This document shows, in pieces, positions 1-58,341 of a stretch of 58,341 nt of DNA. The stretch covers positions 1 to 58,341 of the forward strand of contig NZ_AYXG01000131.1 of NCBI RefSeq assembly GCF_000564855.1, given 5' to 3'. Made by a program: the position numbers and the translations under genes. This DNA is from Actinokineospora spheciospongiae (GTDB taxonomy: Bacteria > Actinomycetota > Actinomycetes > Mycobacteriales > Pseudonocardiaceae). The notes under the pieces are model-generated. The model saw only the letters and a program-made list of their open reading frames with translations. It was not told where the DNA came from and made no database searches. How positions within the stretch are numbered: position 1 is the first letter of the stretch; each line of letters begins with the position of its first letter.

Positions 1-16
1 TCGCCATAGGGGCCCC

Positions 17-99
17 GGCCAAACACATCCACCCAGCCGGGCACACCCACACAAGCCCGGGCCTGAGCCGAAGCGCGCGGCCGAGCACATCCACCCACC
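17..99. repeat. Two copies of a GGCCRARCACATCCACCCA repeat
   Basis: The first 119 bases carry no gene. They hold two copies, 62 bp apart (starting at 17 and 79), of a motif close to GGCCGAGCACATCCACCCA. The reverse complement of the same motif lies in the tandem repeat at the far right end of the window. This looks like a dispersed intergenic repeat family of the genome; any function is unknown. Confidence 0.55.
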
Positions 100-119
100 A
101 AAGCCCAGCCTCCAGCCCG

Positions 120-650
120 CTACACCGGAGCGCGACCGGTGATACCCAGAATGCGATCCAGCAACGGCGCATCCGGAGCAACAGCCACAGGCGGCCCCCA
201 AAGCTCAGGCAGCGGAGCCCCGGGAACAAACCGGACCACATGCTCGTAGCAGGCACGCAGAGCGTCCTCAGGCAGCACGAGCCCGTTGCCGGTCGCCGTG
301 GCCAGGTCCCACCCGTGCACCACGACCTCGGTCAGCGCGATCCGCCCCCACACCGCGTTCGGCAGAACGAGTCCCCCAGGCCCCTCGGTCTCCCCTTCCC
401 ACACAGCCGGAACGGCCCAGGCCCCAGCCAGGCCGCGAAGCCGGTCGGCCAGCCCAACCCGGTCACGCGGGCCACCCGCTCCGACGCTGGAACCCGCAGC
501 GACGGTGAACCCCACCGCCACCCCGTCCAGGTGGTCGAGCAGGTCGGCAACCGTGTACTCAGCGCACAGGGTAGGGGCAGCCAGTTGGTCGTCGCGCACC
601 TCCTCGACCAGCGCAGCCACCTCAGCGCACGTCTCGCGCATGTCGATCAC
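120..650 (-). CDS. TIGR03086-type metal-binding protein (DinB / mycothiol-dependent maleylpyruvate isomerase-like fold)
   Basis: This 176-residue protein has the hallmarks of the actinobacterial TIGR03086 family: an N-terminal helical segment with TVADLLDHLDG, then the conserved VVHGWDLATATG near residue 120. Histidines in these segments usually bind a metal in the DinB-like four-helix bundle, as in mycothiol-dependent maleylpyruvate isomerase. I chose the GTG at 650 because GGAGGAGGAG lies 6 bp upstream; the reading frame stays open to an ATG at 701, but that has no ribosome site. The substrate is unknown; a mycothiol- or bacillithiol-type conjugation role is only a family-level guess. It ends next to a repeat and is followed upstream by a separate dehydrogenase gene on the same strand. 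Confidence 0.75.
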   Translation of the reverse strand: MIDMRETCAEVAALVEEVRDDQLAAPTLCAEYTVADLLDHLDGVAVGFTVAAGSSVGAGGPRDRVGLADRLRGLAGAWAVPAVWEGETEGPGGLVLPNAVWGRIALTEVVVHGWDLATATGNGLVLPEDALRACYEHVVRFVPGAPLPELWGPPVAVAPDAPLLDRILGITGRAPV

Positions 651-734
651 AGGGGTCTCCTCCTCCGGGTGTGGGACATCTCCCGGGTGAGACTCCTCCA
701 CCGGCCGCGAATCATCGGCCCGGTGGAAACGCGG

Positions 735-1769
735 TCAGGGGCGGATCAGCACCTTGAGCGCCTTGCGGTCGGCCATCGCCCGGTAGCCGTCCGGCACCTC
801 GTCCAGGCCCACCGTGCGGTCGAAGACCCGGCCCGGCTCGACCGCGCCGTCGAGGATGTCGGGGAGCAGTTCCTCGATGTAGGCGCGGGCGGGGGCGACG
901 CCGCCGGTCAGGGTGATGTTGCGCATGAACAGGCCCCCGTCCATCGGCACGTCGGAGTACTGCGGCGCCCCGACCCGGCTGACCACGCCGCCTGCGCGCA
1001 CCACGCCGAACGCGGTCTCCAGGGCGGGCTTGAGGCCGACGCACTCCAGCACCGCGTGGGTGCCGTCGCCGTCGGTCAGTTCTCTGACCTTCTCGACACC
1101 CTCCGCGCCGCGCTCGGCGACGACGTCGGTGGCCCCGAACTCGCGGCCCAGGTCGGTGCGGTCGGTGTGCCGCCCCATCAGGATGATCCGCTCGGCGCCG
1201 AGCCGCTTGGCCGCCAGCACCGCTGACAGCCCGACCGCGCCGTCACCGATCACGGTCACGGTGGTGCGCGGCCCCACCCGGGCGGTCACCGCGCAGTGGT
1301 GCCCGGTGGGGAACACGTCCGACAGCGTCAGCAGCGACGGCAGCAGCGTCGAGTCCTCGCCGACGGGGAGCTTCACCAGGGTGCCCTGCGCCTGCGGCAC
1401 CCGCACCGCTTCGCCCTGCCCGCCGTCGACCCCGGGGGCGCCCCACTGGCCGCCGTGCCTGCACGAGGTCTGCAACCCCTCGGTGCAGAAGTCGCAGGTG
1501 TTGTCCGCCCAGACGAACGGCGCGACGACCACGTCGCCCCCGACCAGCCCGGACACCTCCGAGCCGACCTCCTCGACCACGCCGAGGAACTCGTGGCCGA
1601 TGCGGTCGCCCTCGGTCGCGTCCTCCTTGGCGCCGTAGGGCCACAGGTCGCTGCCGCAGACGCACGACCGCAGCACCCGCACCACCGCGTCGGTGGGCTC
1701 GTGCAGCCGGGGGTCCGGCACGTCCTCCACCCGCACGTCACCGGCTCCGTAGATCAAGGTCGCGCGCAT
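735..1769 (-). CDS. Zinc-dependent alcohol dehydrogenase, MDR family
   Basis: The 344-residue product is a medium-chain NAD(P)-dependent alcohol dehydrogenase. The catalytic-zinc segment CVCGSDLWPYG and GHEFLGVVEEVG are near the N-terminus, a structural-zinc cysteine group follows (CDFC and a third Cys seven residues on), and the dinucleotide site GDGAVGLSAVLAAKRLG is at about residue 180. Such enzymes interconvert alcohols or diols with aldehydes or ketones in the cytoplasm. The ATG at 1769 is preceded by GGGAGG at 6 bp; the frame is open further upstream to about 1865 but without a ribosome site. It is transcribed divergently from the SRPBCC gene at 1945, and the shared promoter region carries two identical TetR-type palindromes, so both units are probably repressed by one TetR protein encoded outside this window. 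Confidence 0.88.
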   Translation of the reverse strand: MRATLIYGAGDVRVEDVPDPRLHEPTDAVVRVLRSCVCGSDLWPYGAKEDATEGDRIGHEFLGVVEEVGSEVSGLVGGDVVVAPFVWADNTCDFCTEGLQTSCRHGGQWGAPGVDGGQGEAVRVPQAQGTLVKLPVGEDSTLLPSLLTLSDVFPTGHHCAVTARVGPRTTVTVIGDGAVGLSAVLAAKRLGAERIILMGRHTDRTDLGREFGATDVVAERGAEGVEKVRELTDGDGTHAVLECVGLKPALETAFGVVRAGGVVSRVGAPQYSDVPMDGGLFMRNITLTGGVAPARAYIEELLPDILDGAVEPGRVFDRTVGLDEVPDGYRAMADRKALKVLIRP

Positions 1770-1872
1770 CTGGTTCCTCCCGCTGTCGGGTCCACTCAAG
1801 ACTGGAAGTGGTTCCCCCCGGGCGGCGGGCGAAACCCGGAGCATCGGCGCTGAGCGCTGTGGCACACCACTC

Positions 1873-1931
1873 TTGAGCAGTCGCTCAACAATGGGCTATG
1901 GTCATGCCCGAGCTGTTGAGCGACTGCTCAA
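1873..1931. promoter_or_regulatory. Two TetR-type operators, TTGAGC-N4-GCTCAA, arranged as an 18-bp inverted repeat
   Basis: TTGAGC-AGTC-GCTCAA occupies 1873-1888 and TTGAGC-GACT-GCTCAA occupies 1916-1931. Each is a palindrome with 6-bp arms and a 4-bp centre. The two sites are also exact reverse complements of each other over 18 bp (1873-1890 against 1914-1931), centred 43 bp apart. They lie between the divergent genes starting at 1769 and 1945; the right site ends 13 bp before the ATG at 1945. The geometry is that of paired TetR-family operators controlling both directions. No tetR gene is adjacent. Confidence 0.75.
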
Positions 1932-1944
1932 ATCTGGGGGCGCC

Positions 1945-2622
1945 ATGCGGGGCTTGTACGTGGAGACGCTGGTCAGAGCTGATCTGGACCGGGTGTGGGA
2001 GCTGACCCGGGACCCCCGGCTGCACCAGCGGTGGGATCTGCGGTTCACCACCATCGACCCCGTTCCGGGCACCGAGCCGCAGCGGTTCCGGTACGCCACG
2101 CGCGTGCTGCCGGGGCTGCGGATCGGCGGTACCGGCACGACGGTGGGCGAGCGGACCAGGCCGGACGGCACGCGCACATCAGCGTTGCGGTTCTCGTCAG
2201 GGCACCCGTTGTCGCCGATCGTGGCGGGGGCGGGCTACTGGCGGTATGTGCCGTCCGGTGGGGGTGTGCGGTTCCTGACCGGCTACGACTACACGCCCCG
2301 GCACCGGGTGGTCGACCGGGTGTTCCGGCCGCTGATGGGGTGGGGCACGGCGTGGTCGTTCGACCGGCTGCGGCTCTGGGCCGAGCGCGGCACCACCCCG
2401 GAGGCGTCGCTGCGCACCACCGCCCTGGACGTGGCCTGGCGCCTGGCCGCCACCGCGGCGGTCGCCGGGTTCAGCCCGCCCGCGGCGCTCGTCGCCGGGG
2501 TCGCGGTCGCGCTGATCCCGCCGTCACCGGGCACCCCGGCGGCGCGGCGGTGCCTGCGAACGCCACCGGACCGGTTCTCCGCGACCGCCCCCGCCACCCT
2601 CGCCCGCCTGGAGCAGCGATGA
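1945..2622 (+). CDS. SRPBCC-family protein with C-terminal hydrophobic segment
   Basis: A 225-residue protein whose first ~150 residues look like a START/Bet v1-type (SRPBCC) ligand-binding domain: ETLVRADLDRVWELTRDPRLHQRWD is the usual opening of the fold (quoted in part). The C-terminal 70 residues contain a hydrophobic stretch with PPAALVAGVAVALIPP that could anchor it in the membrane. The ATG at 1945 follows GGGGG at 5 bp and a TetR-type operator. It overlaps the next gene by ATGA, so the two are translationally coupled. I infer a shared job with the DUF4166 protein, perhaps handling a hydrophobic ligand; nothing in the sequence fixes the substrate. Confidence 0.75.
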   Translation: MRGLYVETLVRADLDRVWELTRDPRLHQRWDLRFTTIDPVPGTEPQRFRYATRVLPGLRIGGTGTTVGERTRPDGTRTSALRFSSGHPLSPIVAGAGYWRYVPSGGGVRFLTGYDYTPRHRVVDRVFRPLMGWGTAWSFDRLRLWAERGTTPEASLRTTALDVAWRLAATAAVAGFSPPAALVAGVAVALIPPSPGTPAARRCLRTPPDRFSATAPATLARLEQR

Positions 2623-3299
2623 CCTCGATCTTCCAGCGCGCCCTGGGCGGGGACTTCGACCGCCTGCACCCGAGGCTGCGCGAGCGGTTCGGCTTCGCCG
2701 CGGGCGACGGGCGCGGCTGCGTCGGCACCGGGGTCATGCGGCGGATCTGGCCGAGGGCGGGGATCGCGCGGCCGCTGTTGGCGCTCGGCGCGAGCAGGAA
2801 CATCCTGTTCCCGGAGCGGGGCACCGACATCCCCTTCACCATCGAGAACCACGCCTACCTGGACCGGTACGGGCGGGACACGCTGACCTTCGTGCGCACC
2901 TTCGAGTTCCCGCACCGGCGCAGGCGCTTCGACGCGACCATGGTCTACAACGACGAGCGCGGCTGCGTCGTGGACTACCTGGGCACCCACCAGCACGTCG
3001 CCGTCGACCTGCGGCCCGAGGTGGGCGAGCGCGGCGAACTGCGCATCCGCTCCGGGGAGCAGCGGGTGCGCGGCCTGCGGCTCGACGTCCGCTGGCCCAC
3101 CGCCCTGACCGGCGCGGCCGACGTGCGGGAGAGCTTCGACGACGAGCTGGGCCGGTTCCGGATCGCGGTCCGGGTCACCAACCCGCTGCGCGGGCTGGTG
3201 CTGGCCTACTCCGGGACGTTCGACGTGACCTATGTGGACACCACGACCTCAGCCCTCCCGGCCTCGGTGAAGCCGCTGCGGGAGGAACCGAGGGGATGA
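2619..3299 (+). CDS. DUF4166 domain protein
   Basis: The 226-residue product matches what I recall of the DUF4166 family: an N-terminal FQRALGGDFDRLHPRLRERF segment, LFPERGTDIPFTIEN, the RTFEF...RRFDATMVY core, and a C-terminal RIAVRVTNPLRG strand region. The biochemical role of this family is not known to me. It starts with an ATG overlapping the stop of the SRPBCC gene (ATGA), so they form one operon under the TTGAGC-N4-GCTCAA operators. A strong hairpin terminator follows the stop codon. Confidence 0.75.
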   Translation: MTSIFQRALGGDFDRLHPRLRERFGFAAGDGRGCVGTGVMRRIWPRAGIARPLLALGASRNILFPERGTDIPFTIENHAYLDRYGRDTLTFVRTFEFPHRRRRFDATMVYNDERGCVVDYLGTHQHVAVDLRPEVGERGELRIRSGEQRVRGLRLDVRWPTALTGAADVRESFDDELGRFRIAVRVTNPLRGLVLAYSGTFDVTYVDTTTSALPASVKPLREEPRG

Positions 3300-3305
3300 C
3301 GGGCG

Positions 3306-3346
3306 GGCCGGGTCCGCCACCGCTGGGGGTGGTGACGGACCCGGCC
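3306..3346 (+). terminator. Hairpin terminator after the SRPBCC-DUF4166 operon
   Basis: GGCCGGGTCCG (3306-3316) pairs perfectly with CGGACCCGGCC (3336-3346). Inside this, CACC pairs with GGTG, leaving a 9-base loop. There is no U tract, which is common for actinobacterial terminators. Confidence 0.7.
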
Positions 3347-3392
3347 GCCACCGGCGGTGACGAGGTGGCGATCGCCGCCCCGGCCACCCACT

Positions 3393-3423
3393 AGTCTGGC
3401 GCCTCCGCCAAGCCCCGGGAGGA
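3393..3423 (+). promoter_or_regulatory. Probable promoter -10 and strong ribosome site ahead of the MFS gene
   Basis: TAGTCT at 3393-3398 fits the TANNNT actinobacterial -10. It is followed at 3417-3423 by GGGAGGA, an ideal ribosome binding site that points at a TTG at 3429 rather than at any start in the exporter reading frame. Confidence 0.45.
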
Positions 3424-3428
3424 CGTCC

Positions 3429-3578
3429 TTGACCAGCACCACCGCCCCGGCCCGCGGGCCGGACCCGACCACCCCGGAGGCGTGCCCGGCCCCGGGGACC
3501 GACCTGCCCGCCGCACACCGGTTCGAGTCGACATCCGAGGCCCGCCCGGCGTGCGCCCTCCCGACCGGTCGGGGCTGA
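3429..3578 (+). CDS. Possible 49-codon leader ORF or frameshifted N-terminus of the MFS gene
   Basis: A TTG at 3429, 5 bp after GGGAGGA, opens a 49-codon frame that ends with TGA at 3576-3578, six bases before the GTG at 3584 in the exporter frame. The peptide begins LTSTTAPARGP and ends LPTGRG. Either it is a leader that couples translation into the exporter, or the exporter originally started here and one indel near 3550-3580 has shifted the frame. I cannot tell which from this sequence alone. The peptide has no recognisable domain. Confidence 0.3.
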   Translation: MTSTTAPARGPDPTTPEACPAPGTDLPAAHRFESTSEARPACALPTGRG

Positions 3579-4846
3579 GCGGGGTGGCGCTGGGGCGGCA
3601 GTTCCGGTGGTTGTGGGCGGCGTACGCGACCAGCGCGGTCGGCACGTGGCTCGCCTTCGACGCGTTCGCCCTGATCGCCATCCGCGTGCTGGACGCGGGG
3701 CCGACCGCGGTGTCGATGCTGGCGGCGGTGGGGCTCGCGGCGGGGGCGGTGGTCGCGGTGCCGCTCGGGCCGTGGGTGGAGTTCCGCCGCAAGCGGCCGG
3801 TGATGGTGGCGATGGACCTGGTCCGGTGCGCCGCGGTGCTCAGCGTCCCGGCCGCTTTCGCCGCCGGGTGGCTGACCTTCGCGCAACTGCTGGCCGTCTC
3901 CGCCGTCGTCGCCACAGCCGACATCACCTTCACCGCGGCGAGCGGCGCCTACCTGAAGGCTCTGGTGGCCCCCGGGGACCTGCTCGTCGCCAACGGGCGG
4001 TTCGAGTCGACGGCCTGGACCACCACCGCGCTCGGACCACCGCTCGGCGGGGTCCTGATCGGCCTGTTCGGCCCGGTCACGACGGTGGTCGTCAACGCGA
4101 TCAGCTACCTGCTCTCGGCGGCGGGCCTCCGCGCGATCGGCGGCACCGAGGAGCCGCCCGAGCGCACCGGCACGCACCGACTGCGCCTCCACGACGTGGT
4201 CGAGGGGTGGCGGCACATCCTGACCCACCCCACCCTGCGCCCGCTGTTCCTGAACACGGTCCTGGTGAACAGCCTGATCATGGCAACCGCGCCCCCGCTC
4301 GCCGTCCTCATGCTCGCCGACCTGGGGTTCACCCCGTGGCAGTACGGCCTGGCCTTCGGCGTCCCCTGCGTCGGCGGCCTCCTCGGCGCCCGCCTGTCGC
4401 GCGGTCTGGTCACCCGCTTCGGGCGGCACCGGGTCATGCTGACCGTCGGGGTGCTGCGCCCGTGCTGGCTGCTCGGGCTCGCCTTCGTCCACCCCGGCCC
4501 CACCGGTCTGCTCCTGGTGGTGGCCGTGGAACTGGCGATGATCACCTGCTTCGGCGTGTTCAACCCGGTGTTCGCCACGTACCGGCTGCACCACACCGCC
4601 ACGGACCGGGTCGTGCGCACCCTGACCGCGTGGTCGGTCACCAGCAAGGCCACCACGGCGGCCACGACCGCGCTGTGGGGCCTGCTGGCGGGCATCACCA
4701 GCCCCCGGATCGCGATCGCCGCCGCCGGTGTCCTCATCCTCGGGACACCGTTCCTGCTGCCCCGCCACGACACCGACGTCCGAGCCGGGGAGGCGCCGGA
4801 CGGGGTCAACGGGTCGGGAAGTGGGCGTCGAGCAGGGCGTTGGTGA
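3482..4846 (+). CDS. MFS transporter
   Basis: The protein (up to 454 residues) has the character of a 12-helix major facilitator permease: it begins FRWLWAAYATSAVGTWLAFDAF, and the loop between helices 2 and 3 contains WVEFRRKRPVMVAMDLVR, typical of this actinobacterial drug-exporter subgroup. It probably exports a small molecule by proton antiport. The start is uncertain: GTG codons at 3482, 3551 and 3584 are all in frame and none has a convincing ribosome site, whereas the only good site serves a different frame at 3429. Its last 41 bp overlap the convergent alditol oxidase gene. Confidence 0.82.
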   Translation: MPGPGDRPARRTPVRVDIRGPPGVRPPDRSGLSGVALGRQFRWLWAAYATSAVGTWLAFDAFALIAIRVLDAGPTAVSMLAAVGLAAGAVVAVPLGPWVEFRRKRPVMVAMDLVRCAAVLSVPAAFAAGWLTFAQLLAVSAVVATADITFTAASGAYLKALVAPGDLLVANGRFESTAWTTTALGPPLGGVLIGLFGPVTTVVVNAISYLLSAAGLRAIGGTEEPPERTGTHRLRLHDVVEGWRHILTHPTLRPLFLNTVLVNSLIMATAPPLAVLMLADLGFTPWQYGLAFGVPCVGGLLGARLSRGLVTRFGRHRVMLTVGVLRPCWLLGLAFVHPGPTGLLLVVAVELAMITCFGVFNPVFATYRLHHTATDRVVRTLTAWSVTSKATTAATTALWGLLAGITSPRIAIAAAGVLILGTPFLLPRHDTDVRAGEAPDGVNGSGSGRRAGRW

Positions 4847-6050
4847 ACTTTCCCGTCGGGTCCAATGTGGACCGCAGGCGGGTGAAGTCGGCGGCGCGGT
4901 CGTAGGCGGCGGTGACCTCCGCCGGGGGCAGGGTGGTCAGCTTGCCCCAGTGCGGGCGGGCGCCCAAGGGGTGCAGGCGCCGTTCGACGGCGGCGATGAC
5001 CGGCAAGACCGCGGCGGGGTCGAGGACCCAGGTGAAGTGGATCGTCACCGAGTCGCGGTGGTGGGCGGGGCTGAGCCACAGGTCGTCGGCGGCGACGGTG
5101 CGGACCTCGGCGACCTGGAGGACCGGGGCCATCAGCTCACCCAGCTCGCGCAGGGCGGCGAAGGCCGCCGGGGCCTGGGACCTGGGCAGGTACAGCTCCG
5201 ACTGCAACTCGTTGCCCGCGCTGCTCGGGAGCCGGTCCGCGCGGAAGTGGGGCAGCCGCTCGAACCAGGGGCCGACCACGTCGAGCTGGGCGGTGCTGGA
5301 GTCGGTCGACATGCCGGGGACGGGGTGGACCAGCTCCGCGGCGGGCCTGCCGCCCGCCCAGCCGCTCGCCTCCCGGTCCACGCGCTGCTTGAGGAAGACC
5401 GAGCCGGTGCCGGAGCGCCAATCGGTGAAGACGCTGACGCTGTGGCCCGCGCCGAACACCTCGTCCACCGCGCCCGCCACCTCGTCCAGCGGCACCCCCA
5501 GCCGGACGGACTGGCGCATGTCGTACGCGGGCTCCACGCCCAGGGTGAGGTGGGTGACCACGCCGAGGCCGCCGAGCGCGACGACCGCCCCGGGCAGGGT
5601 GTCTCCGTCGAGGTCGACCACGTCGCCGTCCGGGCCGATCAGGCGCAGGGCGCGGACCGCGGCGGCCAGGCAGCGCTCGGTGTCGCCGGAGCCGTGGGTG
5701 CCGGTGGCGCAGGACCCGGCGACCGAGATGTGCGGCAGCGACGCCAGGGTGCCCAGGGCCAGGCCCGCGTCGTGCAGGGCGACCACGACCTCCCCGTAGG
5801 TCATGCCCGCGGCCACGGTCACCGCCCCGGCGTCCCGGTCGACCTCGAAGGTGGCTGGCATCCGGTCGAGGGTGACCAGTTCGCCGGTGGTGTCGGCGAC
5901 GCCGTTGAACGAGTGCCCGCTGCCCACGGCCCGGATGCGGTCGGCGCCTGCGACGAGGGCGCGCAGCTCGTCGAGGCTCCTCGGGCGGTGCAGCCGGGTG
6001 GCGCCATAGGTGACGTTGCCCGCCCAGTTGCGCACCGGGGTGGTCGACAT
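4806..6050 (-). CDS. Alditol oxidase-like FAD enzyme
   Basis: The 414-residue protein resembles Streptomyces alditol oxidase (AldO) from end to end: NWAGNVTYGA at the N-terminus, LASLPHISVAGSCATGTHGS in the FAD domain, SVSVFTDWR, a central VHPVPGM and a C-terminal RPHWGKL and LDPTGKFTN. In AldO, His46 in GSGHSFN carries the covalent FAD; here the same motif gives His46 in the same position. The family oxidises the terminal hydroxyl of alditols such as xylitol and sorbitol to the aldose, producing hydrogen peroxide. The ATG at 6050 follows GGGAGC at 6 bp. It lies tail-to-tail with the MFS gene and overlaps it by 41 bp. Confidence 0.88.
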   Translation of the reverse strand: MSTTPVRNWAGNVTYGATRLHRPRSLDELRALVAGADRIRAVGSGHSFNGVADTTGELVTLDRMPATFEVDRDAGAVTVAAGMTYGEVVVALHDAGLALGTLASLPHISVAGSCATGTHGSGDTERCLAAAVRALRLIGPDGDVVDLDGDTLPGAVVALGGLGVVTHLTLGVEPAYDMRQSVRLGVPLDEVAGAVDEVFGAGHSVSVFTDWRSGTGSVFLKQRVDREASGWAGGRPAAELVHPVPGMSTDSSTAQLDVVGPWFERLPHFRADRLPSSAGNELQSELYLPRSQAPAAFAALRELGELMAPVLQVAEVRTVAADDLWLSPAHHRDSVTIHFTWVLDPAAVLPVIAAVERRLHPLGARPHWGKLTTLPPAEVTAAYDRAADFTRLRSTLDPTGKFTNALLDAHFPTR

Positions 6051-6164
6051 GCGTGCTCCCATCGGATCGGCGGCGGGGCTGTGCCGGAGGTGGGTTTCTC
6101 CGGAGAAAGCGCTGGTCACCAGTCGGTCCACGATAACCACCGGCGCCCGGGAGTGCCCTTGCGG

Positions 6165-6170
6165 GATAGT
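6165..6170 (+). promoter_or_regulatory. -10 element for a leaderless Nudix transcript
   Basis: GATAGT ends 6 bp before the GTG at 6177, the spacing expected when transcription starts on the start codon. There is no ribosome binding site, which supports a leaderless mRNA. Confidence 0.4.
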
Positions 6171-6176
6171 GGGCGC

Positions 6177-7067
6177 GTGACTGATCCCGGAGATGTCGAC
6201 TACGCGAGGTCCGCGGCAGAGCAGGTGTTAGCTCGGCTCGGTCTCCACGGTCCCGCGTGGCGGGTCTCGGACGTGCGGCCGCACGACTCGGACGGGTTGG
6301 TCGTGGAGTTCGGTGGCGAGACCCCCATGCCGGTCTTCTTCCCGCTGGGCATCGGCCGGGCCGGGGGAACGGTGCGGATGGCCGATCAGCTCCAGGACCG
6401 GGCCGTCGAGCACGTGGCGGAACTGTTCGGGGCCGCCTTGCCCGCGTGCCCAGGGCACCGGCACCCGCTGTCGGCCCGGCTGGTGGACGGCAACGCGCTG
6501 TGGGAGTGCCCGGCCGACCGGGACCACCACCGGGAGCCGATCGTGGTCACCGACTGGGCGGCGGCCCTGCCCCGGCTGTTCGCCCCGCAGCGCTGGGACT
6601 GGGGCGGCATCGACGCCCGGTTCAGCACCGTCCCACCGGACCCCGACGCGGTGACGAACGTGCACCTGGTGGGCCGGGTCGGCGACCGGGTCGTGATCTG
6701 CCGCGACGGGACCGACCACTGGTTCCTCCCCGGCGGCACCCGCGAACCGGACGAGTCCACCGAGGACTGCGCCGCCCGGGAGATGCTGGAGGAAGCGGGC
6801 GCCCGCATCGTCGGCCCCCTGCGCGCGCTCGGCGCCCACCACGCGGTGACCGACCGCCCACGCCCCTACCGCCCCCACCAGCCGCACCCGGAATTCGCCT
6901 GGCTCTGGTGCGTCGCCGACGTGGTCCTCGACTCCACCCCGACCAACCCACCCGACGGGGAGCAGGTGGTCGAGGTCCGCGCCTGCCCACCCGCGGAGGC
7001 CGCCGCCCTCCTGAACCCCTCCGCCGACTGGTACGGCGAACTGCTCGACCTCGCCCAACTCCTCTGA
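6177..7067 (+). CDS. Nudix hydrolase
   Basis: A 296-residue protein with a complete Nudix box near residue 185: G-TREPD-E, seven residues, then REMLEEAG, exactly fitting GX5EX7REUXEEXGU. The family cleaves nucleoside diphosphates linked to another moiety and needs Mg or Mn bound by the box glutamates. About 165 residues precede the box, longer than minimal Nudix enzymes, and I do not recognise that part. Codon 18 is TTA (6228-6230), one of only two TTA codons I found in genes here, so translation may depend on the bldA tRNA. The start is a GTG with a likely leaderless promoter. It ends 5 bp from the convergent DUF1990 gene. Confidence 0.85.
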   Translation: MTDPGDVDYARSAAEQVLARLGLHGPAWRVSDVRPHDSDGLVVEFGGETPMPVFFPLGIGRAGGTVRMADQLQDRAVEHVAELFGAALPACPGHRHPLSARLVDGNALWECPADRDHHREPIVVTDWAAALPRLFAPQRWDWGGIDARFSTVPPDPDAVTNVHLVGRVGDRVVICRDGTDHWFLPGGTREPDESTEDCAAREMLEEAGARIVGPLRALGAHHAVTDRPRPYRPHQPHPEFAWLWCVADVVLDSTPTNPPDGEQVVEVRACPPAEAAALLNPSADWYGELLDLAQLL

Positions 7068-7072
7068 CGCGG

Positions 7073-7582
7073 TCAAACCCCCTTGAGGTACCGCCTGGTC
7101 ATGAAGTCCTGGAACCCACGCCCCACCGCCCCGGAGGCACGCGACAGCACCGAAGCGGGCCGCGAGAAAGCCGTGATCCGGAAAGTCACCCGACCATCGG
7201 CGCCACGGTGCAGGAGGAACACCTCCTCACCGCTGACCGGATTGCCCGGCAACGTCCCGTAGGCGAACCCCCGCCGATCCGGCTCGTCCACGACGTAGAT
7301 CACCCGACAGGGAATCCGCAGCACGAGCCCCAACCGCAGCACCACCACCGAACCGGCGACAGCCGACTCCGTCGAAGCGGCCACCCGAAAACCCGCGCGT
7401 TCGTGCACGCGCCACCGCATCAGGTCCTCGACCGCCGCCGAGAAGTCCGCCCCGGCGGGCAACCGCCTGCTCACCTCGACCACCCGGTACCCGACAGGCG
7501 GCTCCCCCGCCGTCGCCCCGACCTCGGGGTAGGTCGGGGTGTCCGGGACACCGCGTGGGTCGAGGCGCTTCACAGCCGCCAT
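7073..7582 (-). CDS. DUF1990 family protein
   Basis: The 169-residue product fits DUF1990 (an SRPBCC-like fold): an early TYPEVGAT and GYRVVEVSRRL, the central VEDLMRWRVHERAGF, VIYVVDEPDRRGFAYGTLPG, then SGEEVFLLH and a C-terminal FQDFMTRRYLKG. Function is unknown in the family as far as I know. I placed the start at the ATG at 7582; the frame is open to 7657, but that part would run under the divergent dienelactone hydrolase start. No clear ribosome site is visible. Confidence 0.8.
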   Translation of the reverse strand: MAAVKRLDPRGVPDTPTYPEVGATAGEPPVGYRVVEVSRRLPAGADFSAAVEDLMRWRVHERAGFRVAASTESAVAGSVVVLRLGLVLRIPCRVIYVVDEPDRRGFAYGTLPGNPVSGEEVFLLHRGADGRVTFRITAFSRPASVLSRASGAVGRGFQDFMTRRYLKGV

Positions 7583-7658
7583 CGTAAGTGCGGTGGGACG
7601 ACTCCGCGGCCCGGTTCGGTCTACCGTGCCGACCACTGCTGAGACCGTGGAGGACACC

Positions 7659-8384
7659 GTGCCCGAAGTAGACCTGAGTTCCCTCGCCGCCGCCAGGGCG
7701 GGTTCGCAGCCGCTGCGCGGCTACCTCGCCACCCCCTCGGGTGAAGGACCGTGGCCGGGGGTCGTGGTGCTGCACGAGGTCTTCGGGATGAACGACGTCG
7801 TGCGCAGGCAGGCCGATCGGCTCGCCGACCTGGGTTACCTGGCCCTCGCCGTCGACCTGTTCAGCCAGGGTGGTGCCGCCCGGTGCCTGGTGGCGACCAT
7901 GCGGGCGTCGATGACCGGCAAGGGGCGCGCCTACGCCGACATCGCCGCCGCCCGCGACCACCTGCTGGCCCTGCCCGACTGCACCGGCAAGACCGGCATC
8001 ATCGGCTTCTGCCTGGGCGGCGGTTTCGCGCTGATGACCGCAGCCTCCGGCGACTACGCGGCTGCCGCCGTCAACTACGCCCACCTGCCCCCCGATCCCC
8101 TGACGACCTTGGCGGGGGCCTGCCCGATCGTCGGCAGCTTCGGCGGGCGCGACCTCACCCTGCGCGGGGCGGCGGCCCAGCTCGACACCGCCCTGACCAC
8201 CCTCGGCGTCGAGCACGACGTCAAGGAGTACCCGGAGGCCAACCACGCCTTCCTCAACGACGACGAGGTCGGCCCCGGCTGGTTGCGCCCCCTGTGGCGC
8301 GTCGCGGGCATCGGGCCGCACCCGGCTGCGGCGGCCGACGCGTGGGCGCGGATCGAGGGGTACTTCCGGGCGCACCTGCACTGA
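7659..8384 (+). CDS. Dienelactone hydrolase family protein
   Basis: A 241-residue alpha/beta hydrolase of the dienelactone hydrolase family. The nucleophile elbow GFCLGG gives Cys118, and the rest of the Cys-Asp-His triad is seen in FGGRD and NHAF near the C-terminus. VVVLHEVFGMND near residue 37 is the usual family signature. The family opens carboxymethylenebutenolide-type lactones in ring-cleavage pathways, but many members have other ester substrates. The GTG at 7659 is preceded by GGAGG at 5 bp. It stands alone, divergent from DUF1990; the BVMO operon begins 170 bp downstream and has its own operator. Confidence 0.87.
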   Translation: MPEVDLSSLAAARAGSQPLRGYLATPSGEGPWPGVVVLHEVFGMNDVVRRQADRLADLGYLALAVDLFSQGGAARCLVATMRASMTGKGRAYADIAAARDHLLALPDCTGKTGIIGFCLGGGFALMTAASGDYAAAAVNYAHLPPDPLTTLAGACPIVGSFGGRDLTLRGAAAQLDTALTTLGVEHDVKEYPEANHAFLNDDEVGPGWLRPLWRVAGIGPHPAAAADAWARIEGYFRAHLH

Positions 8385-8424
8385 GCGAGCGGGCGGTGGG
8401 GTGCTCGCGGGAACCGGTACGGTG

Positions 8425-8444
8425 TAATTCAGTCACTTGACTTA
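8425..8444. promoter_or_regulatory. Operator TAATTCA-N6-TGACTTA before the BVMO operon
   Basis: Half-sites TAATTCA (8425-8431) and TGACTTA (8438-8444) are separated by 6 bp, the same layout and, apart from one base, the same arms as the site at 55186-55205. The bases around it also match (CTTGACTTACGTAG here, CTTGACTTACCGTAG there, read toward the P450 operon). TTGACT inside it may be the -35 element, so bound protein would block transcription of the operon. Confidence 0.65.
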
Positions 8445-8552
8445 CGTAGTTCGGTGCCGCTTGACTGGTTGCGGAGCGCGTCCGCGCGGACACCCGGTGT
8501 TCGCACGCGGCGCGCCCGCCGACACCCCGGTCCCCACAGCAGAGAGGCCCGC

Positions 8553-10367
8553 ATGCCCACGCCCCCTGATCACCTGGTCCCGGACGACCTGGGCTTCGAC
8601 CCCGACGAGCTGCGCGCGCGGTACCGGGCGGAGCGGGACCGCCGGGTCCGGCCCGACGGGAACGCGCAGTACCGCTCCGCCGACGGCGACTTCGGCTACT
8701 ACGCCGACGACCCCTACGCGGAGACCGAGCGCGACCGGGGACCGCTGACCGACCGGGTCGAGGTGGTGCTCGTCGGCGGCGGGTTCGGCGGGTTGCTCGC
8801 GGGGGCCCGGCTGCGGCAGGCGGGGGTGGCGGGCATCCGGGTGATCGAGGAGGGCAGCGACTTCGGCGGGACCTGGTACTGGAACCGCTACCCCGGCATC
8901 CACTGCGACATCGAGTCCTACGTCTACCTGCCGCTGCTGGAGGAGATCGGTTACGTCCCGGAGTGGAAGTACTCCCCCGGCGAGGAGATCCGGCAGCACG
9001 CCCGCGCGATCGGCAGGCACTTCGACCTCTACCGCGACGCCTGCTTCCAGACGAGGGTGACCGCGCTGCGCTGGGACGACGACACCTCGGAGTGGGTGGT
9101 GGAGACCGACCGGGGCGACCGGGTGCGGGCGCGCTACGTGATCACGTCGACCGGAACGCTGAGCAGGCCGAAGCTGCCCGGCATCCCCGGCATCGAGTCG
9201 TTCCAGGGTCACACCTTCCACACCAGCCGCTGGGACTACGACTACACCGGCGGCAGCGCCGACGGCGGGCTGGACAGGTTGGCGGACAAGCGGGTCGCGC
9301 TGATCGGCACGGGGGCGACCGCCATCCAGGTGGTGCCGCACCTGGCGCGCGACGCCGAGCACCTGTACGTGTTCCAGCGCACGCCGTCGTCGGTGGACGT
9401 GCGGGGCAACCGGCGGACCGACCCGGAGTGGGCCGCGTCGCTGGCGCCGGGGTGGCAGCGGGAGCGGATGGAGAACTTCCTCACCGTCGTGAGCGGTGAG
9501 CAGGTGGAGCGGGACCTGGTGGCCGACGGGTGGACCGGCAGCGCCCGCCTGTTGCAGAACCTCATCCCCAGCAACGCCTACTCCGACCTGTCTCCGCAGG
9601 AGCGCGAGTACGTCAACGAGATCGTCGACTTCCAGAAGATGAACGAGATCCGCTCCCGGGTCGAGTCCACCGTCGAGGACCCGGAGACGGCGGAAGCGCT
9701 CAAGCCCTGGTACCGCTACATGTGCAAGCGGCCGACGTTCAGCGACCACTACCTGGACGCGTTCAACCGACCCGACGTGACGCTGGTCGACACCGCCGAC
9801 CACGGGGGCGTCGAGCGCGTCACGGAGAAGGCCGTGGTGGTGGACGGGGTGGAGTACCCGGTCGACTGCATCATCTTCGCCACCGGGTTCGAGGTGGGCC
9901 GCTCCGGCATCCTGTCCGGGCTGCTGCCGGTGCACGGCCGGGGCGGGAAGTCGCTGTTCGAGCACTGGGGCACCGGGCCGAGGACGCTGCACGGGTTCAG
10001 CAGCCACGGCTTCCCGAACCTGTTCAACCTGGGCCCCTTGCAGAACGCCAGCTCGGTGAACTACGTGCACATCCTCGACGAGCAGGCCACGCACGTGGCC
10101 GCGGTGGTCGCCGCAGCCGAGGAGCGCCGGGCCCGGTACGTCGAGCCCAGCGCCGAGGCGGAGGCCGCCTGGGTGGCCACGATCCGGGAGAAGGCGCCGG
10201 ACCAGCACCGGTTCCAGGCCGAGTGCACCCCCGGCTACTACAACAACGAGGGCCAGCCGAGGGCGCGCAGCGAGTCCTACGGCGACGGGCCGGTGGCCTT
10301 CCACGCGGAGCTGCGGCGCTGGCGCGACGAGGGCGGCCTGGACGACGTGCTGGTGGAGGCGAAGTGA
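8553..10367 (+). CDS. Type I Baeyer-Villiger monooxygenase (cyclohexanone monooxygenase-like)
   Basis: The 604-residue flavoprotein has two Rossmann motifs, VGGGFGG at residues 74-80 for FAD and GTGATA at 252-257 for NADPH, around the BVMO fingerprint [12 protein letters not shown] at 217-228 (consensus FxGxxxHxxxWP/D). [17 protein letters not shown] at about 103-119 is also typical of cyclic-ketone BVMOs. The long N-terminal extension of about 70 residues is seen in the larger group of these enzymes. It would insert oxygen beside a carbonyl to give an ester or lactone. The ATG at 8553 follows GAGAGG. It is translationally coupled (GTGA) to the SMP-30-like gene and preceded by the TGACTTA-type operator. 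Confidence 0.9.
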
Positions 10368-11947
10368 CGCGGCCCAACCGGTTCGACGGCACCGGGCGCG
10401 AGCACCCGACGAGCACCCGCTGGGACGTGCGGCGGCTGACCCCGCCGAGCCCGCTGTGGGGGTCGAACGGGGTGGCGTTCGGCCCGGACGGGCGGCTGTA
10501 CGTGGCGCAGTTCCTCGCCGGGCAGATCAGCGCGGTCGACCTCGCCTCCGGGGACGTGGAGGTGGTGGTGCCGGTGGACGGCCCGGTGCAGGCACCGGAC
10601 GACTTGGCCTTCGGTGCGGACGGGTCGATGTACATCACCGACCTGATCCCCGGCCGGGTGTGGCGGCGCAGCCCGGCCGGTGAGTACGCGCTGGTGTCCG
10701 ACGAGGTGCAGGTGCCCAACGGGATCACCTGCGTCGGCGACCGGCTGTTCGTCAACGAGATGAAGTTCGACGGCCGCGTGCTGGAGCTGTTCCCCGGCGG
10801 CGGCGACCCGGTCGTCCTCGCCGAGGGCCTGGCCATGGGCAACGCGATGCAGCGCGGCCCGGACGGGCACCTGTACTACCCGCACATGCTGACCGGCGAG
10901 GTGTTCCGCACCCACCCCGATGGCGGCCCGGCCGAGCTGGTCGCCGAGGACGTGCACGAACCCGTCGCGGTGCGCTTCGACCTCGACGGGAACCTGGTGG
11001 TGCTCTCCCGGGGGGTGGCGGGCATCGTGACCCGGATCGACCTGGGCAGCGGGGAGCGGACGCTGGTCACCAGCGGGGTCGTGGGGCTGGACAACGCGGC
11101 GTTCGACGCGGAGAACCGGATGTACGTCTCCAGCTTCGCCAGCGGCGGGGTCGCCGAACTGCACCCGGACGGCCGCACCCGGCCGATCGTGCCGCAGGGC
11201 CTCGACGGCCCGTTCGGCGTGACGGTCGACTTCGGCGGCAACGTGCTGGCCGCCGACCACTACCGGCTGGCAACCCCGGAGCCGGACGGGGTGAGCACGC
11301 GGGAACTGCTGGTCTTCGCCCACGGCATCACCACCGACAGCGCCGGACTGGTGCACCTGACCTCGCAGTACGGCGACGTGCGGACCTTCGACCCGGTGGC
11401 GAAGACCACGCGGGTGCGGGCGGAGCGGCTGGCCCGCCCGATGGGGATCGCGGTCCGCGCGGACGGCGCGCTCGTGGTCGCCGAGTCGGGCGCGGGCCGG
11501 GTCCTGCTCATCGACGCCGAGGACGTGGTGACCGTGCTCGTGGAGGGCTTGGCGCAGCCGGTGGACGTCGCCCTGGACGGCGAGGAACGCTGCTACGTCA
11601 GCGATGAGCGGCGCGGCGCGGTGTTCAGGATCGACGACGGGAAGGCGGTCCTCGTCGCGGAGGGCCTTGGTGCGCCGCAGGGGTTGGCGGTGCGCGGTGA
11701 TGAGGTGTTCGTGGTGGAGGTCGAGCACCGGCGGCTGACCGCGATCTCCCTGGTGACCGGGGAAAGCCGGGTGGACGCGGAGAACCTGGCGGTCGGCCTG
11801 CCGGGCGGGGTCACCCGGGAGGACCCGGCGCTGTTCTGCCACGGGATGCTCGGTGCGCCGAGGCAGTTCGCCGGTCTCGCGGTCGGACCGGACGGTTCGC
11901 TCTACCTGTCGGCCAACGGCGAGGGCAGCGTGCTGCGCCTGTCCTGA
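10364..11947 (+). CDS. SMP-30/gluconolactonase-like beta-propeller protein
   Basis: A 527-residue protein built of repeated propeller blades of the SMP-30/NHL type: GVAFGPDGRLYVAQF, DDLAFGADGSMYITDL, AVRFDLDGNLVVL, GVTVDFGGNVLAAD, GIAVRADGALVVAES and GLAVGPDGSLYLSANG. It is about twice the length of a single six-bladed SMP-30 lactonase, so two propeller domains are likely. Lactonases of this class hydrolyse lactones with a bound divalent metal. Its GTG start overlaps the BVMO stop by GTGA, so I infer that it opens the lactone or ester the BVMO makes. No signal peptide is visible. A perfect terminator palindrome follows. Confidence 0.82.
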   Translation: MTRPNRFDGTGREHPTSTRWDVRRLTPPSPLWGSNGVAFGPDGRLYVAQFLAGQISAVDLASGDVEVVVPVDGPVQAPDDLAFGADGSMYITDLIPGRVWRRSPAGEYALVSDEVQVPNGITCVGDRLFVNEMKFDGRVLELFPGGGDPVVLAEGLAMGNAMQRGPDGHLYYPHMLTGEVFRTHPDGGPAELVAEDVHEPVAVRFDLDGNLVVLSRGVAGIVTRIDLGSGERTLVTSGVVGLDNAAFDAENRMYVSSFASGGVAELHPDGRTRPIVPQGLDGPFGVTVDFGGNVLAADHYRLATPEPDGVSTRELLVFAHGITTDSAGLVHLTSQYGDVRTFDPVAKTTRVRAERLARPMGIAVRADGALVVAESGAGRVLLIDAEDVVTVLVEGLAQPVDVALDGEERCYVSDERRGAVFRIDDGKAVLVAEGLGAPQGLAVRGDEVFVVEVEHRRLTAISLVTGESRVDAENLAVGLPGGVTREDPALFCHGMLGAPRQFAGLAVGPDGSLYLSANGEGSVLRLS

Positions 11948-11952
11948 ACGCG

Positions 11953-11982
11953 GTGGAGGGGCCCCGGCCGGGGCCCCTCCAC
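11953..11982. terminator. Bidirectional 30-bp palindromic terminator
   Basis: GTGGAGGGGCCCCGG at 11953-11967 is immediately followed by its exact reverse complement, so the RNA forms a long stem with a minimal loop. It sits between the convergent SMP-30-like and AHSA1 genes and can serve both. Confidence 0.8.
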
Positions 11983-11993
11983 TGTGGACTTGC

Positions 11994-12482
11994 TCAGCTC
12001 CCCGCGAGGATCGCGTCGATCTGGCCCATGGCCTCGCGCATCCCCTCTTCCATGCCCATGTTCACCATCTGCTCCAGGTGCTCGGCGCTGGAGAAGGTGC
12101 TGGCGGTGACCATCCGGGTGCCCTCGGCGGTCGCCTCCAGGGTGACCACGCAGTGCACCGGGGCGGGGTCGGGCAACTGCTTGCCGTCGTCGTCGGCGAA
12201 GCCGTCGTCGAACTCCAGGCGGTTGGGGGCCTCGACCAGGGTGAACCGCCACCAGCCGCGGGCCTTCTCACCCTCGGGGCCGGTCATGTAGTAGGCGGAG
12301 CCGCCGCCCACGGTGACGTCGTGCTCGTCGAAGGTGGCGGGCCAGGTCGGCGGACCCCACCAGCGCTCCAGTTGGCGCGGGTCCTCCCAGATCTGCCACA
12401 CCCGCTCGACGGGGGCGGGGAACTCGGCGGTGAACGTCATGCTCAACGCCTCGGGGTCCTTGTGGACGCTGGTCACGGTCAC
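11994..12482 (-). CDS. AHSA1/SRPBCC domain protein
   Basis: The 162-residue protein has the activator-of-Hsp90-ATPase-1-like START fold: FTAEFPAPVERVWQIWEDPRQLERWWGPP (in part) at the N-terminus and WWRFTLVEAPNRLEF in the middle. These proteins are nearly always encoded next to an ArsR-type repressor, as here, and the ligand is unknown. Its GTG start overlaps the repressor stop by 4 bp, so the repressor is translated first and the AHSA1 protein is coupled to it. Confidence 0.88.
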   Translation of the reverse strand: MTVTSVHKDPEALSMTFTAEFPAPVERVWQIWEDPRQLERWWGPPTWPATFDEHDVTVGGGSAYYMTGPEGEKARGWWRFTLVEAPNRLEFDDGFADDDGKQLPDPAPVHCVVTLEATAEGTRMVTASTFSSAEHLEQMVNMGMEEGMREAMGQIDAILAGS

Positions 12483-12856
12483 TTGTCTGTCCTCTTCTCG
12501 CTCTTGCCGCTGTCCTCGGACAGGATGTCCGAAATGGCCTGGGCGCGGTGGCGCCAGAGCTGCTCGTACCGGTCGAGCAGGCGGGCTGCCTTGCGCAGGG
12601 TGTCGGCGTTGCCGTGCACGATCTGCTCCCTCCCCCGCCGCTGCTTGCGCACGAGCGCGGCCCGTTCGAGCACCGCGACGTGCTTCTGCACCGCGGCGAA
12701 GCTCATCTCGTAGCGCCGGGCCAGCTCCGAGACCGACTGCTCCGCGCGCAGCACCCGGCCGATGATGTCCCGGCGGGTGCTGTCGGCGAGGGCGTGGAAC
12801 ACGCGGTCCACCTCGTCGACACTGAGCCCGTCAATCCCGAGCTGATCTACAACCAC
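12479..12856 (-). CDS. ArsR/SmtB-family transcriptional repressor
   Basis: A 125-residue winged-helix repressor: VFHALADSTRRDIIGRVL at the N-terminus is the standard opening, followed by the recognition helix region SVSELARRYEMSFAAVQKHV and the wing LVRKQRRGRE. I see no CxC metal site, so this is the AHSA1-associated subgroup rather than a metal sensor. The GTG start at 12856 lies inside an 18-bp palindrome and has a TAACGT -10 eight bases upstream, so the message is probably leaderless and autoregulated. It is coupled to the AHSA1 gene. Confidence 0.9.
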   Translation of the reverse strand: MVVDQLGIDGLSVDEVDRVFHALADSTRRDIIGRVLRAEQSVSELARRYEMSFAAVQKHVAVLERAALVRKQRRGREQIVHGNADTLRKAARLLDRYEQLWRHRAQAISDILSEDSGKSEKRTDK

Positions 12857-12870
12857 ATGGTTGTACGTTA
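12848..12870 (-). promoter_or_regulatory. Palindromic operator over the ArsR start codon, with leaderless -10
   Basis: TACAACCA (12848-12855) and TGGTTGTA (12858-12865) form an inverted repeat with a 2-bp centre that includes the GTG start codon on the minus strand. Reading the minus strand, TAACGT at 12870-12865 is a TANNNT -10 eight bases before the GTG. A dimeric repressor bound here would cover the transcription start. Confidence 0.6.
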
Positions 12871-12901
12871 GTCCGTGCCGACGGACAGCGCAAGGGGCTC
12901 C

Positions 12902-13669
12902 CTACTGGACGGACCAGCCGCCGTCGGACGGGAGGACGGCGCCGGTGACGTTGGCGCCGTCGTCGCTGAGCAGGAAGGTGATCGACGCGGCGAGCTGCGC
13001 CGCGGTGGCGACCGGCGGGATGAGGCCCGTGAAGGCGCCCATCCGCCCCAGGCCGAACTGCGACGGGGTGGCGCTCATGGTGATGCCGGTGGCCACGCCG
13101 CCCGGCGCCACCGCGTTGACCCGGATGCCGTTCGGGGCGTACATGAACGCCGAACTGCGGGTGATGCCCAGGACGGCGTGCTTGGAGGCGGTGTAGGCGG
13201 CCCCGGCGGCGGAGCCGCGCAGCGCCGCCTCCGAGGCGACGTTGACGACCGAGCCGCGCCCGGCGGCCAGCATCGACGGGAGGACCGCCCGGGTGAGCCG
13301 GAACATCCCGTCGACGTTGACGGCGAACACGCGCCGCCAGGCCTCGTCGGTCACCTCGTGCACCGGGGAGAAGTCGTCCATCACCCCGGCGACGTTGGCC
13401 AGGCCGTCGACGCGCGGCCCGGCCGCGGCGGTGATCCGCTCGACGTCGGCCTGCTCGGTGATGTCGGCCGCGACGGTGACCAGGTCCGCGTCCGGCAGTT
13501 CGGCGGCGAGCGCGTCCAGGCCCGCGACGGCGATGTCGACCGCCACGACCCGGCCGCCCTCCCTGGCGACCCGGGCGGCCGTGGCGCGGCCGATGCCGGA
13601 GGCGGCACCGGTCACGATCACCGTGTGGCCGTCGAACCGGCCGGGGACGATGCGCTCGGCGGCGCTCAC
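12902..13669 (-). CDS. SDR-family oxidoreductase
   Basis: A 255-residue classical short-chain dehydrogenase. The cofactor motif is TGAASGIG at about residue 22, an aspartate in VVAVDIA suggests NAD(H) preference, and the catalytic residues are visible as NVASE and YTASK. The C-terminus has PGGVATG and LPSDGGWSVQ. Its GTG start at 13669 overlaps the MMPL stop (GTGA), so it is the last gene of the TetR-MMPL-SDR group. The substrate is unknown; the coupling suggests that it acts on the molecule that the MMPL protein exports or that induces the regulator. Confidence 0.88.
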   Translation of the reverse strand: MSAAERIVPGRFDGHTVIVTGAASGIGRATAARVAREGGRVVAVDIAVAGLDALAAELPDADLVTVAADITEQADVERITAAAGPRVDGLANVAGVMDDFSPVHEVTDEAWRRVFAVNVDGMFRLTRAVLPSMLAAGRGSVVNVASEAALRGSAAGAAYTASKHAVLGITRSSAFMYAPNGIRVNAVAPGGVATGITMSATPSQFGLGRMGAFTGLIPPVATAAQLAASITFLLSDDGANVTGAVLPSDGGWSVQ

Positions 13670-15894
13670 CGCAGCACCTTCTCGGCCTCGGGAGCGGAGC
13701 CCGCGTCGCCGCGGTCCAGGTGCTGCACCAGCTTCTCCCCCTCGACGTCCACATCGGGCAGTACGCGGTCGAGCCACCGCGGCAGCCACCAGGCGGCGCG
13801 GCCGAACAGCGTCATCAGCGCGGGCACCACGACCATCCGGACCACGATCGCGTCGAAGAACACCGCGATGGCCAGGCCGAAGCCGATGGACTTGATGAAC
13901 GACTCCGGGGAGAAGACGAACCCGGCGAACACGCTGATCATGATGAGCGCCGCCGCCGTCACCACCCGGGCGCCGTGGGCGAACCCGACGGTGACCGCCA
14001 TCCGCGCGTCGCGGCCGTGCACGTGCTCTTCGCGCATCCGGGTGACCAGGAAGACCTGGTAATCCATGGCCAGGCCGAACACGATGCCGACCAGGAAGAT
14101 CGGCAGGAAGCTGATGATCGGGGCGGGCTGCTCCACCCCGAACACCCCCGCCAGCCACCCCCACTGGAACACGGCCACGACCGCGCCGAGGGTGGCCGCG
14201 ATGCTCAGCAGGAAGCCCGCGGTGGCCTTGAGCGGCACCAGCAGCGAGCGGAACACCAGCATCAGCAGGATGAACGCCAGCCCGACGACCACCGCGACGT
14301 AGGGCACCAGGGCGTCGTCGAGCTTGGTGGAGATGTCGATGTTGACCGCGGTCAGGCCGGTGACGCCGATGCCCGCGCCGGGGATCGTGCCGTCGAGGGC
14401 GCGGATGGCGCGCACCAGGTCCTGGGTCTCGGCGGCGTTGGGGGCGCTGGCCGGGACGACGGTGAGGATCGAGGTGTTGCCCTCGGGGTTGGTGGCGACC
14501 GGGACGACCGCCAGCACGTCGGGAAGGCCGCCGATGCGCTGCGCGGCCTGCTCGGCCGCCGCGGTGACCGACTCGCCCCCGGTGTCGACGACGACGGTCA
14601 GCGGGCCGTTGACGCCGGGGCCGAAGCCGCCCGCGAGCAGGTCGTAGGCCTTGCGCTGGGTGCTGTCCGGGCTGGCCACCGCCTCGCTGGGCATCCCCAG
14701 CCGCAGGTCGAGGGCGGGGATGGCGATGACGCCGAGGGCGACCAGGCAGGTCAGCAGCACGGTCACCGGCCTGCGCGCGATCGCCGCGACCCAGCGCTCC
14801 CCCATCGGCGCCTTGGCCCGCTCGCCAGCCGGGTCGGCCCCGGCGGTCCGGTCGGACCCGGCGGCCTGCGCGGCGCGGGCGCGGCGGCCCAGGAGGCGGT
14901 GCCCCGCGAAGCCGAGCAACGCGGGCAGCAGGGTCAGCGCGAGGACGACGGAGATCGCGACCGTGCCCGCCGCGGCCAGCCCCATCTGGCTCAGGAACGG
15001 GATGCCGATGACCGCCAGCCCGGCCAGCGCGATCACCACGGTCAGCCCGGCGAACACGACGGCGGAGCCCGCGGTGCCGACCGCGCGGCCCGCGGCCTCC
15101 TCCGGGGCGCGGCCGAGCGCGACCTCGTGCCGGTACCGGGAGACGATGAACAGCGCGTAGTCGATCGCCACCGCCAGCCCCAGCATCAGCGCCAGGACCG
15201 GGGTGTAGGAGGACAGGTCGAAGAAGTGGCCCGCGGCGGTGACCAGCCCGACGCCGATGCCGATGCCCAGCAGCGCGGTCAGCAGCGGCAGCCCGGCCGC
15301 CACCAGCGACCCGAAGGTCACCACGAGCACGACCGCGGCGACCGCGATGCCCAGCACCTCGGCCACCCCGGTCTCCACCGGCGCCTGCAACGCGTCCCCG
15401 CCCGCCTCGACGGTGAGGCCGGACGTGCGGGCCTGCTCGATGGCGGCCATCAGCGCGTCCCTGGCCTCCCCGGTGACCAGCGCGGAGGACACCGAGTAGG
15501 TGGCCTGCGCGTAGCCGATGGTGCCGGTCGTCGGGTCCACCGCCCCGGTCTGGAACGGGTCGGTGACCGACGCGACCTGCGGGGCCCCGCCGATGTCGGT
15601 GATCGCGCGCTCCACCGCCGCCCGGTACTCCGGCTCGGCGAGGGTGCGCCCCTCCGGTGCGGCGAACACGACCCGGGCACTGGCGCCGCCCGCGGAGACG
15701 GCGGGGAACCGCTCGCCGAGCAGGTCGATCGCCTGCTGCGCCGGGGTTCCGGGGATCTCGAACGTGCCGGAGGCCGGCTTGGCCAGGGCCACCGCGGCGA
15801 GGACGGTCGCGGCCAGCACGCCGAACCAGGCCACCGTCACCAGCCATCGGCGGCGGAAGGCGGACCGGCCGAGCCGGTACAGGAACGTGGCCAT
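13666..15894 (-). CDS. MMPL-family (RND superfamily) transporter
   Basis: The 742-residue membrane protein has the two-fold RND/MMPL layout: a first helix after FRRRWLVTVAWFGVLAAT, a large extracytoplasmic loop, five helices with GLAVAIDYALFIVSRYR, a second loop and five more helices with GLAMDYQVFLVTRMREE. The aspartate-tyrosine pairs in these segments are the proton-relay residues of MmpL proteins. The family exports lipids, siderophores or drugs. It lies downstream of a TetR gene across a 13-bp minisatellite and is coupled to the SDR. Confidence 0.9.
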   Translation of the reverse strand: MATFLYRLGRSAFRRRWLVTVAWFGVLAATVLAAVALAKPASGTFEIPGTPAQQAIDLLGERFPAVSAGGASARVVFAAPEGRTLAEPEYRAAVERAITDIGGAPQVASVTDPFQTGAVDPTTGTIGYAQATYSVSSALVTGEARDALMAAIEQARTSGLTVEAGGDALQAPVETGVAEVLGIAVAAVVLVVTFGSLVAAGLPLLTALLGIGIGVGLVTAAGHFFDLSSYTPVLALMLGLAVAIDYALFIVSRYRHEVALGRAPEEAAGRAVGTAGSAVVFAGLTVVIALAGLAVIGIPFLSQMGLAAAGTVAISVVLALTLLPALLGFAGHRLLGRRARAAQAAGSDRTAGADPAGERAKAPMGERWVAAIARRPVTVLLTCLVALGVIAIPALDLRLGMPSEAVASPDSTQRKAYDLLAGGFGPGVNGPLTVVVDTGGESVTAAAEQAAQRIGGLPDVLAVVPVATNPEGNTSILTVVPASAPNAAETQDLVRAIRALDGTIPGAGIGVTGLTAVNIDISTKLDDALVPYVAVVVGLAFILLMLVFRSLLVPLKATAGFLLSIAATLGAVVAVFQWGWLAGVFGVEQPAPIISFLPIFLVGIVFGLAMDYQVFLVTRMREEHVHGRDARMAVTVGFAHGARVVTAAALIMISVFAGFVFSPESFIKSIGFGLAIAVFFDAIVVRMVVVPALMTLFGRAAWWLPRWLDRVLPDVDVEGEKLVQHLDRGDAGSAPEAEKVLR

Positions 15895-15982
15895 GGGGTG
15901 TTTCTCCTGTTCGGGGCGTGCGCGCCCGCGGTGGGGACCGGGTGCGGGGCGGGACCTGGGGGGCCGGGCAGTGGGGCGGGCA

Positions 15983-16047
15983 GTGAGATCAGGCGGTGAA
16001 ATCAGGCGGTGAGGTCAAGCGATGGGGTCAAGCGATGGGGTCAGGCG
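15983..16047. repeat. Five tandem 13-bp repeats, RTGRRRTCARGCG
   Basis: Five units start at 15983, 15996, 16009, 16022 and 16035 and fit RTGRRRTCARGCG. The last unit contains the stop codon of the TetR gene, and the others fill the gap to the MMPL gene. The unit length is not a multiple of three, but extra copies would fall after the stop, so only the leader of the MMPL gene would change length. It is a small minisatellite and could vary between strains. Confidence 0.8.
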
Positions 16048-16685
16048 GTGGGTGCGAGGTCGGCGGTGGGCAGGCCCGCGCGCAGGTGGTCCAGGCACTC
16101 GCGGAGCAGGTCGGGCAGGTCGGTCCGCGCGCCGCCGGTGACCCAGAAGGTCGCCGCCGTGCTGACCGCGGCGAGCACCGAGCCCGCCAGCAGCCGCGGC
16201 GCCAGGTCGCGGTCGGCGTCGGCGCCGGTGCGCTCGGCGATCACCTCCGCCAGCAACTGACCGGTGCGGTCGAGGGCGAGCAGGTTCTGCGCCAGCATCG
16301 CCGGGCTCTCGCTGATCACCCGCAGCAGCACGGCGAAGTCCGCCCGCTCCCCCACGATGTCGGTCAGCGCCCGGGGCAGGACCGCCAGCAGCGAGTCCCA
16401 CACCGGTTCGTCGGCGGGCCGGGCGCGGACGGCGTCGGCGAGCGAGGCGTGCCGCCGCGACCACTCGTCGACGATCGCCTCCTCCCGGCTGCCGAAGTAG
16501 TTGCGGAACGTCCGCGAGGACACCCCGGCCGCCTCGGCGACCGACTCCGGGGTGACCGCGTCCAGACCGCGCTCCAGCATCAGCGACCACGCGGCGTGGC
16601 CCAGGGCCAGCCGGGTGGCCGCTTTCTTGCGGGCGCGCAGGCCCGGCTCGGCGGTCATGCCTCCACAGTGGCCGTTCGTTTCCAT
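16041..16685 (-). CDS. TetR-family regulator
   Basis: The protein of about 214 residues begins with a TetR helix-turn-helix: ATRLALGHAAWSLMLERG, then VTPESVAEAAGVSSRTFRNYF near residues 45-65. The C-terminal ligand domain is unrecognised. The start may be the ATG at 16685, or an internal ATG at 16658 that has GGAGG too close to be ideal. It lies upstream of the MMPL and SDR genes and probably represses them and itself through ACTTTT-N2-AAAAGT. Its last codons run into the 13-bp tandem repeat. Confidence 0.87.
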   Translation of the reverse strand: METNGHCGGMTAEPGLRARKKAATRLALGHAAWSLMLERGLDAVTPESVAEAAGVSSRTFRNYFGSREEAIVDEWSRRHASLADAVRARPADEPVWDSLLAVLPRALTDIVGERADFAVLLRVISESPAMLAQNLLALDRTGQLLAEVIAERTGADADRDLAPRLLAGSVLAAVSTAATFWVTGGARTDLPDLLRECLDHLRAGLPTADLAPTA

Positions 16686-16692
16686 CCGTGCA

Positions 16693-16706
16693 ACTTTTCC
16701 AAAAGT
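16693..16706. promoter_or_regulatory. Palindrome ACTTTT-CC-AAAAGT before the TetR gene
   Basis: Six-base arms around CC, 8 bp upstream of the TetR start, AT-rich in a GC-rich setting. It is the likely autoregulatory operator. Confidence 0.5.
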
Positions 16707-16744
16707 GAAACGAGGTGCGATCGGTCACAGGCGGGGGAACGGGC

Positions 16745-16782
16745 GACGCCGCCGCCCCCGGTGAACCGGGAACGGCGGCGTC
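16745..16782 (-). terminator. Two-tier hairpin terminator after the acyl-CoA dehydrogenase operon
   Basis: GACGCCGCCG (16745-16754) pairs with CGGCGGCGTC (16773-16782). Between them CCCGG-TGAA-CCGGG forms an inner stem. It lies 28 bp past the stop of the acyl-CoA dehydrogenase. Confidence 0.7.
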
Positions 16783-16809
16783 TGGGTGGGACGACTCAGT
16801 TCCGAGTGG

Positions 16810-17964
16810 TCACTTCAACAGGTGGCGGGCCATCACCACGCGCTGGATCTGGTTGGTGCCCTCGTAGATCTGGGTGATCTTGGCGTCGCGCATCATGCGT
16901 TCCAGCGGGAAGTCCTGGGTGTAGCCGTAGCCGCCGAGGAGCTGCACGGCGTCGGTGGTGACGCGCATGGCGACGTCGGAGGCGTGGCACTTGGCGGCGG
17001 CGCCGAAGAACGACAGGTCCGCGTCGCCGCGCTCGGACTTCGCGGCGGCGGCGTAGACCATCTGCCGGGCGGTCTCCACGGCCATCGCCATGTCGGCCAG
17101 CATGAACTGGATGCCCTGGAAGTCGGCGATGCGCTTGCCGAACTGACGGCGCTCGCGCACGTAGGCCAGGGCGTGGTCCAGCGCGCCCTGGGCGATGCCG
17201 ACGGCCTGGGCGGCGATGGTGACCCTGGTGTGGTCCAGGGTGCGCAGGGCGATCTTGAGCCCCTCGCCGGGCTCGCCGACGATGCGGTCGCCGGGGATGC
17301 GGACCCGGTCGAACAGCAGCTCGCGGGTCGGTGAACCCTTGATGCCGAGCTTCTTCTCCTTGGCGCCGAAGGAGAACCCGGGGTCGGACTTCTCCACGAC
17401 GAACGCGCTGATGTTGGAGCCGCGCGGGCCGTCGGGGTCGGTGACGGCGAGGACGGTGTAGTACTCGGAGAACCCGGCGTTGCTGATCCAGGACTTCTGC
17501 CCGTCGAGCACCCAGCCGTCGCCGTCGGGGGTGGCGCGGCAGCGCATGGAGGCGGTGTCGGAGCCTGCTTCCCGCTCGGACAGGGCGTAGGAGAACGCGG
17601 CCTGCCCGGAGGCCAACGGCGGGAGGTAGCGCTGCTTGACCTCCTCGCTCCCCGCCAGCACCAACGGCAGGCTGCCCAGCTTGTTCACCGCCGGGATCAG
17701 CGAGGACGACGCGCACACCCGCGCCACCTCCTCGATCACGATGCAGGTGGCCAGCGCGTCGGCCCCGGCACCGCCGTGGGACTCGGGCACGTGCGGGGCG
17801 TGGAAGTCCGCGGCCACCAGGGCGTCGTAGGCGTGCTTGGGGAACTCGGCGCGCTCGTCGACCTCCGCGGCGTGCGGGGCGATGCGCTCCTCGGCCAGCT
17901 CGCGCACGACCGCGCGCAGGGCCTCGTGGTCGTCGGTGGTGCGGAACAGGTCGAACCCGGTCAT
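16810..17964 (-). CDS. Acyl-CoA dehydrogenase
   Basis: A 384-residue flavoenzyme with the full acyl-CoA dehydrogenase set: SYALSEREAGSD for FAD/substrate contact, SWISNAGFSEYYTV, RVTIAAQAVGIAQGALDHA, RRQFGKRIADFQGIQFMLADM and the C-terminal QLLGGYGYTQDFPLERMMRD. The catalytic base is the glutamate in IYEGTNQIQ. It introduces the alpha-beta double bond of acyl-CoA and passes electrons to ETF. It sits 13 bp after the hydroxyacyl-CoA dehydrogenase on the same strand. The chain-length preference is not readable; the sequence is of the FadE25/short-branched type. Confidence 0.93.
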   Translation of the reverse strand: MTGFDLFRTTDDHEALRAVVRELAEERIAPHAAEVDERAEFPKHAYDALVAADFHAPHVPESHGGAGADALATCIVIEEVARVCASSSLIPAVNKLGSLPLVLAGSEEVKQRYLPPLASGQAAFSYALSEREAGSDTASMRCRATPDGDGWVLDGQKSWISNAGFSEYYTVLAVTDPDGPRGSNISAFVVEKSDPGFSFGAKEKKLGIKGSPTRELLFDRVRIPGDRIVGEPGEGLKIALRTLDHTRVTIAAQAVGIAQGALDHALAYVRERRQFGKRIADFQGIQFMLADMAMAVETARQMVYAAAAKSERGDADLSFFGAAAKCHASDVAMRVTTDAVQLLGGYGYTQDFPLERMMRDAKITQIYEGTNQIQRVVMARHLLK

Positions 17965-17977
17965 GGCGCGGCCCTCC

Positions 17978-18823
17978 TCAGGCGTAGGTGTAGAAGCCGC
18001 GGCCGGTCTTGCGGCCGAGCAGGCCCGCGTCGACCATCCGGTTCAGCAGCGGCGGCGGGGCGTAGAGCGGTTCCTTGAACTCCTCGTACAGCGACTCGGC
18101 GACCGCCCTGGTGGTGTCGAGCCCGATCAGGTCGGCCAGCGCCAGCGGGCCCTGCGGGTGCGCGGCGCCGCGCACCAGGCCCTCGTCGATGTCGTCGCGC
18201 TCGGCGAAGCCGGACTCCAGCATCCGGATCGCGGCGAGGATGAACGGGATCAGCAGCGCGTTGACCACGAACCCGGCCCGGTCCTTGCTGCGGATCGCGT
18301 GCTTGCCCAGCGCGGTCCCGACGAACTCGGCGGCGCGGTCGGTGGTCTCGTCCAGGGTGAGCAGGCTCGGCACCAGCTCGACCAGCGGCAGCACCGGGAC
18401 CGGGTTGAAGAAGTGGATGCCCAGCACGTGGGTGGGCCGCTTCGTCGCGGTGGCGATCTTCATGATCGGGATGGACGAGGTGTTGGAGGCCAGCAGCGCC
18501 TCCGGTGAGACCACGACGTCGTCGAGCCGCCGGAACAGCGCCACCTTGGCCGCCTCGTCCTCCACGATGGCCTCGACCACCAGGTCGCGGTCGGCCAGGT
18601 CCTCCAGCGAGCCGGTGAGGGTGATCCGGTCCAGCACCTCGGCGGCACTGGCGACCTTCCCCTTGCGCTCGGCCCGCTCCAGCGACGCGGTCAGCCGCTC
18701 GCGCCCGGCGTCGATCGCGGCCCGCCCGGTCTCGACCACCACCACGTCCAGCCCCGCCCGAGCCGACACCTCGGCGATCCCGGACCCCATCAGGCCACAC
18801 CCGACGACCCCGACCTTCTGCAT
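17978..18823 (-). CDS. 3-hydroxybutyryl-CoA dehydrogenase (3-hydroxyacyl-CoA dehydrogenase)
   Basis: The 281-residue enzyme has an NAD site GCGLMGSGIAEV at residues 9-20, SNTSSIPI, and the catalytic histidine in GIHFFNPVPVLPLVEL, followed by the C-terminal dimerisation domain with RAGFVVNALLIPF, HPQGPLALADLIGLD and GRKTGRGFYTY. It oxidises 3-hydroxyacyl-CoA in beta-oxidation or butanoyl metabolism. The ATG at 18823 follows GGAGAGGG. It is the first gene of the operon with the acyl-CoA dehydrogenase and is divergent from a TetR gene across two operator copies. Confidence 0.92.
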   Translation of the reverse strand: MQKVGVVGCGLMGSGIAEVSARAGLDVVVVETGRAAIDAGRERLTASLERAERKGKVASAAEVLDRITLTGSLEDLADRDLVVEAIVEDEAAKVALFRRLDDVVVSPEALLASNTSSIPIMKIATATKRPTHVLGIHFFNPVPVLPLVELVPSLLTLDETTDRAAEFVGTALGKHAIRSKDRAGFVVNALLIPFILAAIRMLESGFAERDDIDEGLVRGAAHPQGPLALADLIGLDTTRAVAESLYEEFKEPLYAPPPLLNRMVDAGLLGRKTGRGFYTYA

Positions 18824-18841
18824 GGCGACGCCCTCTCCGCT

Positions 18842-18875
18842 GGTACTGAATACCCGATCGCCGGTACTCAGTACC
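18842..18875. promoter_or_regulatory. Two tandem TetR-type operators, GGTACT-N-AGTACC
   Basis: GGTACTGAATACC (18842-18854, one mismatch) and GGTACTCAGTACC (18863-18875, perfect) are spaced 21 bp centre to centre, two helical turns, and each is followed by CGA. They lie between the divergent beta-oxidation operon and the TetR gene, so the TetR probably regulates both. Confidence 0.72.
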
Positions 18876-18952
18876 CGAGGGTAGACGAAGCTCCGACCGC
18901 GCGGCGCCCGGCACGCCCTAGGGTGAGCCCGAACCGAGCCGAGGAGCCCCCG

Positions 18953-19636
18953 ATGCCAGTGACGCCGACCAGGGCCCGCCTGATCGACGCCGCGTTCGCG
19001 CTGTTCGAGGAGCGCGGCTACGAGCAGACCACGGTGGACGACATCACCGACCGCGCGGGCGTGGGCCGCACCACGTTCTTCCGCACGTTCCGCTCCAAGG
19101 AAGACGTGATCTTCCCCGACCACGACGTCCTGCGCCGGGCCATCGAGGCCCGCCTCAACGGCTCCACCCACGAGACGGCGCTGGTCGCGGTCACCGAGGC
19201 CTCCCGCCTGGCGCTGCGCCACTACCTCGCCGAGGGCGACCTCGCCCGCGCCCGCTACCGGCTGACCCGCAGCGTCCCCGCCCTGCGCGCCCGCGAGATC
19301 GCGGGCGGGCAGCAGTACCACCGCATCTTCCGCGAGTTCATCCACACCTGGATGGGCGGCGGCCGGGAGAGCGCCCTCAAGGCCGAACTCATGGCCGCCG
19401 CCGTGGTCACCGCCCACAACCACGTCCTGCGCCGCTGGCTGCGCGGCCAGACCGACCACCCCGAACCCGAGTTCGACGCCGCCATGGCCACCACGGTCGA
19501 CCTGTTCACCGCCCGCCAGTCCCCCGGGCCGGAGGGCGGCATCGTGGTCTTCCGCACCACCAAGGACCTTGACACCGTCCTCCCCGGCCTCCGCCACCTC
19601 CTGAGCGAGCCCGCCGACACACCGCGTGACGACTGA
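18953..19636 (+). CDS. TetR-family regulator of the divergent beta-oxidation operon
   Basis: A 227-residue TetR protein: RARLIDAAFALFEERGYEQTTVDDITDRAGVGRTTFFRTFRSKEDVIF (quoted in parts elsewhere) covers the DNA-binding domain at residues 8-55, with the recognition helix at VGRTTFFRTF. The C-terminal domain is of the AcrR-like type. I chose the ATG at 18953 after GAGGAG; an in-frame GTG lies at 18923. It is divergent from the hydroxyacyl-CoA dehydrogenase with two GGTACT-N-AGTACC operators between, so an acyl-CoA-type inducer is a reasonable inference. Confidence 0.9.
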   Translation: MPVTPTRARLIDAAFALFEERGYEQTTVDDITDRAGVGRTTFFRTFRSKEDVIFPDHDVLRRAIEARLNGSTHETALVAVTEASRLALRHYLAEGDLARARYRLTRSVPALRAREIAGGQQYHRIFREFIHTWMGGGRESALKAELMAAAVVTAHNHVLRRWLRGQTDHPEPEFDAAMATTVDLFTARQSPGPEGGIVVFRTTKDLDTVLPGLRHLLSEPADTPRDD

Positions 19637-19737
19637 AACCGGCCCGGCGGGAGCGGTTCTTGTCACCGCCGCCGAACAAAATCCCCCCGCACCGGAATTC
19701 CGGGAAAGCAGATCGCACCCGCCACCCGATTGGCCCA

Positions 19738-19777
19738 TTTCGGTGACTGACCGCCGCTTCCCGGACAGTCACCGAAA
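19738..19777. promoter_or_regulatory. 12-bp perfect inverted repeat upstream of the small secreted protein gene
   Basis: TTTCGGTGACTG (19738-19749) is repeated in inverse as CAGTCACCGAAA (19766-19777) across a 16-bp spacer. It lies just upstream of the probable -35 element at 19784, where an activator or repressor could bind. The 28-bp centre spacing puts the two half-sites on nearly the same face of the helix. Confidence 0.55.
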
Positions 19778-19783
19778 GGACTA

Positions 19784-19813
19784 TCGACACCCTTCGCGGG
19801 CTGCCCGTAGCGT
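19784..19813 (+). promoter_or_regulatory. Probable promoter of the small secreted protein
   Basis: TCGACA at 19784-19789 and TAGCGT at 19808-19813, 18 bp apart, fit -35 and -10 elements. The start codon is about 50 bases past the expected transcription start. Confidence 0.45.
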
Positions 19814-19870
19814 CTGATCCGTCTTGCCGACCGGATCGCATCACCATTCACACTCGGGAGAATTGGTCGA

Positions 19871-20194
19871 ATGTCCACGAGAACAATGAAGTTTTTCGTC
19901 GTCACGGGCGCGGTGGCCGCGGCACTGGCCCTGGCCCCCGCCACCGGCTCGGCCGCCCCGGCTCCGACGACGGCCCTGCTCCAGCCCAGCGTCGCCGCGG
20001 CGTGGCAGAAGGGCCACGTCAACTCCACCGGCCAGACCAGGCTCTTCGCCGCACCGACCGGTGACGCCAACTACGGCTACCTCAACGCCTGCACGAACTT
20101 CTGGTACGACGCCATCATCAACGGCCGCTACCGCACCGACCTCGGCGGCTACGTCTCCACCGACAAGGCGGGCCCGGGCTGGTGCGGCGACTGA
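19871..20194 (+). CDS. Small secreted protein of unknown function
   Basis: A 107-residue protein with a Sec signal peptide: basic MSTRTMK, a hydrophobic core FFVVTGAVAAALALAP and likely cleavage near residue 29 in TGSAAPAP. The mature part of about 78 residues has two cysteines (in NACTNF and GWCGD) that could form one disulfide, and is rich in Gly, Tyr and Asn. No family is recognised. It is a single-gene unit with its own promoter, an unusual inverted repeat upstream and a strong terminator downstream. Confidence 0.78.
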   Translation: MSTRTMKFFVVTGAVAAALALAPATGSAAPAPTTALLQPSVAAAWQKGHVNSTGQTRLFAAPTGDANYGYLNACTNFWYDAIINGRYRTDLGGYVSTDKAGPGWCGD

Positions 20195-20307
20195 CCTCCG
20201 GTCGCATTTCCCCGGGGTCCCGCCCACGCGGACCAGGAAATGATTTTCCGACCGCCGACCGATGACGAAAATTGCGGTGCAGGACAACCCGGGAACATTT
20301 CTTTTTC

Positions 20308-20343
20308 AGGGGTGAGGGCTCCACCGGAGCCCTCACCCCTTTT
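20308..20343 (+). terminator. Strong intrinsic terminator
   Basis: AGGGGTGAGGGCTCC (20308-20322) and GGAGCCCTCACCCCT (20326-20340) form a 15-bp stem with a 3-base loop followed by TTTT. It ends the secreted protein transcript and insulates the region before the PKS locus. Confidence 0.88.
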
Positions 20344-21145
20344 CGTGCGCCCCCGGGAACGACAGGCGGCCATTCCACCGAACCCGGTCCGCGCGTCAAT
20401 CGCGCGCCCCCACCGCGACCACGCCCCGGCGCTCCGCCGACGCGGGTCGGGTGCGACTCGACCACCGCCGCCCCGCCCAAACGTGGCCCCCCCACTCCCA
20501 CCAGGCGATGACCGCGACGGGAAGGCACCCCGCCCCGGAGCACGACCGGCACAAGTGGACCGTCCATTGCGAACCCCAAATGCGTCCACTGTGGACAACA
20601 CTGTCCACGGAGACCGCCCTCCACCGCGCGGAGCGGTCCAGCCCGCCACGCGCCTCTCCCCCGGCACAACCGACACCCGACCCAACCGCACATGCGGATG
20701 CACGTGCACCGAACCAGTGTGCCCGGATTCGCCCGCACCGTCACCACCCCGGACCCCCTGTCACCCGAACGCACGATCGCCGCACATCCACCGGCCGAGC
20801 CCCGGCCACGCGGACCAGGACGCGGCGCTCCCCGACCCGTTCCCGGACGCCGGGGCGTCGCGGTACTCGCGGATACCGGAGTCGGGGTAACGCCACTATC
20901 GGCCAGCCGGGTGATGGGGAGTGGCGTCGACGACCACTGTGGGAGTGATTCCCGTTCCGCACCGCTCGCAAACATCCTTTCCGGGTGACGATACTTGCGC
21001 GGGCGTCGTCCCCGTCGCTACTTTGGCGAAGGCGCTGCGGCGCCACTGCCCGGGACTTCCTCGCCCGGCGCCACGGCCTTCTTCGGCCCGGTCTTCACCT
21101 TTCACCTTCCCCCTTTCATTCGATGCCTTAGGTGGTGTTTCTTCC
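20344..21145. other. About 800 bp without a supported gene
   Basis: Open frames here are proline/arginine-rich on both strands and look like shadow reading frames, so I call no gene. Noticeable content: a cluster of GTCCAC/GTGGAC hexamers at 20555, 20562 (GTCCAT), 20584, 20591 and 20603, of which 20584-20596 is a perfect GTCCAC-T-GTGGAC palindrome; and a possible -10 (GATACT) near 20984 upstream of the EF-hand gene. It probably holds the promoter and operators of the PKS operon and perhaps an untranslated RNA. Confidence 0.5.
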
Positions 21146-21745
21146 GTGAGCCCTTCCGACGTGGCGAACCTGCTCGACCGCAAGCTCGACATCTGCTTCG
21201 GACACGGCGACCAGAACGGCAACGGCGTGCTGGAGCCCGCCGACGCCCTCGCCCTGGCCGCCCGCACGGTCGCCGCGCTCGGCGAGCCGTTCGGCTCGCC
21301 CAAGGCGATCGCGCTGTTCAGCGCGTTCGACACGTTCTGGCAGCACCTGTCCAGGGAGCTGGACTCCAACAACGACGGCAAGGTGACGCCGCTGGAGTGG
21401 CGCACCGGCCTCAAGCGGGCGTTCTCCGGTGAGGACGGCAACTTCGAGGAGGGCTTCCGGCCGCTGGCCCAGGCCCTGTTCGACCTGTGCGACAAGTCCG
21501 GCGACGGCAAGGTCCAGCCGGGCGAGTTCGCCGCGTACCACCGGGCGTTCGGCACCTCGTCGGCGAACGTGCGCATCGCGTTCGAGAAGCTCGACCGCAA
21601 CGGCGACGGGTACCTGACGGTCGACGAGCTGGTGCAGGCGTGGAAGGAGTACTACACCTCCACCGACCCCGAGGCCCGGGGCAACTGGCTCTACGGCGAC
21701 ATCTTCGGCGCGACCGTCTGGGACGGGGACAAGGTCCTGCTCTGA
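21146..21745 (+). CDS. Four-EF-hand calcium-binding protein (calerythrin-like)
   Basis: The 199-residue protein has four 12-residue EF-hand loops, at residues 22-33 (DQNGNGVLEPAD), 73-84 (DSNNDGKVTPLE), 116-127 (DKSGDGKVQPGE) and 150-161 (DRNGDGYLTVDE). All keep acidic first and last positions and the central glycine, so all four may bind calcium. Layout and size resemble calerythrin/sarcoplasmic calcium-binding proteins. The GTG at 21146 follows AGGTGG at about 10 bp; no signal peptide, so cytoplasmic. It ends 60 bp before the PKS start, on the same strand, and so probably belongs to the same transcript. Its role there is unknown. Confidence 0.88.
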   Translation: MSPSDVANLLDRKLDICFGHGDQNGNGVLEPADALALAARTVAALGEPFGSPKAIALFSAFDTFWQHLSRELDSNNDGKVTPLEWRTGLKRAFSGEDGNFEEGFRPLAQALFDLCDKSGDGKVQPGEFAAYHRAFGTSSANVRIAFEKLDRNGDGYLTVDELVQAWKEYYTSTDPEARGNWLYGDIFGATVWDGDKVLL

Positions 21746-21805
21746 GGCACCGGTGGCCGGGGCCCACTGGCCCCGGCCACCCTTTTCCGGCACGCAGGGG
21801 AGGGA

Positions 21806-24800
21806 ATGGCAGTGGGGTTGGACGAGCCGGTCGCGGTCATCGGGATGTCGTGCCGGTGCGCCGGGGGAATTGATTCACCAGCCGCTTTGTGGGATTTTCT
21901 CATGACCGGCTCGAATGCTGTCGGGAGCATTCCGGACAATCGGTGGAAATCGTATGCCGAACGCGGTTGGGAGTTCGCACGCGCCATTCGCGGGCGCGTT
22001 TCCCAGGGGTCGTTCCTGGCCGATGTGTCCGGTTTCGACGCGGAGTTCTTCGGGATGACCGCACGCGAGGCGCGACTGGTCGACCCGCAACACCGGCTCG
22101 CCATGGAACTGGCCTGGGAAGCGCTCGAACACGCGGGCGTCCCGGCCCGCTCACTGGCGGGCACCGACACCGGGGTGTGGGTCGGCATCGGCTCGGAGGA
22201 CTACGGGCGCAGGCTGCTGGAGGACCTGCCGACCGTCGAACCATGGACGGGGATCGGTTCCTCGCAGTGCGGTGCGCCCAACCGCGTCTCGTACGCGCTC
22301 GACCTGCGCGGCCCCAGTGTCGCGGTGGACACCGCCTGTTCCTCGTCCCTGGTCGCCGTGCACCAGGCGGTGCAGGCGCTGCGGCTCGGTGAGGTCCCGT
22401 TGGCGCTGGCGGGCGGGGTGATGGTCATGTCGGCCCCCGGGCTGTCGGTGGTGCTCGACCGGGCCGGGGCCACCGCGCCGGACGGGCGGTCCAAGCCGTT
22501 CGACGCAGCCGCCGACGGCTACGGCCGGGGCGAGGGCGGCGCGCTGCTGGTGCTCAAGCGGCTCTCCGACGCCCGGCGCGACGGCGACCGGGTGTTGGCG
22601 GTCCTGCGCGGCGGGGCCGTGCGCCAGGACGGGCGCACCGACGGGATCATGGCGCCCAGCGGGCCCGCCCAGGAACACCTGCTGCGCGCGGCCTACGCGG
22701 CGTCCGGGGTGGACCCGGCCTCGGTCGGCTACGTCGAGGCCCACGGCACCGGGACCCGCGCGGGCGACCCGGTCGAGGCCGGGGCGCTGGCCGCCGTCCT
22801 CGGCGCGGGCAGGCAGGCCGAGCAGCCGTGCCTGATCGGTTCGGTCAAGGGCAACGTCGGGCACCTGGAGGCGGGCGCGGGCGCGGTCGGCCTGGTCAAG
22901 GCCGTCCTCGCGGTGGCGTCCGGCACGATCCCGCCGACCGCGTCCACCGCCGGTCCGCACCCGGGCATCCCCTGGGAGCGCAACGGGCTGCGCCTGGTGA
23001 CCGAGCCGACCCCCTTCCCCGGCGAGGTCCGCCGGGCCGGGGTCGCGGGCTACGGCTACGGCGGCACCATCGCCCACCTCGTCGTCGAGCAGGCCCCGCC
23101 CACCGCCCCCGTGCCGCGACCGCACTCCCGCCCCGTCCTCTTCCCCGTCTCCGGTGATTCACCGGAAGCGTTACGGGACAACGGTTCCCGGCTCGCCGAC
23201 TGGTTGCGGTCGCACCCGGAGGCGGACCTGGCCGCCGTGTCGGACACGTTGGCGACCCGCCGTTCGCACCTGGCCTGCCGCGCGGTCGTCGTCGCGGAGG
23301 ACCGGGACGACCTGGTCGCCGGGCTGGGCGACCTGCGCGGGTCGACGGTCACCCGCACCGAGGTCGACCCGGTGTTCGTGTTCTCCGGCCACGGTGCCCA
23401 GTGGGCCGGGATGGGCCGGGAACTGCTCGCGGAGGAACCGGTGTTCGCCCGCGCCATCGACGAGCTGGACCCGGTGTACGCGGCGGAGCTGGGGCTCAGC
23501 GCCCGCGACATCATCACCGGTGCCCACCCGCTGGGCACCGACCTGGTCCAGGCGGCCATCGTGGCGATCCAGCTCGCGCTGACCGACGTCTGGCGCGACC
23601 GGGGTGTCCGGCCCGCCGCCGTCGTCGGACACTCGGTGGGCGAGATCGCCGCCGCCGCGGCGGCCGGGGTGCTCAGCCGCGCCGACGCCGCCCGGCTGGC
23701 CTGCCGACGGGCGGTGCTGCTGCGGCAGGTGGCCGGACGCGGCGCGATGGTCATGGTGGCGCTGCCCTTCGCCGAGGTGGCCGCGCGCCTCGACGGGGAC
23801 CCGCACGTCACCGCGGCCATCGAGTCCTCTCCGGGCACCACGGTTGTCTCCGGGTCACCGGGCGCCGTCGAGCGGGTGAGTGCGCGCTTCGCCGCGCTGG
23901 GCGCGCCGGTGCGCCGCGTGGACTCCGACGTCGCCTTCCACGGCCCGCAGATGCGCCCGCTGTGCGCCGGGCTGGCCGAGGCGGCCGCGTCGCTCGCCGC
24001 GGCGCAGCCTGCGGTCCCGCTCTACAGCACCGCGCTGCCGGACCCGCGCGACCCGGCCGACCGCGACGCCGGGTACTGGGTGGCGAACCTGCGCAACCCG
24101 GTGCGCTTCGCGGGCGCGGTGACCGCCGCCGTGGCCGACGGGCACCGGGTCTTCCTGGAGGTGTCCACCCACCCCGTGGTCGCGCACTCCATCGGCGAGA
24201 CCGCCCCGGAGGTCGCCGTCGCGCACACGCTGCGCCGCCACCGGCCCGAGCGGCGCACCCTGCTGGAGAACGCCGCCGCGCTGCACGCCGCGGGCGGGCG
24301 GGTCGACTGGACCGCCCTGGTCCCGCGCGCCGGGCTGGCCGACCTGCCCACCACCGCCTGGCAGCGGCGCGAGCACTGGGCCGGGGAGCGGCCCAGGCCC
24401 GCGGGCGGGCGCGGGCACGACCCGGCCGAGCAGAGCCTGCTCGGCGCGGACGCCATCACCGTGCGCGGACCGGTGCCGGTGACGGTGTGGCACACCCGGC
24501 TCGACCACGACTCCCGCCCCTACCCCGGGGACCACCCGGTCGCGGGCAGCGAGATCGTGCCCGCCGCCGTCCTGCTCAACACGTTCCTGCGGGCCGCCGG
24601 GACCACGGCGCTGCGCGACGTGCGGCTGCGCGTCCCGGTGGCCACCTCCCCGGCCAGGGAGGTGCAGGTCAGCGCCCAGGACGGCGCGCTGCGGCTGTCC
24701 TCGCGGGTGGACGGCGACTGGCTGACCCACACCACCGCCACCGCCGGGACGGCCGGGCCGCCGGCCCGGGCGGCGGCGCGGCTGGTCGGCACGCGCATCC

Positions 24801-26767
24801 CGTCGACGTCGGTGGTGACCCGACTCGCCCGGCTCGGGGTGCTGTCGATGGGGCTGGAGTGGACGGTGACCGAGCTGCGCCGGGGCCACCGCCTGCTCAG
24901 CGCCCGGGTCGAGGTGCCGGGCACCTGGGCCGAACTGCTCGACGCGGTCCTGTCGACGGCGTCGGTGGCGTTCCCCGGACCGGCTCGGCTGCGGATGCCC
25001 GCGGCCGTCGACCGCCTGTCGCTGGCGCAGGAGGCCCCGACCGACGCGGTGTTCAGCGTGCGCGTGCGGACCGGGGACACCGTCGACGTGGACATCGCGT
25101 CCGCGTCCGGCGTGCCCGCCGGGATGCTGCGGGGGCTGCGGTTCGGCACGCCGGACGCGGACGGGGCCTCGGCGGCGGGTCTGCTGCACGAGCTGACCTG
25201 GCAGCCGGTGACCGCGCCGGAGCACGAGCCCGGCGCGACCGCGGCCGTCCTCGGCGACGCCCCGGACCTGGTGGCCGCCCTGGGTTCGCGGCTGGTGCCC
25301 GCCGACCGGGCCGAGGTGCTGGTGTTCGCCCCGGAGCAGACCGGGGACGACACGGCCGCCGCGGTGTCGGACCTGGTGTGGCGGCTGCGCGAGGTGGTGC
25401 TCGCCCACCCCGGGCGGCGGGTGGTGTGCGTGACCCGGGGCGTGCGCACGGCGCGGGCGCGGGAGGGCCTGGCGCAGACCGCGCTGTGGGGCATGGCCCG
25501 TGGGCTCGCCGCGGAGTACCCGGAGCAGTGGGGCGGGGTCCTCGACCTGGTCGCCGACCCCACCGCCGAGGACCTGGCCGCGGTGGCGCGGCTGGTGGGC
25601 TCGGGCGTCGACGAGGACGTCGTGGCGGTCGCGGGCGGCCGGGCGACGGCGGCCCGGCTGCGCGCGGCCGTGCCCGGCAGGCTCGACGGCGGCCCGCGGT
25701 GCAGGCCGGACGGCACGTACCTGGTCACCGGCGGGTCCGGGGCGCTGGGCGGCCGGGTGGCCCGGTGGCTGGTGGAGCGCGGGGCGCGCAGGCTGCTGCT
25801 GCTCAGCCGCTCCGGCCGGGTGGGCCGGGGGCTGCGCGCCGACCTGGAGGCCGCGGGCGCGACCGTGCGCGGGCTCGCCGCCGACGTCGCCGACGAAACC
25901 GCGACCAGGGCCGCGCTGGCCGAGGTCGGGTTCCCGCCCGTGCGCGGCGTCGTGCACGCCGCCGGGGCGGTGCTGTCCGGGGCCGCGGCCGACCTGACCC
26001 GCGCCGAGCTGGACGCCGTGCTCGCCCCCAAGGTGGCCGGGTCGCTGGTGCTGCACCGGGTGTTCCCGCCGGGCACCCTGGACTTCCTGGTGCTGTTCTC
26101 CTCCGCCGGGCAACTGCTGCGGCTGCCGGGGCAGGCCGCGTACTCGGCGGCCAACGCCTTCCTCGACGGGCTGGCCCGGCACCGGCGCTCGCTCGGCGAC
26201 CGCGACGCGGTCGCCCTGGCCTGGACGAGCTGGCGCGGGCTGGGCATGGCCGCGTCGGCGGCCGCGGTGGACGCCGAGCTGGCCGCGCGCGGCACCGACG
26301 CCGTCAGCGCCGAGGAGGCGCTGCGCGCCTGGTCCAGGGTGGACAGCGGCATGGCGGGCAACCTCGCGGTGCTGCGGGTGCTGCCCGAGGACCCCGGCGG
26401 CCCCGACCCGCTCGACGTCCCGCTGCTGCGCGGGCTCGTCGAGCGCGGACCGGCGCGGCGGGCCCCCGTGCCCTGGGTGTCGCTGACCGGGCAGGCCAGG
26501 GTCGACTTCCTGGTGGCCGAGGTCCGCGCCGCCGCCGCCGAGGTGCTGGGGGCCGCGCCCGACCGGGTCGACCCGCGCAGGCCGCTGCCCGAGCTGGGCC
26601 TGGACTCGCTGCTGGCGGTGGCGCTGCGCCGGGAACTGGGCGCGCGCCTCGGGGTCACCGTCGCCGCGACCCTGCTCTGGCACCACCCCACCGTCACCGC
26701 CATCGCCCACCACCTCGCCCGGGACGCCTCCGCCCCGCGGCCCGAGCCGGAGAGGAAGACCGCATGA
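21806..26767 (+). CDS. Iterative type I polyketide synthase, 6-methylsalicylate synthase type
   Basis: The 1653-residue enzyme reads KS-AT-TH/DH-KR-ACP. KS residues are Cys178 (DTACSSS), His313 (EAHGTGT) and His353 (GNVGH). The AT has GHSVG (Ser610) and AFH near 712, which favours malonyl-CoA. The third domain starts at PYPGDHPVAGSEIVPAA (His910), a signature shared with the thioester-hydrolase/dehydratase domain of 6-MSAS enzymes. KR has TGGSGALGG near 1305 and Tyr1446 in YSAAN; the ACP serine is Ser1601 in GLDSL. There is no thioesterase. Bacterial relatives (ChlB1, AziB, AviM, CalO5 families) make 6-methylsalicylate, orsellinate or naphthoates; an active-looking KR favours a reduced ring such as 6-methylsalicylate. 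Codon 456 is TTA. Codons 13-40 are unusually AT-rich. It overlaps the next gene by ATGA. Confidence 0.93.
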   Translation: MAVGLDEPVAVIGMSCRCAGGIDSPAALWDFLMTGSNAVGSIPDNRWKSYAERGWEFARAIRGRVSQGSFLADVSGFDAEFFGMTAREARLVDPQHRLAMELAWEALEHAGVPARSLAGTDTGVWVGIGSEDYGRRLLEDLPTVEPWTGIGSSQCGAPNRVSYALDLRGPSVAVDTACSSSLVAVHQAVQALRLGEVPLALAGGVMVMSAPGLSVVLDRAGATAPDGRSKPFDAAADGYGRGEGGALLVLKRLSDARRDGDRVLAVLRGGAVRQDGRTDGIMAPSGPAQEHLLRAAYAASGVDPASVGYVEAHGTGTRAGDPVEAGALAAVLGAGRQAEQPCLIGSVKGNVGHLEAGAGAVGLVKAVLAVASGTIPPTASTAGPHPGIPWERNGLRLVTEPTPFPGEVRRAGVAGYGYGGTIAHLVVEQAPPTAPVPRPHSRPVLFPVSGDSPEALRDNGSRLADWLRSHPEADLAAVSDTLATRRSHLACRAVVVAEDRDDLVAGLGDLRGSTVTRTEVDPVFVFSGHGAQWAGMGRELLAEEPVFARAIDELDPVYAAELGLSARDIITGAHPLGTDLVQAAIVAIQLALTDVWRDRGVRPAAVVGHSVGEIAAAAAAGVLSRADAARLACRRAVLLRQVAGRGAMVMVALPFAEVAARLDGDPHVTAAIESSPGTTVVSGSPGAVERVSARFAALGAPVRRVDSDVAFHGPQMRPLCAGLAEAAASLAAAQPAVPLYSTALPDPRDPADRDAGYWVANLRNPVRFAGAVTAAVADGHRVFLEVSTHPVVAHSIGETAPEVAVAHTLRRHRPERRTLLENAAALHAAGGRVDWTALVPRAGLADLPTTAWQRREHWAGERPRPAGGRGHDPAEQSLLGADAITVRGPVPVTVWHTRLDHDSRPYPGDHPVAGSEIVPAAVLLNTFLRAAGTTALRDVRLRVPVATSPAREVQVSAQDGALRLSSRVDGDWLTHTTATAGTAGPPARAAARLVGTRIPSTSVVTRLARLGVLSMGLEWTVTELRRGHRLLSARVEVPGTWAELLDAVLSTASVAFPGPARLRMPAAVDRLSLAQEAPTDAVFSVRVRTGDTVDVDIASASGVPAGMLRGLRFGTPDADGASAAGLLHELTWQPVTAPEHEPGATAAVLGDAPDLVAALGSRLVPADRAEVLVFAPEQTGDDTAAAVSDLVWRLREVVLAHPGRRVVCVTRGVRTARAREGLAQTALWGMARGLAAEYPEQWGGVLDLVADPTAEDLAAVARLVGSGVDEDVVAVAGGRATAARLRAAVPGRLDGGPRCRPDGTYLVTGGSGALGGRVARWLVERGARRLLLLSRSGRVGRGLRADLEAAGATVRGLAADVADETATRAALAEVGFPPVRGVVHAAGAVLSGAAADLTRAELDAVLAPKVAGSLVLHRVFPPGTLDFLVLFSSAGQLLRLPGQAAYSAANAFLDGLARHRRSLGDRDAVALAWTSWRGLGMAASAAAVDAELAARGTDAVSAEEALRAWSRVDSGMAGNLAVLRVLPEDPGGPDPLDVPLLRGLVERGPARRAPVPWVSLTGQARVDFLVAEVRAAAAEVLGAAPDRVDPRRPLPELGLDSLLAVALRRELGARLGVTVAATLLWHHPTVTAIAHHLARDASAPRPEPERKTA

Positions 26768-28146
26768 CCGGCGAACACGACCCGCTCACCTTCGCGGGCA
26801 ACCCCGTGGAGTACTTCAACGGCTCCCGACTGGCCATGCACACGCTGCCCCGGGGGGAACTCGAACGCCTGCAACTGGAGGCGGCGCGCCTGCGCTTCGC
26901 CGCGCTGCGCGACCGGGTCCCGGTGCTGACGACCATGGCCGAGGAGCAGGGCATCACCGAACTGCGCGGGCTCGACGACGCCGCGCCGCTGCTGTTCCCG
27001 CACACCGTCTACAAGTCCTACCCCGCCTCCCTGCTGACCGACAACCGGTTCGACCGGCTCACCCGGTGGCTGGCCCGGCTGACCACGGTCGACCTGTCCG
27101 AAGTGGACGCTCGTGGCCTGGGTTCGATCGACGCCTGGCTCGATCTGGTCGACGAGCGGACCCCGCTGCGGCTGGCGCACTCCTCCGGCACCACCGGCAC
27201 CATGTCGTTCCTGCCGCACACCGCCGTGCAGTACGACCGCCTCTACGAGATGGTCCGGCTCGACGTGACCCCGGACGCCGACGTGGACGTGGTGTGGCCC
27301 AGCTTCCGCACCGGGCGCAGCGGCATCGCCAGGCACGCCACCGCCATGGGGCAGCAGCTCGGCGGGAGCCCCGACCGGTTCCACACCCTGCACGACGGGC
27401 ACCTCAGCGCCGACGTGATGCACCTGGCCGGGCGCCTGCGCGCCGCCGCGGCCCGGGGTGAGCTGGACCGGGTCCGGGTACCGGCGAACCTGGCCGAGCG
27501 CCGGGCGGAGTTCGAGGACGCGCTCGACGCCACCGGCCGCGGCATGGGCGAGTTCGTGCAGCGGCTCGCCGACACCCTCGGCGGGCGGCGGATCGCCTCG
27601 CTGAGCACCTGGGACGTCTTCCACGGCATGGCCGAGGCCGGGTCGGGCCGGGGCCTGCGGGGGGTGTTCGCCCCCGATTCGGTGCTGCTGCCCGGCGGCG
27701 GGTCCAAGGCGGGGGCGCTGCCCGAGGACTGGGACCGCGGCGTCATGGCCTTCGCGGGCGTCGACCGGCTGGCCTACGTCTACGCGATGGTCGAGGTGAT
27801 CGCGCTCAACATGCTCTGCCAGGACAACGCCTACCACGTGGAGCCGTGGCTGGTGCTGTACCTGCTCGACCCCGACACCGGGCGGGTCCTGCCCCGGCGG
27901 GGCACGGTCACCGGCCGCGCCGCGTTCCTCGACCTGTCCGCCGACCTGTTCTGGGGCGGGTTCGTCTCCGGGGACAGGGTCACCGCCACCTGGGAGCCGT
28001 GCCCGTGCGGGCGCACCACCCCCCGGCTGCACCACGGCACCGTCGGCCGCTTCGGCGGGGCGGGCGGGGACGACAAGATCACCTGCGCGGCGACGGCGAG
28101 CGCGCTCACCGAGACGCTGGAGTTCCTGAACGGGGCACTGGTGTGA
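26764..28146 (+). CDS. LuxE/PaaK-like adenylate-forming acyl-protein synthetase
   Basis: A 460-residue protein with the ATP-site motif HSSGTTG at residues 139-145, followed by a PaaK/LuxE-like C-terminal part with CPCGRTTPRL at 413-422. LuxE adenylates a fatty acid and carries the acyl group on a cysteine near its C-terminus before handing it to LuxC; here Cys441, 19 residues from the end, or the CPC pair are candidates. It is longer than LuxE (about 370 residues). It overlaps the PKS stop by ATGA and the LuxC-like gene by GTGA, so I infer that it activates the PKS-derived acid, or accepts it from the ACP, for reduction. The alternative is a CoA ligase without a reductive role. Confidence 0.72.
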   Translation: MTGEHDPLTFAGNPVEYFNGSRLAMHTLPRGELERLQLEAARLRFAALRDRVPVLTTMAEEQGITELRGLDDAAPLLFPHTVYKSYPASLLTDNRFDRLTRWLARLTTVDLSEVDARGLGSIDAWLDLVDERTPLRLAHSSGTTGTMSFLPHTAVQYDRLYEMVRLDVTPDADVDVVWPSFRTGRSGIARHATAMGQQLGGSPDRFHTLHDGHLSADVMHLAGRLRAAAARGELDRVRVPANLAERRAEFEDALDATGRGMGEFVQRLADTLGGRRIASLSTWDVFHGMAEAGSGRGLRGVFAPDSVLLPGGGSKAGALPEDWDRGVMAFAGVDRLAYVYAMVEVIALNMLCQDNAYHVEPWLVLYLLDPDTGRVLPRRGTVTGRAAFLDLSADLFWGGFVSGDRVTATWEPCPCGRTTPRLHHGTVGRFGGAGGDDKITCAATASALTETLEFLNGALV

Positions 28147-29597
28147 GCGCCGTCTTCGTGCCCGCGGTCGTGCGCGGGCGGGTGCACGAGGCCGACCCGG
28201 TCGAGTTCCCGGCGGGGTTCCACGGCCCGGACCCGGTCGGCCTGCTGCCGGTGCTGCCGCTGCGCGACCCGGTGGCGCTGTCGGACCTGCAATCGGTCCC
28301 GTTCGCCGAGGTCGTGGACCTGCTCGCGGAGCTGGGCGGACAGCTCGCGCTGTCGCGCAACGATTTCCTGCAGGAGGCGCTGTCCCTGCTGCCGGAGTTC
28401 TCCGACCTCACCGCCGACGTGCTGCGCTCGACCTACCTGCAACTGCCGGGCCTGTTCGCCCCGGAAGCGGTGTGGGCGCTGGCCGAGCGGGCGATCGGCG
28501 CGGAGTTCCTCGACGGCTGGGTGTCCTCCGGCGGCGCGGCCGTGCGGGCGTTCGGGGCGCGGGCGGTGCACGTCATCGCGGGCAACAACCCGATCATCGC
28601 GGCCATCACCGTGGTCCGCAGCGCCGTCACCCGCGGCGACGCGATCATCAAGGCACCCGCGAACGACCCGGTGACCGCGCCCGCCATCCTCCGCACCCTC
28701 GTCGAGCTGGCACCGGAGCACCCGCTGACCCGGCACCTGTCGGTGCTGTACTGGAAGGGCGGCGACACCGGGTTCGAGCGCGGCCTCTACCACCCGGCGC
28801 AGGTCGAGAAGGTGGTGGCGTGGGGCGGGTTCGGCTCGGTCCAGCACGTGACCCAGTACCTGCGGCCGGGGCTGGAGCTGATCGCCCTGGACCCGAAGCT
28901 CTCGGCCACCGTGATCGGTCCCGAGGCGTTCGCCTCCGAGGCGGCGCTGCGCGAGACGGCCAGGCTGGCCGCCGCCGACGTCGGCGTGCTCAACCAGGAG
29001 GGCTGCTTCAACGCCAGGGTCATCTACGCCGCCACCGGCACCGACGAGGCCGGGCTGGCCACCGCGCTGCGTTGGGGCGCGATGCTGCACGAGGAGGTGC
29101 AGCGGCTGCCCGCCGCGCTGAGCACCCCCGCCCGCCGGTTCGACCCCGAGCTGCGGGAGAACCTGCGCGGCCTCGCCGCCGCCCCGGACTGGTACCGGGT
29201 CGTCGGCGGCCGGGGCGGCGAGGGCGCGGTGGTGGTGTCGCTGTCGGCGGAGCCGGTCGACTTCCGCGACGCGCTGTCGGGGCGGGTGGCCAACGTCGTC
29301 CCGATCGACGACCCGGCCGAGGCGGTGCGCGCGATGAACAGCTACACCCAGACCGTCGGCGTCTACCCGGACTCGCTCAAGCGGGTCCTGCGCGACACCG
29401 CGCCGCTCTACGGCGTGCAGCGGCTGGTGTCGCTCGGCTACGCCACCCACTTCCGCCCCGAGGTCCCCCAGGACGGGATGGAGCCGACCCGCCGCATGAT
29501 CAAGTGGATCACCGACGAGAGCTACGACCCGGCGTCGACGCACCCGTTCGCGCACCTGGCGCCGGACGCGCCCGCCTGGGCCGGGGAGGTCCGATGA
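28143..29597 (+). CDS. LuxC-like acyl-CoA reductase
   Basis: The 484-residue protein fits the LuxC family of aldehyde-dehydrogenase-fold acyl reductases. HVIAGNNPIIAAITVVRSAVTRGDAIIKAPANDP at about 143-176 (in part) is the family core, and the catalytic thiol is Cys288 in NQEGCFNARVIYA. LuxC takes an acyl group from LuxE or CoA and reduces it with NADPH to the aldehyde. Its start overlaps the LuxE-like gene by GTGA and its stop overlaps the P450 by ATGA. A LuxE-LuxC pair next to an aromatic PKS, without luciferase genes, suggests reduction of an aromatic acid to an aldehyde. It could also release product directly from the ACP. Confidence 0.82.
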   Translation: MSAVFVPAVVRGRVHEADPVEFPAGFHGPDPVGLLPVLPLRDPVALSDLQSVPFAEVVDLLAELGGQLALSRNDFLQEALSLLPEFSDLTADVLRSTYLQLPGLFAPEAVWALAERAIGAEFLDGWVSSGGAAVRAFGARAVHVIAGNNPIIAAITVVRSAVTRGDAIIKAPANDPVTAPAILRTLVELAPEHPLTRHLSVLYWKGGDTGFERGLYHPAQVEKVVAWGGFGSVQHVTQYLRPGLELIALDPKLSATVIGPEAFASEAALRETARLAAADVGVLNQEGCFNARVIYAATGTDEAGLATALRWGAMLHEEVQRLPAALSTPARRFDPELRENLRGLAAAPDWYRVVGGRGGEGAVVVSLSAEPVDFRDALSGRVANVVPIDDPAEAVRAMNSYTQTVGVYPDSLKRVLRDTAPLYGVQRLVSLGYATHFRPEVPQDGMEPTRRMIKWITDESYDPASTHPFAHLAPDAPAWAGEVR

Positions 29598-30772
29598 GCT
29601 GCCCGGTCGACCGCCTCACCGCCGACTTCGACCACCACGACCCCGAGTTCACCCCCGACCTGGCCCTGCGGGTGCACCGCGCGGTGCGGGAACGGGGCAG
29701 GGTGGCGCACTCGTCGGCGCACGGCGGGATGTGGGTCCTGTCCCACCACGCCGACGTCGACGCCGCCCTGCGCGACCACGAGACCTTCGCCTCCGGCCAC
29801 GGCGTGTTCTTCCCCAGGGCGGCGGGCACACCCCGGTTCGCCCCGCTGGAGTACGACCCGCCGGAGCAGACCCGCTACCGCGCGCTGATGCGCCCGCCGT
29901 TCACCCCGGCGCGGGCCAAGGAGTCCGCGGCGGCGATCACCGGGCTGGTGGCGGAGCTGGTGCGCCCCGTCGTCGAACGCGGCCACGGCGACCTGGTCGC
30001 CGAACTCGCCACCCCGCTGCCGCTGGCCGTGGTGGGCGCGGCGGTCGGCTTCTCCCCCGAGGCCCGCGCCCGCATCCGCGAACTGACCAGCAACACGTGG
30101 AAGGGCATGCCCAGGGACGCCGACTCCGGCGGCTTCTGGCCCCCGTTCGCCGAACTGTTCCGCACCGAGATCCGCCGCGCCCGCGAAAACCCCGGCGACG
30201 ACCACCTCTCCACCCTGGTCCGCACCCGCGTCGACGGGGAACTGCTCACCGAGGACGACCTGCACGTCATGCTGGTCGCCTACGCGATCGCGGGCCACGA
30301 GACCACCATGAACACCATCGGCCACCTGTGCTGGGTCCTCGCCCGCCGCCCCGACCTGCAAGACCTGCTGCGCGAACACCCCGACCTGCGACCACGCGCG
30401 GTCGAGGAGACCCTGCGGCTGTGGGCCCCGGTCGACCACGGCACCCGGTTCACCACCCGCGAGGTGGAGGTGGGCGGCACCACCATCCCCGCGGGCGCCC
30501 GCGTGGTCCTGCTGACCGGCGCCGCCAACCGCGACCCGGCGGTCTTCGACGACCCGGACGAGTTCCGCCTCGACCGCCCGCACAACCGGCACCTGACCTT
30601 CGGCCAGGGCGTGCACTTCTGCCTCGGCGCCCACCACGCCAGGACCGAGTTCCTCGCCGTCCTCGACGAACTGGCCCGGCACGGCAACTACCGGCTCACC
30701 GCCGAACCGACCCGCTACTTCGAGAACGGCAGGCACATCTGCGTCGACCGCCTCCCGGTGGAGTTCGACTGA
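29594..30772 (+). CDS. Cytochrome P450 of the PKS operon
   Basis: A 392-residue class I bacterial P450. The I-helix has AGHETT, the K-helix has EETLR, and the heme ligand is Cys343 in FGQGVHFCLGA. RHLTFGQG and the short N-terminus are typical of secondary-metabolism P450s. It is the last of four genes joined by 4-bp overlaps and should tailor the PKS product or the aldehyde. No ferredoxin is encoded in this operon; the nearest is at 53021. The next gene follows after 118 bp. Confidence 0.93.
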   Translation: MSCPVDRLTADFDHHDPEFTPDLALRVHRAVRERGRVAHSSAHGGMWVLSHHADVDAALRDHETFASGHGVFFPRAAGTPRFAPLEYDPPEQTRYRALMRPPFTPARAKESAAAITGLVAELVRPVVERGHGDLVAELATPLPLAVVGAAVGFSPEARARIRELTSNTWKGMPRDADSGGFWPPFAELFRTEIRRARENPGDDHLSTLVRTRVDGELLTEDDLHVMLVAYAIAGHETTMNTIGHLCWVLARRPDLQDLLREHPDLRPRAVEETLRLWAPVDHGTRFTTREVEVGGTTIPAGARVVLLTGAANRDPAVFDDPDEFRLDRPHNRHLTFGQGVHFCLGAHHARTEFLAVLDELARHGNYRLTAEPTRYFENGRHICVDRLPVEFD

Positions 30773-30890
30773 GGGGCGTACGAGCGCACTGGCCCACGGG
30801 GCTGGGCGGACCCGATAGCCTCGGGCGTCGTCAGCAGAACCGCACTCCGGCGCCCGGGAGAGACCGATCGACAGTCAGCGAGCAGGGTGG

Positions 30891-31895
30891 GTGAAGGCCC
30901 TCACCGGGAGCGCCGTGACCGCCGCCCTGGGCATCGTCATCAACGTCGCGACCGACCTCAAGAGCAGCGTCTGGGCGTGGCTCGCGGTCGTGGTCCTGGT
31001 GGTCGCGGGGGCGGCGGTCGGGTTCGGGGCGGAGAAGCGCACGAGGTCGCGCGGGGCCGTGGGGGCGCAGGAGGCGTCCGTGCCGGGGGCGGTGAGCCAG
31101 GCGAACCACGGCGAGCAGGGCGTGCAGGTGAACGTGGGCGGCTCCAGTGACCGGATCACGGTCAAGTCGCGTTCCGGCACCGCGGGGCTGACCGTCGGTG
31201 TGCTGGTCATCGTGGCGACGCTCGCCGGGATGGTGGCGGGGGCGTGGTTGTTGCAGCGGTCCGGGCCCGCCACGGCGGATTCGGCGACCGGTGGCGGGGC
31301 GCCGCACTGGGCCGTGTCGATGGGCCCGGACCGGTGCGAGACCGGGTGGGTGGTGCCCGACCGGGGTCAGAAGTCGATCCCGGTGCCTCGGGAGGGGCCG
31401 CCGGACGGGGCCGCGCTCAGCTCGGGTGGGCACGTCGAGGTCACGTTCCAGGGGGCCAGCGACACGGCGACCGTGCTGCACTCGATCTCGGTGGAGGTCG
31501 TGTCCCGGTCCGCGCCGCTGACCGGGATCTACCTGCCGGGCACGTGCGGCAGCGACGTCACACCGCACCACTACGCCACCGACCTGGGCTCGCCGCGACC
31601 CGAGGTCGTCCCGGTGGCGGGTGAGCAGGGCGGCCGGGTCGTCCCAGCCCAGGAGTTCAGCTTCAAGGTGGCGAAGGACGACGTGGAGAAGGTCGTCGTC
31701 GTGCCCACCGCGTCGAGCGGGTACGTGGAGTGGTACCTGCACGTGCGGTGGACTTCCGGCGGCAGCCGGGGTGACCTGCGGATCGACGACGGCGGCAAGC
31801 CGTTCCGGACGACCGCCGCCACGGCGGCGCGGAAGTGGTGCACGGAGGACTCCATCACCTGGGCCGAACCGGACGGGAGCCCGGCGTGCGCCTGA
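30891..31895 (+). CDS. Membrane protein of unknown function with a large extracytoplasmic domain
   Basis: The 334-residue protein has a hydrophobic hairpin at the N-terminus (TAALGIVINVATDL and AWLAVVVLVVAGAAVGF), a cytoplasmic linker of about 50 residues, a third membrane segment near 100-120 (LTVGVLVIVATLAGMVAGAWLL) and about 210 outside residues with two pairs of cysteines. The N-terminal pattern is common in actinobacterial membrane proteins of unknown role. I see no enzymatic motif. The start is a GTG at 30891 after a G-rich stretch. It overlaps the following lipoprotein gene by 10 bp, so the two probably act together at the cell surface. Confidence 0.7.
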   Translation: MKALTGSAVTAALGIVINVATDLKSSVWAWLAVVVLVVAGAAVGFGAEKRTRSRGAVGAQEASVPGAVSQANHGEQGVQVNVGGSSDRITVKSRSGTAGLTVGVLVIVATLAGMVAGAWLLQRSGPATADSATGGGAPHWAVSMGPDRCETGWVVPDRGQKSIPVPREGPPDGAALSSGGHVEVTFQGASDTATVLHSISVEVVSRSAPLTGIYLPGTCGSDVTPHHYATDLGSPRPEVVPVAGEQGGRVVPAQEFSFKVAKDDVEKVVVVPTASSGYVEWYLHVRWTSGGSRGDLRIDDGGKPFRTTAATAARKWCTEDSITWAEPDGSPACA

Positions 31896-33076
31896 TCCGC
31901 CTGCCGGTGGTCGTCCTGGCGATCGCCCTGGCCGCCGCCTGCGGGACCGGCGCCGCGCCGCCCCCGCCGACCGCACCCGCCGCACCGGCTCCCCGCTGGG
32001 TCGCCGCCTCCCCCGGGGTCCCGCCGGACCGGCTCACCAGCCTGCAGGGCGGCGCCGGGTGGGACCGGGGGTTCGTCCTGGCCGGGCACCACCTCGTCCC
32101 GGCCGCGCCGAACAGCCGGGGCCAGGTGAACGACCTGGTCAGCGACGTCTTCACCTCCCCGGACGGCGGGACGTGGTCCCCGGTGGTGCTGGACGGCGTC
32201 CGGCAGCTCGGGCACCGGACTCCGGTCGCCGGGTACCGGAACACCGTCCACGTCCTGGGCGCCACCACGAGCGGGGCAGCGGTCTGGCGGTCCGAGGACG
32301 GCGTTTCGTGGTCCGCGCACCCCTTGGCGGGGAGCGAGCCGGGCGAAGCGCTCTCGGCGGTGGCCGCCGGACCGCGCGGCGTGGTCGTGGTCGGGTTCGA
32401 CCGCCCCATGGCCGTCCTGGACAGCGACCGCGTCGACAACCGCGACCACAACGGCCTCCGCGTCTGGCACTCGACCGACGGGAAGACCTTCTCCGGGCCG
32501 GATGCGGTCGACACCCCCGACCTGCGTTCCGGGTACCTGCCGGACGTGACCGCCACCGCCGACGGGTTCACGATCTTCGGCGTCACCGGGGATTCCTCCG
32601 GCGACACCACCGTGTTGTCCTCGACCGACGGGACCGGGTGGACCGCGGACGACCCCGGCCCCCTGCGCGGCAGGGTGCTGTCCCTGACCCGCAAGGACGA
32701 CCTCACGGTCCTGTTCACCGACCCGACCACAACCGGCGACCCCAGGCCCACGGCGTGGCGCCGCGGAACCGGCGACTGGACCGCCTCCCACGACGTGACC
32801 GTGGGAGTGCTGCCCGACGCCAACGTCGACGAACCCGAAGCGCAACACGTCCGCCAGGTGGCCACCTGGCGGGGCTGGCTCATCGCGACCGGCTCCTCCG
32901 GCGACGGCGGTGGGGTGTGGCTGTCCTCGGACGCCGCCCGCTGGGAACGGGTGCCGGTCAAGCAGAACGGCTTCGACGCCGCGGGCAGCCTCAGCGTCTT
33001 CACCAACGACTCCACCGCCCTCGTCGCGGGCGACGCGGTGGACGGCGGTCCGCTGAGGATCTGGACGACCGCCTGA
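31886..33076 (+). CDS. Lipoprotein with a beta-propeller-like extracytoplasmic domain
   Basis: A 396-residue lipoprotein: the signal LPVVVLAIALAAAC ends in a lipobox cysteine near residue 17, followed by a proline/alanine linker. The rest has repeated short motifs such as TSPDGGTWSP, RSEDGVSWSA, HSTDGKTFSG and SSTDGTGWTA, typical of sialidase/BNR-type propeller blades. It probably binds a ligand or carbohydrate at the membrane surface rather than catalysing a reaction. The GTG at 31886 follows GGGAG and overlaps the upstream membrane protein gene. Confidence 0.78.
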   Translation: MRLIRLPVVVLAIALAAACGTGAAPPPPTAPAAPAPRWVAASPGVPPDRLTSLQGGAGWDRGFVLAGHHLVPAAPNSRGQVNDLVSDVFTSPDGGTWSPVVLDGVRQLGHRTPVAGYRNTVHVLGATTSGAAVWRSEDGVSWSAHPLAGSEPGEALSAVAAGPRGVVVVGFDRPMAVLDSDRVDNRDHNGLRVWHSTDGKTFSGPDAVDTPDLRSGYLPDVTATADGFTIFGVTGDSSGDTTVLSSTDGTGWTADDPGPLRGRVLSLTRKDDLTVLFTDPTTTGDPRPTAWRRGTGDWTASHDVTVGVLPDANVDEPEAQHVRQVATWRGWLIATGSSGDGGGVWLSSDAARWERVPVKQNGFDAAGSLSVFTNDSTALVAGDAVDGGPLRIWTTA

Positions 33077-33106
33077 CCGGGGGCTCACCGCGGCGGGCGC
33101 GACCGG

Positions 33107-33838
33107 TCAGGGGCGCTGGGCGGTGGGGCGGACGATGATCTCGTTGACGTCGACACCGGCCGGTTCGCCGACGGCGTAGGCGATGGCCCTGGCGATCGTG
33201 TCGGCGGGCAGGGTGTTCCTGCGGTAGGTGCGCATCGCCTCCCGGGCGGTGGGGTCGGTGATGTGGTCGGCGAGTTCGCTCTCCACGACCCCGGGCGAGA
33301 CGGTGGTGACCCGGATGGACGGGTCGAGTTCCTGGCGCAGCCCCTCGGTGATGGCCCACGCGGCGAACTTCGTCGCGGAGTAGACCGCCGACGTCGGGAC
33401 GACCTCGTGGGCGCCGATCGAGGCGACCGTGACGAAGTGGCCGCCGCCCTGGGCTTGGAAGTGCGGGAGCGCGGCGGCGATGCCGTGCAGGAGGCCCTTC
33501 ACGTTGACCTCGACCATGCGGTCCCACTGCTCGACCAGCAGCGCGTCCATCCGCGACAGCGGCATCACGCCCGCGTTGTTCACGATCACGTCGAGCCTGC
33601 CGTGGTCGGCCGCGACCGCGTCGACGGCGGCCCGGACGGCGGCGGCGTCGGTCACGTCGAGGGCGCGGGTCGAGGCGGAGCCGCCCGAGGCGGTGATCGC
33701 GTCGGCCAGCCCGGCGAGCAGGTCGGTGCGGCGGGCGGCGAGGACGACGTGGTGCCCGGCCCCGGCGAGGGCCGTGGCGGTGGCGGCGCCGATGCCGCTG
33801 CTGGCACCGGTGATGAGGACGACCTTGTTCGTGTTCAT
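33107..33838 (-). CDS. SDR-family oxidoreductase
   Basis: A 243-residue short-chain dehydrogenase with the cofactor motif TGASSGIG near residue 10, an arginine-rich turn LAARRTD that favours NADP(H), NNAGVM, the catalytic VASIG serine region and YSATK. The C-terminal DVNEIIVRPTAQ is typical of the YdfG/serine-3-dehydrogenase-like group. The ATG at 33838 gives the standard length. It is divergent from an XRE/MmyB regulator, a frequent actinobacterial pairing in which the regulator controls the reductase. Confidence 0.9.
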   Translation of the reverse strand: MNTNKVVLITGASSGIGAATATALAGAGHHVVLAARRTDLLAGLADAITASGGSASTRALDVTDAAAVRAAVDAVAADHGRLDVIVNNAGVMPLSRMDALLVEQWDRMVEVNVKGLLHGIAAALPHFQAQGGGHFVTVASIGAHEVVPTSAVYSATKFAAWAITEGLRQELDPSIRVTTVSPGVVESELADHITDPTAREAMRTYRRNTLPADTIARAIAYAVGEPAGVDVNEIIVRPTAQRP

Positions 33839-33927
33839 GCCGTCGACCTTGCCGACCCGGCCCACCCCGGAGAAGGCCGCCGCGAACCTGGGAGCACCGC
33901 ACCCACCCTCGCCCGCCCGCGCCGACC

Positions 33928-33933
33928 TACCCT
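33928..33933 (+). promoter_or_regulatory. -10 element for a leaderless XRE regulator transcript
   Basis: TACCCT fits TANNNT and ends 6 bp before the ATG at 33940. No ribosome binding site precedes the ATG. Confidence 0.45.
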
Positions 33934-33939
33934 GGTGCC

Positions 33940-34773
33940 ATGAGCGCCCTCGGTGACCACCTCCGCGCCCGGCGTTCCGCCACCACCCCCGCCGGGGCGG
34001 GCCTGCCCGACACCGGCCGCAGGCGCGTTCCCGGGTTGCGCCGGGAAGAGGTGGCGATGCTCGCGGGCATGAGCGTTGACTACTACACCCGCTTGGAGCA
34101 GGGCCGCGAGACCAGCCCGTCCGGCCAGGTCCTCGACGGCCTGTGCGCGGCGCTGCGCTTGGACGAGGACGGGCGGCAGCACCTGTACCGCCTCGCCGGG
34201 CTCAGCCCGCGCGGCGACGGCTCCGGCGGTTCCGAGCGCGTCGACCCGGCGCTGGCCCAGCTCCTGGACGCCTGGCCGCACCACCCCGCCCTGGTCCTGG
34301 GCCGCGCGTACGACGTGCTGGTGGCCAACCGCCTCGGCGAGGCCCTGTTCTCCGGCTTCCCGGTGACCCGCAACCTGGTGGAGAAGGTCTTCCTCGACCC
34401 GGGCTCCCGCTCGTTCTACGCCGACTGGGACGCGGTCGCGGCGAACACCGTCGCGGGTTTCCGGCTGCTCGAAGGCGCCGCGCCGCAACACCCGCGCGTC
34501 CGCGCCGTGGTCGACGACCTGCTCGGCCGCAGCCCGGAGTTCGCCCGGATGTGGGCGCAGAACCGGGCCAGGGGCAAGCGGATCGAGACCAAGCGGCTGG
34601 TCCACCCCGAGGTCGGAGCCCTCACCCTGCGGATGCTGAGTTTCGACGTGCGCTCCGCGCCGGGGCAGGAACTGATCGTCTACCAGGCCGAACCGGGGTC
34701 GCCGAGCGCCGACGCGCTGGCCCTGCTCGGCAGCATCGCCGCGACCACCGCCGACCGGGACGGCCGCCGGTAG
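33940..34773 (+). CDS. XRE-family regulator with MmyB-like ligand domain
   Basis: The 277-residue protein has an N-terminal XRE helix-turn-helix with the hallmark RRVPGLRREEVAMLAGMSVDYYTRLEQG (in part) at residues 27-55, then the MmyB-like domain with HPALVLGRAYDVLVANRLGEAL and DWDAVAANTVAGFR. MmyB-like domains are PAS-type pockets thought to bind fatty-acid-like ligands. It is probably expressed from a leaderless message and controls the divergent SDR. Its stop is 2 bp from the end of the convergent lipoprotein gene. Confidence 0.92.
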   Translation: MSALGDHLRARRSATTPAGAGLPDTGRRRVPGLRREEVAMLAGMSVDYYTRLEQGRETSPSGQVLDGLCAALRLDEDGRQHLYRLAGLSPRGDGSGGSERVDPALAQLLDAWPHHPALVLGRAYDVLVANRLGEALFSGFPVTRNLVEKVFLDPGSRSFYADWDAVAANTVAGFRLLEGAAPQHPRVRAVVDDLLGRSPEFARMWAQNRARGKRIETKRLVHPEVGALTLRMLSFDVRSAPGQELIVYQAEPGSPSADALALLGSIAATTADRDGRR

Positions 34774-34775
34774 CG

Positions 34776-35897
34776 TCAGGCGGTGAACTCCAGCAGGGCG
34801 GTGGCGCCGGTGACGGTGGTCAGCTTGGTGGGGGTGCCGCCGGTCGCGGGGACCGTGTAGAGGTAGGTGGAAGTGCCCTCCCCCGCGAGGAAGGCGACCG
34901 ACTTGCCGTCGGAGGAGGCCGTGACGTCCCAGATCGTCAGCTTGTCGTTGGCCAGGACGGTGGTCACCGTCGCGGTCTGCCCGGACAGCTTCACCGCGTA
35001 GATCTGCATGTCGTCGGTCAGCAGCACGGTGTTGTCGTCGAGGAAGCCGTGCAGTTCGGGTCTGCCGGTGAACTCGGCGGTGATCGGGACGCCGCTGGTG
35101 GCCTGGCGCAGGGAGTCGCGTTCGGCGGTGGGGACGACCACGACCTGGTCGGTGCCCGCCACCGCCGCGCTGATCAGCCCGGCGACCAGGGTGCCGGACC
35201 GGTTGTAGACCACGCCCGATCCCTTGTCCTCCAGGAGGGGCGCGGCCGTGGGCACCAGGACCGCCTTGTCCGACGCGGTGCTGGTCTCCGCCTTCTGGCC
35301 GGTGCCGTCGGCGGCGACGGACCTCAACTCGTCGTCGGCGTCGCGGAAGAACACCCGGTCGGTGGCGGGGTGGAACATCGGGTCGTGGTCGAGCTGCTTG
35401 GTGAAGTCGCCGGACACCGGTGTGGTCAGCGGGGTGAACTCCAGCTCCGGGGACAGCCAGCCGATGGTGGAGTTCTCCCCCTCGGTGTCGGTGGCGAGCG
35501 CGGCGGTGTAGTCCTCGTTGAAGGCCGACCGCAGCAGGTGCCCGTCCGCCCGGCTGGCCTGGGTGGTGAAGATCCCGAAGTCCAGGCAGGTCAGCGCGGG
35601 TGCGGCGCCCGGCGAACCGACGGGGAGCCAGGGGAACTCGGTGGTGCCGGTGGAGGTCCCGTCCGGCCCGAACCCGCTGACCCGGACCCCCGCCCCCGAG
35701 GGCACGTCGCAGTTGACCAGCACGACCCCCGGCCGCACCCCGACCGCGGGCGCGGCGCTCTGCGTGGTCTCCGGGGTGGCGGAGGCCTCGGTGGTCGGCG
35801 CGGGTGTCGACGACGGCGGCGCGGCGCTGTTCGCACCACACGCGGTGAGCCCTCCGACCACGACGAACACGGCGGTGGGCAACAGGACTCGACGCAT
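34776..35897 (-). CDS. Lipoprotein with TolB/WD40-like propeller repeats
   Basis: A 373-residue lipoprotein: MRRVLLPTAVFVVVGGLTAC ends at the lipobox cysteine (residue 20), followed by a Ser/Thr/Pro-rich linker to about residue 50. The rest contains propeller-like repeats such as DPMFHPATDRVFFRD and DVTASSDGKSVAFLAG that match the TolB/WD40-like DPP-IV blade style. It lies outside the membrane and has no catalytic motif. It is a single-gene unit, convergent with the XRE gene. Confidence 0.78.
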   Translation of the reverse strand: MRRVLLPTAVFVVVGGLTACGANSAAPPSSTPAPTTEASATPETTQSAAPAVGVRPGVVLVNCDVPSGAGVRVSGFGPDGTSTGTTEFPWLPVGSPGAAPALTCLDFGIFTTQASRADGHLLRSAFNEDYTAALATDTEGENSTIGWLSPELEFTPLTTPVSGDFTKQLDHDPMFHPATDRVFFRDADDELRSVAADGTGQKAETSTASDKAVLVPTAAPLLEDKGSGVVYNRSGTLVAGLISAAVAGTDQVVVVPTAERDSLRQATSGVPITAEFTGRPELHGFLDDNTVLLTDDMQIYAVKLSGQTATVTTVLANDKLTIWDVTASSDGKSVAFLAGEGTSTYLYTVPATGGTPTKLTTVTGATALLEFTA

Positions 35898-35988
35898 GCG
35901 GTGGCAACCCCTCGACCGGTGGACCTTCCGCCTGGGGTCGCCGGGTGGGCACCACCCGTTACCCCGCTCGCCCAGAACGTGGGATCGC

Positions 35989-36708
35989 TCAGGCGGTCTT
36001 CTGCGCCAGGAACAGGTACTCCCGGCCGGGTCGGTCCGGCGCGTCCCGCACGTCCCGGACGGTGAAGCCGTTGGCGGACAGGCTTTCCTCGACCTCCGGC
36101 CGGTCGCGGAACCTGAGGGTGCAGTCGGACCGGAGGGCCGAGCCGTCGGAGGCGAAGGTGTAGGTGGTCTGGAAGGACACGAGGGGCAACGCCACCTCCA
36201 CCACCTCCATCCGCTCCTCGACCGACCCGACCCCGGGGACGTCCACGACGCGGCGACCGTTCCACCCCTCCCACGCCCGGCGTTGCGGCCGCCGCGTCTC
36301 GAACGCCAGGTGGCCGCCCGTGCGCAGGGCGCCGAGGGCGCCGCGCAGCGTGGCCGCCCAGGCGTCGTCGGTGAGAAAGACCTGGGCGGTGTTACCGGTC
36401 ATGGTGGCCAGGTCGGCCGCCAGTGGCGGGAGGGTGGTGGCGTCGCCGTGCAGCCAGGTGATCGGTCCTGGGGCGGGTTTCGCCCGTGCCACGCGCAGGG
36501 ACGCCTCGGCGGGGTCGACGGCGGTGACCCGGCGGCCGGTGGCGGCCAGCAGGAGGGGGAGGGCGCCCGTGCCGCAACCGAGGTCGAGGACGTGGTGGGC
36601 CTCGACCTCGGTGGCGATGCGGAGGTAGGCGTGCAGGTCGTCGCGCTCGCCGTTGACCGCGTCGTAGACCTGGGCCAGTCGGGGGTGGGTGAAAGCTGTG
36701 TCCGGCAT
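35989..36708 (-). CDS. Class I SAM-dependent methyltransferase
   Basis: About 239 residues with a Rossmann SAM site: VLDLGCGTGALPLLLA (motif I), VTAVDPAEASLRVARAK, and WLHGDATTLPP. LAQVYDAVNGERDD at the N-terminus and the rest match the small actinobacterial methyltransferases related to trans-aconitate/ubiquinone-type enzymes. The substrate is unknown. The ATG at 36708 is preferred; a GTG lies 9 bp upstream. It follows the DHA2 exporter on the same strand after 24 bp and may be its partner in resistance or tailoring. Confidence 0.85.
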   Translation of the reverse strand: MPDTAFTHPRLAQVYDAVNGERDDLHAYLRIATEVEAHHVLDLGCGTGALPLLLAATGRRVTAVDPAEASLRVARAKPAPGPITWLHGDATTLPPLAADLATMTGNTAQVFLTDDAWAATLRGALGALRTGGHLAFETRRPQRRAWEGWNGRRVVDVPGVGSVEERMEVVEVALPLVSFQTTYTFASDGSALRSDCTLRFRDRPEVEESLSANGFTVRDVRDAPDRPGREYLFLAQKTA

Positions 36709-36732
36709 GGGGACCACCGTGCCGGACCGGGC

Positions 36733-38181
36733 TCAGGTCCGCACCGGAGTTGATCGCTCGGCCGGGCGCCGGGTCGAGCGGACCAGCCACAGCACCAGCA
36801 GGCCGCCGACCAACCCGGCGACCGCCGCCGCGGTGTGGCCGTGGCGCAGGCCCGCCGCGACCGCCTCGCGCACCGCGTCAGTCCTGGGTGCCTGCCCCGC
36901 CACGACCGCACCGGCCAGGTCGGGGTCGCCGACGTGGTCGACGACGGTCTGCTTGAACACCAGTCCCAGCACCGCCACCCCCAGCGCGTACCCGAGCTGC
37001 CGGGCCGTGTTGAGGGTGCCCGCGACCATCCCGCCCTGCTGCGGCGGCGCGGCGGACATGGCGGCGGCGGTCAGGGTGGGGATGGCCAGGCCGACGCCGA
37101 CGCCCACCACGGCCAGGCCGGGCAGCAGGACCAGCGCGCCGGAGTCGGCCCCGACCGTCGCCTGGAGGGCCGAGCCCAGGCCGACGAGCACCATCCCGCC
37201 GCCGACGGTCCACCGAGGCGGCACCGCTTGAAGTGCGCGCCCGGCCAACGCGGACACCAGGAACGAGCACACGGCCAGCGGCAGCAGCGCCACCCCCGCC
37301 TCGATCGGCGACAGCCCGAGGACGCCCTGGAGCCAGACCGAGGTGAAGGCGAGCATGGCGAACGCGGCGGCCATCAGCAGCAGGCCCGCGGCGATGGTGG
37401 CGCTGAACGACCTCGACCGGAACAGCCCCAGGTCCAGCAGCGGGTGGCGCACCCGGCGCTCGATCCCCAGGAACACCACCAGCGCCACGGCGGCCAGGGC
37501 GAGGAGCAGCAGCGGGCGCGGCGCGGTCCAGCCGTCCTCGCCCACCCGGATCAGCGCGTAGGTGAGGGCACCGGCGAAGACCGCGAACGCCAGCGCGCCC
37601 GGCACGTCGACCCGCACGCCGCGGCGGCGGGTCTCGGTGGTGACGAGCAGGGTCAGGGCGATGGTCAGCACGGACACCGGCAGGTTCACCAGGAAGATCC
37701 ACCGCCAGCCCGCGTGCTCGGTGAGCAGGCCGCCGACCAGCGGGCCCAGCGCCGACCCGGCGCCGTTGACCGCGCCCCAGGCGCCGAAGGCCACGCCCCG
37801 GTCGCGGCCGGTGTAGGTGGCGTTGAGCATGGCCGTGGTGGTGGCAAACATCAGCGCGCCGCCGATCCCCTGCAGGCCCCGGGCGGTGATCAGCACGCCC
37901 ACCGTGGGGGCCAGGCCGCAGGCCAGGGAGCCGAGGGCGAACAGGGCGAGGCCGACCACGTAGGCCCGGCGCCTGCCGACGATGTCGCCGAGCGACCCGG
38001 CGCCGAGCAGCAGCGCGGCCAGGGCCAGGGCGTAGACGTCGAGCACCCATTGCAGGCTGCTGAAGGAGGCGTGCAGGTCGGCGGCCATGTCGGGCAGCGC
38101 GACCGTCACGATCGTGACGTCGAGGAGGAGCATGAACGACCCGAGGCAGATCGCGACCAGGGGCCACCAACGAGAGCGCAT
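36733..38181 (-). CDS. DHA2-family MFS drug exporter (EmrB/QacA type)
   Basis: A 482-residue, 14-helix transporter beginning WWPLVAICLGSFMLLLDVTIVTVALP, with the motif-A loop LGDIVGRRRAYV and the motif-C-like helix AVNGAGSALGPLVGG of antiporters. The family expels drugs and dyes using protons. I placed the start at the ATG at 38181. It is divergent from an AsnC-type regulator with an inverted repeat in the shared gap, and is followed by the methyltransferase. Confidence 0.9.
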   Translation of the reverse strand: MRSRWWPLVAICLGSFMLLLDVTIVTVALPDMAADLHASFSSLQWVLDVYALALAALLLGAGSLGDIVGRRRAYVVGLALFALGSLACGLAPTVGVLITARGLQGIGGALMFATTTAMLNATYTGRDRGVAFGAWGAVNGAGSALGPLVGGLLTEHAGWRWIFLVNLPVSVLTIALTLLVTTETRRRGVRVDVPGALAFAVFAGALTYALIRVGEDGWTAPRPLLLLALAAVALVVFLGIERRVRHPLLDLGLFRSRSFSATIAAGLLLMAAAFAMLAFTSVWLQGVLGLSPIEAGVALLPLAVCSFLVSALAGRALQAVPPRWTVGGGMVLVGLGSALQATVGADSGALVLLPGLAVVGVGVGLAIPTLTAAAMSAAPPQQGGMVAGTLNTARQLGYALGVAVLGLVFKQTVVDHVGDPDLAGAVVAGQAPRTDAVREAVAAGLRHGHTAAAVAGLVGGLLVLWLVRSTRRPAERSTPVRT

Positions 38182-38215
38182 GGGGACAAGGATCGCGGCT
38201 GTGCGGGGAAAACCA

Positions 38216-38251
38216 GGTGTCGGCGGGCGTACGGTGGGAGAATCCGACACC
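38216..38251. promoter_or_regulatory. Inverted repeat GGTGTCGG...CCGACACC between exporter and AsnC regulator
   Basis: GGTGTCGG (38216-38223) and CCGACACC (38244-38251) are exact inverted half-sites 28 bp apart, in the 85-bp gap between the divergent DHA2 exporter and AsnC genes. TACGGT between them may be the -10 for the regulator. It is the natural candidate for the AsnC binding site. Confidence 0.5.
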
Positions 38252-38266
38252 AGACGGGGATTTGAG

Positions 38267-39211
38267 ATGGATGTCGACGAGCTGGATCAGCGCGTCCTGC
38301 ACGCGCTCACCGTGGACGGACGCGCGTCGTTCGCCCGCGTCGGCGAGGTGCTCGGGGTGTCGGACCGGACGGTGGCGCGCCGGTACGCGCGGATGCGGGA
38401 GTCCGGTGTGGTCCGGCTCACCGGGGTGATCAACGCGGTGCGGCTCGGCGGCGCGCAGTGGGTCGTCCGGGTGCACTGCCAGCCGGGCGCCGCGGTGGAG
38501 GTCGCGCTCGCCCTGGCCCGCCGCGACGACACCCGGTGGGTGCACCTGCTCTCCGGGGGCACCGAGATCAGCGCCAGCGTGCAGTCCTGGTCGGCCGAGG
38601 AGCGCGACGAGCTGCTGCTGCGCAAGCTGCCGCACACCGCCCCGATCACCTCGGTGACCGCGCACGGCATCCTGCACGTCTTCGGCGGCGGCCCGGAGGT
38701 CTTCGCCACCGTCCTCACCGACGCCGAGGTCGACGCGCTGCGCCCCGACCTGCCCCCGGTGGCGACCGACCTGACCGACGCCGACCGCCCGCTGCTGCGC
38801 GAACTCGCCCGCGACGGCCGCGCCCCCTACGGGCTGCTGGCCAGGGCCACCGGCTGGTCGGAGTCGACGGCGGCGCGCCGGGTGGAGGCGCTGCGCGGGG
38901 CCGGGCTGCTGTCGTTCGACGTGGACGTGGCCACCGCCCGGTTCGGCTACCACGCCGCCGCCCAGCTCCGGGCCACCGTCGCGCCGTCGCACCTGGCCGA
39001 GACCGGCGCCGAGATCGCCACCCACCCGGAGGTCGCGTTCTGCGCGGCCACCACCGGTCCGACCAACCTGATGGTCTCCGTGGTGTGCCGGGACAACCGG
39101 GACCTGTTCGGCTACCTGACCCGGCGCATCGGCGCGCTGCCCACGGTCGGCGCCGTGGAGACGAGCCCGGTCATCCGCACCCTCAAGCGCGGGGGCGCGT
39201 TCGAGCCCTGA
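38267..39211 (+). CDS. Double-domain Lrp/AsnC-family regulator
   Basis: The 314-residue protein is a tandem duplication of the AsnC unit. The first helix-turn-helix is DELDQRVLHALTVDGRASFARVGEVLGVSDRTVARRYARM (in part) at residues 4-45 with its RAM-like ligand domain, and a second helix-turn-helix follows at about 175-215 (DADRPLLRELARDGRAPYG, GWSESTAARRVEAL) with a second ligand domain. Normal AsnC proteins are about 150 residues. The ATG at 38267 begins the family consensus. It probably controls the divergent exporter-methyltransferase unit and possibly the ABC exporter downstream. Confidence 0.9.
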   Translation: MDVDELDQRVLHALTVDGRASFARVGEVLGVSDRTVARRYARMRESGVVRLTGVINAVRLGGAQWVVRVHCQPGAAVEVALALARRDDTRWVHLLSGGTEISASVQSWSAEERDELLLRKLPHTAPITSVTAHGILHVFGGGPEVFATVLTDAEVDALRPDLPPVATDLTDADRPLLRELARDGRAPYGLLARATGWSESTAARRVEALRGAGLLSFDVDVATARFGYHAAAQLRATVAPSHLAETGAEIATHPEVAFCAATTGPTNLMVSVVCRDNRDLFGYLTRRIGALPTVGAVETSPVIRTLKRGGAFEP

Positions 39212-39265
39212 CGCTCCTCTGTGGACAGAGCATCCGGCGCGGTGATCGACTCCCGGTCCGCCGCG

Positions 39266-39271
39266 TAGGCT
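39266..39271 (+). promoter_or_regulatory. -10 element for a leaderless ABC transporter transcript
   Basis: TAGGCT fits TANNNT and ends 6 bp before the ATG at 39278; no ribosome site is present. Confidence 0.45.
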
Positions 39272-39277
39272 GGGGAC

Positions 39278-40999
39278 ATGCCGGGGGAGCACACACCGCC
39301 GACGGCGGGGGACATCAGCGGGCCGGGGCGGTTCCTGTGGTGGCTGGTGCGGTCGCAGCAGGGGCGGATCGCGGTGGCGATGGCGCTGAGCAGCGCGTGG
39401 ATGGTCAGCCTCGCCGTGCCGCCGTACGTCCTCTCGCGGGCCGTCGACGACGGGCTGGCGCCCCGGGACATGGGTGCGCTGGTGGGTTGGGCGGCGGTGT
39501 TGCTGGGGGTGGGGCTGCTCAGCGCTGTGCTGGCGGTCCACCGGCACCGGACGATGACCCGGGTCCGGATGGACGCGTCGTTCCGGGTGGTGCGGGCGAC
39601 GGTGCGCCAGTGCGCCCGGCTGGGGGCCACGCTGCCGCGGCGGGTGGGGGCCGGGGAGGTGGTGGCGATCGGGGTCGCGGACGTCACGGTGGTCGCCCAG
39701 TCGCTGACCGTCGCCGGGCCGGGGTTCGGGGCGGTCGTGGCCTACGCCGCGATCGCGGTGGTGATGTTCGGCATCTCGCCGCTGCTGGCGCTGGTGGTGC
39801 TGGGCGGGGTTCCGCTGCTGGCGCTGGTCATCGGGCCGCTGCTGCGGCGGATCGAGCGCACCGGGGCGGGCTACCGGGAACTGCAGGGCCAGTTGACCGG
39901 CCGGTTGGTGGACGTGCTGGGCGGGTTGCGGGTGCTCAACGGGCTCGGCGGGAAGCAGTCGCACGCCGACCGGTACGACGAGCGGTCGCGGCGGCTGACC
40001 GAGTCGGGGTACCGGGTCGGTGGTCCGGCGAGTTGGGTGGGCGCGCTGGCGAACGGGCTGCCCGCGCTGTTCTTGGCGGTGGTGGTGTGGCTGGCCGCGC
40101 GGATGGCGGCGCGGGGCGTGATCTCCATCGGCGACCTGGTCGCGGTCTACGGGTACGTGGCGGTGCTGGTCGTGCCGGTGGCGTTCTTCATCGAGGGCAG
40201 CGGGGACCTGGCCAGGGCCGTGGTCGCCGCGCGGCGCGTCATCCGGTTGCTGGCCCTGGAGCCCGACCACCGCGACACCTCGGGCGCGGTCGAGCCGCCC
40301 GGGGGCTGCGGTCCCCTGGTCGACCCGGCGTCCGGGGTGGTGCTGCGGGCGGGGCGGATGACCGCCCTGGTCAGCGCCCGCCCGGCGGAGGCGGTCGCGG
40401 TGGTGGAGCGGCTGGGCCGGTTCACCGACACGGACGCCACCTGGTCCGGGACCCGGATCGACGCGCTCGCACCGGACCGCCTGCGGAAACGGCTGCTGGT
40501 GGCCGACAACGACGCCGACTTCTTCGCCGGGACGATCCGCGAGGCGGTCGCGGGCCGGTGCGAGCCCGACGACGCGCGGGTGCGCGCGGCGGTGCGCGCG
40601 GCGGTGGCCGACGACGTCGTGGACGCCCTGCCCGCCGGGTTGGACGCCGAGGTGACCCCCGGGGCGGGCACCCTGTCCGGTGGCCAACGGCAACGGCTGC
40701 GCCTGGCCAGGGCGGTCTACGCCGAACCGGACGTGCTGCTGGCGGTGGAACCGACCTCCGCCGTCGACGCCCACACCGAGGCGGTGATGGCCACCCGGCT
40801 GCGGGCGGCGCGACACGGCCGCACCACCCTGGTCACGACGACGTCGCCCCTGGTCCTCGCCCAGGCCGACGAGGTGGTCTTCCTCACCGACGGCCACGCC
40901 ACCGCGACCGGCACCCACGACGAGTTGATGCGCGAGCACCCCGCCTACCGTGACCTGGTGACCCGGCAGGCGGGCCTGCTCGGGGACGGGGACGCGTGA
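39278..40999 (+). CDS. ABC exporter subunit with degenerate nucleotide site
   Basis: A 573-residue half-transporter: six membrane helices in the first ~310 residues, then an ATPase domain. The signature LSGGQRQRLRLARA is intact, but the Walker A loop is lost (LVSARPAEAVAVV where GxxGxGKST is expected), the Q-loop glutamine is absent (LLVADNDADFF), the Walker B aspartate is Val (LLAVEPTSAVD) and the H-loop histidine is Thr (LVTTTSP). It therefore cannot bind and hydrolyse ATP alone. Together with the next subunit it should form a heterodimer, giving its signature to the partner ATP site. A leaderless promoter precedes it. Confidence 0.9.
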   Translation: MPGEHTPPTAGDISGPGRFLWWLVRSQQGRIAVAMALSSAWMVSLAVPPYVLSRAVDDGLAPRDMGALVGWAAVLLGVGLLSAVLAVHRHRTMTRVRMDASFRVVRATVRQCARLGATLPRRVGAGEVVAIGVADVTVVAQSLTVAGPGFGAVVAYAAIAVVMFGISPLLALVVLGGVPLLALVIGPLLRRIERTGAGYRELQGQLTGRLVDVLGGLRVLNGLGGKQSHADRYDERSRRLTESGYRVGGPASWVGALANGLPALFLAVVVWLAARMAARGVISIGDLVAVYGYVAVLVVPVAFFIEGSGDLARAVVAARRVIRLLALEPDHRDTSGAVEPPGGCGPLVDPASGVVLRAGRMTALVSARPAEAVAVVERLGRFTDTDATWSGTRIDALAPDRLRKRLLVADNDADFFAGTIREAVAGRCEPDDARVRAAVRAAVADDVVDALPAGLDAEVTPGAGTLSGGQRQRLRLARAVYAEPDVLLAVEPTSAVDAHTEAVMATRLRAARHGRTTLVTTTSPLVLAQADEVVFLTDGHATATGTHDELMREHPAYRDLVTRQAGLLGDGDA

Positions 41000-41079
41000 C
41001 GCCGCCCGGCGCGCTGCCGCGCCGCACCAGCCACCCGGTGTCGCGGCGGGCGGTCCTGGCCGGGGGTGGGGGCGCATGA
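40996..41079 (+). CDS. 27-codon coupled ORF between the ABC exporter genes
   Basis: GTG at 40996 overlaps the stop of the first ABC gene (GTGA), and the TGA at 41077-41079 overlaps the ATG of the second (ATGA). The peptide reads VTPPGALPRR, then TSHPVSRRAVLAGGGGA. The SRRAVLAGG end resembles the start of a twin-arginine signal but is too short to be one. It may exist only to couple translation between the two subunits, or it may be a genuine small peptide. Nothing else supports a function. Confidence 0.4.
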   Translation: MTPPGALPRRTSHPVSRRAVLAGGGGA

Positions 41080-42803
41080 CGCTGCCCATCGCGGGTGGGG
41101 CCCGGGTGCGGGCGGCGGTGTGGGGCGAGATCGTCGCCGACCGCCGGACCGTCGTCGGCGTGCTGGTCCTGAACAGCCTGGCGGCGGCGGCCGGGCTGGT
41201 GGGGCCGTGGTTGCTGGGGCGGATCGTCGACGCGGTGCGGTCGGGTTCCGACGTGCTCGCGACCGTGGACCGGCTCGCCCTGGTCATCCTGGTGTTCACC
41301 GTGGCGCAGACGCTGCTGTCGCGGGCCGCCCTGTCGCTGGGCCACCGGTTCGGCGAGCGGACCGCCGGGCGCATCCGCGAGCGGTTCCTGGCGCGCACGC
41401 TGGACCTGCCCGCCTCGGCCGTGGAGCGGGTGTCGACCGGCGACCTGATCGCCCGGGGCAGCACGGACTCCGCCACCGTCGCCTCGGTGCTGCGGCAGGC
41501 GTTGCCGGAAGTCCTCGTCGCCCTGGTGTACGCGGTGTTCCTGATCGCGGCGGTGCTGGTGCTCGACCCGCTGCTGGGCGCCTGCGGGCTGCTGAGCCTG
41601 GTCGGCATCGGCGGCGCCCTGAACTGGTACCTGCGGCGCGCGCGGACCGCCTACCTGGCCGAGGCCGCCACCGGCGCCCGACTGGCCGACGTGGTGGCGA
41701 GCACCGCCGAGGGGGCGCGCACCATCGAGGCGCTGGGCCTGCAGCGGCGGCGGGAACAGGCGGCGGAGGCCGCGATCGCAGACGCGCGGCGGGCGCGGTC
41801 GCACACGCTGCGGCTGCGCAGCGTCCTGTTCCCGACGTTCGACGTGTCCCACCGGCTGCCGCTGGTCGCCGTGCTGCTGGTCGGCGGCGCCCTGCACATC
41901 GGGGGCGCGGCCAGCCTGGGCACGGTCGTCGCGGCCACGGTGTACCTGCGCCAGCTCGGGTCACCCCTGGACACGCTGATGGTCTGGGTCGAACAGCTCC
42001 AGGGCGCGGTGGCCTCCTTCGCCAGGGTCGAGGGCTTGGCGGAAATCCCCCGCGCCGCCCGCGGTGACACCCGGACCCCGGCCGACGACCGGATCGAGGT
42101 CCGCGCCGTCCACTACGCCTACGACGGCGAACGCGACGTCCTCACCGACGTGGACTTCTCGGTGAACCCGGGTGAACGGCTCGCCGTCGTCGGCGCCTCC
42201 GGGGCAGGCAAGTCCACTTTGGGCAGACTGCTGGCCGGAGTGGACAGACCGCGTTCCGGCTCGGTCACCGTCGGCGGCGTCCCGATCGTCGACCTGCCCC
42301 CGGACGCGCTGCGCGAACAGGTGGTCCTGGTCACCCAGGACCACCACGTGTTCCGCGAATCGGTGCGGGACAACCTGCTGATCGTCAAACCCGACGCCCA
42401 CGACGACGACCTGCGCGCCGCCCTCGATGCGGTGGGCGCCACCTGGCTCACCGACCTCCCGGACGACCTCGACACGGTGATCGGCACCGACACCCACCTC
42501 GACGGCGCCCAGGCCCAACAGCTCTCCCTGGCCCGCGTGGTCCTCGCCGACCCGCACACCCTCGTCCTGGACGAGGCCACAGCCCTGCTCGACCCCACCA
42601 CCGCCCGCACCACCGAACGCTCCCTGGCGGCGGTCCTGCGCGGTCGCACCGTCATCGCGATCGCCCACCGCCTGCAAACCGCCCACGACGCCGACCGCGT
42701 CGCGGTCATGGACGCGGGCAGGCTCATCGAAATCGGCACCCACGACGAACTGGTCGCCGCGGGCGGCGCCTACGGCGCCCTGTGGCGCTCCTGGCACGGC
42801 TGA
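41076..42803 (+). CDS. ABC exporter subunit with functional Walker motifs
   Basis: A 575-residue half-transporter with six helices and a complete ATPase core: GASGAGKST (Walker A), VVLVTQDHHVF (Q-loop), LVLDEATALLD (Walker B) and AIAHRLQT (H-loop). Its signature is degenerate (LDGAQAQQ instead of LSGGQ). Paired with the upstream subunit it makes one good ATP site (its Walker motifs plus the partner LSGGQ) and one dead site, as known for TM287/288-type heterodimers. The cargo is unknown; the neighbouring AsnC and DHA2 genes suggest drug or metabolite efflux. Confidence 0.92.
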   Translation: MTLPIAGGARVRAAVWGEIVADRRTVVGVLVLNSLAAAAGLVGPWLLGRIVDAVRSGSDVLATVDRLALVILVFTVAQTLLSRAALSLGHRFGERTAGRIRERFLARTLDLPASAVERVSTGDLIARGSTDSATVASVLRQALPEVLVALVYAVFLIAAVLVLDPLLGACGLLSLVGIGGALNWYLRRARTAYLAEAATGARLADVVASTAEGARTIEALGLQRRREQAAEAAIADARRARSHTLRLRSVLFPTFDVSHRLPLVAVLLVGGALHIGGAASLGTVVAATVYLRQLGSPLDTLMVWVEQLQGAVASFARVEGLAEIPRAARGDTRTPADDRIEVRAVHYAYDGERDVLTDVDFSVNPGERLAVVGASGAGKSTLGRLLAGVDRPRSGSVTVGGVPIVDLPPDALREQVVLVTQDHHVFRESVRDNLLIVKPDAHDDDLRAALDAVGATWLTDLPDDLDTVIGTDTHLDGAQAQQLSLARVVLADPHTLVLDEATALLDPTTARTTERSLAAVLRGRTVIAIAHRLQTAHDADRVAVMDAGRLIEIGTHDELVAAGGAYGALWRSWHG

Positions 42804-42929
42804 GCGGGTGCCGCGCCCAACCCGAGGGCGGTCGAGAGGACCGGGCGGATCATCCTGTCGCGGAAGGAGGCACGGCCGGTGGGAGAACAGCAGCCGCGGC
42901 GGGCGGGGCGTGGATCTGCTTCAGGGAAC

Positions 42930-42957
42930 GGACCGCACCCGCGCGCGGGTGCGGCCC
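42930..42957. terminator. Hairpin terminator between ABC exporter and secreted protein
   Basis: CCGCACCCGC (42933-42942) and GCGGGTGCGG (42945-42954) form a 10-bp stem, extended by GG/CC outside a mismatch. It lies between convergent genes and can serve both. Confidence 0.65.
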
Positions 42958-42964
42958 GTCCTGA

Positions 42965-43597
42965 TCAGACGTACGAAGAGTAGGTGGCGTTGCCATTGCT
43001 GAAGACGTTGATCTGGGTGTACGGGTAGCTCCAGCCGGGACAGCCGTAGGTGGCCAGGCAGTGGTGGACCTGGCGCTGCATGACCGAGCTGGTGACGGTG
43101 CCGCCCGGCGGGTTGGCGAAGTTCTGCAGGTAGGCGCCGAAGTTCGCGGTGCCGTCGTTGTAGTCGACGATGTCGTAGCGGTTCTTCCAGGCCCTGACGA
43201 CGTTGTAGTTGTAGTACCACTCGACGTACTGGCGGTAGCTGTAGACCGTGAAGCCCAGGGTCGAGTAGTAGTTCACCCGGACGTACGCCCAGTTGTACTC
43301 GTCCTGCGCGGTCTGCGTGCCCAGCTCACCCGTGGGTCGGTTGCCGGACCCCCGCTCGAACTGCACGGTGGTCTTCGCCGGGTCGACGACCCGCTTGGCG
43401 ACCTCGGGCACCCGGGCCAGCAGCGCCCGGTCGGCGTCGGTGGCCCGCTCGTGCCACACCCGGTCGATGGCCGCGGACAACTGGGCCGTGCTCGGTTCGG
43501 CGGTCGCCGAGGCAGGGGCGGCGAGCGCGATCACCCCCAGCGCGACGGCCACCAGCGTGGTGATCAGGCGGCGCGAGCCGCTTCTGCGTGGTTTCAT
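42965..43597 (-). CDS. Secreted protein of unknown function, aromatic-rich
   Basis: A 210-residue exported protein: MKPRRSGSRRLITTLVAVALGVIALAAPASA is a clear signal peptide (quoted only to show charge and core). The mature part is unusually rich in Tyr, Trp and Asn (for example YVEWYYNYNVV and YNWAYVRVNYYS) and ends in a segment with two cysteines, CLATYGCPGW. I recognise no family. The ATG at 43597 follows GGAGGAAG. It is divergent from the SARP/AfsR regulator, which lies 167 bp away, and may be controlled by it. Confidence 0.78.
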   Translation of the reverse strand: MKPRRSGSRRLITTLVAVALGVIALAAPASATAEPSTAQLSAAIDRVWHERATDADRALLARVPEVAKRVVDPAKTTVQFERGSGNRPTGELGTQTAQDEYNWAYVRVNYYSTLGFTVYSYRQYVEWYYNYNVVRAWKNRYDIVDYNDGTANFGAYLQNFANPPGGTVTSSVMQRQVHHCLATYGCPGWSYPYTQINVFSNGNATYSSYV

Positions 43598-43719
43598 GAG
43601 TCTTCCTCCGCTCTCGCCCCGGCGCCCTCGCTGCCGGGCCGTCGACGACCGTCGCAACCGGCGGTGGTCAACCACTGGACGCTCTCTGGACGCGGTGGCG
43701 AGGACGACCGGCCCGCGCA

Positions 43720-43740
43720 CCCGGTGTGGTAGACACCGGG
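43720..43740. promoter_or_regulatory. Inverted repeat CCCGGTGT-N5-ACACCGGG before the SARP gene
   Basis: Exact 8-bp arms at 43720-43727 and 43733-43740 with GGTAG between, ending 24 bp before the GTG at 43765. It is either an operator or a hairpin in the leader of the regulator mRNA. Confidence 0.45.
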
Positions 43741-43764
43741 GGGACCTCGCGGAGCGGAGGCGCA

Positions 43765-46518
43765 GTGCGCGTTCAGGTGCTGGGGGCGGTGCGGGCGTGG
43801 TCCGGTACCGATGAGGTGAACATCGGATCACCCGGCAGACGGGCCCTGCTGACGTTGCTGGCCCTGGCCGACGGGCACCCGCTGGGGATGAACGGGCTGA
43901 TCGAGGCGCTGTGGGGTGAGCGGTCCCCGCGCAGCGCGGTGAACGTGGTGCACACCCACGTCAAGCACCTGCGCCGGGTGCTCGAACCCGCACGGCGACC
44001 GGGCTCCCCCGCGCGGGTTCTGGTGCGCTGCGGCGACGGGTACGCCCTGCGACTGCCCGACGAAGCCCTTGACCTGGCGCAGTTCCGGCGGTTGGCCGCC
44101 TCCGGCGCGGCGCTGTGCCGGGCAGGGGAGCACCGCGCCGCGACCGCCCGGTTGACCAGCGCGCTGGAGCTCTGGGCCGGTCCACCCGGTGGCGGGCTCG
44201 CCGCGCTGGCGGGCAACCCCGCCGTGACGGCGGCGGTTCGCGAGTGGTTGTCAGCGGTGCTGGCGCACGGTGAGGCCGCGCTCGCGGCGGGGGAACCGGC
44301 GGTCGCCGTGCCGCTGCTGTCGCGGGCCACCGCCGAGGCCCCGTTGGACGAGTCGTTGCACGCGCTGCTCATCCGCGCCCACCACGCCACGGGTGACCGC
44401 TCGGCGGCGGCCGCGGCCTTCCACCGGGTGCGCAAGGACCTGGCGGCGGAACTGGGACTCGACCCCGGTCCGAAACTGACCGCCGCGTACAGCGAAGTCC
44501 TCGCCAGCAGGCCCGCGGCCGCGGCCAGGGTTGTTGCCGTGGTGCCAAAGCAGTTGCCACCCGCCTGCGGGTCCTTCGTCCTCCGGGACGAAGTGCTCGC
44601 GGAGCTGGACGCGGTGGTGGCCGACGGCGACCGCGGGGTGCCGGTCGCGGTGGTGGACGGGACGGCGGGCGTGGGCAAGACGACGGTGGTGGTGCACTGG
44701 GCGCACGGGGTCGCGGACCGCTTCCCGGACGGGCAGCTGTTCGTGGACCTGCGCGGGTTCGGGCCGGGGGCGCCGCTGGACCCCACCGACGTGCTGGCCG
44801 GGTTCACCGAGGTGCTGGGGGTTCCCGCCGGGGCCTCGTCGGACCTGGCTGCCCGCACGGGGTTGTTCCGCAGCCTGCTGGCGGGCAAGCGGGTCCTGGT
44901 GGTGCTGGACAACGCCCGCGACGCCGACCAGGTGCGCCCGCTGCTGCCCGGGACGGCGGGCTGCGCCGCGGTGGTGACCAGCCGATCCCGGCTGCCCGGT
45001 CTGCTGGTGGGCGGGGCGCGGGCAGTCGCGGTGGACCTGCTCGCCCCGGCGGAGGCGCGCGAGATGCTCGCCGGGCGGCTGGGCAGCACCCGCGTGGCCG
45101 CCGAACCCGAGGCCGCGGAACGGGTGATCGCCGCGTGCGCGGGGCTGCCGCTGGCGCTGGCGGTGGCCGCGGCGCGGGCGACGACCACACCGCTGGTCGA
45201 CGTGGTCGCGGACCTGGACGAGGCGGGCAGCCTCGACGCCCTCGCGACCGGCGAACCCCACTCGGACATCCGCGTGGCCTTCGAGACCAGCCACCGGGCG
45301 GTCGCGGAGCCCGCGGCCGGTCTGCTCGACCTGCTCGGCGTGCACCCGCTCCCGGAACTCCCCCTCGCGGCGGCCACCGCACTGGCGGGCACACCCACGA
45401 CCGCGACCCGCCGCTGCCTGCGCACCCTCGCCGACGCCAGGCTCGTGGACGACCGCGGCCACGGGCGGTTCCGGCTGCACGACCTGCTGCACGACTACGC
45501 CCGCGAGCGGGCAGCCGAACTTCCCGCCCGGGCGGCCGCCGCGGCCCTGGACCGGCTGTTGGACCACTACCTGCACTCGACCCGCGCCGCGGCGCGCACG
45601 TTCTCCCCGTACACCGACACCCGGGAGGTGCCCGCCCCCGCGCCCGGGTCGGAACCGCTGGACTTCACCGACCGCGCCGCGGCCACCGCCTGGTTCGCCG
45701 TGGAGCAGGAGGCGCTGGTGGCGCTGGTCGGCACCGCGGAAGCGGCGGGTCGCGACCGGCACGTGTGCGAACTGGCCGTCGCCCAGCGCTTCTGGCTCGA
45801 CCGCCGCGGCAGGTGGGAGTGCATGCGCGCCCTGGGCGAGGTCGCGCTGGCGGCGGCGGACCGGCTGGGCGACCCGTGGCTGCGCGGTCGCTGCCACCGC
45901 GAGCTGGTGACCGCGCACATGCGGTTGGCGCGCTGGGCGGACGGCGAGCACCACCTCGCCGCGGCGCTGCGGCTGCTCGAGGAGGCGGCCGACCCGGTCG
46001 CCTACGGGCAGACCCTGGTCAACGGCGCGCAGATGCGCCGCAAGCAGGGGCGCGTCGAGGAGGCCCTGCACGACGCCAGGACCGGCCTGGGTCTGTTGGT
46101 CGAGGCCGGGCACAACGGGCAAGCCCTGGCGCTGAGCCTGGTCGGCAGCCTGCTGTCGCAGACCGGGGCGCACGTCGAGGCGCTGGCCGCCCACGAGCGG
46201 GCCCTGCACCTGCAGCGGCAGCTCGGATACCGCTTCGGCGAGGCGGACACGCTGCTGGCGATGGGCACCGTCCGCCACAACACCGGCGACAACGAGGGGG
46301 CCAGGGCGTGCCACCGGCGCGCGGTCGAGCTGTTCGGCGAAGCGGGCGACCAGTTCTGCGTCGCCGACAGCCTGCTGCGCCTGGGCGACGACGAGCACGC
46401 CTTGGGCCACACCGCCGACGCCCGGGCGAACTGGGAGCAGAGCCTGAGCATCCTCACCGGGCTGCGCAACCCGTTGGCGGACACCGCTCGCCTGCGGTTG
46501 TCCGAGACCAGCGGCTGA
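43765..46518 (+). CDS. AfsR/SARP-family regulator with NB-ARC and TPR domains
   Basis: A 917-residue large SARP. Residues 1-90 are an OmpR-like DNA-binding domain (VQVLGAVRAW, RRALLTLLALADGHPLGMNGLIEALWGE), residues about 95-255 the bacterial transcriptional activation domain ending in LGLDPGPKL. An NB-ARC/STAND ATPase follows with Walker A GTAGVGKTT (Lys305) and the GLPLALAVAA motif, then winged-helix and TPR-like repeats to the end. Such proteins activate antibiotic and secondary-metabolite genes. The GTG at 43765 follows GGAGCGGAGG. Secreted-protein genes lie on both sides, so those are its nearest possible targets; whether it also acts on the PKS operon is open. Confidence 0.92.
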   Translation: MRVQVLGAVRAWSGTDEVNIGSPGRRALLTLLALADGHPLGMNGLIEALWGERSPRSAVNVVHTHVKHLRRVLEPARRPGSPARVLVRCGDGYALRLPDEALDLAQFRRLAASGAALCRAGEHRAATARLTSALELWAGPPGGGLAALAGNPAVTAAVREWLSAVLAHGEAALAAGEPAVAVPLLSRATAEAPLDESLHALLIRAHHATGDRSAAAAAFHRVRKDLAAELGLDPGPKLTAAYSEVLASRPAAAARVVAVVPKQLPPACGSFVLRDEVLAELDAVVADGDRGVPVAVVDGTAGVGKTTVVVHWAHGVADRFPDGQLFVDLRGFGPGAPLDPTDVLAGFTEVLGVPAGASSDLAARTGLFRSLLAGKRVLVVLDNARDADQVRPLLPGTAGCAAVVTSRSRLPGLLVGGARAVAVDLLAPAEAREMLAGRLGSTRVAAEPEAAERVIAACAGLPLALAVAAARATTTPLVDVVADLDEAGSLDALATGEPHSDIRVAFETSHRAVAEPAAGLLDLLGVHPLPELPLAAATALAGTPTTATRRCLRTLADARLVDDRGHGRFRLHDLLHDYARERAAELPARAAAAALDRLLDHYLHSTRAAARTFSPYTDTREVPAPAPGSEPLDFTDRAAATAWFAVEQEALVALVGTAEAAGRDRHVCELAVAQRFWLDRRGRWECMRALGEVALAAADRLGDPWLRGRCHRELVTAHMRLARWADGEHHLAAALRLLEEAADPVAYGQTLVNGAQMRRKQGRVEEALHDARTGLGLLVEAGHNGQALALSLVGSLLSQTGAHVEALAAHERALHLQRQLGYRFGEADTLLAMGTVRHNTGDNEGARACHRRAVELFGEAGDQFCVADSLLRLGDDEHALGHTADARANWEQSLSILTGLRNPLADTARLRLSETSG

Positions 46519-46533
46519 CCCCGGACGAGCGGC

Positions 46534-46564
46534 GGGGCCCGCCCGCGCACGGCGGGCGGGCCCC
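46534..46564. terminator. Bidirectional hairpin terminator
   Basis: GGGGCCCGCCCGC (46534-46546) pairs with GCGGGCGGGCCCC (46552-46564) across a 5-base loop, between the convergent SARP and secreted-protein genes. Confidence 0.8.
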
Positions 46565-46569
46565 GGCGG

Positions 46570-47145
46570 TCAGGCGAGCCCGTAGCGGTAGATCGACGTG
46601 TGCAGGTCGAACAGGTGCCACGAGTTCGGCGGGATCGTCCACGAGCCCGCGAAGGCGCCCTCGGAGGTGCCGTTGTCGACGTAGGCCACGTGCGTCAGGG
46701 TGTCGCTGGGGTCGTGGTTGGCGACGCTGAACCCGTTCAGCGCGTGGTGGTAGTCGGGACTGCCGACCTCGAACACCTGGCCCTCGCCACCGCACACCGC
46801 ACCCCGCCAGCCGATGCCGCCGACCAGGGCGTCGATGCAGAGCTGGGTCAGGCCCCACTGCTTCACGCGCAACGCCTGGAGCTGGTAGTACCAGGGGGAG
46901 ACGATTGAGCTGCCACCCGGCCTGTAACCGGAGGGGGTGTAGTCGCCGCACCGCCACTCGGTCCACACCCCGTTGATGCCGCGACCGGAGATGCAGATCA
47001 AGTGCGACCGGCTCTCCGAACCGGCGGGGCGGTCGGGGCCGTAGCGGTCGTACCAGGTCGCCGACGCGGGCGCGGCGGTCGCGACGGCCGCGGTGAGCAC
47101 CGCAGCCGCGACGACCGCGGCGCGGCGGAACCTCTTGCCGATCAT
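46570..47145 (-). CDS. Secreted cysteine-containing protein, paralogue A
   Basis: A 191-residue exported protein with a signal peptide ending near ATAAPASAT. The mature domain shares a clear pattern with its upstream neighbour: an early Cys, GINGVWTEWRCG, LRVKQWGLTQLC, DALVGGIGWRGAVCGGEGQVFEVGSPD and a C-terminal SWHLFDL. Four cysteines are conserved between the two, suggesting two disulfides. I recognise no family. A ribosome site GAGAGG precedes the ATG. It lies 31 bp downstream of the paralogue and is probably in the same operon. Confidence 0.8.
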   Translation of the reverse strand: MIGKRFRRAAVVAAAVLTAAVATAAPASATWYDRYGPDRPAGSESRSHLICISGRGINGVWTEWRCGDYTPSGYRPGGSSIVSPWYYQLQALRVKQWGLTQLCIDALVGGIGWRGAVCGGEGQVFEVGSPDYHHALNGFSVANHDPSDTLTHVAYVDNGTSEGAFAGSWTIPPNSWHLFDLHTSIYRYGLA

Positions 47146-47176
47146 GTCGTGCCTCTCTGCAGGGGGTGGGCGCGGT

Positions 47177-47743
47177 TCACAGGACCCAGAAGCCCTTCAT
47201 CGGGCCGCCGAGGTCGAACAGGTACCAGGACTCGGGTCCGATCAGGGTCGGCGACGGCCAGTTCCAGTTGTCCGACCGCTTGGCCTCGAAGGAGATGAGG
47301 TCGCTGGGGTGGTAGTTGGCGATGCTCAGCCCGTGGATGTAGTGCGAGTTGTCCGGGCTGCCGACCTCGAACACCTGGCCCTCGCCACCGCATTGCTGAC
47401 CCCGCCACCCGAGGCCGCCGACCAGGGAGTCCACGCACAGCAGCGGCAGCCCCCACTGCTTGAAGCGCAGCGCGGTGATCTTGCCGCCCGAGCCGTAGAC
47501 CCACGGGTCGGCGTTGCCGTCCCACCCGGTCTCGGTCTGCTGGGCGCACTTCCACCGGCTCCAGGACCCGTTGGTGCCACGGGCCTGGTTGCACACGGTG
47601 TGGTTGGAGTACACGGCGCCGGGCGGGAAAGCGGGCCCGTACACGTCGGTCCAGGACGCCGACGCGGGCACCGCGGTCCCCAGAACGGCCGCGGCGGTGG
47701 CCAGTGCCATGACCGCGAACCGGCGGATCTTCTTGCCGAACAT
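47177..47743 (-). CDS. Secreted cysteine-containing protein, paralogue B
   Basis: A 188-residue exported protein; the signal runs from MFGKKIRR through a hydrophobic core to VPASAS. It shares with paralogue A the segments GTNGSWSRWKC, LRFKQWGLPLLC, DSLVGGLGWRGQQCGGEGQVFEVGSPD, LSIANYHPSD and SWYLFDL. The C-terminus is hydrophobic. The ATG at 47743 follows GGAGGAC. A tandem duplication has clearly produced the pair, and the two have diverged outside the core, so they may have different partners. Function unknown. Confidence 0.8.
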   Translation of the reverse strand: MFGKKIRRFAVMALATAAAVLGTAVPASASWTDVYGPAFPPGAVYSNHTVCNQARGTNGSWSRWKCAQQTETGWDGNADPWVYGSGGKITALRFKQWGLPLLCVDSLVGGLGWRGQQCGGEGQVFEVGSPDNSHYIHGLSIANYHPSDLISFEAKRSDNWNWPSPTLIGPESWYLFDLGGPMKGFWVL

Positions 47744-48061
47744 GGAGTCCTCCAGTCCGGGGGTGGGCCCGGCCCACCCCGTGAACGCCCCGATCTGAGC
47801 GATGCCCCGACCCTCCCACCCTCGGATGGTCACCCTCTGGACATCGACTGGACGGTTCACCGGGCTCGGATCAGGGGCCTCCAGCGGGTGCGGAGGAGCA
47901 GCAGCGCACGGCGGCGCCGCGACCACCGGCAGCGGCAGCCTGCCAACCGCGGCGCACCCCGCCGAGCCGAGCGATCGATGCCCGCCCGTCCTTCCTCCGC
48001 CTGCCCCGGCGCCCCGGGGGCCTGTCCGGACAAGCAGCCCAGGTCGGGTCTCGGACCCGGA
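47744..48061. other. Intergenic region upstream of the secreted paralogues
   Basis: 318 bp without a supported gene. It contains the promoter of the paralogue operon and a GGGGTGGG/CCCACCCC hairpin near 47760-47780 in the expected leader. At 48035-48055 a short CGGGTC/GACCCG hairpin may end the gene at 48062. Nothing else stands out. Confidence 0.5.
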
Positions 48062-49045
48062 TCAGTCGAGTCCGAGTACGGGAAACTCCACCGCGGCGGC
48101 GGCCCCCGCACCCGGCGGTTCGCACCACGCGCGGTACCGGAGTCCATCCGGGCTCGTGATCCCGTACGCCCCGTGCAGTGCCGCGGTGCAGCACCGAGCG
48201 AGCTGCACGAACTCGTCCGTGAGCGCGGGGCGCCGGAGCGAGGACGTCCAGTTGGGTTGCGCGACGTCCGGCGCGGTCCACCCGGTCCGGCGCAGCAGGT
48301 GCTCGTCGGCGTCCCGCACGACGTCCGTCGCCGGTGCTTCCGCGTCGAGCAGGTCGGGCGCTGCCGCGAACTGCACGTACCGCCTGGGGTCCGCCGCCGC
48401 GTGGACGATGAGGAAGACACGGTCGGTCACGTCGCGGAACGCGTCCGCGAGGCGTTCGGTGAACAGCTCCCAGTCGTGCGCCATCCTCCACGGCACGGGG
48501 GGCGTGGTGGTGGACCGGGACCCCGGGTCGTCGGACGCGACCGGTTTCGCCCCTTCCGATCCGCGGTGGTCGGCCCGCTCGAAGCCCTCGACGTCCTGCG
48601 GGGTGTGGAACACCGCGCTGAGGCTCCTCGCGGTGAGGTTGAACGAGATCCGCCCGCCGGACGCGGTGTCCCAGTCCGCGGACGTCGTCCCCTCCCCGTC
48701 GCGCAGCGTCGGCACGCCCCAGCGCCCCTCCCCTTCGCGCACCGCCAGGGCGAAGGCGTCCCCGAGGAACCGCCTCGACCCGGGGGTCACCTCGCGGATC
48801 GTGTCCGCGACGTTGAGCTTGAGGTAGGACAGGTCGCCCTTGGAGCCGATGGTCGACACGTCCGGGACGGTGAACCCGGACACCGTGTTCATGAGGTAGG
48901 AGGTGCCGTCCTCGACCTCGGTCGTCCACCCGAACCGCTCGACGGCCCGCTGCTGCACCTGGTCGCGCGTGAGCGGCCAGGGCGCGGCGTCCCAGAAGTC
49001 CACGAGGTCGCACACCTCGGCCGGGGCCATCGCCTTCCACGTCAC
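48062..49045 (-). CDS. DUF6301/TY-Chap-like protein
   Basis: A 327-residue soluble protein. The first ~155 residues (APAEVCDLVDFWDAAPWPLTRD, QRAVERFGWTTE, GRISFNLTARSLSAVF) resemble what I know as DUF6301. The last ~140 (WELFTERLADAFRDVTDRVFLIV, YVQFAAAPDLLDAEAPATD, GWTAPDVAQPNWTSSL) resemble the YbjN-like TY-Chap domain found in chaperone-type or immunity-type actinobacterial proteins. A linker rich in Ser, Thr and Pro joins them. I infer a chaperone or immunity role but have no direct evidence. It is a single-gene unit. Confidence 0.65.
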   Translation of the reverse strand: MTWKAMAPAEVCDLVDFWDAAPWPLTRDQVQQRAVERFGWTTEVEDGTSYLMNTVSGFTVPDVSTIGSKGDLSYLKLNVADTIREVTPGSRRFLGDAFALAVREGEGRWGVPTLRDGEGTTSADWDTASGGRISFNLTARSLSAVFHTPQDVEGFERADHRGSEGAKPVASDDPGSRSTTTPPVPWRMAHDWELFTERLADAFRDVTDRVFLIVHAAADPRRYVQFAAAPDLLDAEAPATDVVRDADEHLLRRTGWTAPDVAQPNWTSSLRRPALTDEFVQLARCCTAALHGAYGITSPDGLRYRAWCEPPGAGAAAAVEFPVLGLD

Positions 49046-49116
49046 TTCTCGATCATCTCCTCGCAGTGTCGCGCACCAGTCTCGCAGGCGGTGACGCGTG
49101 GACGACTCGGGCAGGC

Positions 49117-50328
49117 TCAGGGGCTGCCTTCAGCGGCGTGGGCGGCGAGGGCGGCGGTCAACTTGAACAGGTCGTCGTGCCGGGTCGGGTTGAGCGACGT
49201 CAACTCCGCGATCCGGCGGATGCGGTAGTCGATGGTGTTCGGGTGGACCTGGAGCCTGCCCGCGGTCTGGCGGCGGTTGAGGTTCGTCGCCAGGTAGAGG
49301 CGCAGGGTGGGCAGCAGGTCGGGTTTGTCGAGCAGCGGCGTCAGCAGCGCGGCCAACTGTCGGCGGGCGGGACCGGGCCGGGTCAACTGGTGCTCCAGCA
49401 GCAGGTCGTCGAGGCGGTGCAGGCCCGGTGGGCGGTGGAAGGCGGTGGCGACCTCGCGGAGTTCGGCGGCGAGCCGGGCGGCGGCGGGCACGTCGGCGGG
49501 GGCGCAGTGCGTGGCGCAGGCCAGGACGGGGGCGCCCGCGGCCTTGCCCAGGGCCTCGACGAGGGCGCGCAGCCACGCCCACGGGTCGGGTTCGTCCGGG
49601 CACGGGACCAGCAGCAGGCCCTCGTCGGCGGAGACGCGGGCCAGGGCCGGGTGGGCGCAGCGGCGGTCGAGTTCGGCGCGGACGCGGCGGGTCTTGCGGC
49701 GGCCCGCCACGGCGGCGTCCACCCCGGGGTCGAGTTCGTCGGGGTGCGGGTCGATGGCGGCGGAGACGACGAAGTACGCGGTGGGCAGGCGGATGCCGGT
49801 GCGCCGGGCGGAGACCTCCGGGTCGGCGCCGGAGAGCAGCGCCGCGAGCATGGTCTGGTTCTGGGTGTTGTCCTCGCCGACGAGGGCCTGCCGCTCGGCC
49901 AGGTACCCGGCGGCCACCTCGGACACCGCCACGCACAGGTAGTCCAGCAGCGATCGGTGCACCACCGCCATCTCCCCCGGGTCCGTCTCCGGGAGCAGCG
50001 CGTCGACGCAGGCCTGCGCGCCGAGGTGGTAGGCGCTGAGGACGGCGTCGATCGGCAACCCCTCCTCGGCGCGCTTGGCCGCCGACGCCCGGATGGCCGC
50101 CAACTGGGCCGGTTCCGGTGGTCGCCCGGTGCGCAGGCCGCGGGCGAAGCCGCCGATGATCTGCTTGACGATCCGGTGCACGTCCCCGTCCAACTCCTCG
50201 GCGGGCAGCCTGCGGTAGACCGGCAGCCGCTCGGCCAGGTGCCCGGTGACGGTGGCCGCGAGCCCGGGCAGGTCGGCGAGCAACCGGGCGGCCAGCGACT
50301 CGGCAGCCGCGGAGTTGTGACCGGTCAC
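49117..50328 (-). CDS. PucR-family transcriptional regulator
   Basis: A 403-residue regulator. The C-terminus has the PucR helix-turn-helix with LRLYLATNLNRRQTAGRLQVHPNTIDYRIRRIAELT (in part) near residues 345-380, and the central part has the GGDEF-like region typical of CdaR/PucR proteins. The N-terminal ~170 residues form the helical sensor domain of the actinobacterial subgroup. The GTG start lies inside an 18-bp perfect palindrome at 50314-50331, which suggests autoregulation. It is divergent from the SGNH hydrolase gene, a possible target. Confidence 0.9.
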   Translation of the reverse strand: MTGHNSAAAESLAARLLADLPGLAATVTGHLAERLPVYRRLPAEELDGDVHRIVKQIIGGFARGLRTGRPPEPAQLAAIRASAAKRAEEGLPIDAVLSAYHLGAQACVDALLPETDPGEMAVVHRSLLDYLCVAVSEVAAGYLAERQALVGEDNTQNQTMLAALLSGADPEVSARRTGIRLPTAYFVVSAAIDPHPDELDPGVDAAVAGRRKTRRVRAELDRRCAHPALARVSADEGLLLVPCPDEPDPWAWLRALVEALGKAAGAPVLACATHCAPADVPAAARLAAELREVATAFHRPPGLHRLDDLLLEHQLTRPGPARRQLAALLTPLLDKPDLLPTLRLYLATNLNRRQTAGRLQVHPNTIDYRIRRIAELTSLNPTRHDDLFKLTAALAAHAAEGSP

Positions 50329-50331
50329 AAC
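50314..50331. promoter_or_regulatory. 18-bp perfect palindrome over the PucR start codon
   Basis: GTTGTGACC at 50314-50322 is followed directly by its reverse complement GGTCACAAC. The GTG start codon (minus strand, 50328-50326) is inside. A further inverted repeat, CGCGTTT (50375-50381) and AAACGCG (50393-50399), lies in the same divergent promoter region. Confidence 0.55.
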
Positions 50332-50428
50332 AGCATCTCCCGGAACTCTGGCGGAGGTCCCAGCCGGACACCCCCGCGTTTGGCGGGATCATAAACGCGC
50401 CGGTAACACCTCACCCCTTGGAGCACCA

Positions 50429-51274
50429 GTGCCGCGGCCCAGGTTGATCAGCACCGCCCCCGTCCTCGCCCTGCTCGCCTGCGTCGGCCTCGGCGCCACC
50501 ACCGCGGGCGCCGCCGACCCGCTGGAGTACGTCGCCCTGGGCGACTCGGCGGCGGCCGGGCCGCTGATCCCGCAGGTCGACCCGAACCTGCTGTGCCTGC
50601 GCTCCCGGGACAACGACTACCCGGCCGTCGCAGCCCGCACCCTCGGCGCCAAGCTCACCGACGTCACCTGCTCCGGCGCCACCACCGCCCACTTCACCTC
50701 CCGCCAGTTCGGCCTGGTGTCCCCCCAGTTCGACGCCCTCAAGCCCACCACGGACCTGGTGTCGCTCACCATCGGCGGCAACGACGTCAGCCTGGTGCAG
50801 CTCACCCTGGGCTGCCTCAACCTCCTGCCGGAACCGCTGGGCCGCTCCTGCGCCGACCAGGAGGCCGCCAAGGGCAACCCGACCGCCGCCAAGATCGACG
50901 CCTGGGCCCCCGCCCTCGGCACCGCCCTGGACACCATCCACGCCCGCTCCCCCCACGCCAAGGTCGTCGTCGCCGGCTACGGCACCTACATCCGCCCCGG
51001 CGGCTGCCACCCCACCCAGCCGATCTGGTCCCGCGACGCGGACTTCGTGCAGAGCCTGGTGAACCGCCTCAACGCCGCCCTGCGCACCCAGGCCGAGGCC
51101 CACGGAGCGACCTATGTGGACATCGCCGCGGTCAGCGAGGGCCACGACACCTGCGCCGCACCCGCCCAGCGCTACCTCGAGGGGCTGATCCCCACCAGCC
51201 CCGCCGCGCCGCTGCACCCCAACGCGGCGGGCATGGCGGCCTTCGGCGCCGCGGTCGCCGCCGCCGCGCGCTGA
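50429..51274 (+). CDS. Secreted SGNH/GDSL hydrolase (lipase/esterase)
   Basis: A 281-residue exported hydrolase: signal peptide ending near GATTAGAAD, block I YVALGDSAAAG with the catalytic serine, GGNDVSL for block III and the Asp/His pair in LHPNAAGM near the C-terminus. Several cysteines (LLCLRS, VTCSG, GCLN, SCADQ, GCHP, DTCAA) suggest disulfides, as in Streptomyces secreted lipases of this family. It cleaves esters outside the cell. The GTG at 50429 follows TGGAG. A strong terminator follows, so it is a one-gene unit. Confidence 0.92.
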   Translation: MPRPRLISTAPVLALLACVGLGATTAGAADPLEYVALGDSAAAGPLIPQVDPNLLCLRSRDNDYPAVAARTLGAKLTDVTCSGATTAHFTSRQFGLVSPQFDALKPTTDLVSLTIGGNDVSLVQLTLGCLNLLPEPLGRSCADQEAAKGNPTAAKIDAWAPALGTALDTIHARSPHAKVVVAGYGTYIRPGGCHPTQPIWSRDADFVQSLVNRLNAALRTQAEAHGATYVDIAAVSEGHDTCAAPAQRYLEGLIPTSPAAPLHPNAAGMAAFGAAVAAAAR

Positions 51275-51281
51275 CACCCCA

Positions 51282-51313
51282 GGCCGGGCTCGACCCGCGG
51301 GTCGAGCCCGGCC
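51282..51313 (+). terminator. 32-bp hairpin terminator
   Basis: GGCCGGGCTCGACCC (51282-51296) and GGGTCGAGCCCGGCC (51299-51313) are perfect arms around GC, 8 bp past the stop of the SGNH hydrolase. Confidence 0.82.
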
Positions 51314-51400
51314 CTGCCGCTGCACCACCGGCGGCGCGGGGCGGAAGCGTTGTCGAGGGGCGAGCAGCCCCCACAGGCCGAAGCCCGCAGGGGTGCGCGG

Positions 51401-51755
51401 CTACACGACCCGGTGGAGCCGGCCCCGGGTGTCGGGGCGGGTGCCGAACTGGATTCCCACGATGTGTTCGCGGGTGGCCGGCGTGGTCGCCCCGGGGATG
51501 CCGCCGCCGACCGCCTGGGTGTAGCCCCGGCCTCGGAACTCCAGGATCGGGGTGATGACCGCCGCCGTGCCCGCCGCGAACATCTCGGTGACCGTTGAAC
51601 TCTGGGCGGAACAGCCAAATGCTGTCGTCGGCGTGGCGGAATGCCTTAGCCATGTGGTCGGTGAAGACCTTGCCGAAACCCGGGTCCCGCACCGCCCGCT
51701 GCCGGGCCTCGGCGGGCACCGGGTCGGGCGCGGGGGTGTGGGTGAACGTGGTCAT
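51401..51755 (-). pseudogene. ilvE: Remnant of branched-chain amino acid aminotransferase
   Basis: Three pieces of an IlvE-type aminotransferase are left in about 355 bp where a normal gene needs about 1.1 kb. The N-terminus is present (DPGFGKVFTDHMAK, from the ATG at 51755), then AFRHADDSIWLFRPE, which normally lies about 45 residues further on. After a second jump and a frame change come TVTEMFAAGTAAVITP and the authentic C-terminus HIVGIQFGTRPDTRG, LHRVV. Two internal deletions (roughly 45 and 210 codons by comparison with the family, from memory) have removed the PLP lysine region. It cannot be active. It sits just past the P450 operon. Confidence 0.82.
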
Positions 51756-51830
51756 GGCGGCCTCCTCGTCCGGTGTCCGCGTCCTGTGGGGAACGCAGTC
51801 CACACCGCACGCGGGGTCGGGGAGGTCAGA

Positions 51831-53024
51831 TCACCAGCGGACGGGGAGTTCGTAGACGCCGTACACCGCCCCGTCGTGCTTGAACGGGACCTTGTCGAGG
51901 TCGGTGGCCAATTCCAGGGTGGGGATGCGGCGGTAGAGGGTGCTGTAGACGACCTGGAGTTCCAGGCGGGCCAACTGCTGCCCCAGGCACTGGTGGACGC
52001 CGAAGCCGAAGGCGAGGTGCCTGCGGGCGTCGCGGCGCAGGTCGAGGCGGTCGGGGTCGGGGAAGACCTCGGCGTCGCGGTTGGCGATGTCGTTGGCCAT
52101 GATCAGGCCCTCGCCCGCGCGGATGACCTGGTCGCCGACGGGGATGTCGGCGGTGGCGACGCGGCGGCGGCCGCTGTGGGTGATGTTGAGGTAGCGCAGC
52201 AGTTCCTCCACCGCCGAGGCGACCAGGGTGGGGTCGTCGGAGTCGCGCAGGAGGGCCAGTTGGTCGGGGTTCTCGAAGAGGGCGAGGGTGCCCAGGGCGA
52301 TCATGTTGGCCGTGGTCTCGTGCCCGGCGATGAGCAGCAGCACCCCCATCTGCGCCGCCTCGGACCGGGTCAGCTCGCCCGCCTCCACGCGGGTGGCGAG
52401 GCCGGAGAGCAGGTCGTCCGCCGGGTGCTCCATCTTCGTGCCGACCAGGTCGTCCAGGTAGGACATCAGCTTGCCCATCGCGGCGGTGCGCTGCTCGGTG
52501 GAGACGTCGCGCTTGACGATGGTCTTGCTGCTGTCCTGGAAGTACTCGTGGTCGGCGTACGGGACGCCGAGCAGTTCGCAGATCACCAGTGACGGCACCG
52601 GCAGCGCGAAGGCGTCGACCAGGTCCACCGGGTTCGGTCCGGCCAGCAGTTCGTCGACCAGGTCGTCGACGATGCGCTGGATGGCCGGGCGCAGGGCCTG
52701 CACCCGCTTGGTGGCGAACGGCGCGGTCACCATCCGGCGCAGCCTGCCGTGCTCGGGGTCGTCCATCAGGATGAAGCTGATCGACGTGCCCCCGGGCGGG
52801 ATCGGGGCGGAGCTGGGGTAGCCGGGGCGGGTGATGTCGGCGCTGACCCGGGGGTCGGCCATCAGCGCGCGCTGCTCGGCGTGCCGGGTGACCAGCCACG
52901 GAGTGCTGCCGTCCCACAGGCCGACCCGGGCCAGCGGGCCCTCCTCCTGCTTGGCCCGCGCGGCGGGCGGCGGGTCGAACGGGCACCCGGGGGCGCGCCG
53001 CATGGGGAACAGCTCCGCGCTCAC
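51831..53024 (-). CDS. Cytochrome P450 (with adjacent ferredoxin)
   Basis: A 397-residue P450 with the I-helix AGHETT, the K-helix EELLR and the heme-cysteine motif FGFGVHQCLGQ. The N-terminus CPFDPPP and the whole pattern match the CYP105/CYP107-like soluble enzymes. Its GTG start at 53024 overlaps the ferredoxin stop (GTGA), so electron carrier and oxidase are translated together. It is the last complete gene of the operon that starts with the P450 at 55124. Confidence 0.93.
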   Translation of the reverse strand: MSAELFPMRRAPGCPFDPPPAARAKQEEGPLARVGLWDGSTPWLVTRHAEQRALMADPRVSADITRPGYPSSAPIPPGGTSISFILMDDPEHGRLRRMVTAPFATKRVQALRPAIQRIVDDLVDELLAGPNPVDLVDAFALPVPSLVICELLGVPYADHEYFQDSSKTIVKRDVSTEQRTAAMGKLMSYLDDLVGTKMEHPADDLLSGLATRVEAGELTRSEAAQMGVLLLIAGHETTANMIALGTLALFENPDQLALLRDSDDPTLVASAVEELLRYLNITHSGRRRVATADIPVGDQVIRAGEGLIMANDIANRDAEVFPDPDRLDLRRDARRHLAFGFGVHQCLGQQLARLELQVVYSTLYRRIPTLELATDLDKVPFKHDGAVYGVYELPVRW

Positions 53025-53221
53025 GGGCCCTCCGCGATCTCGATCGCGGCGGCCGGGCAGACCTCGGCGGCCTCGCGCACGGCCTCGTGCAGGTCCGGCC
53101 GCGGGGCGGGGTCGAGCAGGACCACGATGCCGTCCTCGTCGCGCTGGTCGAACACGTCCGGGGCGAGCAGGACGCACTGGCCCGCTCCGCAGCACCGGTC
53201 CTCGTCCACCGTCACCTTCAT
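53021..53221 (-). CDS. [3Fe-4S] ferredoxin
   Basis: A 66-residue ferredoxin with cysteines in DRCCGAGQC and EVCPAAAI, the pattern of actinobacterial single-cluster [3Fe-4S] ferredoxins that feed P450s. FDQRDEDGIVVLLD is the usual middle segment. It ends overlapping the P450 start at 53024. It probably serves both P450s of this operon, and perhaps the PKS-operon P450, which has none of its own. Confidence 0.92.
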   Translation of the reverse strand: MKVTVDEDRCCGAGQCVLLAPDVFDQRDEDGIVVLLDPAPRPDLHEAVREAAEVCPAAAIEIAEGP

Positions 53222-53268
53222 CGTCGCCTGCTCCTTCGTCGTGGTGGTGCGTTCGGGTTCCGGGCCGG

Positions 53269-53916
53269 TCAGGTGACCGGGGCCTGCCAGAGGCAGGTGA
53301 TCGCGTCGATCAGGCCGGTCCCGGCGTCGTGCCAGGTGGCCCTGGGGGTGGGGGTGCCGTCGGCGAGGGCGCGTTCGCGTTCGGCGACCATGTGCACCAT
53401 GAGCTGCCGGGCCATGTCGCCGCGCTCGGCGCGGACGTCGGCGGGCAGGTCGGGCAGGCAGCGGTGCAGCCCGTCGAGGATCTGCCGCAGCGACGGCGCC
53501 TCCAGCGCCTCCTCGATCATGATGCCGCGCAGCGCGGGGTCGGTCATGACCTGCGCGCCGAAGCGGGCGAACCAGGTGGGCCCGACCGCGCCCGCCAGGT
53601 GGTCGGTCACCGGGCGCACCAGGCAGGCCACCCAGTCGCGGATGTCGGTGGAGCCCGCGCAGGCGGCCACCATCCGCGCCCGCAGCACCTCGGTGGGTTC
53701 GGAGTGCCTGCGGGTGATGGCCCGGACCAGGTCGGCCTTGGTGCCGAAGTGGTAGCCGACGGCGGCGTTGTTGCCCTGGCCCGCCGCCTCGCTGACCTGG
53801 CGGTTGGACACGGCGTAGACGCCGTGCTCGGCGAAGAGGCGTTCGGCGGTGTCGAGGATCTGGTCGCGGGTGGAGACCGCCCGCTCGGTGCGCACCGTTC
53901 GGCCGGGCACGGTCAC
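53269..53916 (-). CDS. TetR-family regulator within the P450 operon
   Basis: A 215-residue TetR protein with a DNA-binding domain at residues 16-65 (ILDTAERLFAEHGVYAVSNRQVSEAAGQGNNAAVGYHFGTK in part), of the subgroup that often has NNAAVGYHFGTKADLV. Its GTG start at 53916 overlaps the stop of the P450 gene (GTGA), so it is made with the operon it probably represses. It is the obvious candidate to bind TAAGTCA-N6-TGACTTA at 55186, and then also the near-copy at 8425. Confidence 0.9.
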   Translation of the reverse strand: MTVPGRTVRTERAVSTRDQILDTAERLFAEHGVYAVSNRQVSEAAGQGNNAAVGYHFGTKADLVRAITRRHSEPTEVLRARMVAACAGSTDIRDWVACLVRPVTDHLAGAVGPTWFARFGAQVMTDPALRGIMIEEALEAPSLRQILDGLHRCLPDLPADVRAERGDMARQLMVHMVAERERALADGTPTPRATWHDAGTGLIDAITCLWQAPVT

Positions 53917-55124
53917 CACCTGACCGGGAGTTCGCGCAGCCCGCCGACCGCGAGTCCTTCGACCCGGCGCAGCTCGGCGGCCGGGACGGCGAGTTCGAGG
54001 GTGGGCAGCCTGCGGACCAGCACGTCGAGGACCGCCTGCAACTCCGTGCGCGCCAGCGCCTGGCCCAGGCAGGAGTGCGGCCCGACGCCGAAGGTCAGGT
54101 GCGGGTTGGGGCTGCGGGCGAGGTCCATGTCCTCGGCGCCGTCGAAGGCGGTGGCGTCGCGGTTGGCGGCGGCCATGCTGCACACCACGGTGGTGCCCGG
54201 CGGCAGGTCGGTGTCGGCGACGCGGGCGCCCTCGGTGAGGAACCGGGGCATGCCGAACCCGGGGTTGGCGTCGAACCGCAGCACCTCCTCCACGGCGGTG
54301 CGCACCAGCGACGGGTCGGCCACCAGCCGCTCCCAGCGGGAGCGGTCGGCGAGCAGCATCCCCACCATCTTGCCGATCATGTTCGCCGTGGTCTCGTGCC
54401 CGGCGACGAGCAGCGCCTGCCCGGTGGCGACCAGTTCGCCGTCGGTGAGGCCGCCCTCCTCCTCGCTGCCCGCGATGAGGGCGCTGAGCAGGTCCTCGCC
54501 CGGCGCGGCGCGCTTGGCCGCGACGTGCTCGGTCATGTAGGCGCCGAACTCGGTCTGCGACCGGCGGATCTCCGCGAGGTCGTAGCGGGTGAGGTTGAGC
54601 AGCGTGTCGGACCAGTGGGCGAACCGGTCGCGGTCGGAGTCGGGCACGCCGAGCAGGTCGCAGATGACCCACACCGGCAGCGGGAAGCCCAGGTGCGCCT
54701 TGAGGTCGGCGGGGGCGCCCGCCGACCTCAAGGTGTCGATCAGCTCGTCGGCCAGCGCCTCGATCTGCGGGCGCAGCGCCGCCATCCGCTTGGCGGTGAA
54801 CCAGCGGCCGACCGCGCGCCGCCACCGCTGGTGGCCCTCGCCGGTCTGCGGGAGGGCGTTGGCCATGTTGCTGTTGAACACGCCGCCGGACTCGTCGCTG
54901 GAGATGCGCGCGGCGCCGGGGGCGGTGCGGGCGAAGCGGGGGTCGGACAGCACCTGCTTGACGTCGTCGTAGCGGGTCAGCAGGGTCGCGGTGTCGCCGC
55001 TGGGCAGGGTCACCGTGGCGACCGGGCAGCCGGTGCGCAGCTCGGCCCACTCCGGTGGCGGTTCCAGTGCGGCCGGGCTGGGGATCGGGTACTCCAACAC
55101 GTGATCGTCATCGACGTGCGCCAC
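53913..55124 (-). CDS. Cytochrome P450
   Basis: A 403-residue P450: I-helix AGHETT, K-helix EEVLR, heme motif FGVGPHSCLGQ, and LPVWVICDLLGVP, typical of CYP105-like enzymes. The GTG at 55124 follows GAGGAGG. The gene is first in the operon P450-TetR-ferredoxin-P450 and divergent from a DHA2 exporter. The shared promoter region carries the TAAGTCA-N6-TGACTTA operator. Substrate unknown. Confidence 0.93.
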   Translation of the reverse strand: MAHVDDDHVLEYPIPSPAALEPPPEWAELRTGCPVATVTLPSGDTATLLTRYDDVKQVLSDPRFARTAPGAARISSDESGGVFNSNMANALPQTGEGHQRWRRAVGRWFTAKRMAALRPQIEALADELIDTLRSAGAPADLKAHLGFPLPVWVICDLLGVPDSDRDRFAHWSDTLLNLTRYDLAEIRRSQTEFGAYMTEHVAAKRAAPGEDLLSALIAGSEEEGGLTDGELVATGQALLVAGHETTANMIGKMVGMLLADRSRWERLVADPSLVRTAVEEVLRFDANPGFGMPRFLTEGARVADTDLPPGTTVVCSMAAANRDATAFDGAEDMDLARSPNPHLTFGVGPHSCLGQALARTELQAVLDVLVRRLPTLELAVPAAELRRVEGLAVGGLRELPVRW

Positions 55125-55185
55125 GGGTGTGTCCTCCTCGACAATCGACCTCGGTCCGTCACCACCTAACCGCCCCTTGCTACGG

Positions 55186-55205
55186 TAAGTCAAGCAACTG
55201 ACTTA
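55186..55205. promoter_or_regulatory. Operator TAAGTCA-N6-TGACTTA between P450 operon and DHA2 exporter
   Basis: Perfect 7-bp arms (55186-55192 and 55199-55205) around AGCAAC. On the minus strand TTGACT in the site and a weak GTTAGG 17 bp on can serve as -35 and -10 for the P450 operon; on the plus strand the site covers the exporter promoter as well. One repressor could therefore shut both. Confidence 0.75.
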
Positions 55206-55240
55206 ACTCCTGGTTCCCCGCTCCCAGCCGGAGGCTGACC

Positions 55241-56728
55241 GTGTCCCGTGCCGCTGTCCCGAACAGCGCTGTCCCCGGCGGAGCCGCCGACCAGCCCGCC
55301 GCAGCGGCGGTGATCCCGCCGTCGCGGGCGACCTCCGTGGTCGTGGTGCTGGCCTTCTCCGGCATCGTCGTCGCGCTGATGCAGACGCTGATCATCCCGC
55401 TGGTCCCCATGCTGCCCCGGCTGTTGCGGGCCGACGCCGCCGACGCCACCTGGGCGATCACCGCGACCCTGCTCGCGGGCGCCGTCGCCACCCCGACCAT
55501 GGGTCGCCTCGGCGACATGTACGGCAAGCGCCGGATGCTGCTGGTCAGCCTGGGCCTGATGATCACCGGCTCGGTCGTCGCGGCGCTGAGCGACACCCTG
55601 CTGCCCATGGTGGTCGGCCGCACGCTGCAAGGCCTGTCCTCGGGCGTGATCCCGCTGGGCATCAGCATCATGCGCGACGAACTGCCCGCCGACCGCCTCG
55701 GCTCGGCGACGGCCATGATGAGCGCTTCCCTCGGCGTCGGCGGCGCCCTCGGCCTGCCCGCCGCCGCCCTGCTGGCCCAGTACACCGACTGGCACGTGCT
55801 GTTCTGGGCGTCGGCGGGCTTCGGCGTCGTGGCGCTGGCCCTGGTGCTGTCGCTGGTGCCGGAGTCGCAGGTGCGCACCGGGGGCCGGTTCGACGTCGTC
55901 GGCGCGCTGGGGCTGTCGGTCGCGCTGATCTGCCTGCTGCTGGCGATCTCCAAGGGTGCCGCGTGGGGTTGGGGCAGCGCGCTGACGCTGTCGCTGTTCG
56001 GCGCGGCCGTGGTGGTCCTGCTGCTGTGGGGGCGGTGGGAGCTGCGCACCCGGCAACCGCTGGTCGACCTGCGGACCACCGCGCGCAGGCAGGTGCTGCT
56101 GACCAACCTGGCCTCTGCGGTGTTCGGCTTCGCCATGTTCGCCATGTCCCTGGTGATGCCGCAACTGCTGCAACTGCCCACCGCCACCGGGTACGGCCTG
56201 GGGCAGTCGATGCTGGCCGTGGGCCTGGTCATGGCGCCGTCCGGTCTGGTCATGATGGCCACCGCGCCGCTGTCGGCCCGCGTGTCGCGGCTGCGCGGCC
56301 CGAAGACGACGCTGATGGTCGGCGCCGCCATCGTGGCCGCCGGGTACGGGATCAACATCGTGCTGATGTCGGCGACCTGGCACCTGGTACTGGTGTCGTG
56401 CGTGATCGGCGCGGGCATCGGCTTCGCCTACGGCGCCATGCCCGCCCTGGTCATGAGCGCGGTCCCCAACTCGGAGACGGCGGCGGCCAACAGCCTCAAC
56501 ACGCTGATGCGCGCGATCGGCACCTCGGTGTCCAGCGCGGTGGCGGGGCTGGTGCTGGCGCGGCTGACGATTCCGTTCGGCGACACGGCCCTGCCGTCGC
56601 AGGGCGGCTTCCGCATCGTCATGGCGATCGGGGCGGGCACGGCCCTGGTCGCGCTGCTCATCGCCTCCTTCCTCCCCCGCCGGGTGCCCGCCCTGCCCCC
56701 GGCCGAGCCGGTTCCCGCCGCCGCCTGA
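55241..56728 (+). CDS. DHA2-family MFS transporter
   Basis: A 495-residue transporter: a hydrophilic N-terminus of about 30 residues, then 14 predicted helices from VVVLAFSGIVVALMQTLIIPLVP on, with the motif-A loop MGRLGDMYGKRRMLLV and SASLGVGGALGLPAAALLA for motif C. It probably exports the compound sensed or modified by the P450 operon, from which it diverges across the TGACTTA operator. The GTG at 55241 follows CCGGAGG. Confidence 0.9.
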   Translation: MSRAAVPNSAVPGGAADQPAAAAVIPPSRATSVVVVLAFSGIVVALMQTLIIPLVPMLPRLLRADAADATWAITATLLAGAVATPTMGRLGDMYGKRRMLLVSLGLMITGSVVAALSDTLLPMVVGRTLQGLSSGVIPLGISIMRDELPADRLGSATAMMSASLGVGGALGLPAAALLAQYTDWHVLFWASAGFGVVALALVLSLVPESQVRTGGRFDVVGALGLSVALICLLLAISKGAAWGWGSALTLSLFGAAVVVLLLWGRWELRTRQPLVDLRTTARRQVLLTNLASAVFGFAMFAMSLVMPQLLQLPTATGYGLGQSMLAVGLVMAPSGLVMMATAPLSARVSRLRGPKTTLMVGAAIVAAGYGINIVLMSATWHLVLVSCVIGAGIGFAYGAMPALVMSAVPNSETAAANSLNTLMRAIGTSVSSAVAGLVLARLTIPFGDTALPSQGGFRIVMAIGAGTALVALLIASFLPRRVPALPPAEPVPAAA

Positions 56729-56782
56729 CAACCACCGGTTGTCCACGGCTCGCGTGTCGTTTGTTGGACACCGGTCGCCCCG

Positions 56783-56810
56783 GTCGGCTCGAATGGGCAT
56801 TCGAGCCGAC
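56783..56810 (+). promoter_or_regulatory. Strong hairpin just before the DUF6300 gene
   Basis: GTCGGCTCGAAT (56783-56794) and ATTCGAGCCGAC (56799-56810) form a perfect 12-bp stem with loop GGGC, ending 14 bp before the GTG at 56825. A smaller stem, GACAACC-ACC-GGTTGTC (56727-56743), overlaps the exporter stop. The larger one may terminate the exporter transcript or act as a leader structure near the ribosome site. Confidence 0.5.
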
Positions 56811-56824
56811 GAGAGGGGCGACCG

Positions 56825-57148
56825 GTGGGGCACGGCGGACCGGGGTGGGAGGTCGACCTGGTCGCGGGGTTGCGCTGCCACCGGTGCACGGGCGAGGTGG
56901 TCTGCGCGGTGCGCGTGCCACATTCTTTCCTGCGCGCCGACGGCACCGAGGTCGGCGGCACCCGGCTGGTCGCCCTGTGCCCGGATTGCGACCGGGGTCG
57001 GGCGGGCGCCGCGCCGGTGATCGCGTACTTCCGGGCGCACGGGCGGGTCGTCGCGGACCGGGTGGAGGAGTTGGCCGGGCTGCTGCGCGAGTGGGTGGCG
57101 GACGTCGGACCGGCTCGGGCCGGGGACCTGGAACACTCGGCGCGCTGA
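56825..57148 (+). CDS. DUF6300-like zinc-ribbon protein
   Basis: A 107-residue protein with two CxxC pairs, RCHRCTG at about 17-23 and LCPDCDRG at about 51-58, expected to bind one zinc. The rest fits what I recall as DUF6300 (HRCTGEVVCAVRVP, VIAYFRAHG, LAGLLREWV). Function unknown; such small proteins are common among Pseudonocardiaceae and Streptomyces. The GTG start follows GAGAGGGG. It is followed 14 bp later by a LysR gene and may be co-transcribed. Confidence 0.7.
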   Translation: MGHGGPGWEVDLVAGLRCHRCTGEVVCAVRVPHSFLRADGTEVGGTRLVALCPDCDRGRAGAAPVIAYFRAHGRVVADRVEELAGLLREWVADVGPARAGDLEHSAR

Positions 57149-57162
57149 CACGGGAGGTGGGC

Positions 57163-58089
57163 GTGGGGGAACTGGACCTGGGCGCGGTGCGGGCCTTCGT
57201 GGCGGTGGCGGAGAACCGGCACTTCGGTGAGGCGGCGGTGGAGCTGGGGATCACCCAGCAGGCGGTGTCGAAGCGCGTCGCCAAGCTGGAGGCGGACCTC
57301 GGCACCGTGCTGCTGTCCCGGCTGCGCACCGGAACCGGCCTGTCCCGGGACGGGGACCGGTTCCTGCCGCACGCGCGAACCCTGTTGGAAGCGGCGGACC
57401 GGGCGGCGGTGGCGCTGCGCCGAGACCGCCCCCTGCGGGTGGACGTGCTCGACACCCGGCTGACGACCACGGAACTGATGCGCGCCTACCACGAAACCGG
57501 GGTGGACATCGACGTCGTCACCTCGGACGGCCTGCGGACCGCGCGGTCGACGCTCAGGGCCGGGACGGTGGACGCGGCCTTCGCGCGGGTGACCGGCCCG
57601 CTGGACGGGGTGCGGAGCACGCCGGTCCACCTGGAGCCGATGGAGGTCCTGGTCGGCACCGGGCACCCGTGGGCGGGGCGCGGGGCGGTCACCATGGCCG
57701 ACCTGGCGGGGGTGACCGCGTGGATGCCCGGCAACGAGCGCGGCAGCGAGTGGGCCGAGTTCTGGGAGGTGGTGGGCGCCGAGTTCGGCGTGCGGATCGA
57801 CACCACCGGCCCGAACTTCGGCTACGAGCACCTGGTGGCCGCCGTCGGCGCGAGCACCGACCGGATCAGCTTCATCGGCGAGCAGTGCCGGATGCCGGAG
57901 CACCCCGGCGTGGTCCGGCTGCCGGTGCACCCGCCGCGCCCGGCGTACCCGTGGTCGCTGCTGTGGCACCGCCACAACCGGCACGCCGCGCTGCCGGGGC
58001 TCATCGCCCACGTGCGCGCCGGGTTCCGCCCGCAGGACCCGGCCCAGGTCTGGCTGCCGGACGCGGACCTGCCCGCCTTCCGCCCCTGA
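57163..58089 (+). CDS. LysR-family transcriptional regulator
   Basis: A 308-residue LysR: the helix-turn-helix is DLGAVRAFVAVAENRHFGEAAVELGITQQAVSKRVAKLEADLG (in part) at residues 4-45, and the ligand-binding domain follows from about 90, including MEVLVGTGHPWAGRGAVTMADLAGV. The GTG at 57163 has GGGAGG 5 bp upstream. Its target is not obvious; the upstream DUF6300 gene is on the same strand and the region downstream is repetitive. Confidence 0.92.
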   Translation: MGELDLGAVRAFVAVAENRHFGEAAVELGITQQAVSKRVAKLEADLGTVLLSRLRTGTGLSRDGDRFLPHARTLLEAADRAAVALRRDRPLRVDVLDTRLTTTELMRAYHETGVDIDVVTSDGLRTARSTLRAGTVDAAFARVTGPLDGVRSTPVHLEPMEVLVGTGHPWAGRGAVTMADLAGVTAWMPGNERGSEWAEFWEVVGAEFGVRIDTTGPNFGYEHLVAAVGASTDRISFIGEQCRMPEHPGVVRLPVHPPRPAYPWSLLWHRHNRHAALPGLIAHVRAGFRPQDPAQVWLPDADLPAFRP

Positions 58090-58165
58090 CCCACCACGCA
58101 CAAAGCAGATCCCCCACCCCGACCACCCGCCACCCCCGACACACACTGGCGCACCAACAACAACC

Positions 58166-58341
58166 AGCCACCCCGAAAACCGCCAGCCCGGCAAGCAAAC
58201 GCCCGGGTAGGTGGGTGGATGCGCTCGGCCAGCCGACCACCCATCAAACGGCGGCCCGGCCACAAAAGCGCCCGGGTGGGTGGAGGTGCTCGGCCAGCCG
58301 ACCACCCAACAAACCGCCAGCCCGGCCACAAAAACGCCCGG
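58166..58341. repeat. Tandem repeat of about 66-69 bp, three copies (last truncated by the window)
   Basis: CGCCCGGG begins at 58200, 58269 and 58335 (cut after CGCCCGG), each preceded by AAAC(C/G)G(C/G)C(A/G)GCCCGGC and a short A-rich stretch and, in the first two, followed by GTRGGTGGRTGGA or similar and CTCGGCCAGCCGACCACCCA. The reverse complement of the middle part matches the two repeats at the window start. The spacer 58090-58165 holds nothing I recognise. Confidence 0.65.

Follow-up and report, generated by a model that had tools for sequence, protein, structure and literature searches.

A cassette of five genes at positions 21146–30772 of the forward strand of the window, by which we mean the whole 58,341-nucleotide stretch of Actinokineospora spheciospongiae DNA analyzed, appears to encode a short pathway in which a 6-methylsalicylic acid (6-MSA)-type acid would be reduced to a salicylaldehyde by a LuxE-like/LuxC pair, with oxidation by a cytochrome P450; we assign this overall reading a probability of roughly 0.6. 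An EF-hand gene is followed by the genes for an iterative polyketide synthase (PKS), a LuxE-like protein, a LuxC-family reductase and a P450, and 4-bp overlaps connect all four enzyme genes (ATGA for PKS/LuxE-like, GTGA for LuxE-like/LuxC and ATGA for LuxC/P450). These reading frames and overlaps, the EF-hand protein just ahead of the PKS and the P450 as fourth enzyme gene had been described in an earlier note on this DNA, and all were confirmed, the domain assignments coming from a Pfam scan of the five cassette proteins at a threshold of E 1e-3. The features are listed below.

21146..21745, + strand: EF-hand protein, 194–199 aa (start at 21146 or 21161); Pfam EF-hand, calerythrin 1nya match
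21806..26767, + strand: iterative type I PKS of the 6-MSA-synthase type, KS-AT-TH/DH-KR-ACP, 1653 aa; Pfam, motifs, tree
21824..23107, + strand: KS domain, bounds approximate; Pfam ketoacyl synthase, motifs DTACSSS, EAHGTGT and GNVGH
23372..24295, + strand: AT domain; Pfam AT, motifs GHSVGE and VAFH
24443..25210, + strand: TH/DH domain, bounds approximate; weak PKS_DH_N match, motifs common to the aligned PKSs, HPVxGxEIVP (His910) and LLDAxxS (Asp1046)
25712..26236, + strand: KR domain; Pfam KR, NADPH motif and K-S-Y-N residues present
26519..26716, + strand: ACP domain; Pfam PP-binding, motif GLDSLL, Ser1601 region
26764..28146, + strand: putative LuxE-like acyl-activating protein, 460 aa, motif HSSGTTG; LuxE profile match, Cys441, PaaK/EhpF-type fold
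28143..29597, + strand: LuxC-family acyl reductase, 484 aa; PF05893, 7xc6_A match, Cys288
29594..30772, + strand: cytochrome P450, 392 aa; Pfam p450, motifs AGHET, EETLR and FGQGVHFCLG

The PKS has the single-module KS-AT-TH/DH-KR-ACP organization of the 6-MSA-synthase type, and a motif alignment found every catalytic motif checked to be intact, including those of the KR domain. By its architecture, size and motifs the enzyme looks like a 6-MSA synthase, and the earlier description of an iterative PKS of this type thus held for architecture and motifs in both the Pfam scan and the alignment. The VAFH motif presumably marks the AT domain as malonyl type. An orsellinate reading was rejected because the KR domain is intact, unlike in the PKSs of loci L141 and L142. 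Naphthoate-type PKSs carry a KR domain too. The foremost rival, although unlikely, is that the PKS makes another aryl acid, such as a bicyclic naphthoate or another alkyl salicylate, which would be reduced by the same pair. In a tree of 25 similar PKSs, selected by similarity, built by a quick method and including no named 6-MSA synthase or other named reference, the window PKS paired with that of L080 (support 90), the PKS of L029 formed a long branch and the deep forks were weak. A single clade for the PKSs of two groups of loci, A and B, was rejected (p-AU 0.024), and therefore the PKS product may differ between these groups; this result and the lack of named references in the tree leave room for a different acid. 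In contrast, the size, domain order and motifs of the PKS fit the 6-MSA types. Against another acid are also the nearest relatives of the group B PKSs, which are sister to those of L145 and L146 in the same similarity-picked tree (SH-aLRT 96), the neighborhood of L145 being nataxazole-like; the nataxazole pathway uses natPK as its 6-MSA synthase, which has been expressed in another strain (PMC5445379). Further, a related PKS was found close to a DHB-AMP-ligase-type gene and an NRPS in 12 of the 12 f8/g31 loci examined, and the group B P450s are 57–58% identical to the window P450, suggesting a like substrate.

From the observed gene order, synteny, active-site motifs and conserved cysteines, we infer the substrate, reactions, product and step order of the 6-MSA-type pathway as follows. 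The iterative PKS would build 6-MSA or a close aryl acid from an acetyl and three malonyl units, with a single ketoreduction, and its TH/DH domain probably releases this acid by hydrolysis. For the fungal enzyme ATX, 6-MSA release is described as mediated by THID, although the same report states that release may not be the sole role of this domain (PMC4797705). The LuxE-like protein would adenylate the acid with ATP and load the acyl group on Cys441 in its C-terminal tail, from which it would be passed to Cys288 of LuxC. NAD(P)H-dependent reduction of this thioester by LuxC would then yield an aryl aldehyde (2-hydroxy-6-methylbenzaldehyde or similar), and the P450 may oxidize the ring or the methyl group, before or after aldehyde formation.

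Somewhat less probable than a change of acid is a route in which no free acid is ever made, LuxC reducing the ACP-bound aryl thioester directly or through the LuxE-like cysteine while the TH domain only aids cyclization. Such a route would agree with the PKS/LuxE-like 4-bp overlap, retained in eight of eight loci with the window counted, and with the inclusion of thioester reduction among the release modes described for iterative PKSs (PMC4797705). On the other hand, His910 and Asp1046 of the TH domain are retained. In addition, S141, T143, G145, E344 and D404 of the LuxE-like protein were invariant across the 39 rows and Y340 was present in 38 of them, suggesting ATP activation of a free acid.

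The nature of the activating protein was examined by profile, fold and tail comparisons. A family profile of the LuxE-like protein had as its best PDB match the LuxE chain of the LuxC-LuxE crystal complex (7xc6_E, E 2.4e-9). No Pfam match to the window protein was obtained at E 1e-3 or E 1, and no NCBIfam match at 1e-3; the Pfam LuxE model matches 3 of 19 family members, the window copy not among them. In a Foldseek search with the window model, PaaK CoA ligases ranked first and the 7xc6 LuxE was absent among the best 50 of 1006 matches. The same search matched 3hgu, 3hgv and 3l2k, annotated "Phenazine Antibiotic Biosynthesis Protein" (E 8e-9 to 5e-8), which we take to be EhpF. The window protein lacks the full C-terminal domain of the PaaK type, since 38–40 residues follow profile position 428–430, versus 104–120 in the PaaK-type structures 9s3l, 4r1l, 6siw and 6wuq; past position 438 it has 29 residues and LuxE 16. 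It does have a cysteine near the C-terminus, as expected of LuxE: Cys441 (28084-28086) lies 19 residues from the end and is invariant in 39 of 39 rows. The lux copy of LuxE carries a cysteine 10 residues from its end, compared with Cys441 by position and outside the alignment, as alignments to luminous LuxE end before the tail cysteine and Cys441 was aligned only with a Pantoea LuxE-like protein. The earlier note had called the protein a LuxE/PaaK-like adenylating enzyme; the HSSGTTG motif, the LuxE profile match, the short tail and Cys441 agree with this, whereas the fold ranking favors PaaK over LuxE. A plain CoA ligase, named in that note as an outcome that would overturn its proposal, would imply that LuxC is an acyl-CoA reductase. 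We regard this as improbable, as the short tail, nearer in length to that of LuxE, and the invariant tail cysteine argue against it despite the Foldseek ranking, and the comparisons support a LuxE-like protein rather than a plain CoA ligase.

The reductase assignment is firm on profile evidence, with a PF05893 match at E 1.4e-40 (139.9 bits versus a cut-off of 21) and a PDB match to 7xc6_A at E 6.5e-30. Cys288 (29004-29006) was kept in 39 of 39 rows, and the LuxC-like acyl reductase with this cysteine, as previously proposed, was thereby substantiated. The NCBIfam long-chain-fatty-acyl LuxC equivalog gave 124.9 bits, far below its cut-off of 750; judged by this score, the window protein belongs to the same superfamily but is not the luminescence enzyme.

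Seven loci beyond the window (L027, L028, L029, L030, L031, L032 and L080) keep the order PKS-LuxE-LuxC-P450, for which the earlier note had proposed a genome search, one of them in the window's own genome and four with one extra gene before the P450. Short gene junctions are also preserved in these relatives. The set spans unrelated actinobacterial genera; the hosts include Frankia, and in an ant-associated Pseudonocardia the genes lie on a plasmid. In a class-level search, neighborhoods were examined for 20 of 40 places listed, plus G000 (two), G109, G172 and G021; a further listed place, G641, probably corresponds to the Frankia contig, as its position within the contig is identical. The co-occurrence of the four genes is beyond chance, and because synteny is conserved they likely form one pathway. 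Coincidental adjacency to the PKS, with the pair serving an unrelated acid, is very improbable, for although 31 of 39 LuxE-like rows had no such PKS in the stretch examined (about 8–10 kb a side or less, several ending at a contig end), the PKS-linked LuxE rows all fall to the same side of a branch (SH-aLRT 91), as do the PKS-linked LuxC rows (77), and the gene set is kept across families.

In luminous bacteria, LuxC and LuxE convert fatty acids to aldehydes for bioluminescence. The window pair resembles them in its LuxC family, its LuxE profile match and the LuxC cysteine, also present in the lux copy of L048, but the window LuxC is only 24% identical to that copy. No luciferase family was detected in the five cassette proteins or in 42 of the window's 43 remaining gene calls (E 1e-3 to 1e-8), in agreement with the earlier observation. 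In this non-cassette scan, two gene calls were searched at E 1e-3 and forty at E 1e-8, one 60-aa ORF being left out. A saphenamycin/phenazine reading, in which 6-MSA would esterify a phenazine and the pair would reduce the phenazine acid, was rejected for this window because no phenazine family was found in the same 42 of 43 calls.

GriC/GriD resemble LuxE/LuxC, and EhpF/EhpG are probably a two-part reductase for an aromatic acid. GriC/GriD are described as converting 3-amino-4-hydroxybenzoate to its aldehyde in grixazone biosynthesis in Streptomyces griseus (PMC10179220), and ehpF and ehpG as adjoining AMP-binding and aldehyde-dehydrogenase-family genes in a phenazine operon (PMC11278526). 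Likened to the window pair by description rather than sequence, the former likewise combine an AMP-binding activator with a distinct reductase to process an aromatic acid, but this substrate is not a polyketide; the latter, also likened by description, share neighboring genes of the two families, but with a phenazine substrate and without a PKS. In nataxazole and cahuitamycin, the acid is incorporated into a larger molecule rather than being reduced to an aldehyde. The excerpts consulted describe an iterative 6-MSA synthase teamed with an acid-activating enzyme in both (NatPK with the PaaK-like NatL2 in nataxazole), as in the window, but mention no LuxC (PMC5445379, PMC4757757). The earlier note, to which no characterized aromatic polyketide pathway with a LuxC/LuxE pair was known, needs correction on one point: an activator with a separate reductase is known for aromatic acids. 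Coupling of such a two-part reductase to an iterative aromatic PKS appears new, no report of it being found among the open-licence PMC papers listed. Two candidate precedents were rejected, namely Dickeya zeae luxE/luxC genes, whose cluster adjoins flagellar genes, and a solanimycin paper matched through the author name Luxenburger.

If the 6-MSA-type pathway is correct, bacteria would turn aromatic polyketides into aldehydes by a route apart from single-chain carboxylic acid reductases, and oxidized salicylaldehydes would come from a small set of four enzymes encoded in under 10 kb. LuxC/LuxE-type pairs would then represent a wider acid-reduction module, with the luminescence enzymes as one branch. 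The retention of the gene set across unrelated genera points to a role that is directly testable.

A bolder proposal, which we consider doubtful and place behind reduction of the ACP-bound thioester, is that a Lux-type relay (PKS to LuxE-Cys to LuxC-Cys) off-loads the PKS to a reactive, P450-oxidized salicylaldehyde, and that the EF-hand protein, of calerythrin type and distantly related to photoproteins, is a dedicated calcium-binding partner holding or sensing the product; this would be a new compact pathway class. Four EF loops were recognized in the protein with our own pattern, and its best PDB match was calerythrin (1nya, E 1.2e-20). Orthologs 60–64% identical to it lie immediately before the PKS in L029 and L080, and by these comparisons it would be an accessory protein conserved within group A.

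The cassette lies on contig C130 of genome G000 (7.5 Mb, 262 contigs), in a window with a G+C content of 0.69–0.80 per 2 kb. The four enzyme genes were confirmed to be joined by overlapping stop and start codons, as described in the earlier note:

21146-30772 (+): cassette span, with the EF-hand gene (+) ahead of the PKS gene
21806-26767 (+): PKS
26764-28146 (+): LuxE-like protein
28143-29597 (+): LuxC
29594-30772 (+): P450

Of the 48 genes called in the window by a simple codon-usage method, 43 lie outside the cassette, and 42 of these 43 were scanned against Pfam (two at E 1e-3, forty at E 1e-8). The left flank contained TetR-type regulators, 3-hydroxyacyl-CoA and acyl-CoA dehydrogenases, and an MMPL transporter, and the right flank contained, in order, matchless proteins, a short-chain dehydrogenase, a regulator, and then transporters. 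No luciferase family was detected in the 42 genes scanned, in agreement with the earlier note, nor was any phenazine or additional PKS family. Two more P450 genes, a 4Fe-4S ferredoxin, and a TetR regulator were observed at 51831-55124 (-); this ferredoxin might be a partner of the cassette P450.

To follow the cassette in other genomes, relatives of the LuxE-like protein were searched for. At E 1e-3, matches were found in 5 of 16 genomes of the genus (two weak and partial) and in 19 of 397 order-level genomes (several being fragments or weak), and a profile search at E 1e-20, in which each genome could contribute no more than 4 scored candidates, matched 26 of the 394 genomes at class level. 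The sampled loci (L-numbers) comprised 13 neighbourhoods, 20 more, one Frankia contig, and plasmid stretches, most of them searched with the window proteins by tblastn. The proposed gene order recurred: a PKS gene was present in 7 of the 38 other LuxE-bearing loci in the trees (L027, L028, L029, L030, L031, L032, and L080), covering three coded families (f1, f8, and f31) and Frankia. In group A (the window, L027 from Frankia, L029, and L080), the order was PKS-LuxE-LuxC-P450, and the EF-hand gene was found in all three loci showing the PKS start, the L027 contig stopping inside the PKS. In group B (L028, L031, L032, and L030, identified as plasmid pLS1-1 from Pseudonocardia sp. HH130629-09), a KSIII-like gene sits between LuxC and P450; by gene call and our own reading, nearby genes encode an AMP ligase, a free-standing AT, and an MFS protein in all four loci and a cupin in three of them. 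The L030 AT was taken from the record annotation, and the AT, ligase, cupin, and KSIII family names were checked on L028. The 4-bp PKS/LuxE-like overlap was present in 8/8 loci, window included. The LuxE/LuxC genes overlapped by 4 or 1 bp or abutted, depending on the start chosen, and a 4-bp LuxC/P450 overlap was possible in 4/4 group A loci, with a second possible P450 start in L027 and L080.

L028 (G000:C211:4000-23900) is a second, divergent cluster of this type in the window's own genome, neighboured by AT, AMP ligase, cupin, KSIII-like, and MFS transporter genes. KSIII-like relatives beside other 6-methylsalicylate (6-MSA)- or orsellinate-type PKSs carried a Cys (RQGCNGM and similar, 5/5), whereas all four group B copies carried Ser at that position (RQLSNGG). 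This residue pattern suggests that the group B protein is an acyl transferase, not a condensing enzyme. Downstream of the L032 cluster, the sequences at 17669-19901 were read as encoding a FecCD-like permease together with an ATPase and a binding protein, possibly tied to metal uptake.

In the trees, all constructed by a quick method, the PKS-linked rows (8 of 39) fell on one side of a branch (SH-aLRT 91 for LuxE and 77 for LuxC, both with a programme warning of long branches), a pattern that would fit, though not prove, a single origin of the PKS-reductase link. In the PKS tree, group B formed one clade (support 100), and a group A clade was absent yet not rejected (p-AU 0.291). A single clade of both groups was rejected (p-AU 0.024), in partial disagreement with the LuxE and LuxC trees. 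Two histories would account for this: an exchange of the PKS, or the joining of the reductase-P450 part to two related PKSs.

The window PKS matched Pfam KS, AT, KR, and ACP domains and, weakly, the N-terminal part of DH. All motifs checked were intact: the KS Cys and two His, AT GHSVGE and VAFH, TH/DH His910 and Asp1046, KR K-S-Y-N and NADPH motif, and the ACP Ser.

Searched as a single sequence, the LuxE-like protein matched nothing in Pfam or NCBIfam at 1e-3, nor in the PDB at E 1. A profile of 19 relatives, of which Pfam LuxE matched 3 and AMP-binding 7 (E up to 1), had as its top PDB match 7xc6 LuxE, from the LuxC-LuxE complex (E 2.4e-9), followed by PaaK-type ligases (E 2.7e-6 and weaker). 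PaaK headed the structural matches to the AlphaFold model (pLDDT 85.7, pTM 0.87; pLDDT below 50 at residues 433-443 around Cys441), and behind it came structures of ClxA with 3-amino-4-hydroxybenzoate adenylate, of NatL2 with salicylate, and of phenazine proteins. Over the best 42 matches, the TM score by query length was 0.44–0.56, and 7xc6 LuxE was not among the best 50 of 1006. Cys441 was invariant in 39/39 aligned proteins, and we take the Cys at this position to be the acylated Cys of LuxE. The tail Cys of a Pantoea LuxE-like protein aligned with it at a modest probability (74), and the lux copy of L048, presumably of Photorhabdus type, carries a Cys 10 residues before its C-terminus, which alignments with the window protein stop short of. 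Beyond profile position 428-430, the window protein has 38-40 residues against 104-120 in PaaK-type chains, and beyond position 438 it has 29 against 16 in LuxE.

LuxC matched PF05893 (E 1.4e-40) and 7xc6_A (E 6.5e-30), and the Cys288 noted earlier was invariant in 20/20 and 39/39 aligned rows. Its score was far under the NCBIfam cut-off for the luminescence enzyme; it is therefore a superfamily member outside that equivalog. The P450 carried AGHET, EETLR, and a Cys heme loop, and its top PDB matches (CYP125/CYP142-type and P450cin) were uninformative on substrate. Copies of the EF-hand protein from the window, L029, and L080 each had four loops, and the protein was closest to calerythrin (E 1.2e-20); obelin matched its C-terminal half (best E 2.5e-9), as expected for the fold.

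A free acid is plausible as the PKS product, because THID-mediated 6-MSA release from ATX is described in PMC4797705. The LuxE-like protein would activate this acid, which its retained adenylation-motif positions fit, and the reductase step would yield an aldehyde. This chemistry has already been shown on an aromatic acid for GriC/GriD (PMC10179220, citing Suzuki 2007), the gene pairing for ehpF/ehpG (PMC11278526), and 6-MSA synthases that feed ligases in PMC5445379 and PMC4757757. In the open-licence literature searched, no paper was found that describes the coupling of a 6-MSA-type PKS to a LuxC/LuxE pair. The cassette arrangement is real, conserved, and, so far as we have seen, uncharacterised, its parts themselves being known.

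Apart from PKS-linked loci, a luciferase-like F420-dependent monooxygenase gene lies directly 5' of a LuxE-like/LuxC pair on Mycobacterium avium plasmid pP7a (L044:10817-14893), and in L034 (2312-7206) another LuxE-like/LuxC pair has as neighbours an FAD/ferredoxin oxidoreductase and a protein of the pyruvate:ferredoxin oxidoreductase type.

With the TH/DH stretch as the query, 23 of 394 class-level genomes matched at E 1e-10. Fifteen were coded f8/g31 (family/genus), which we take for mycobacteria, in part from the PPE-like genes in L131; 12 were fetched, three weaker-matching ones being left out. Their PKSs were 46–49% identical to the window PKS and lay within ~5 kb of an L131-like ligase in 12/12 loci (L131-L140, L144, L147), with an NRPS nearby, that of L144 being truncated where the stretch ends. 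The ligase in L131, of DHB-AMP-ligase type, matched TIGR02275 at E 4e-172 (573 bits; cut-off 724). These loci suggest that the PKSs supply 6-MSA for a mycobactin-like siderophore, a possible source of 6-methylsalicylate mycobactins. Mycobactin P contains 6-MSA; no report of this was among the literature matches listed. The L141 and L142 PKSs, which lack KR, appear to be orsellinate synthases. In L145 (G536:C180), a PKS and an AMP-binding ligase that we read as PaaK-like occur with KSIII, another AMP ligase, a small carrier, and an amidohydrolase, and this set resembles nataxazole clusters, in which natPK is described as the source of the 6-MSA part and gave a methylated product on expression in another strain (PMC5445379).
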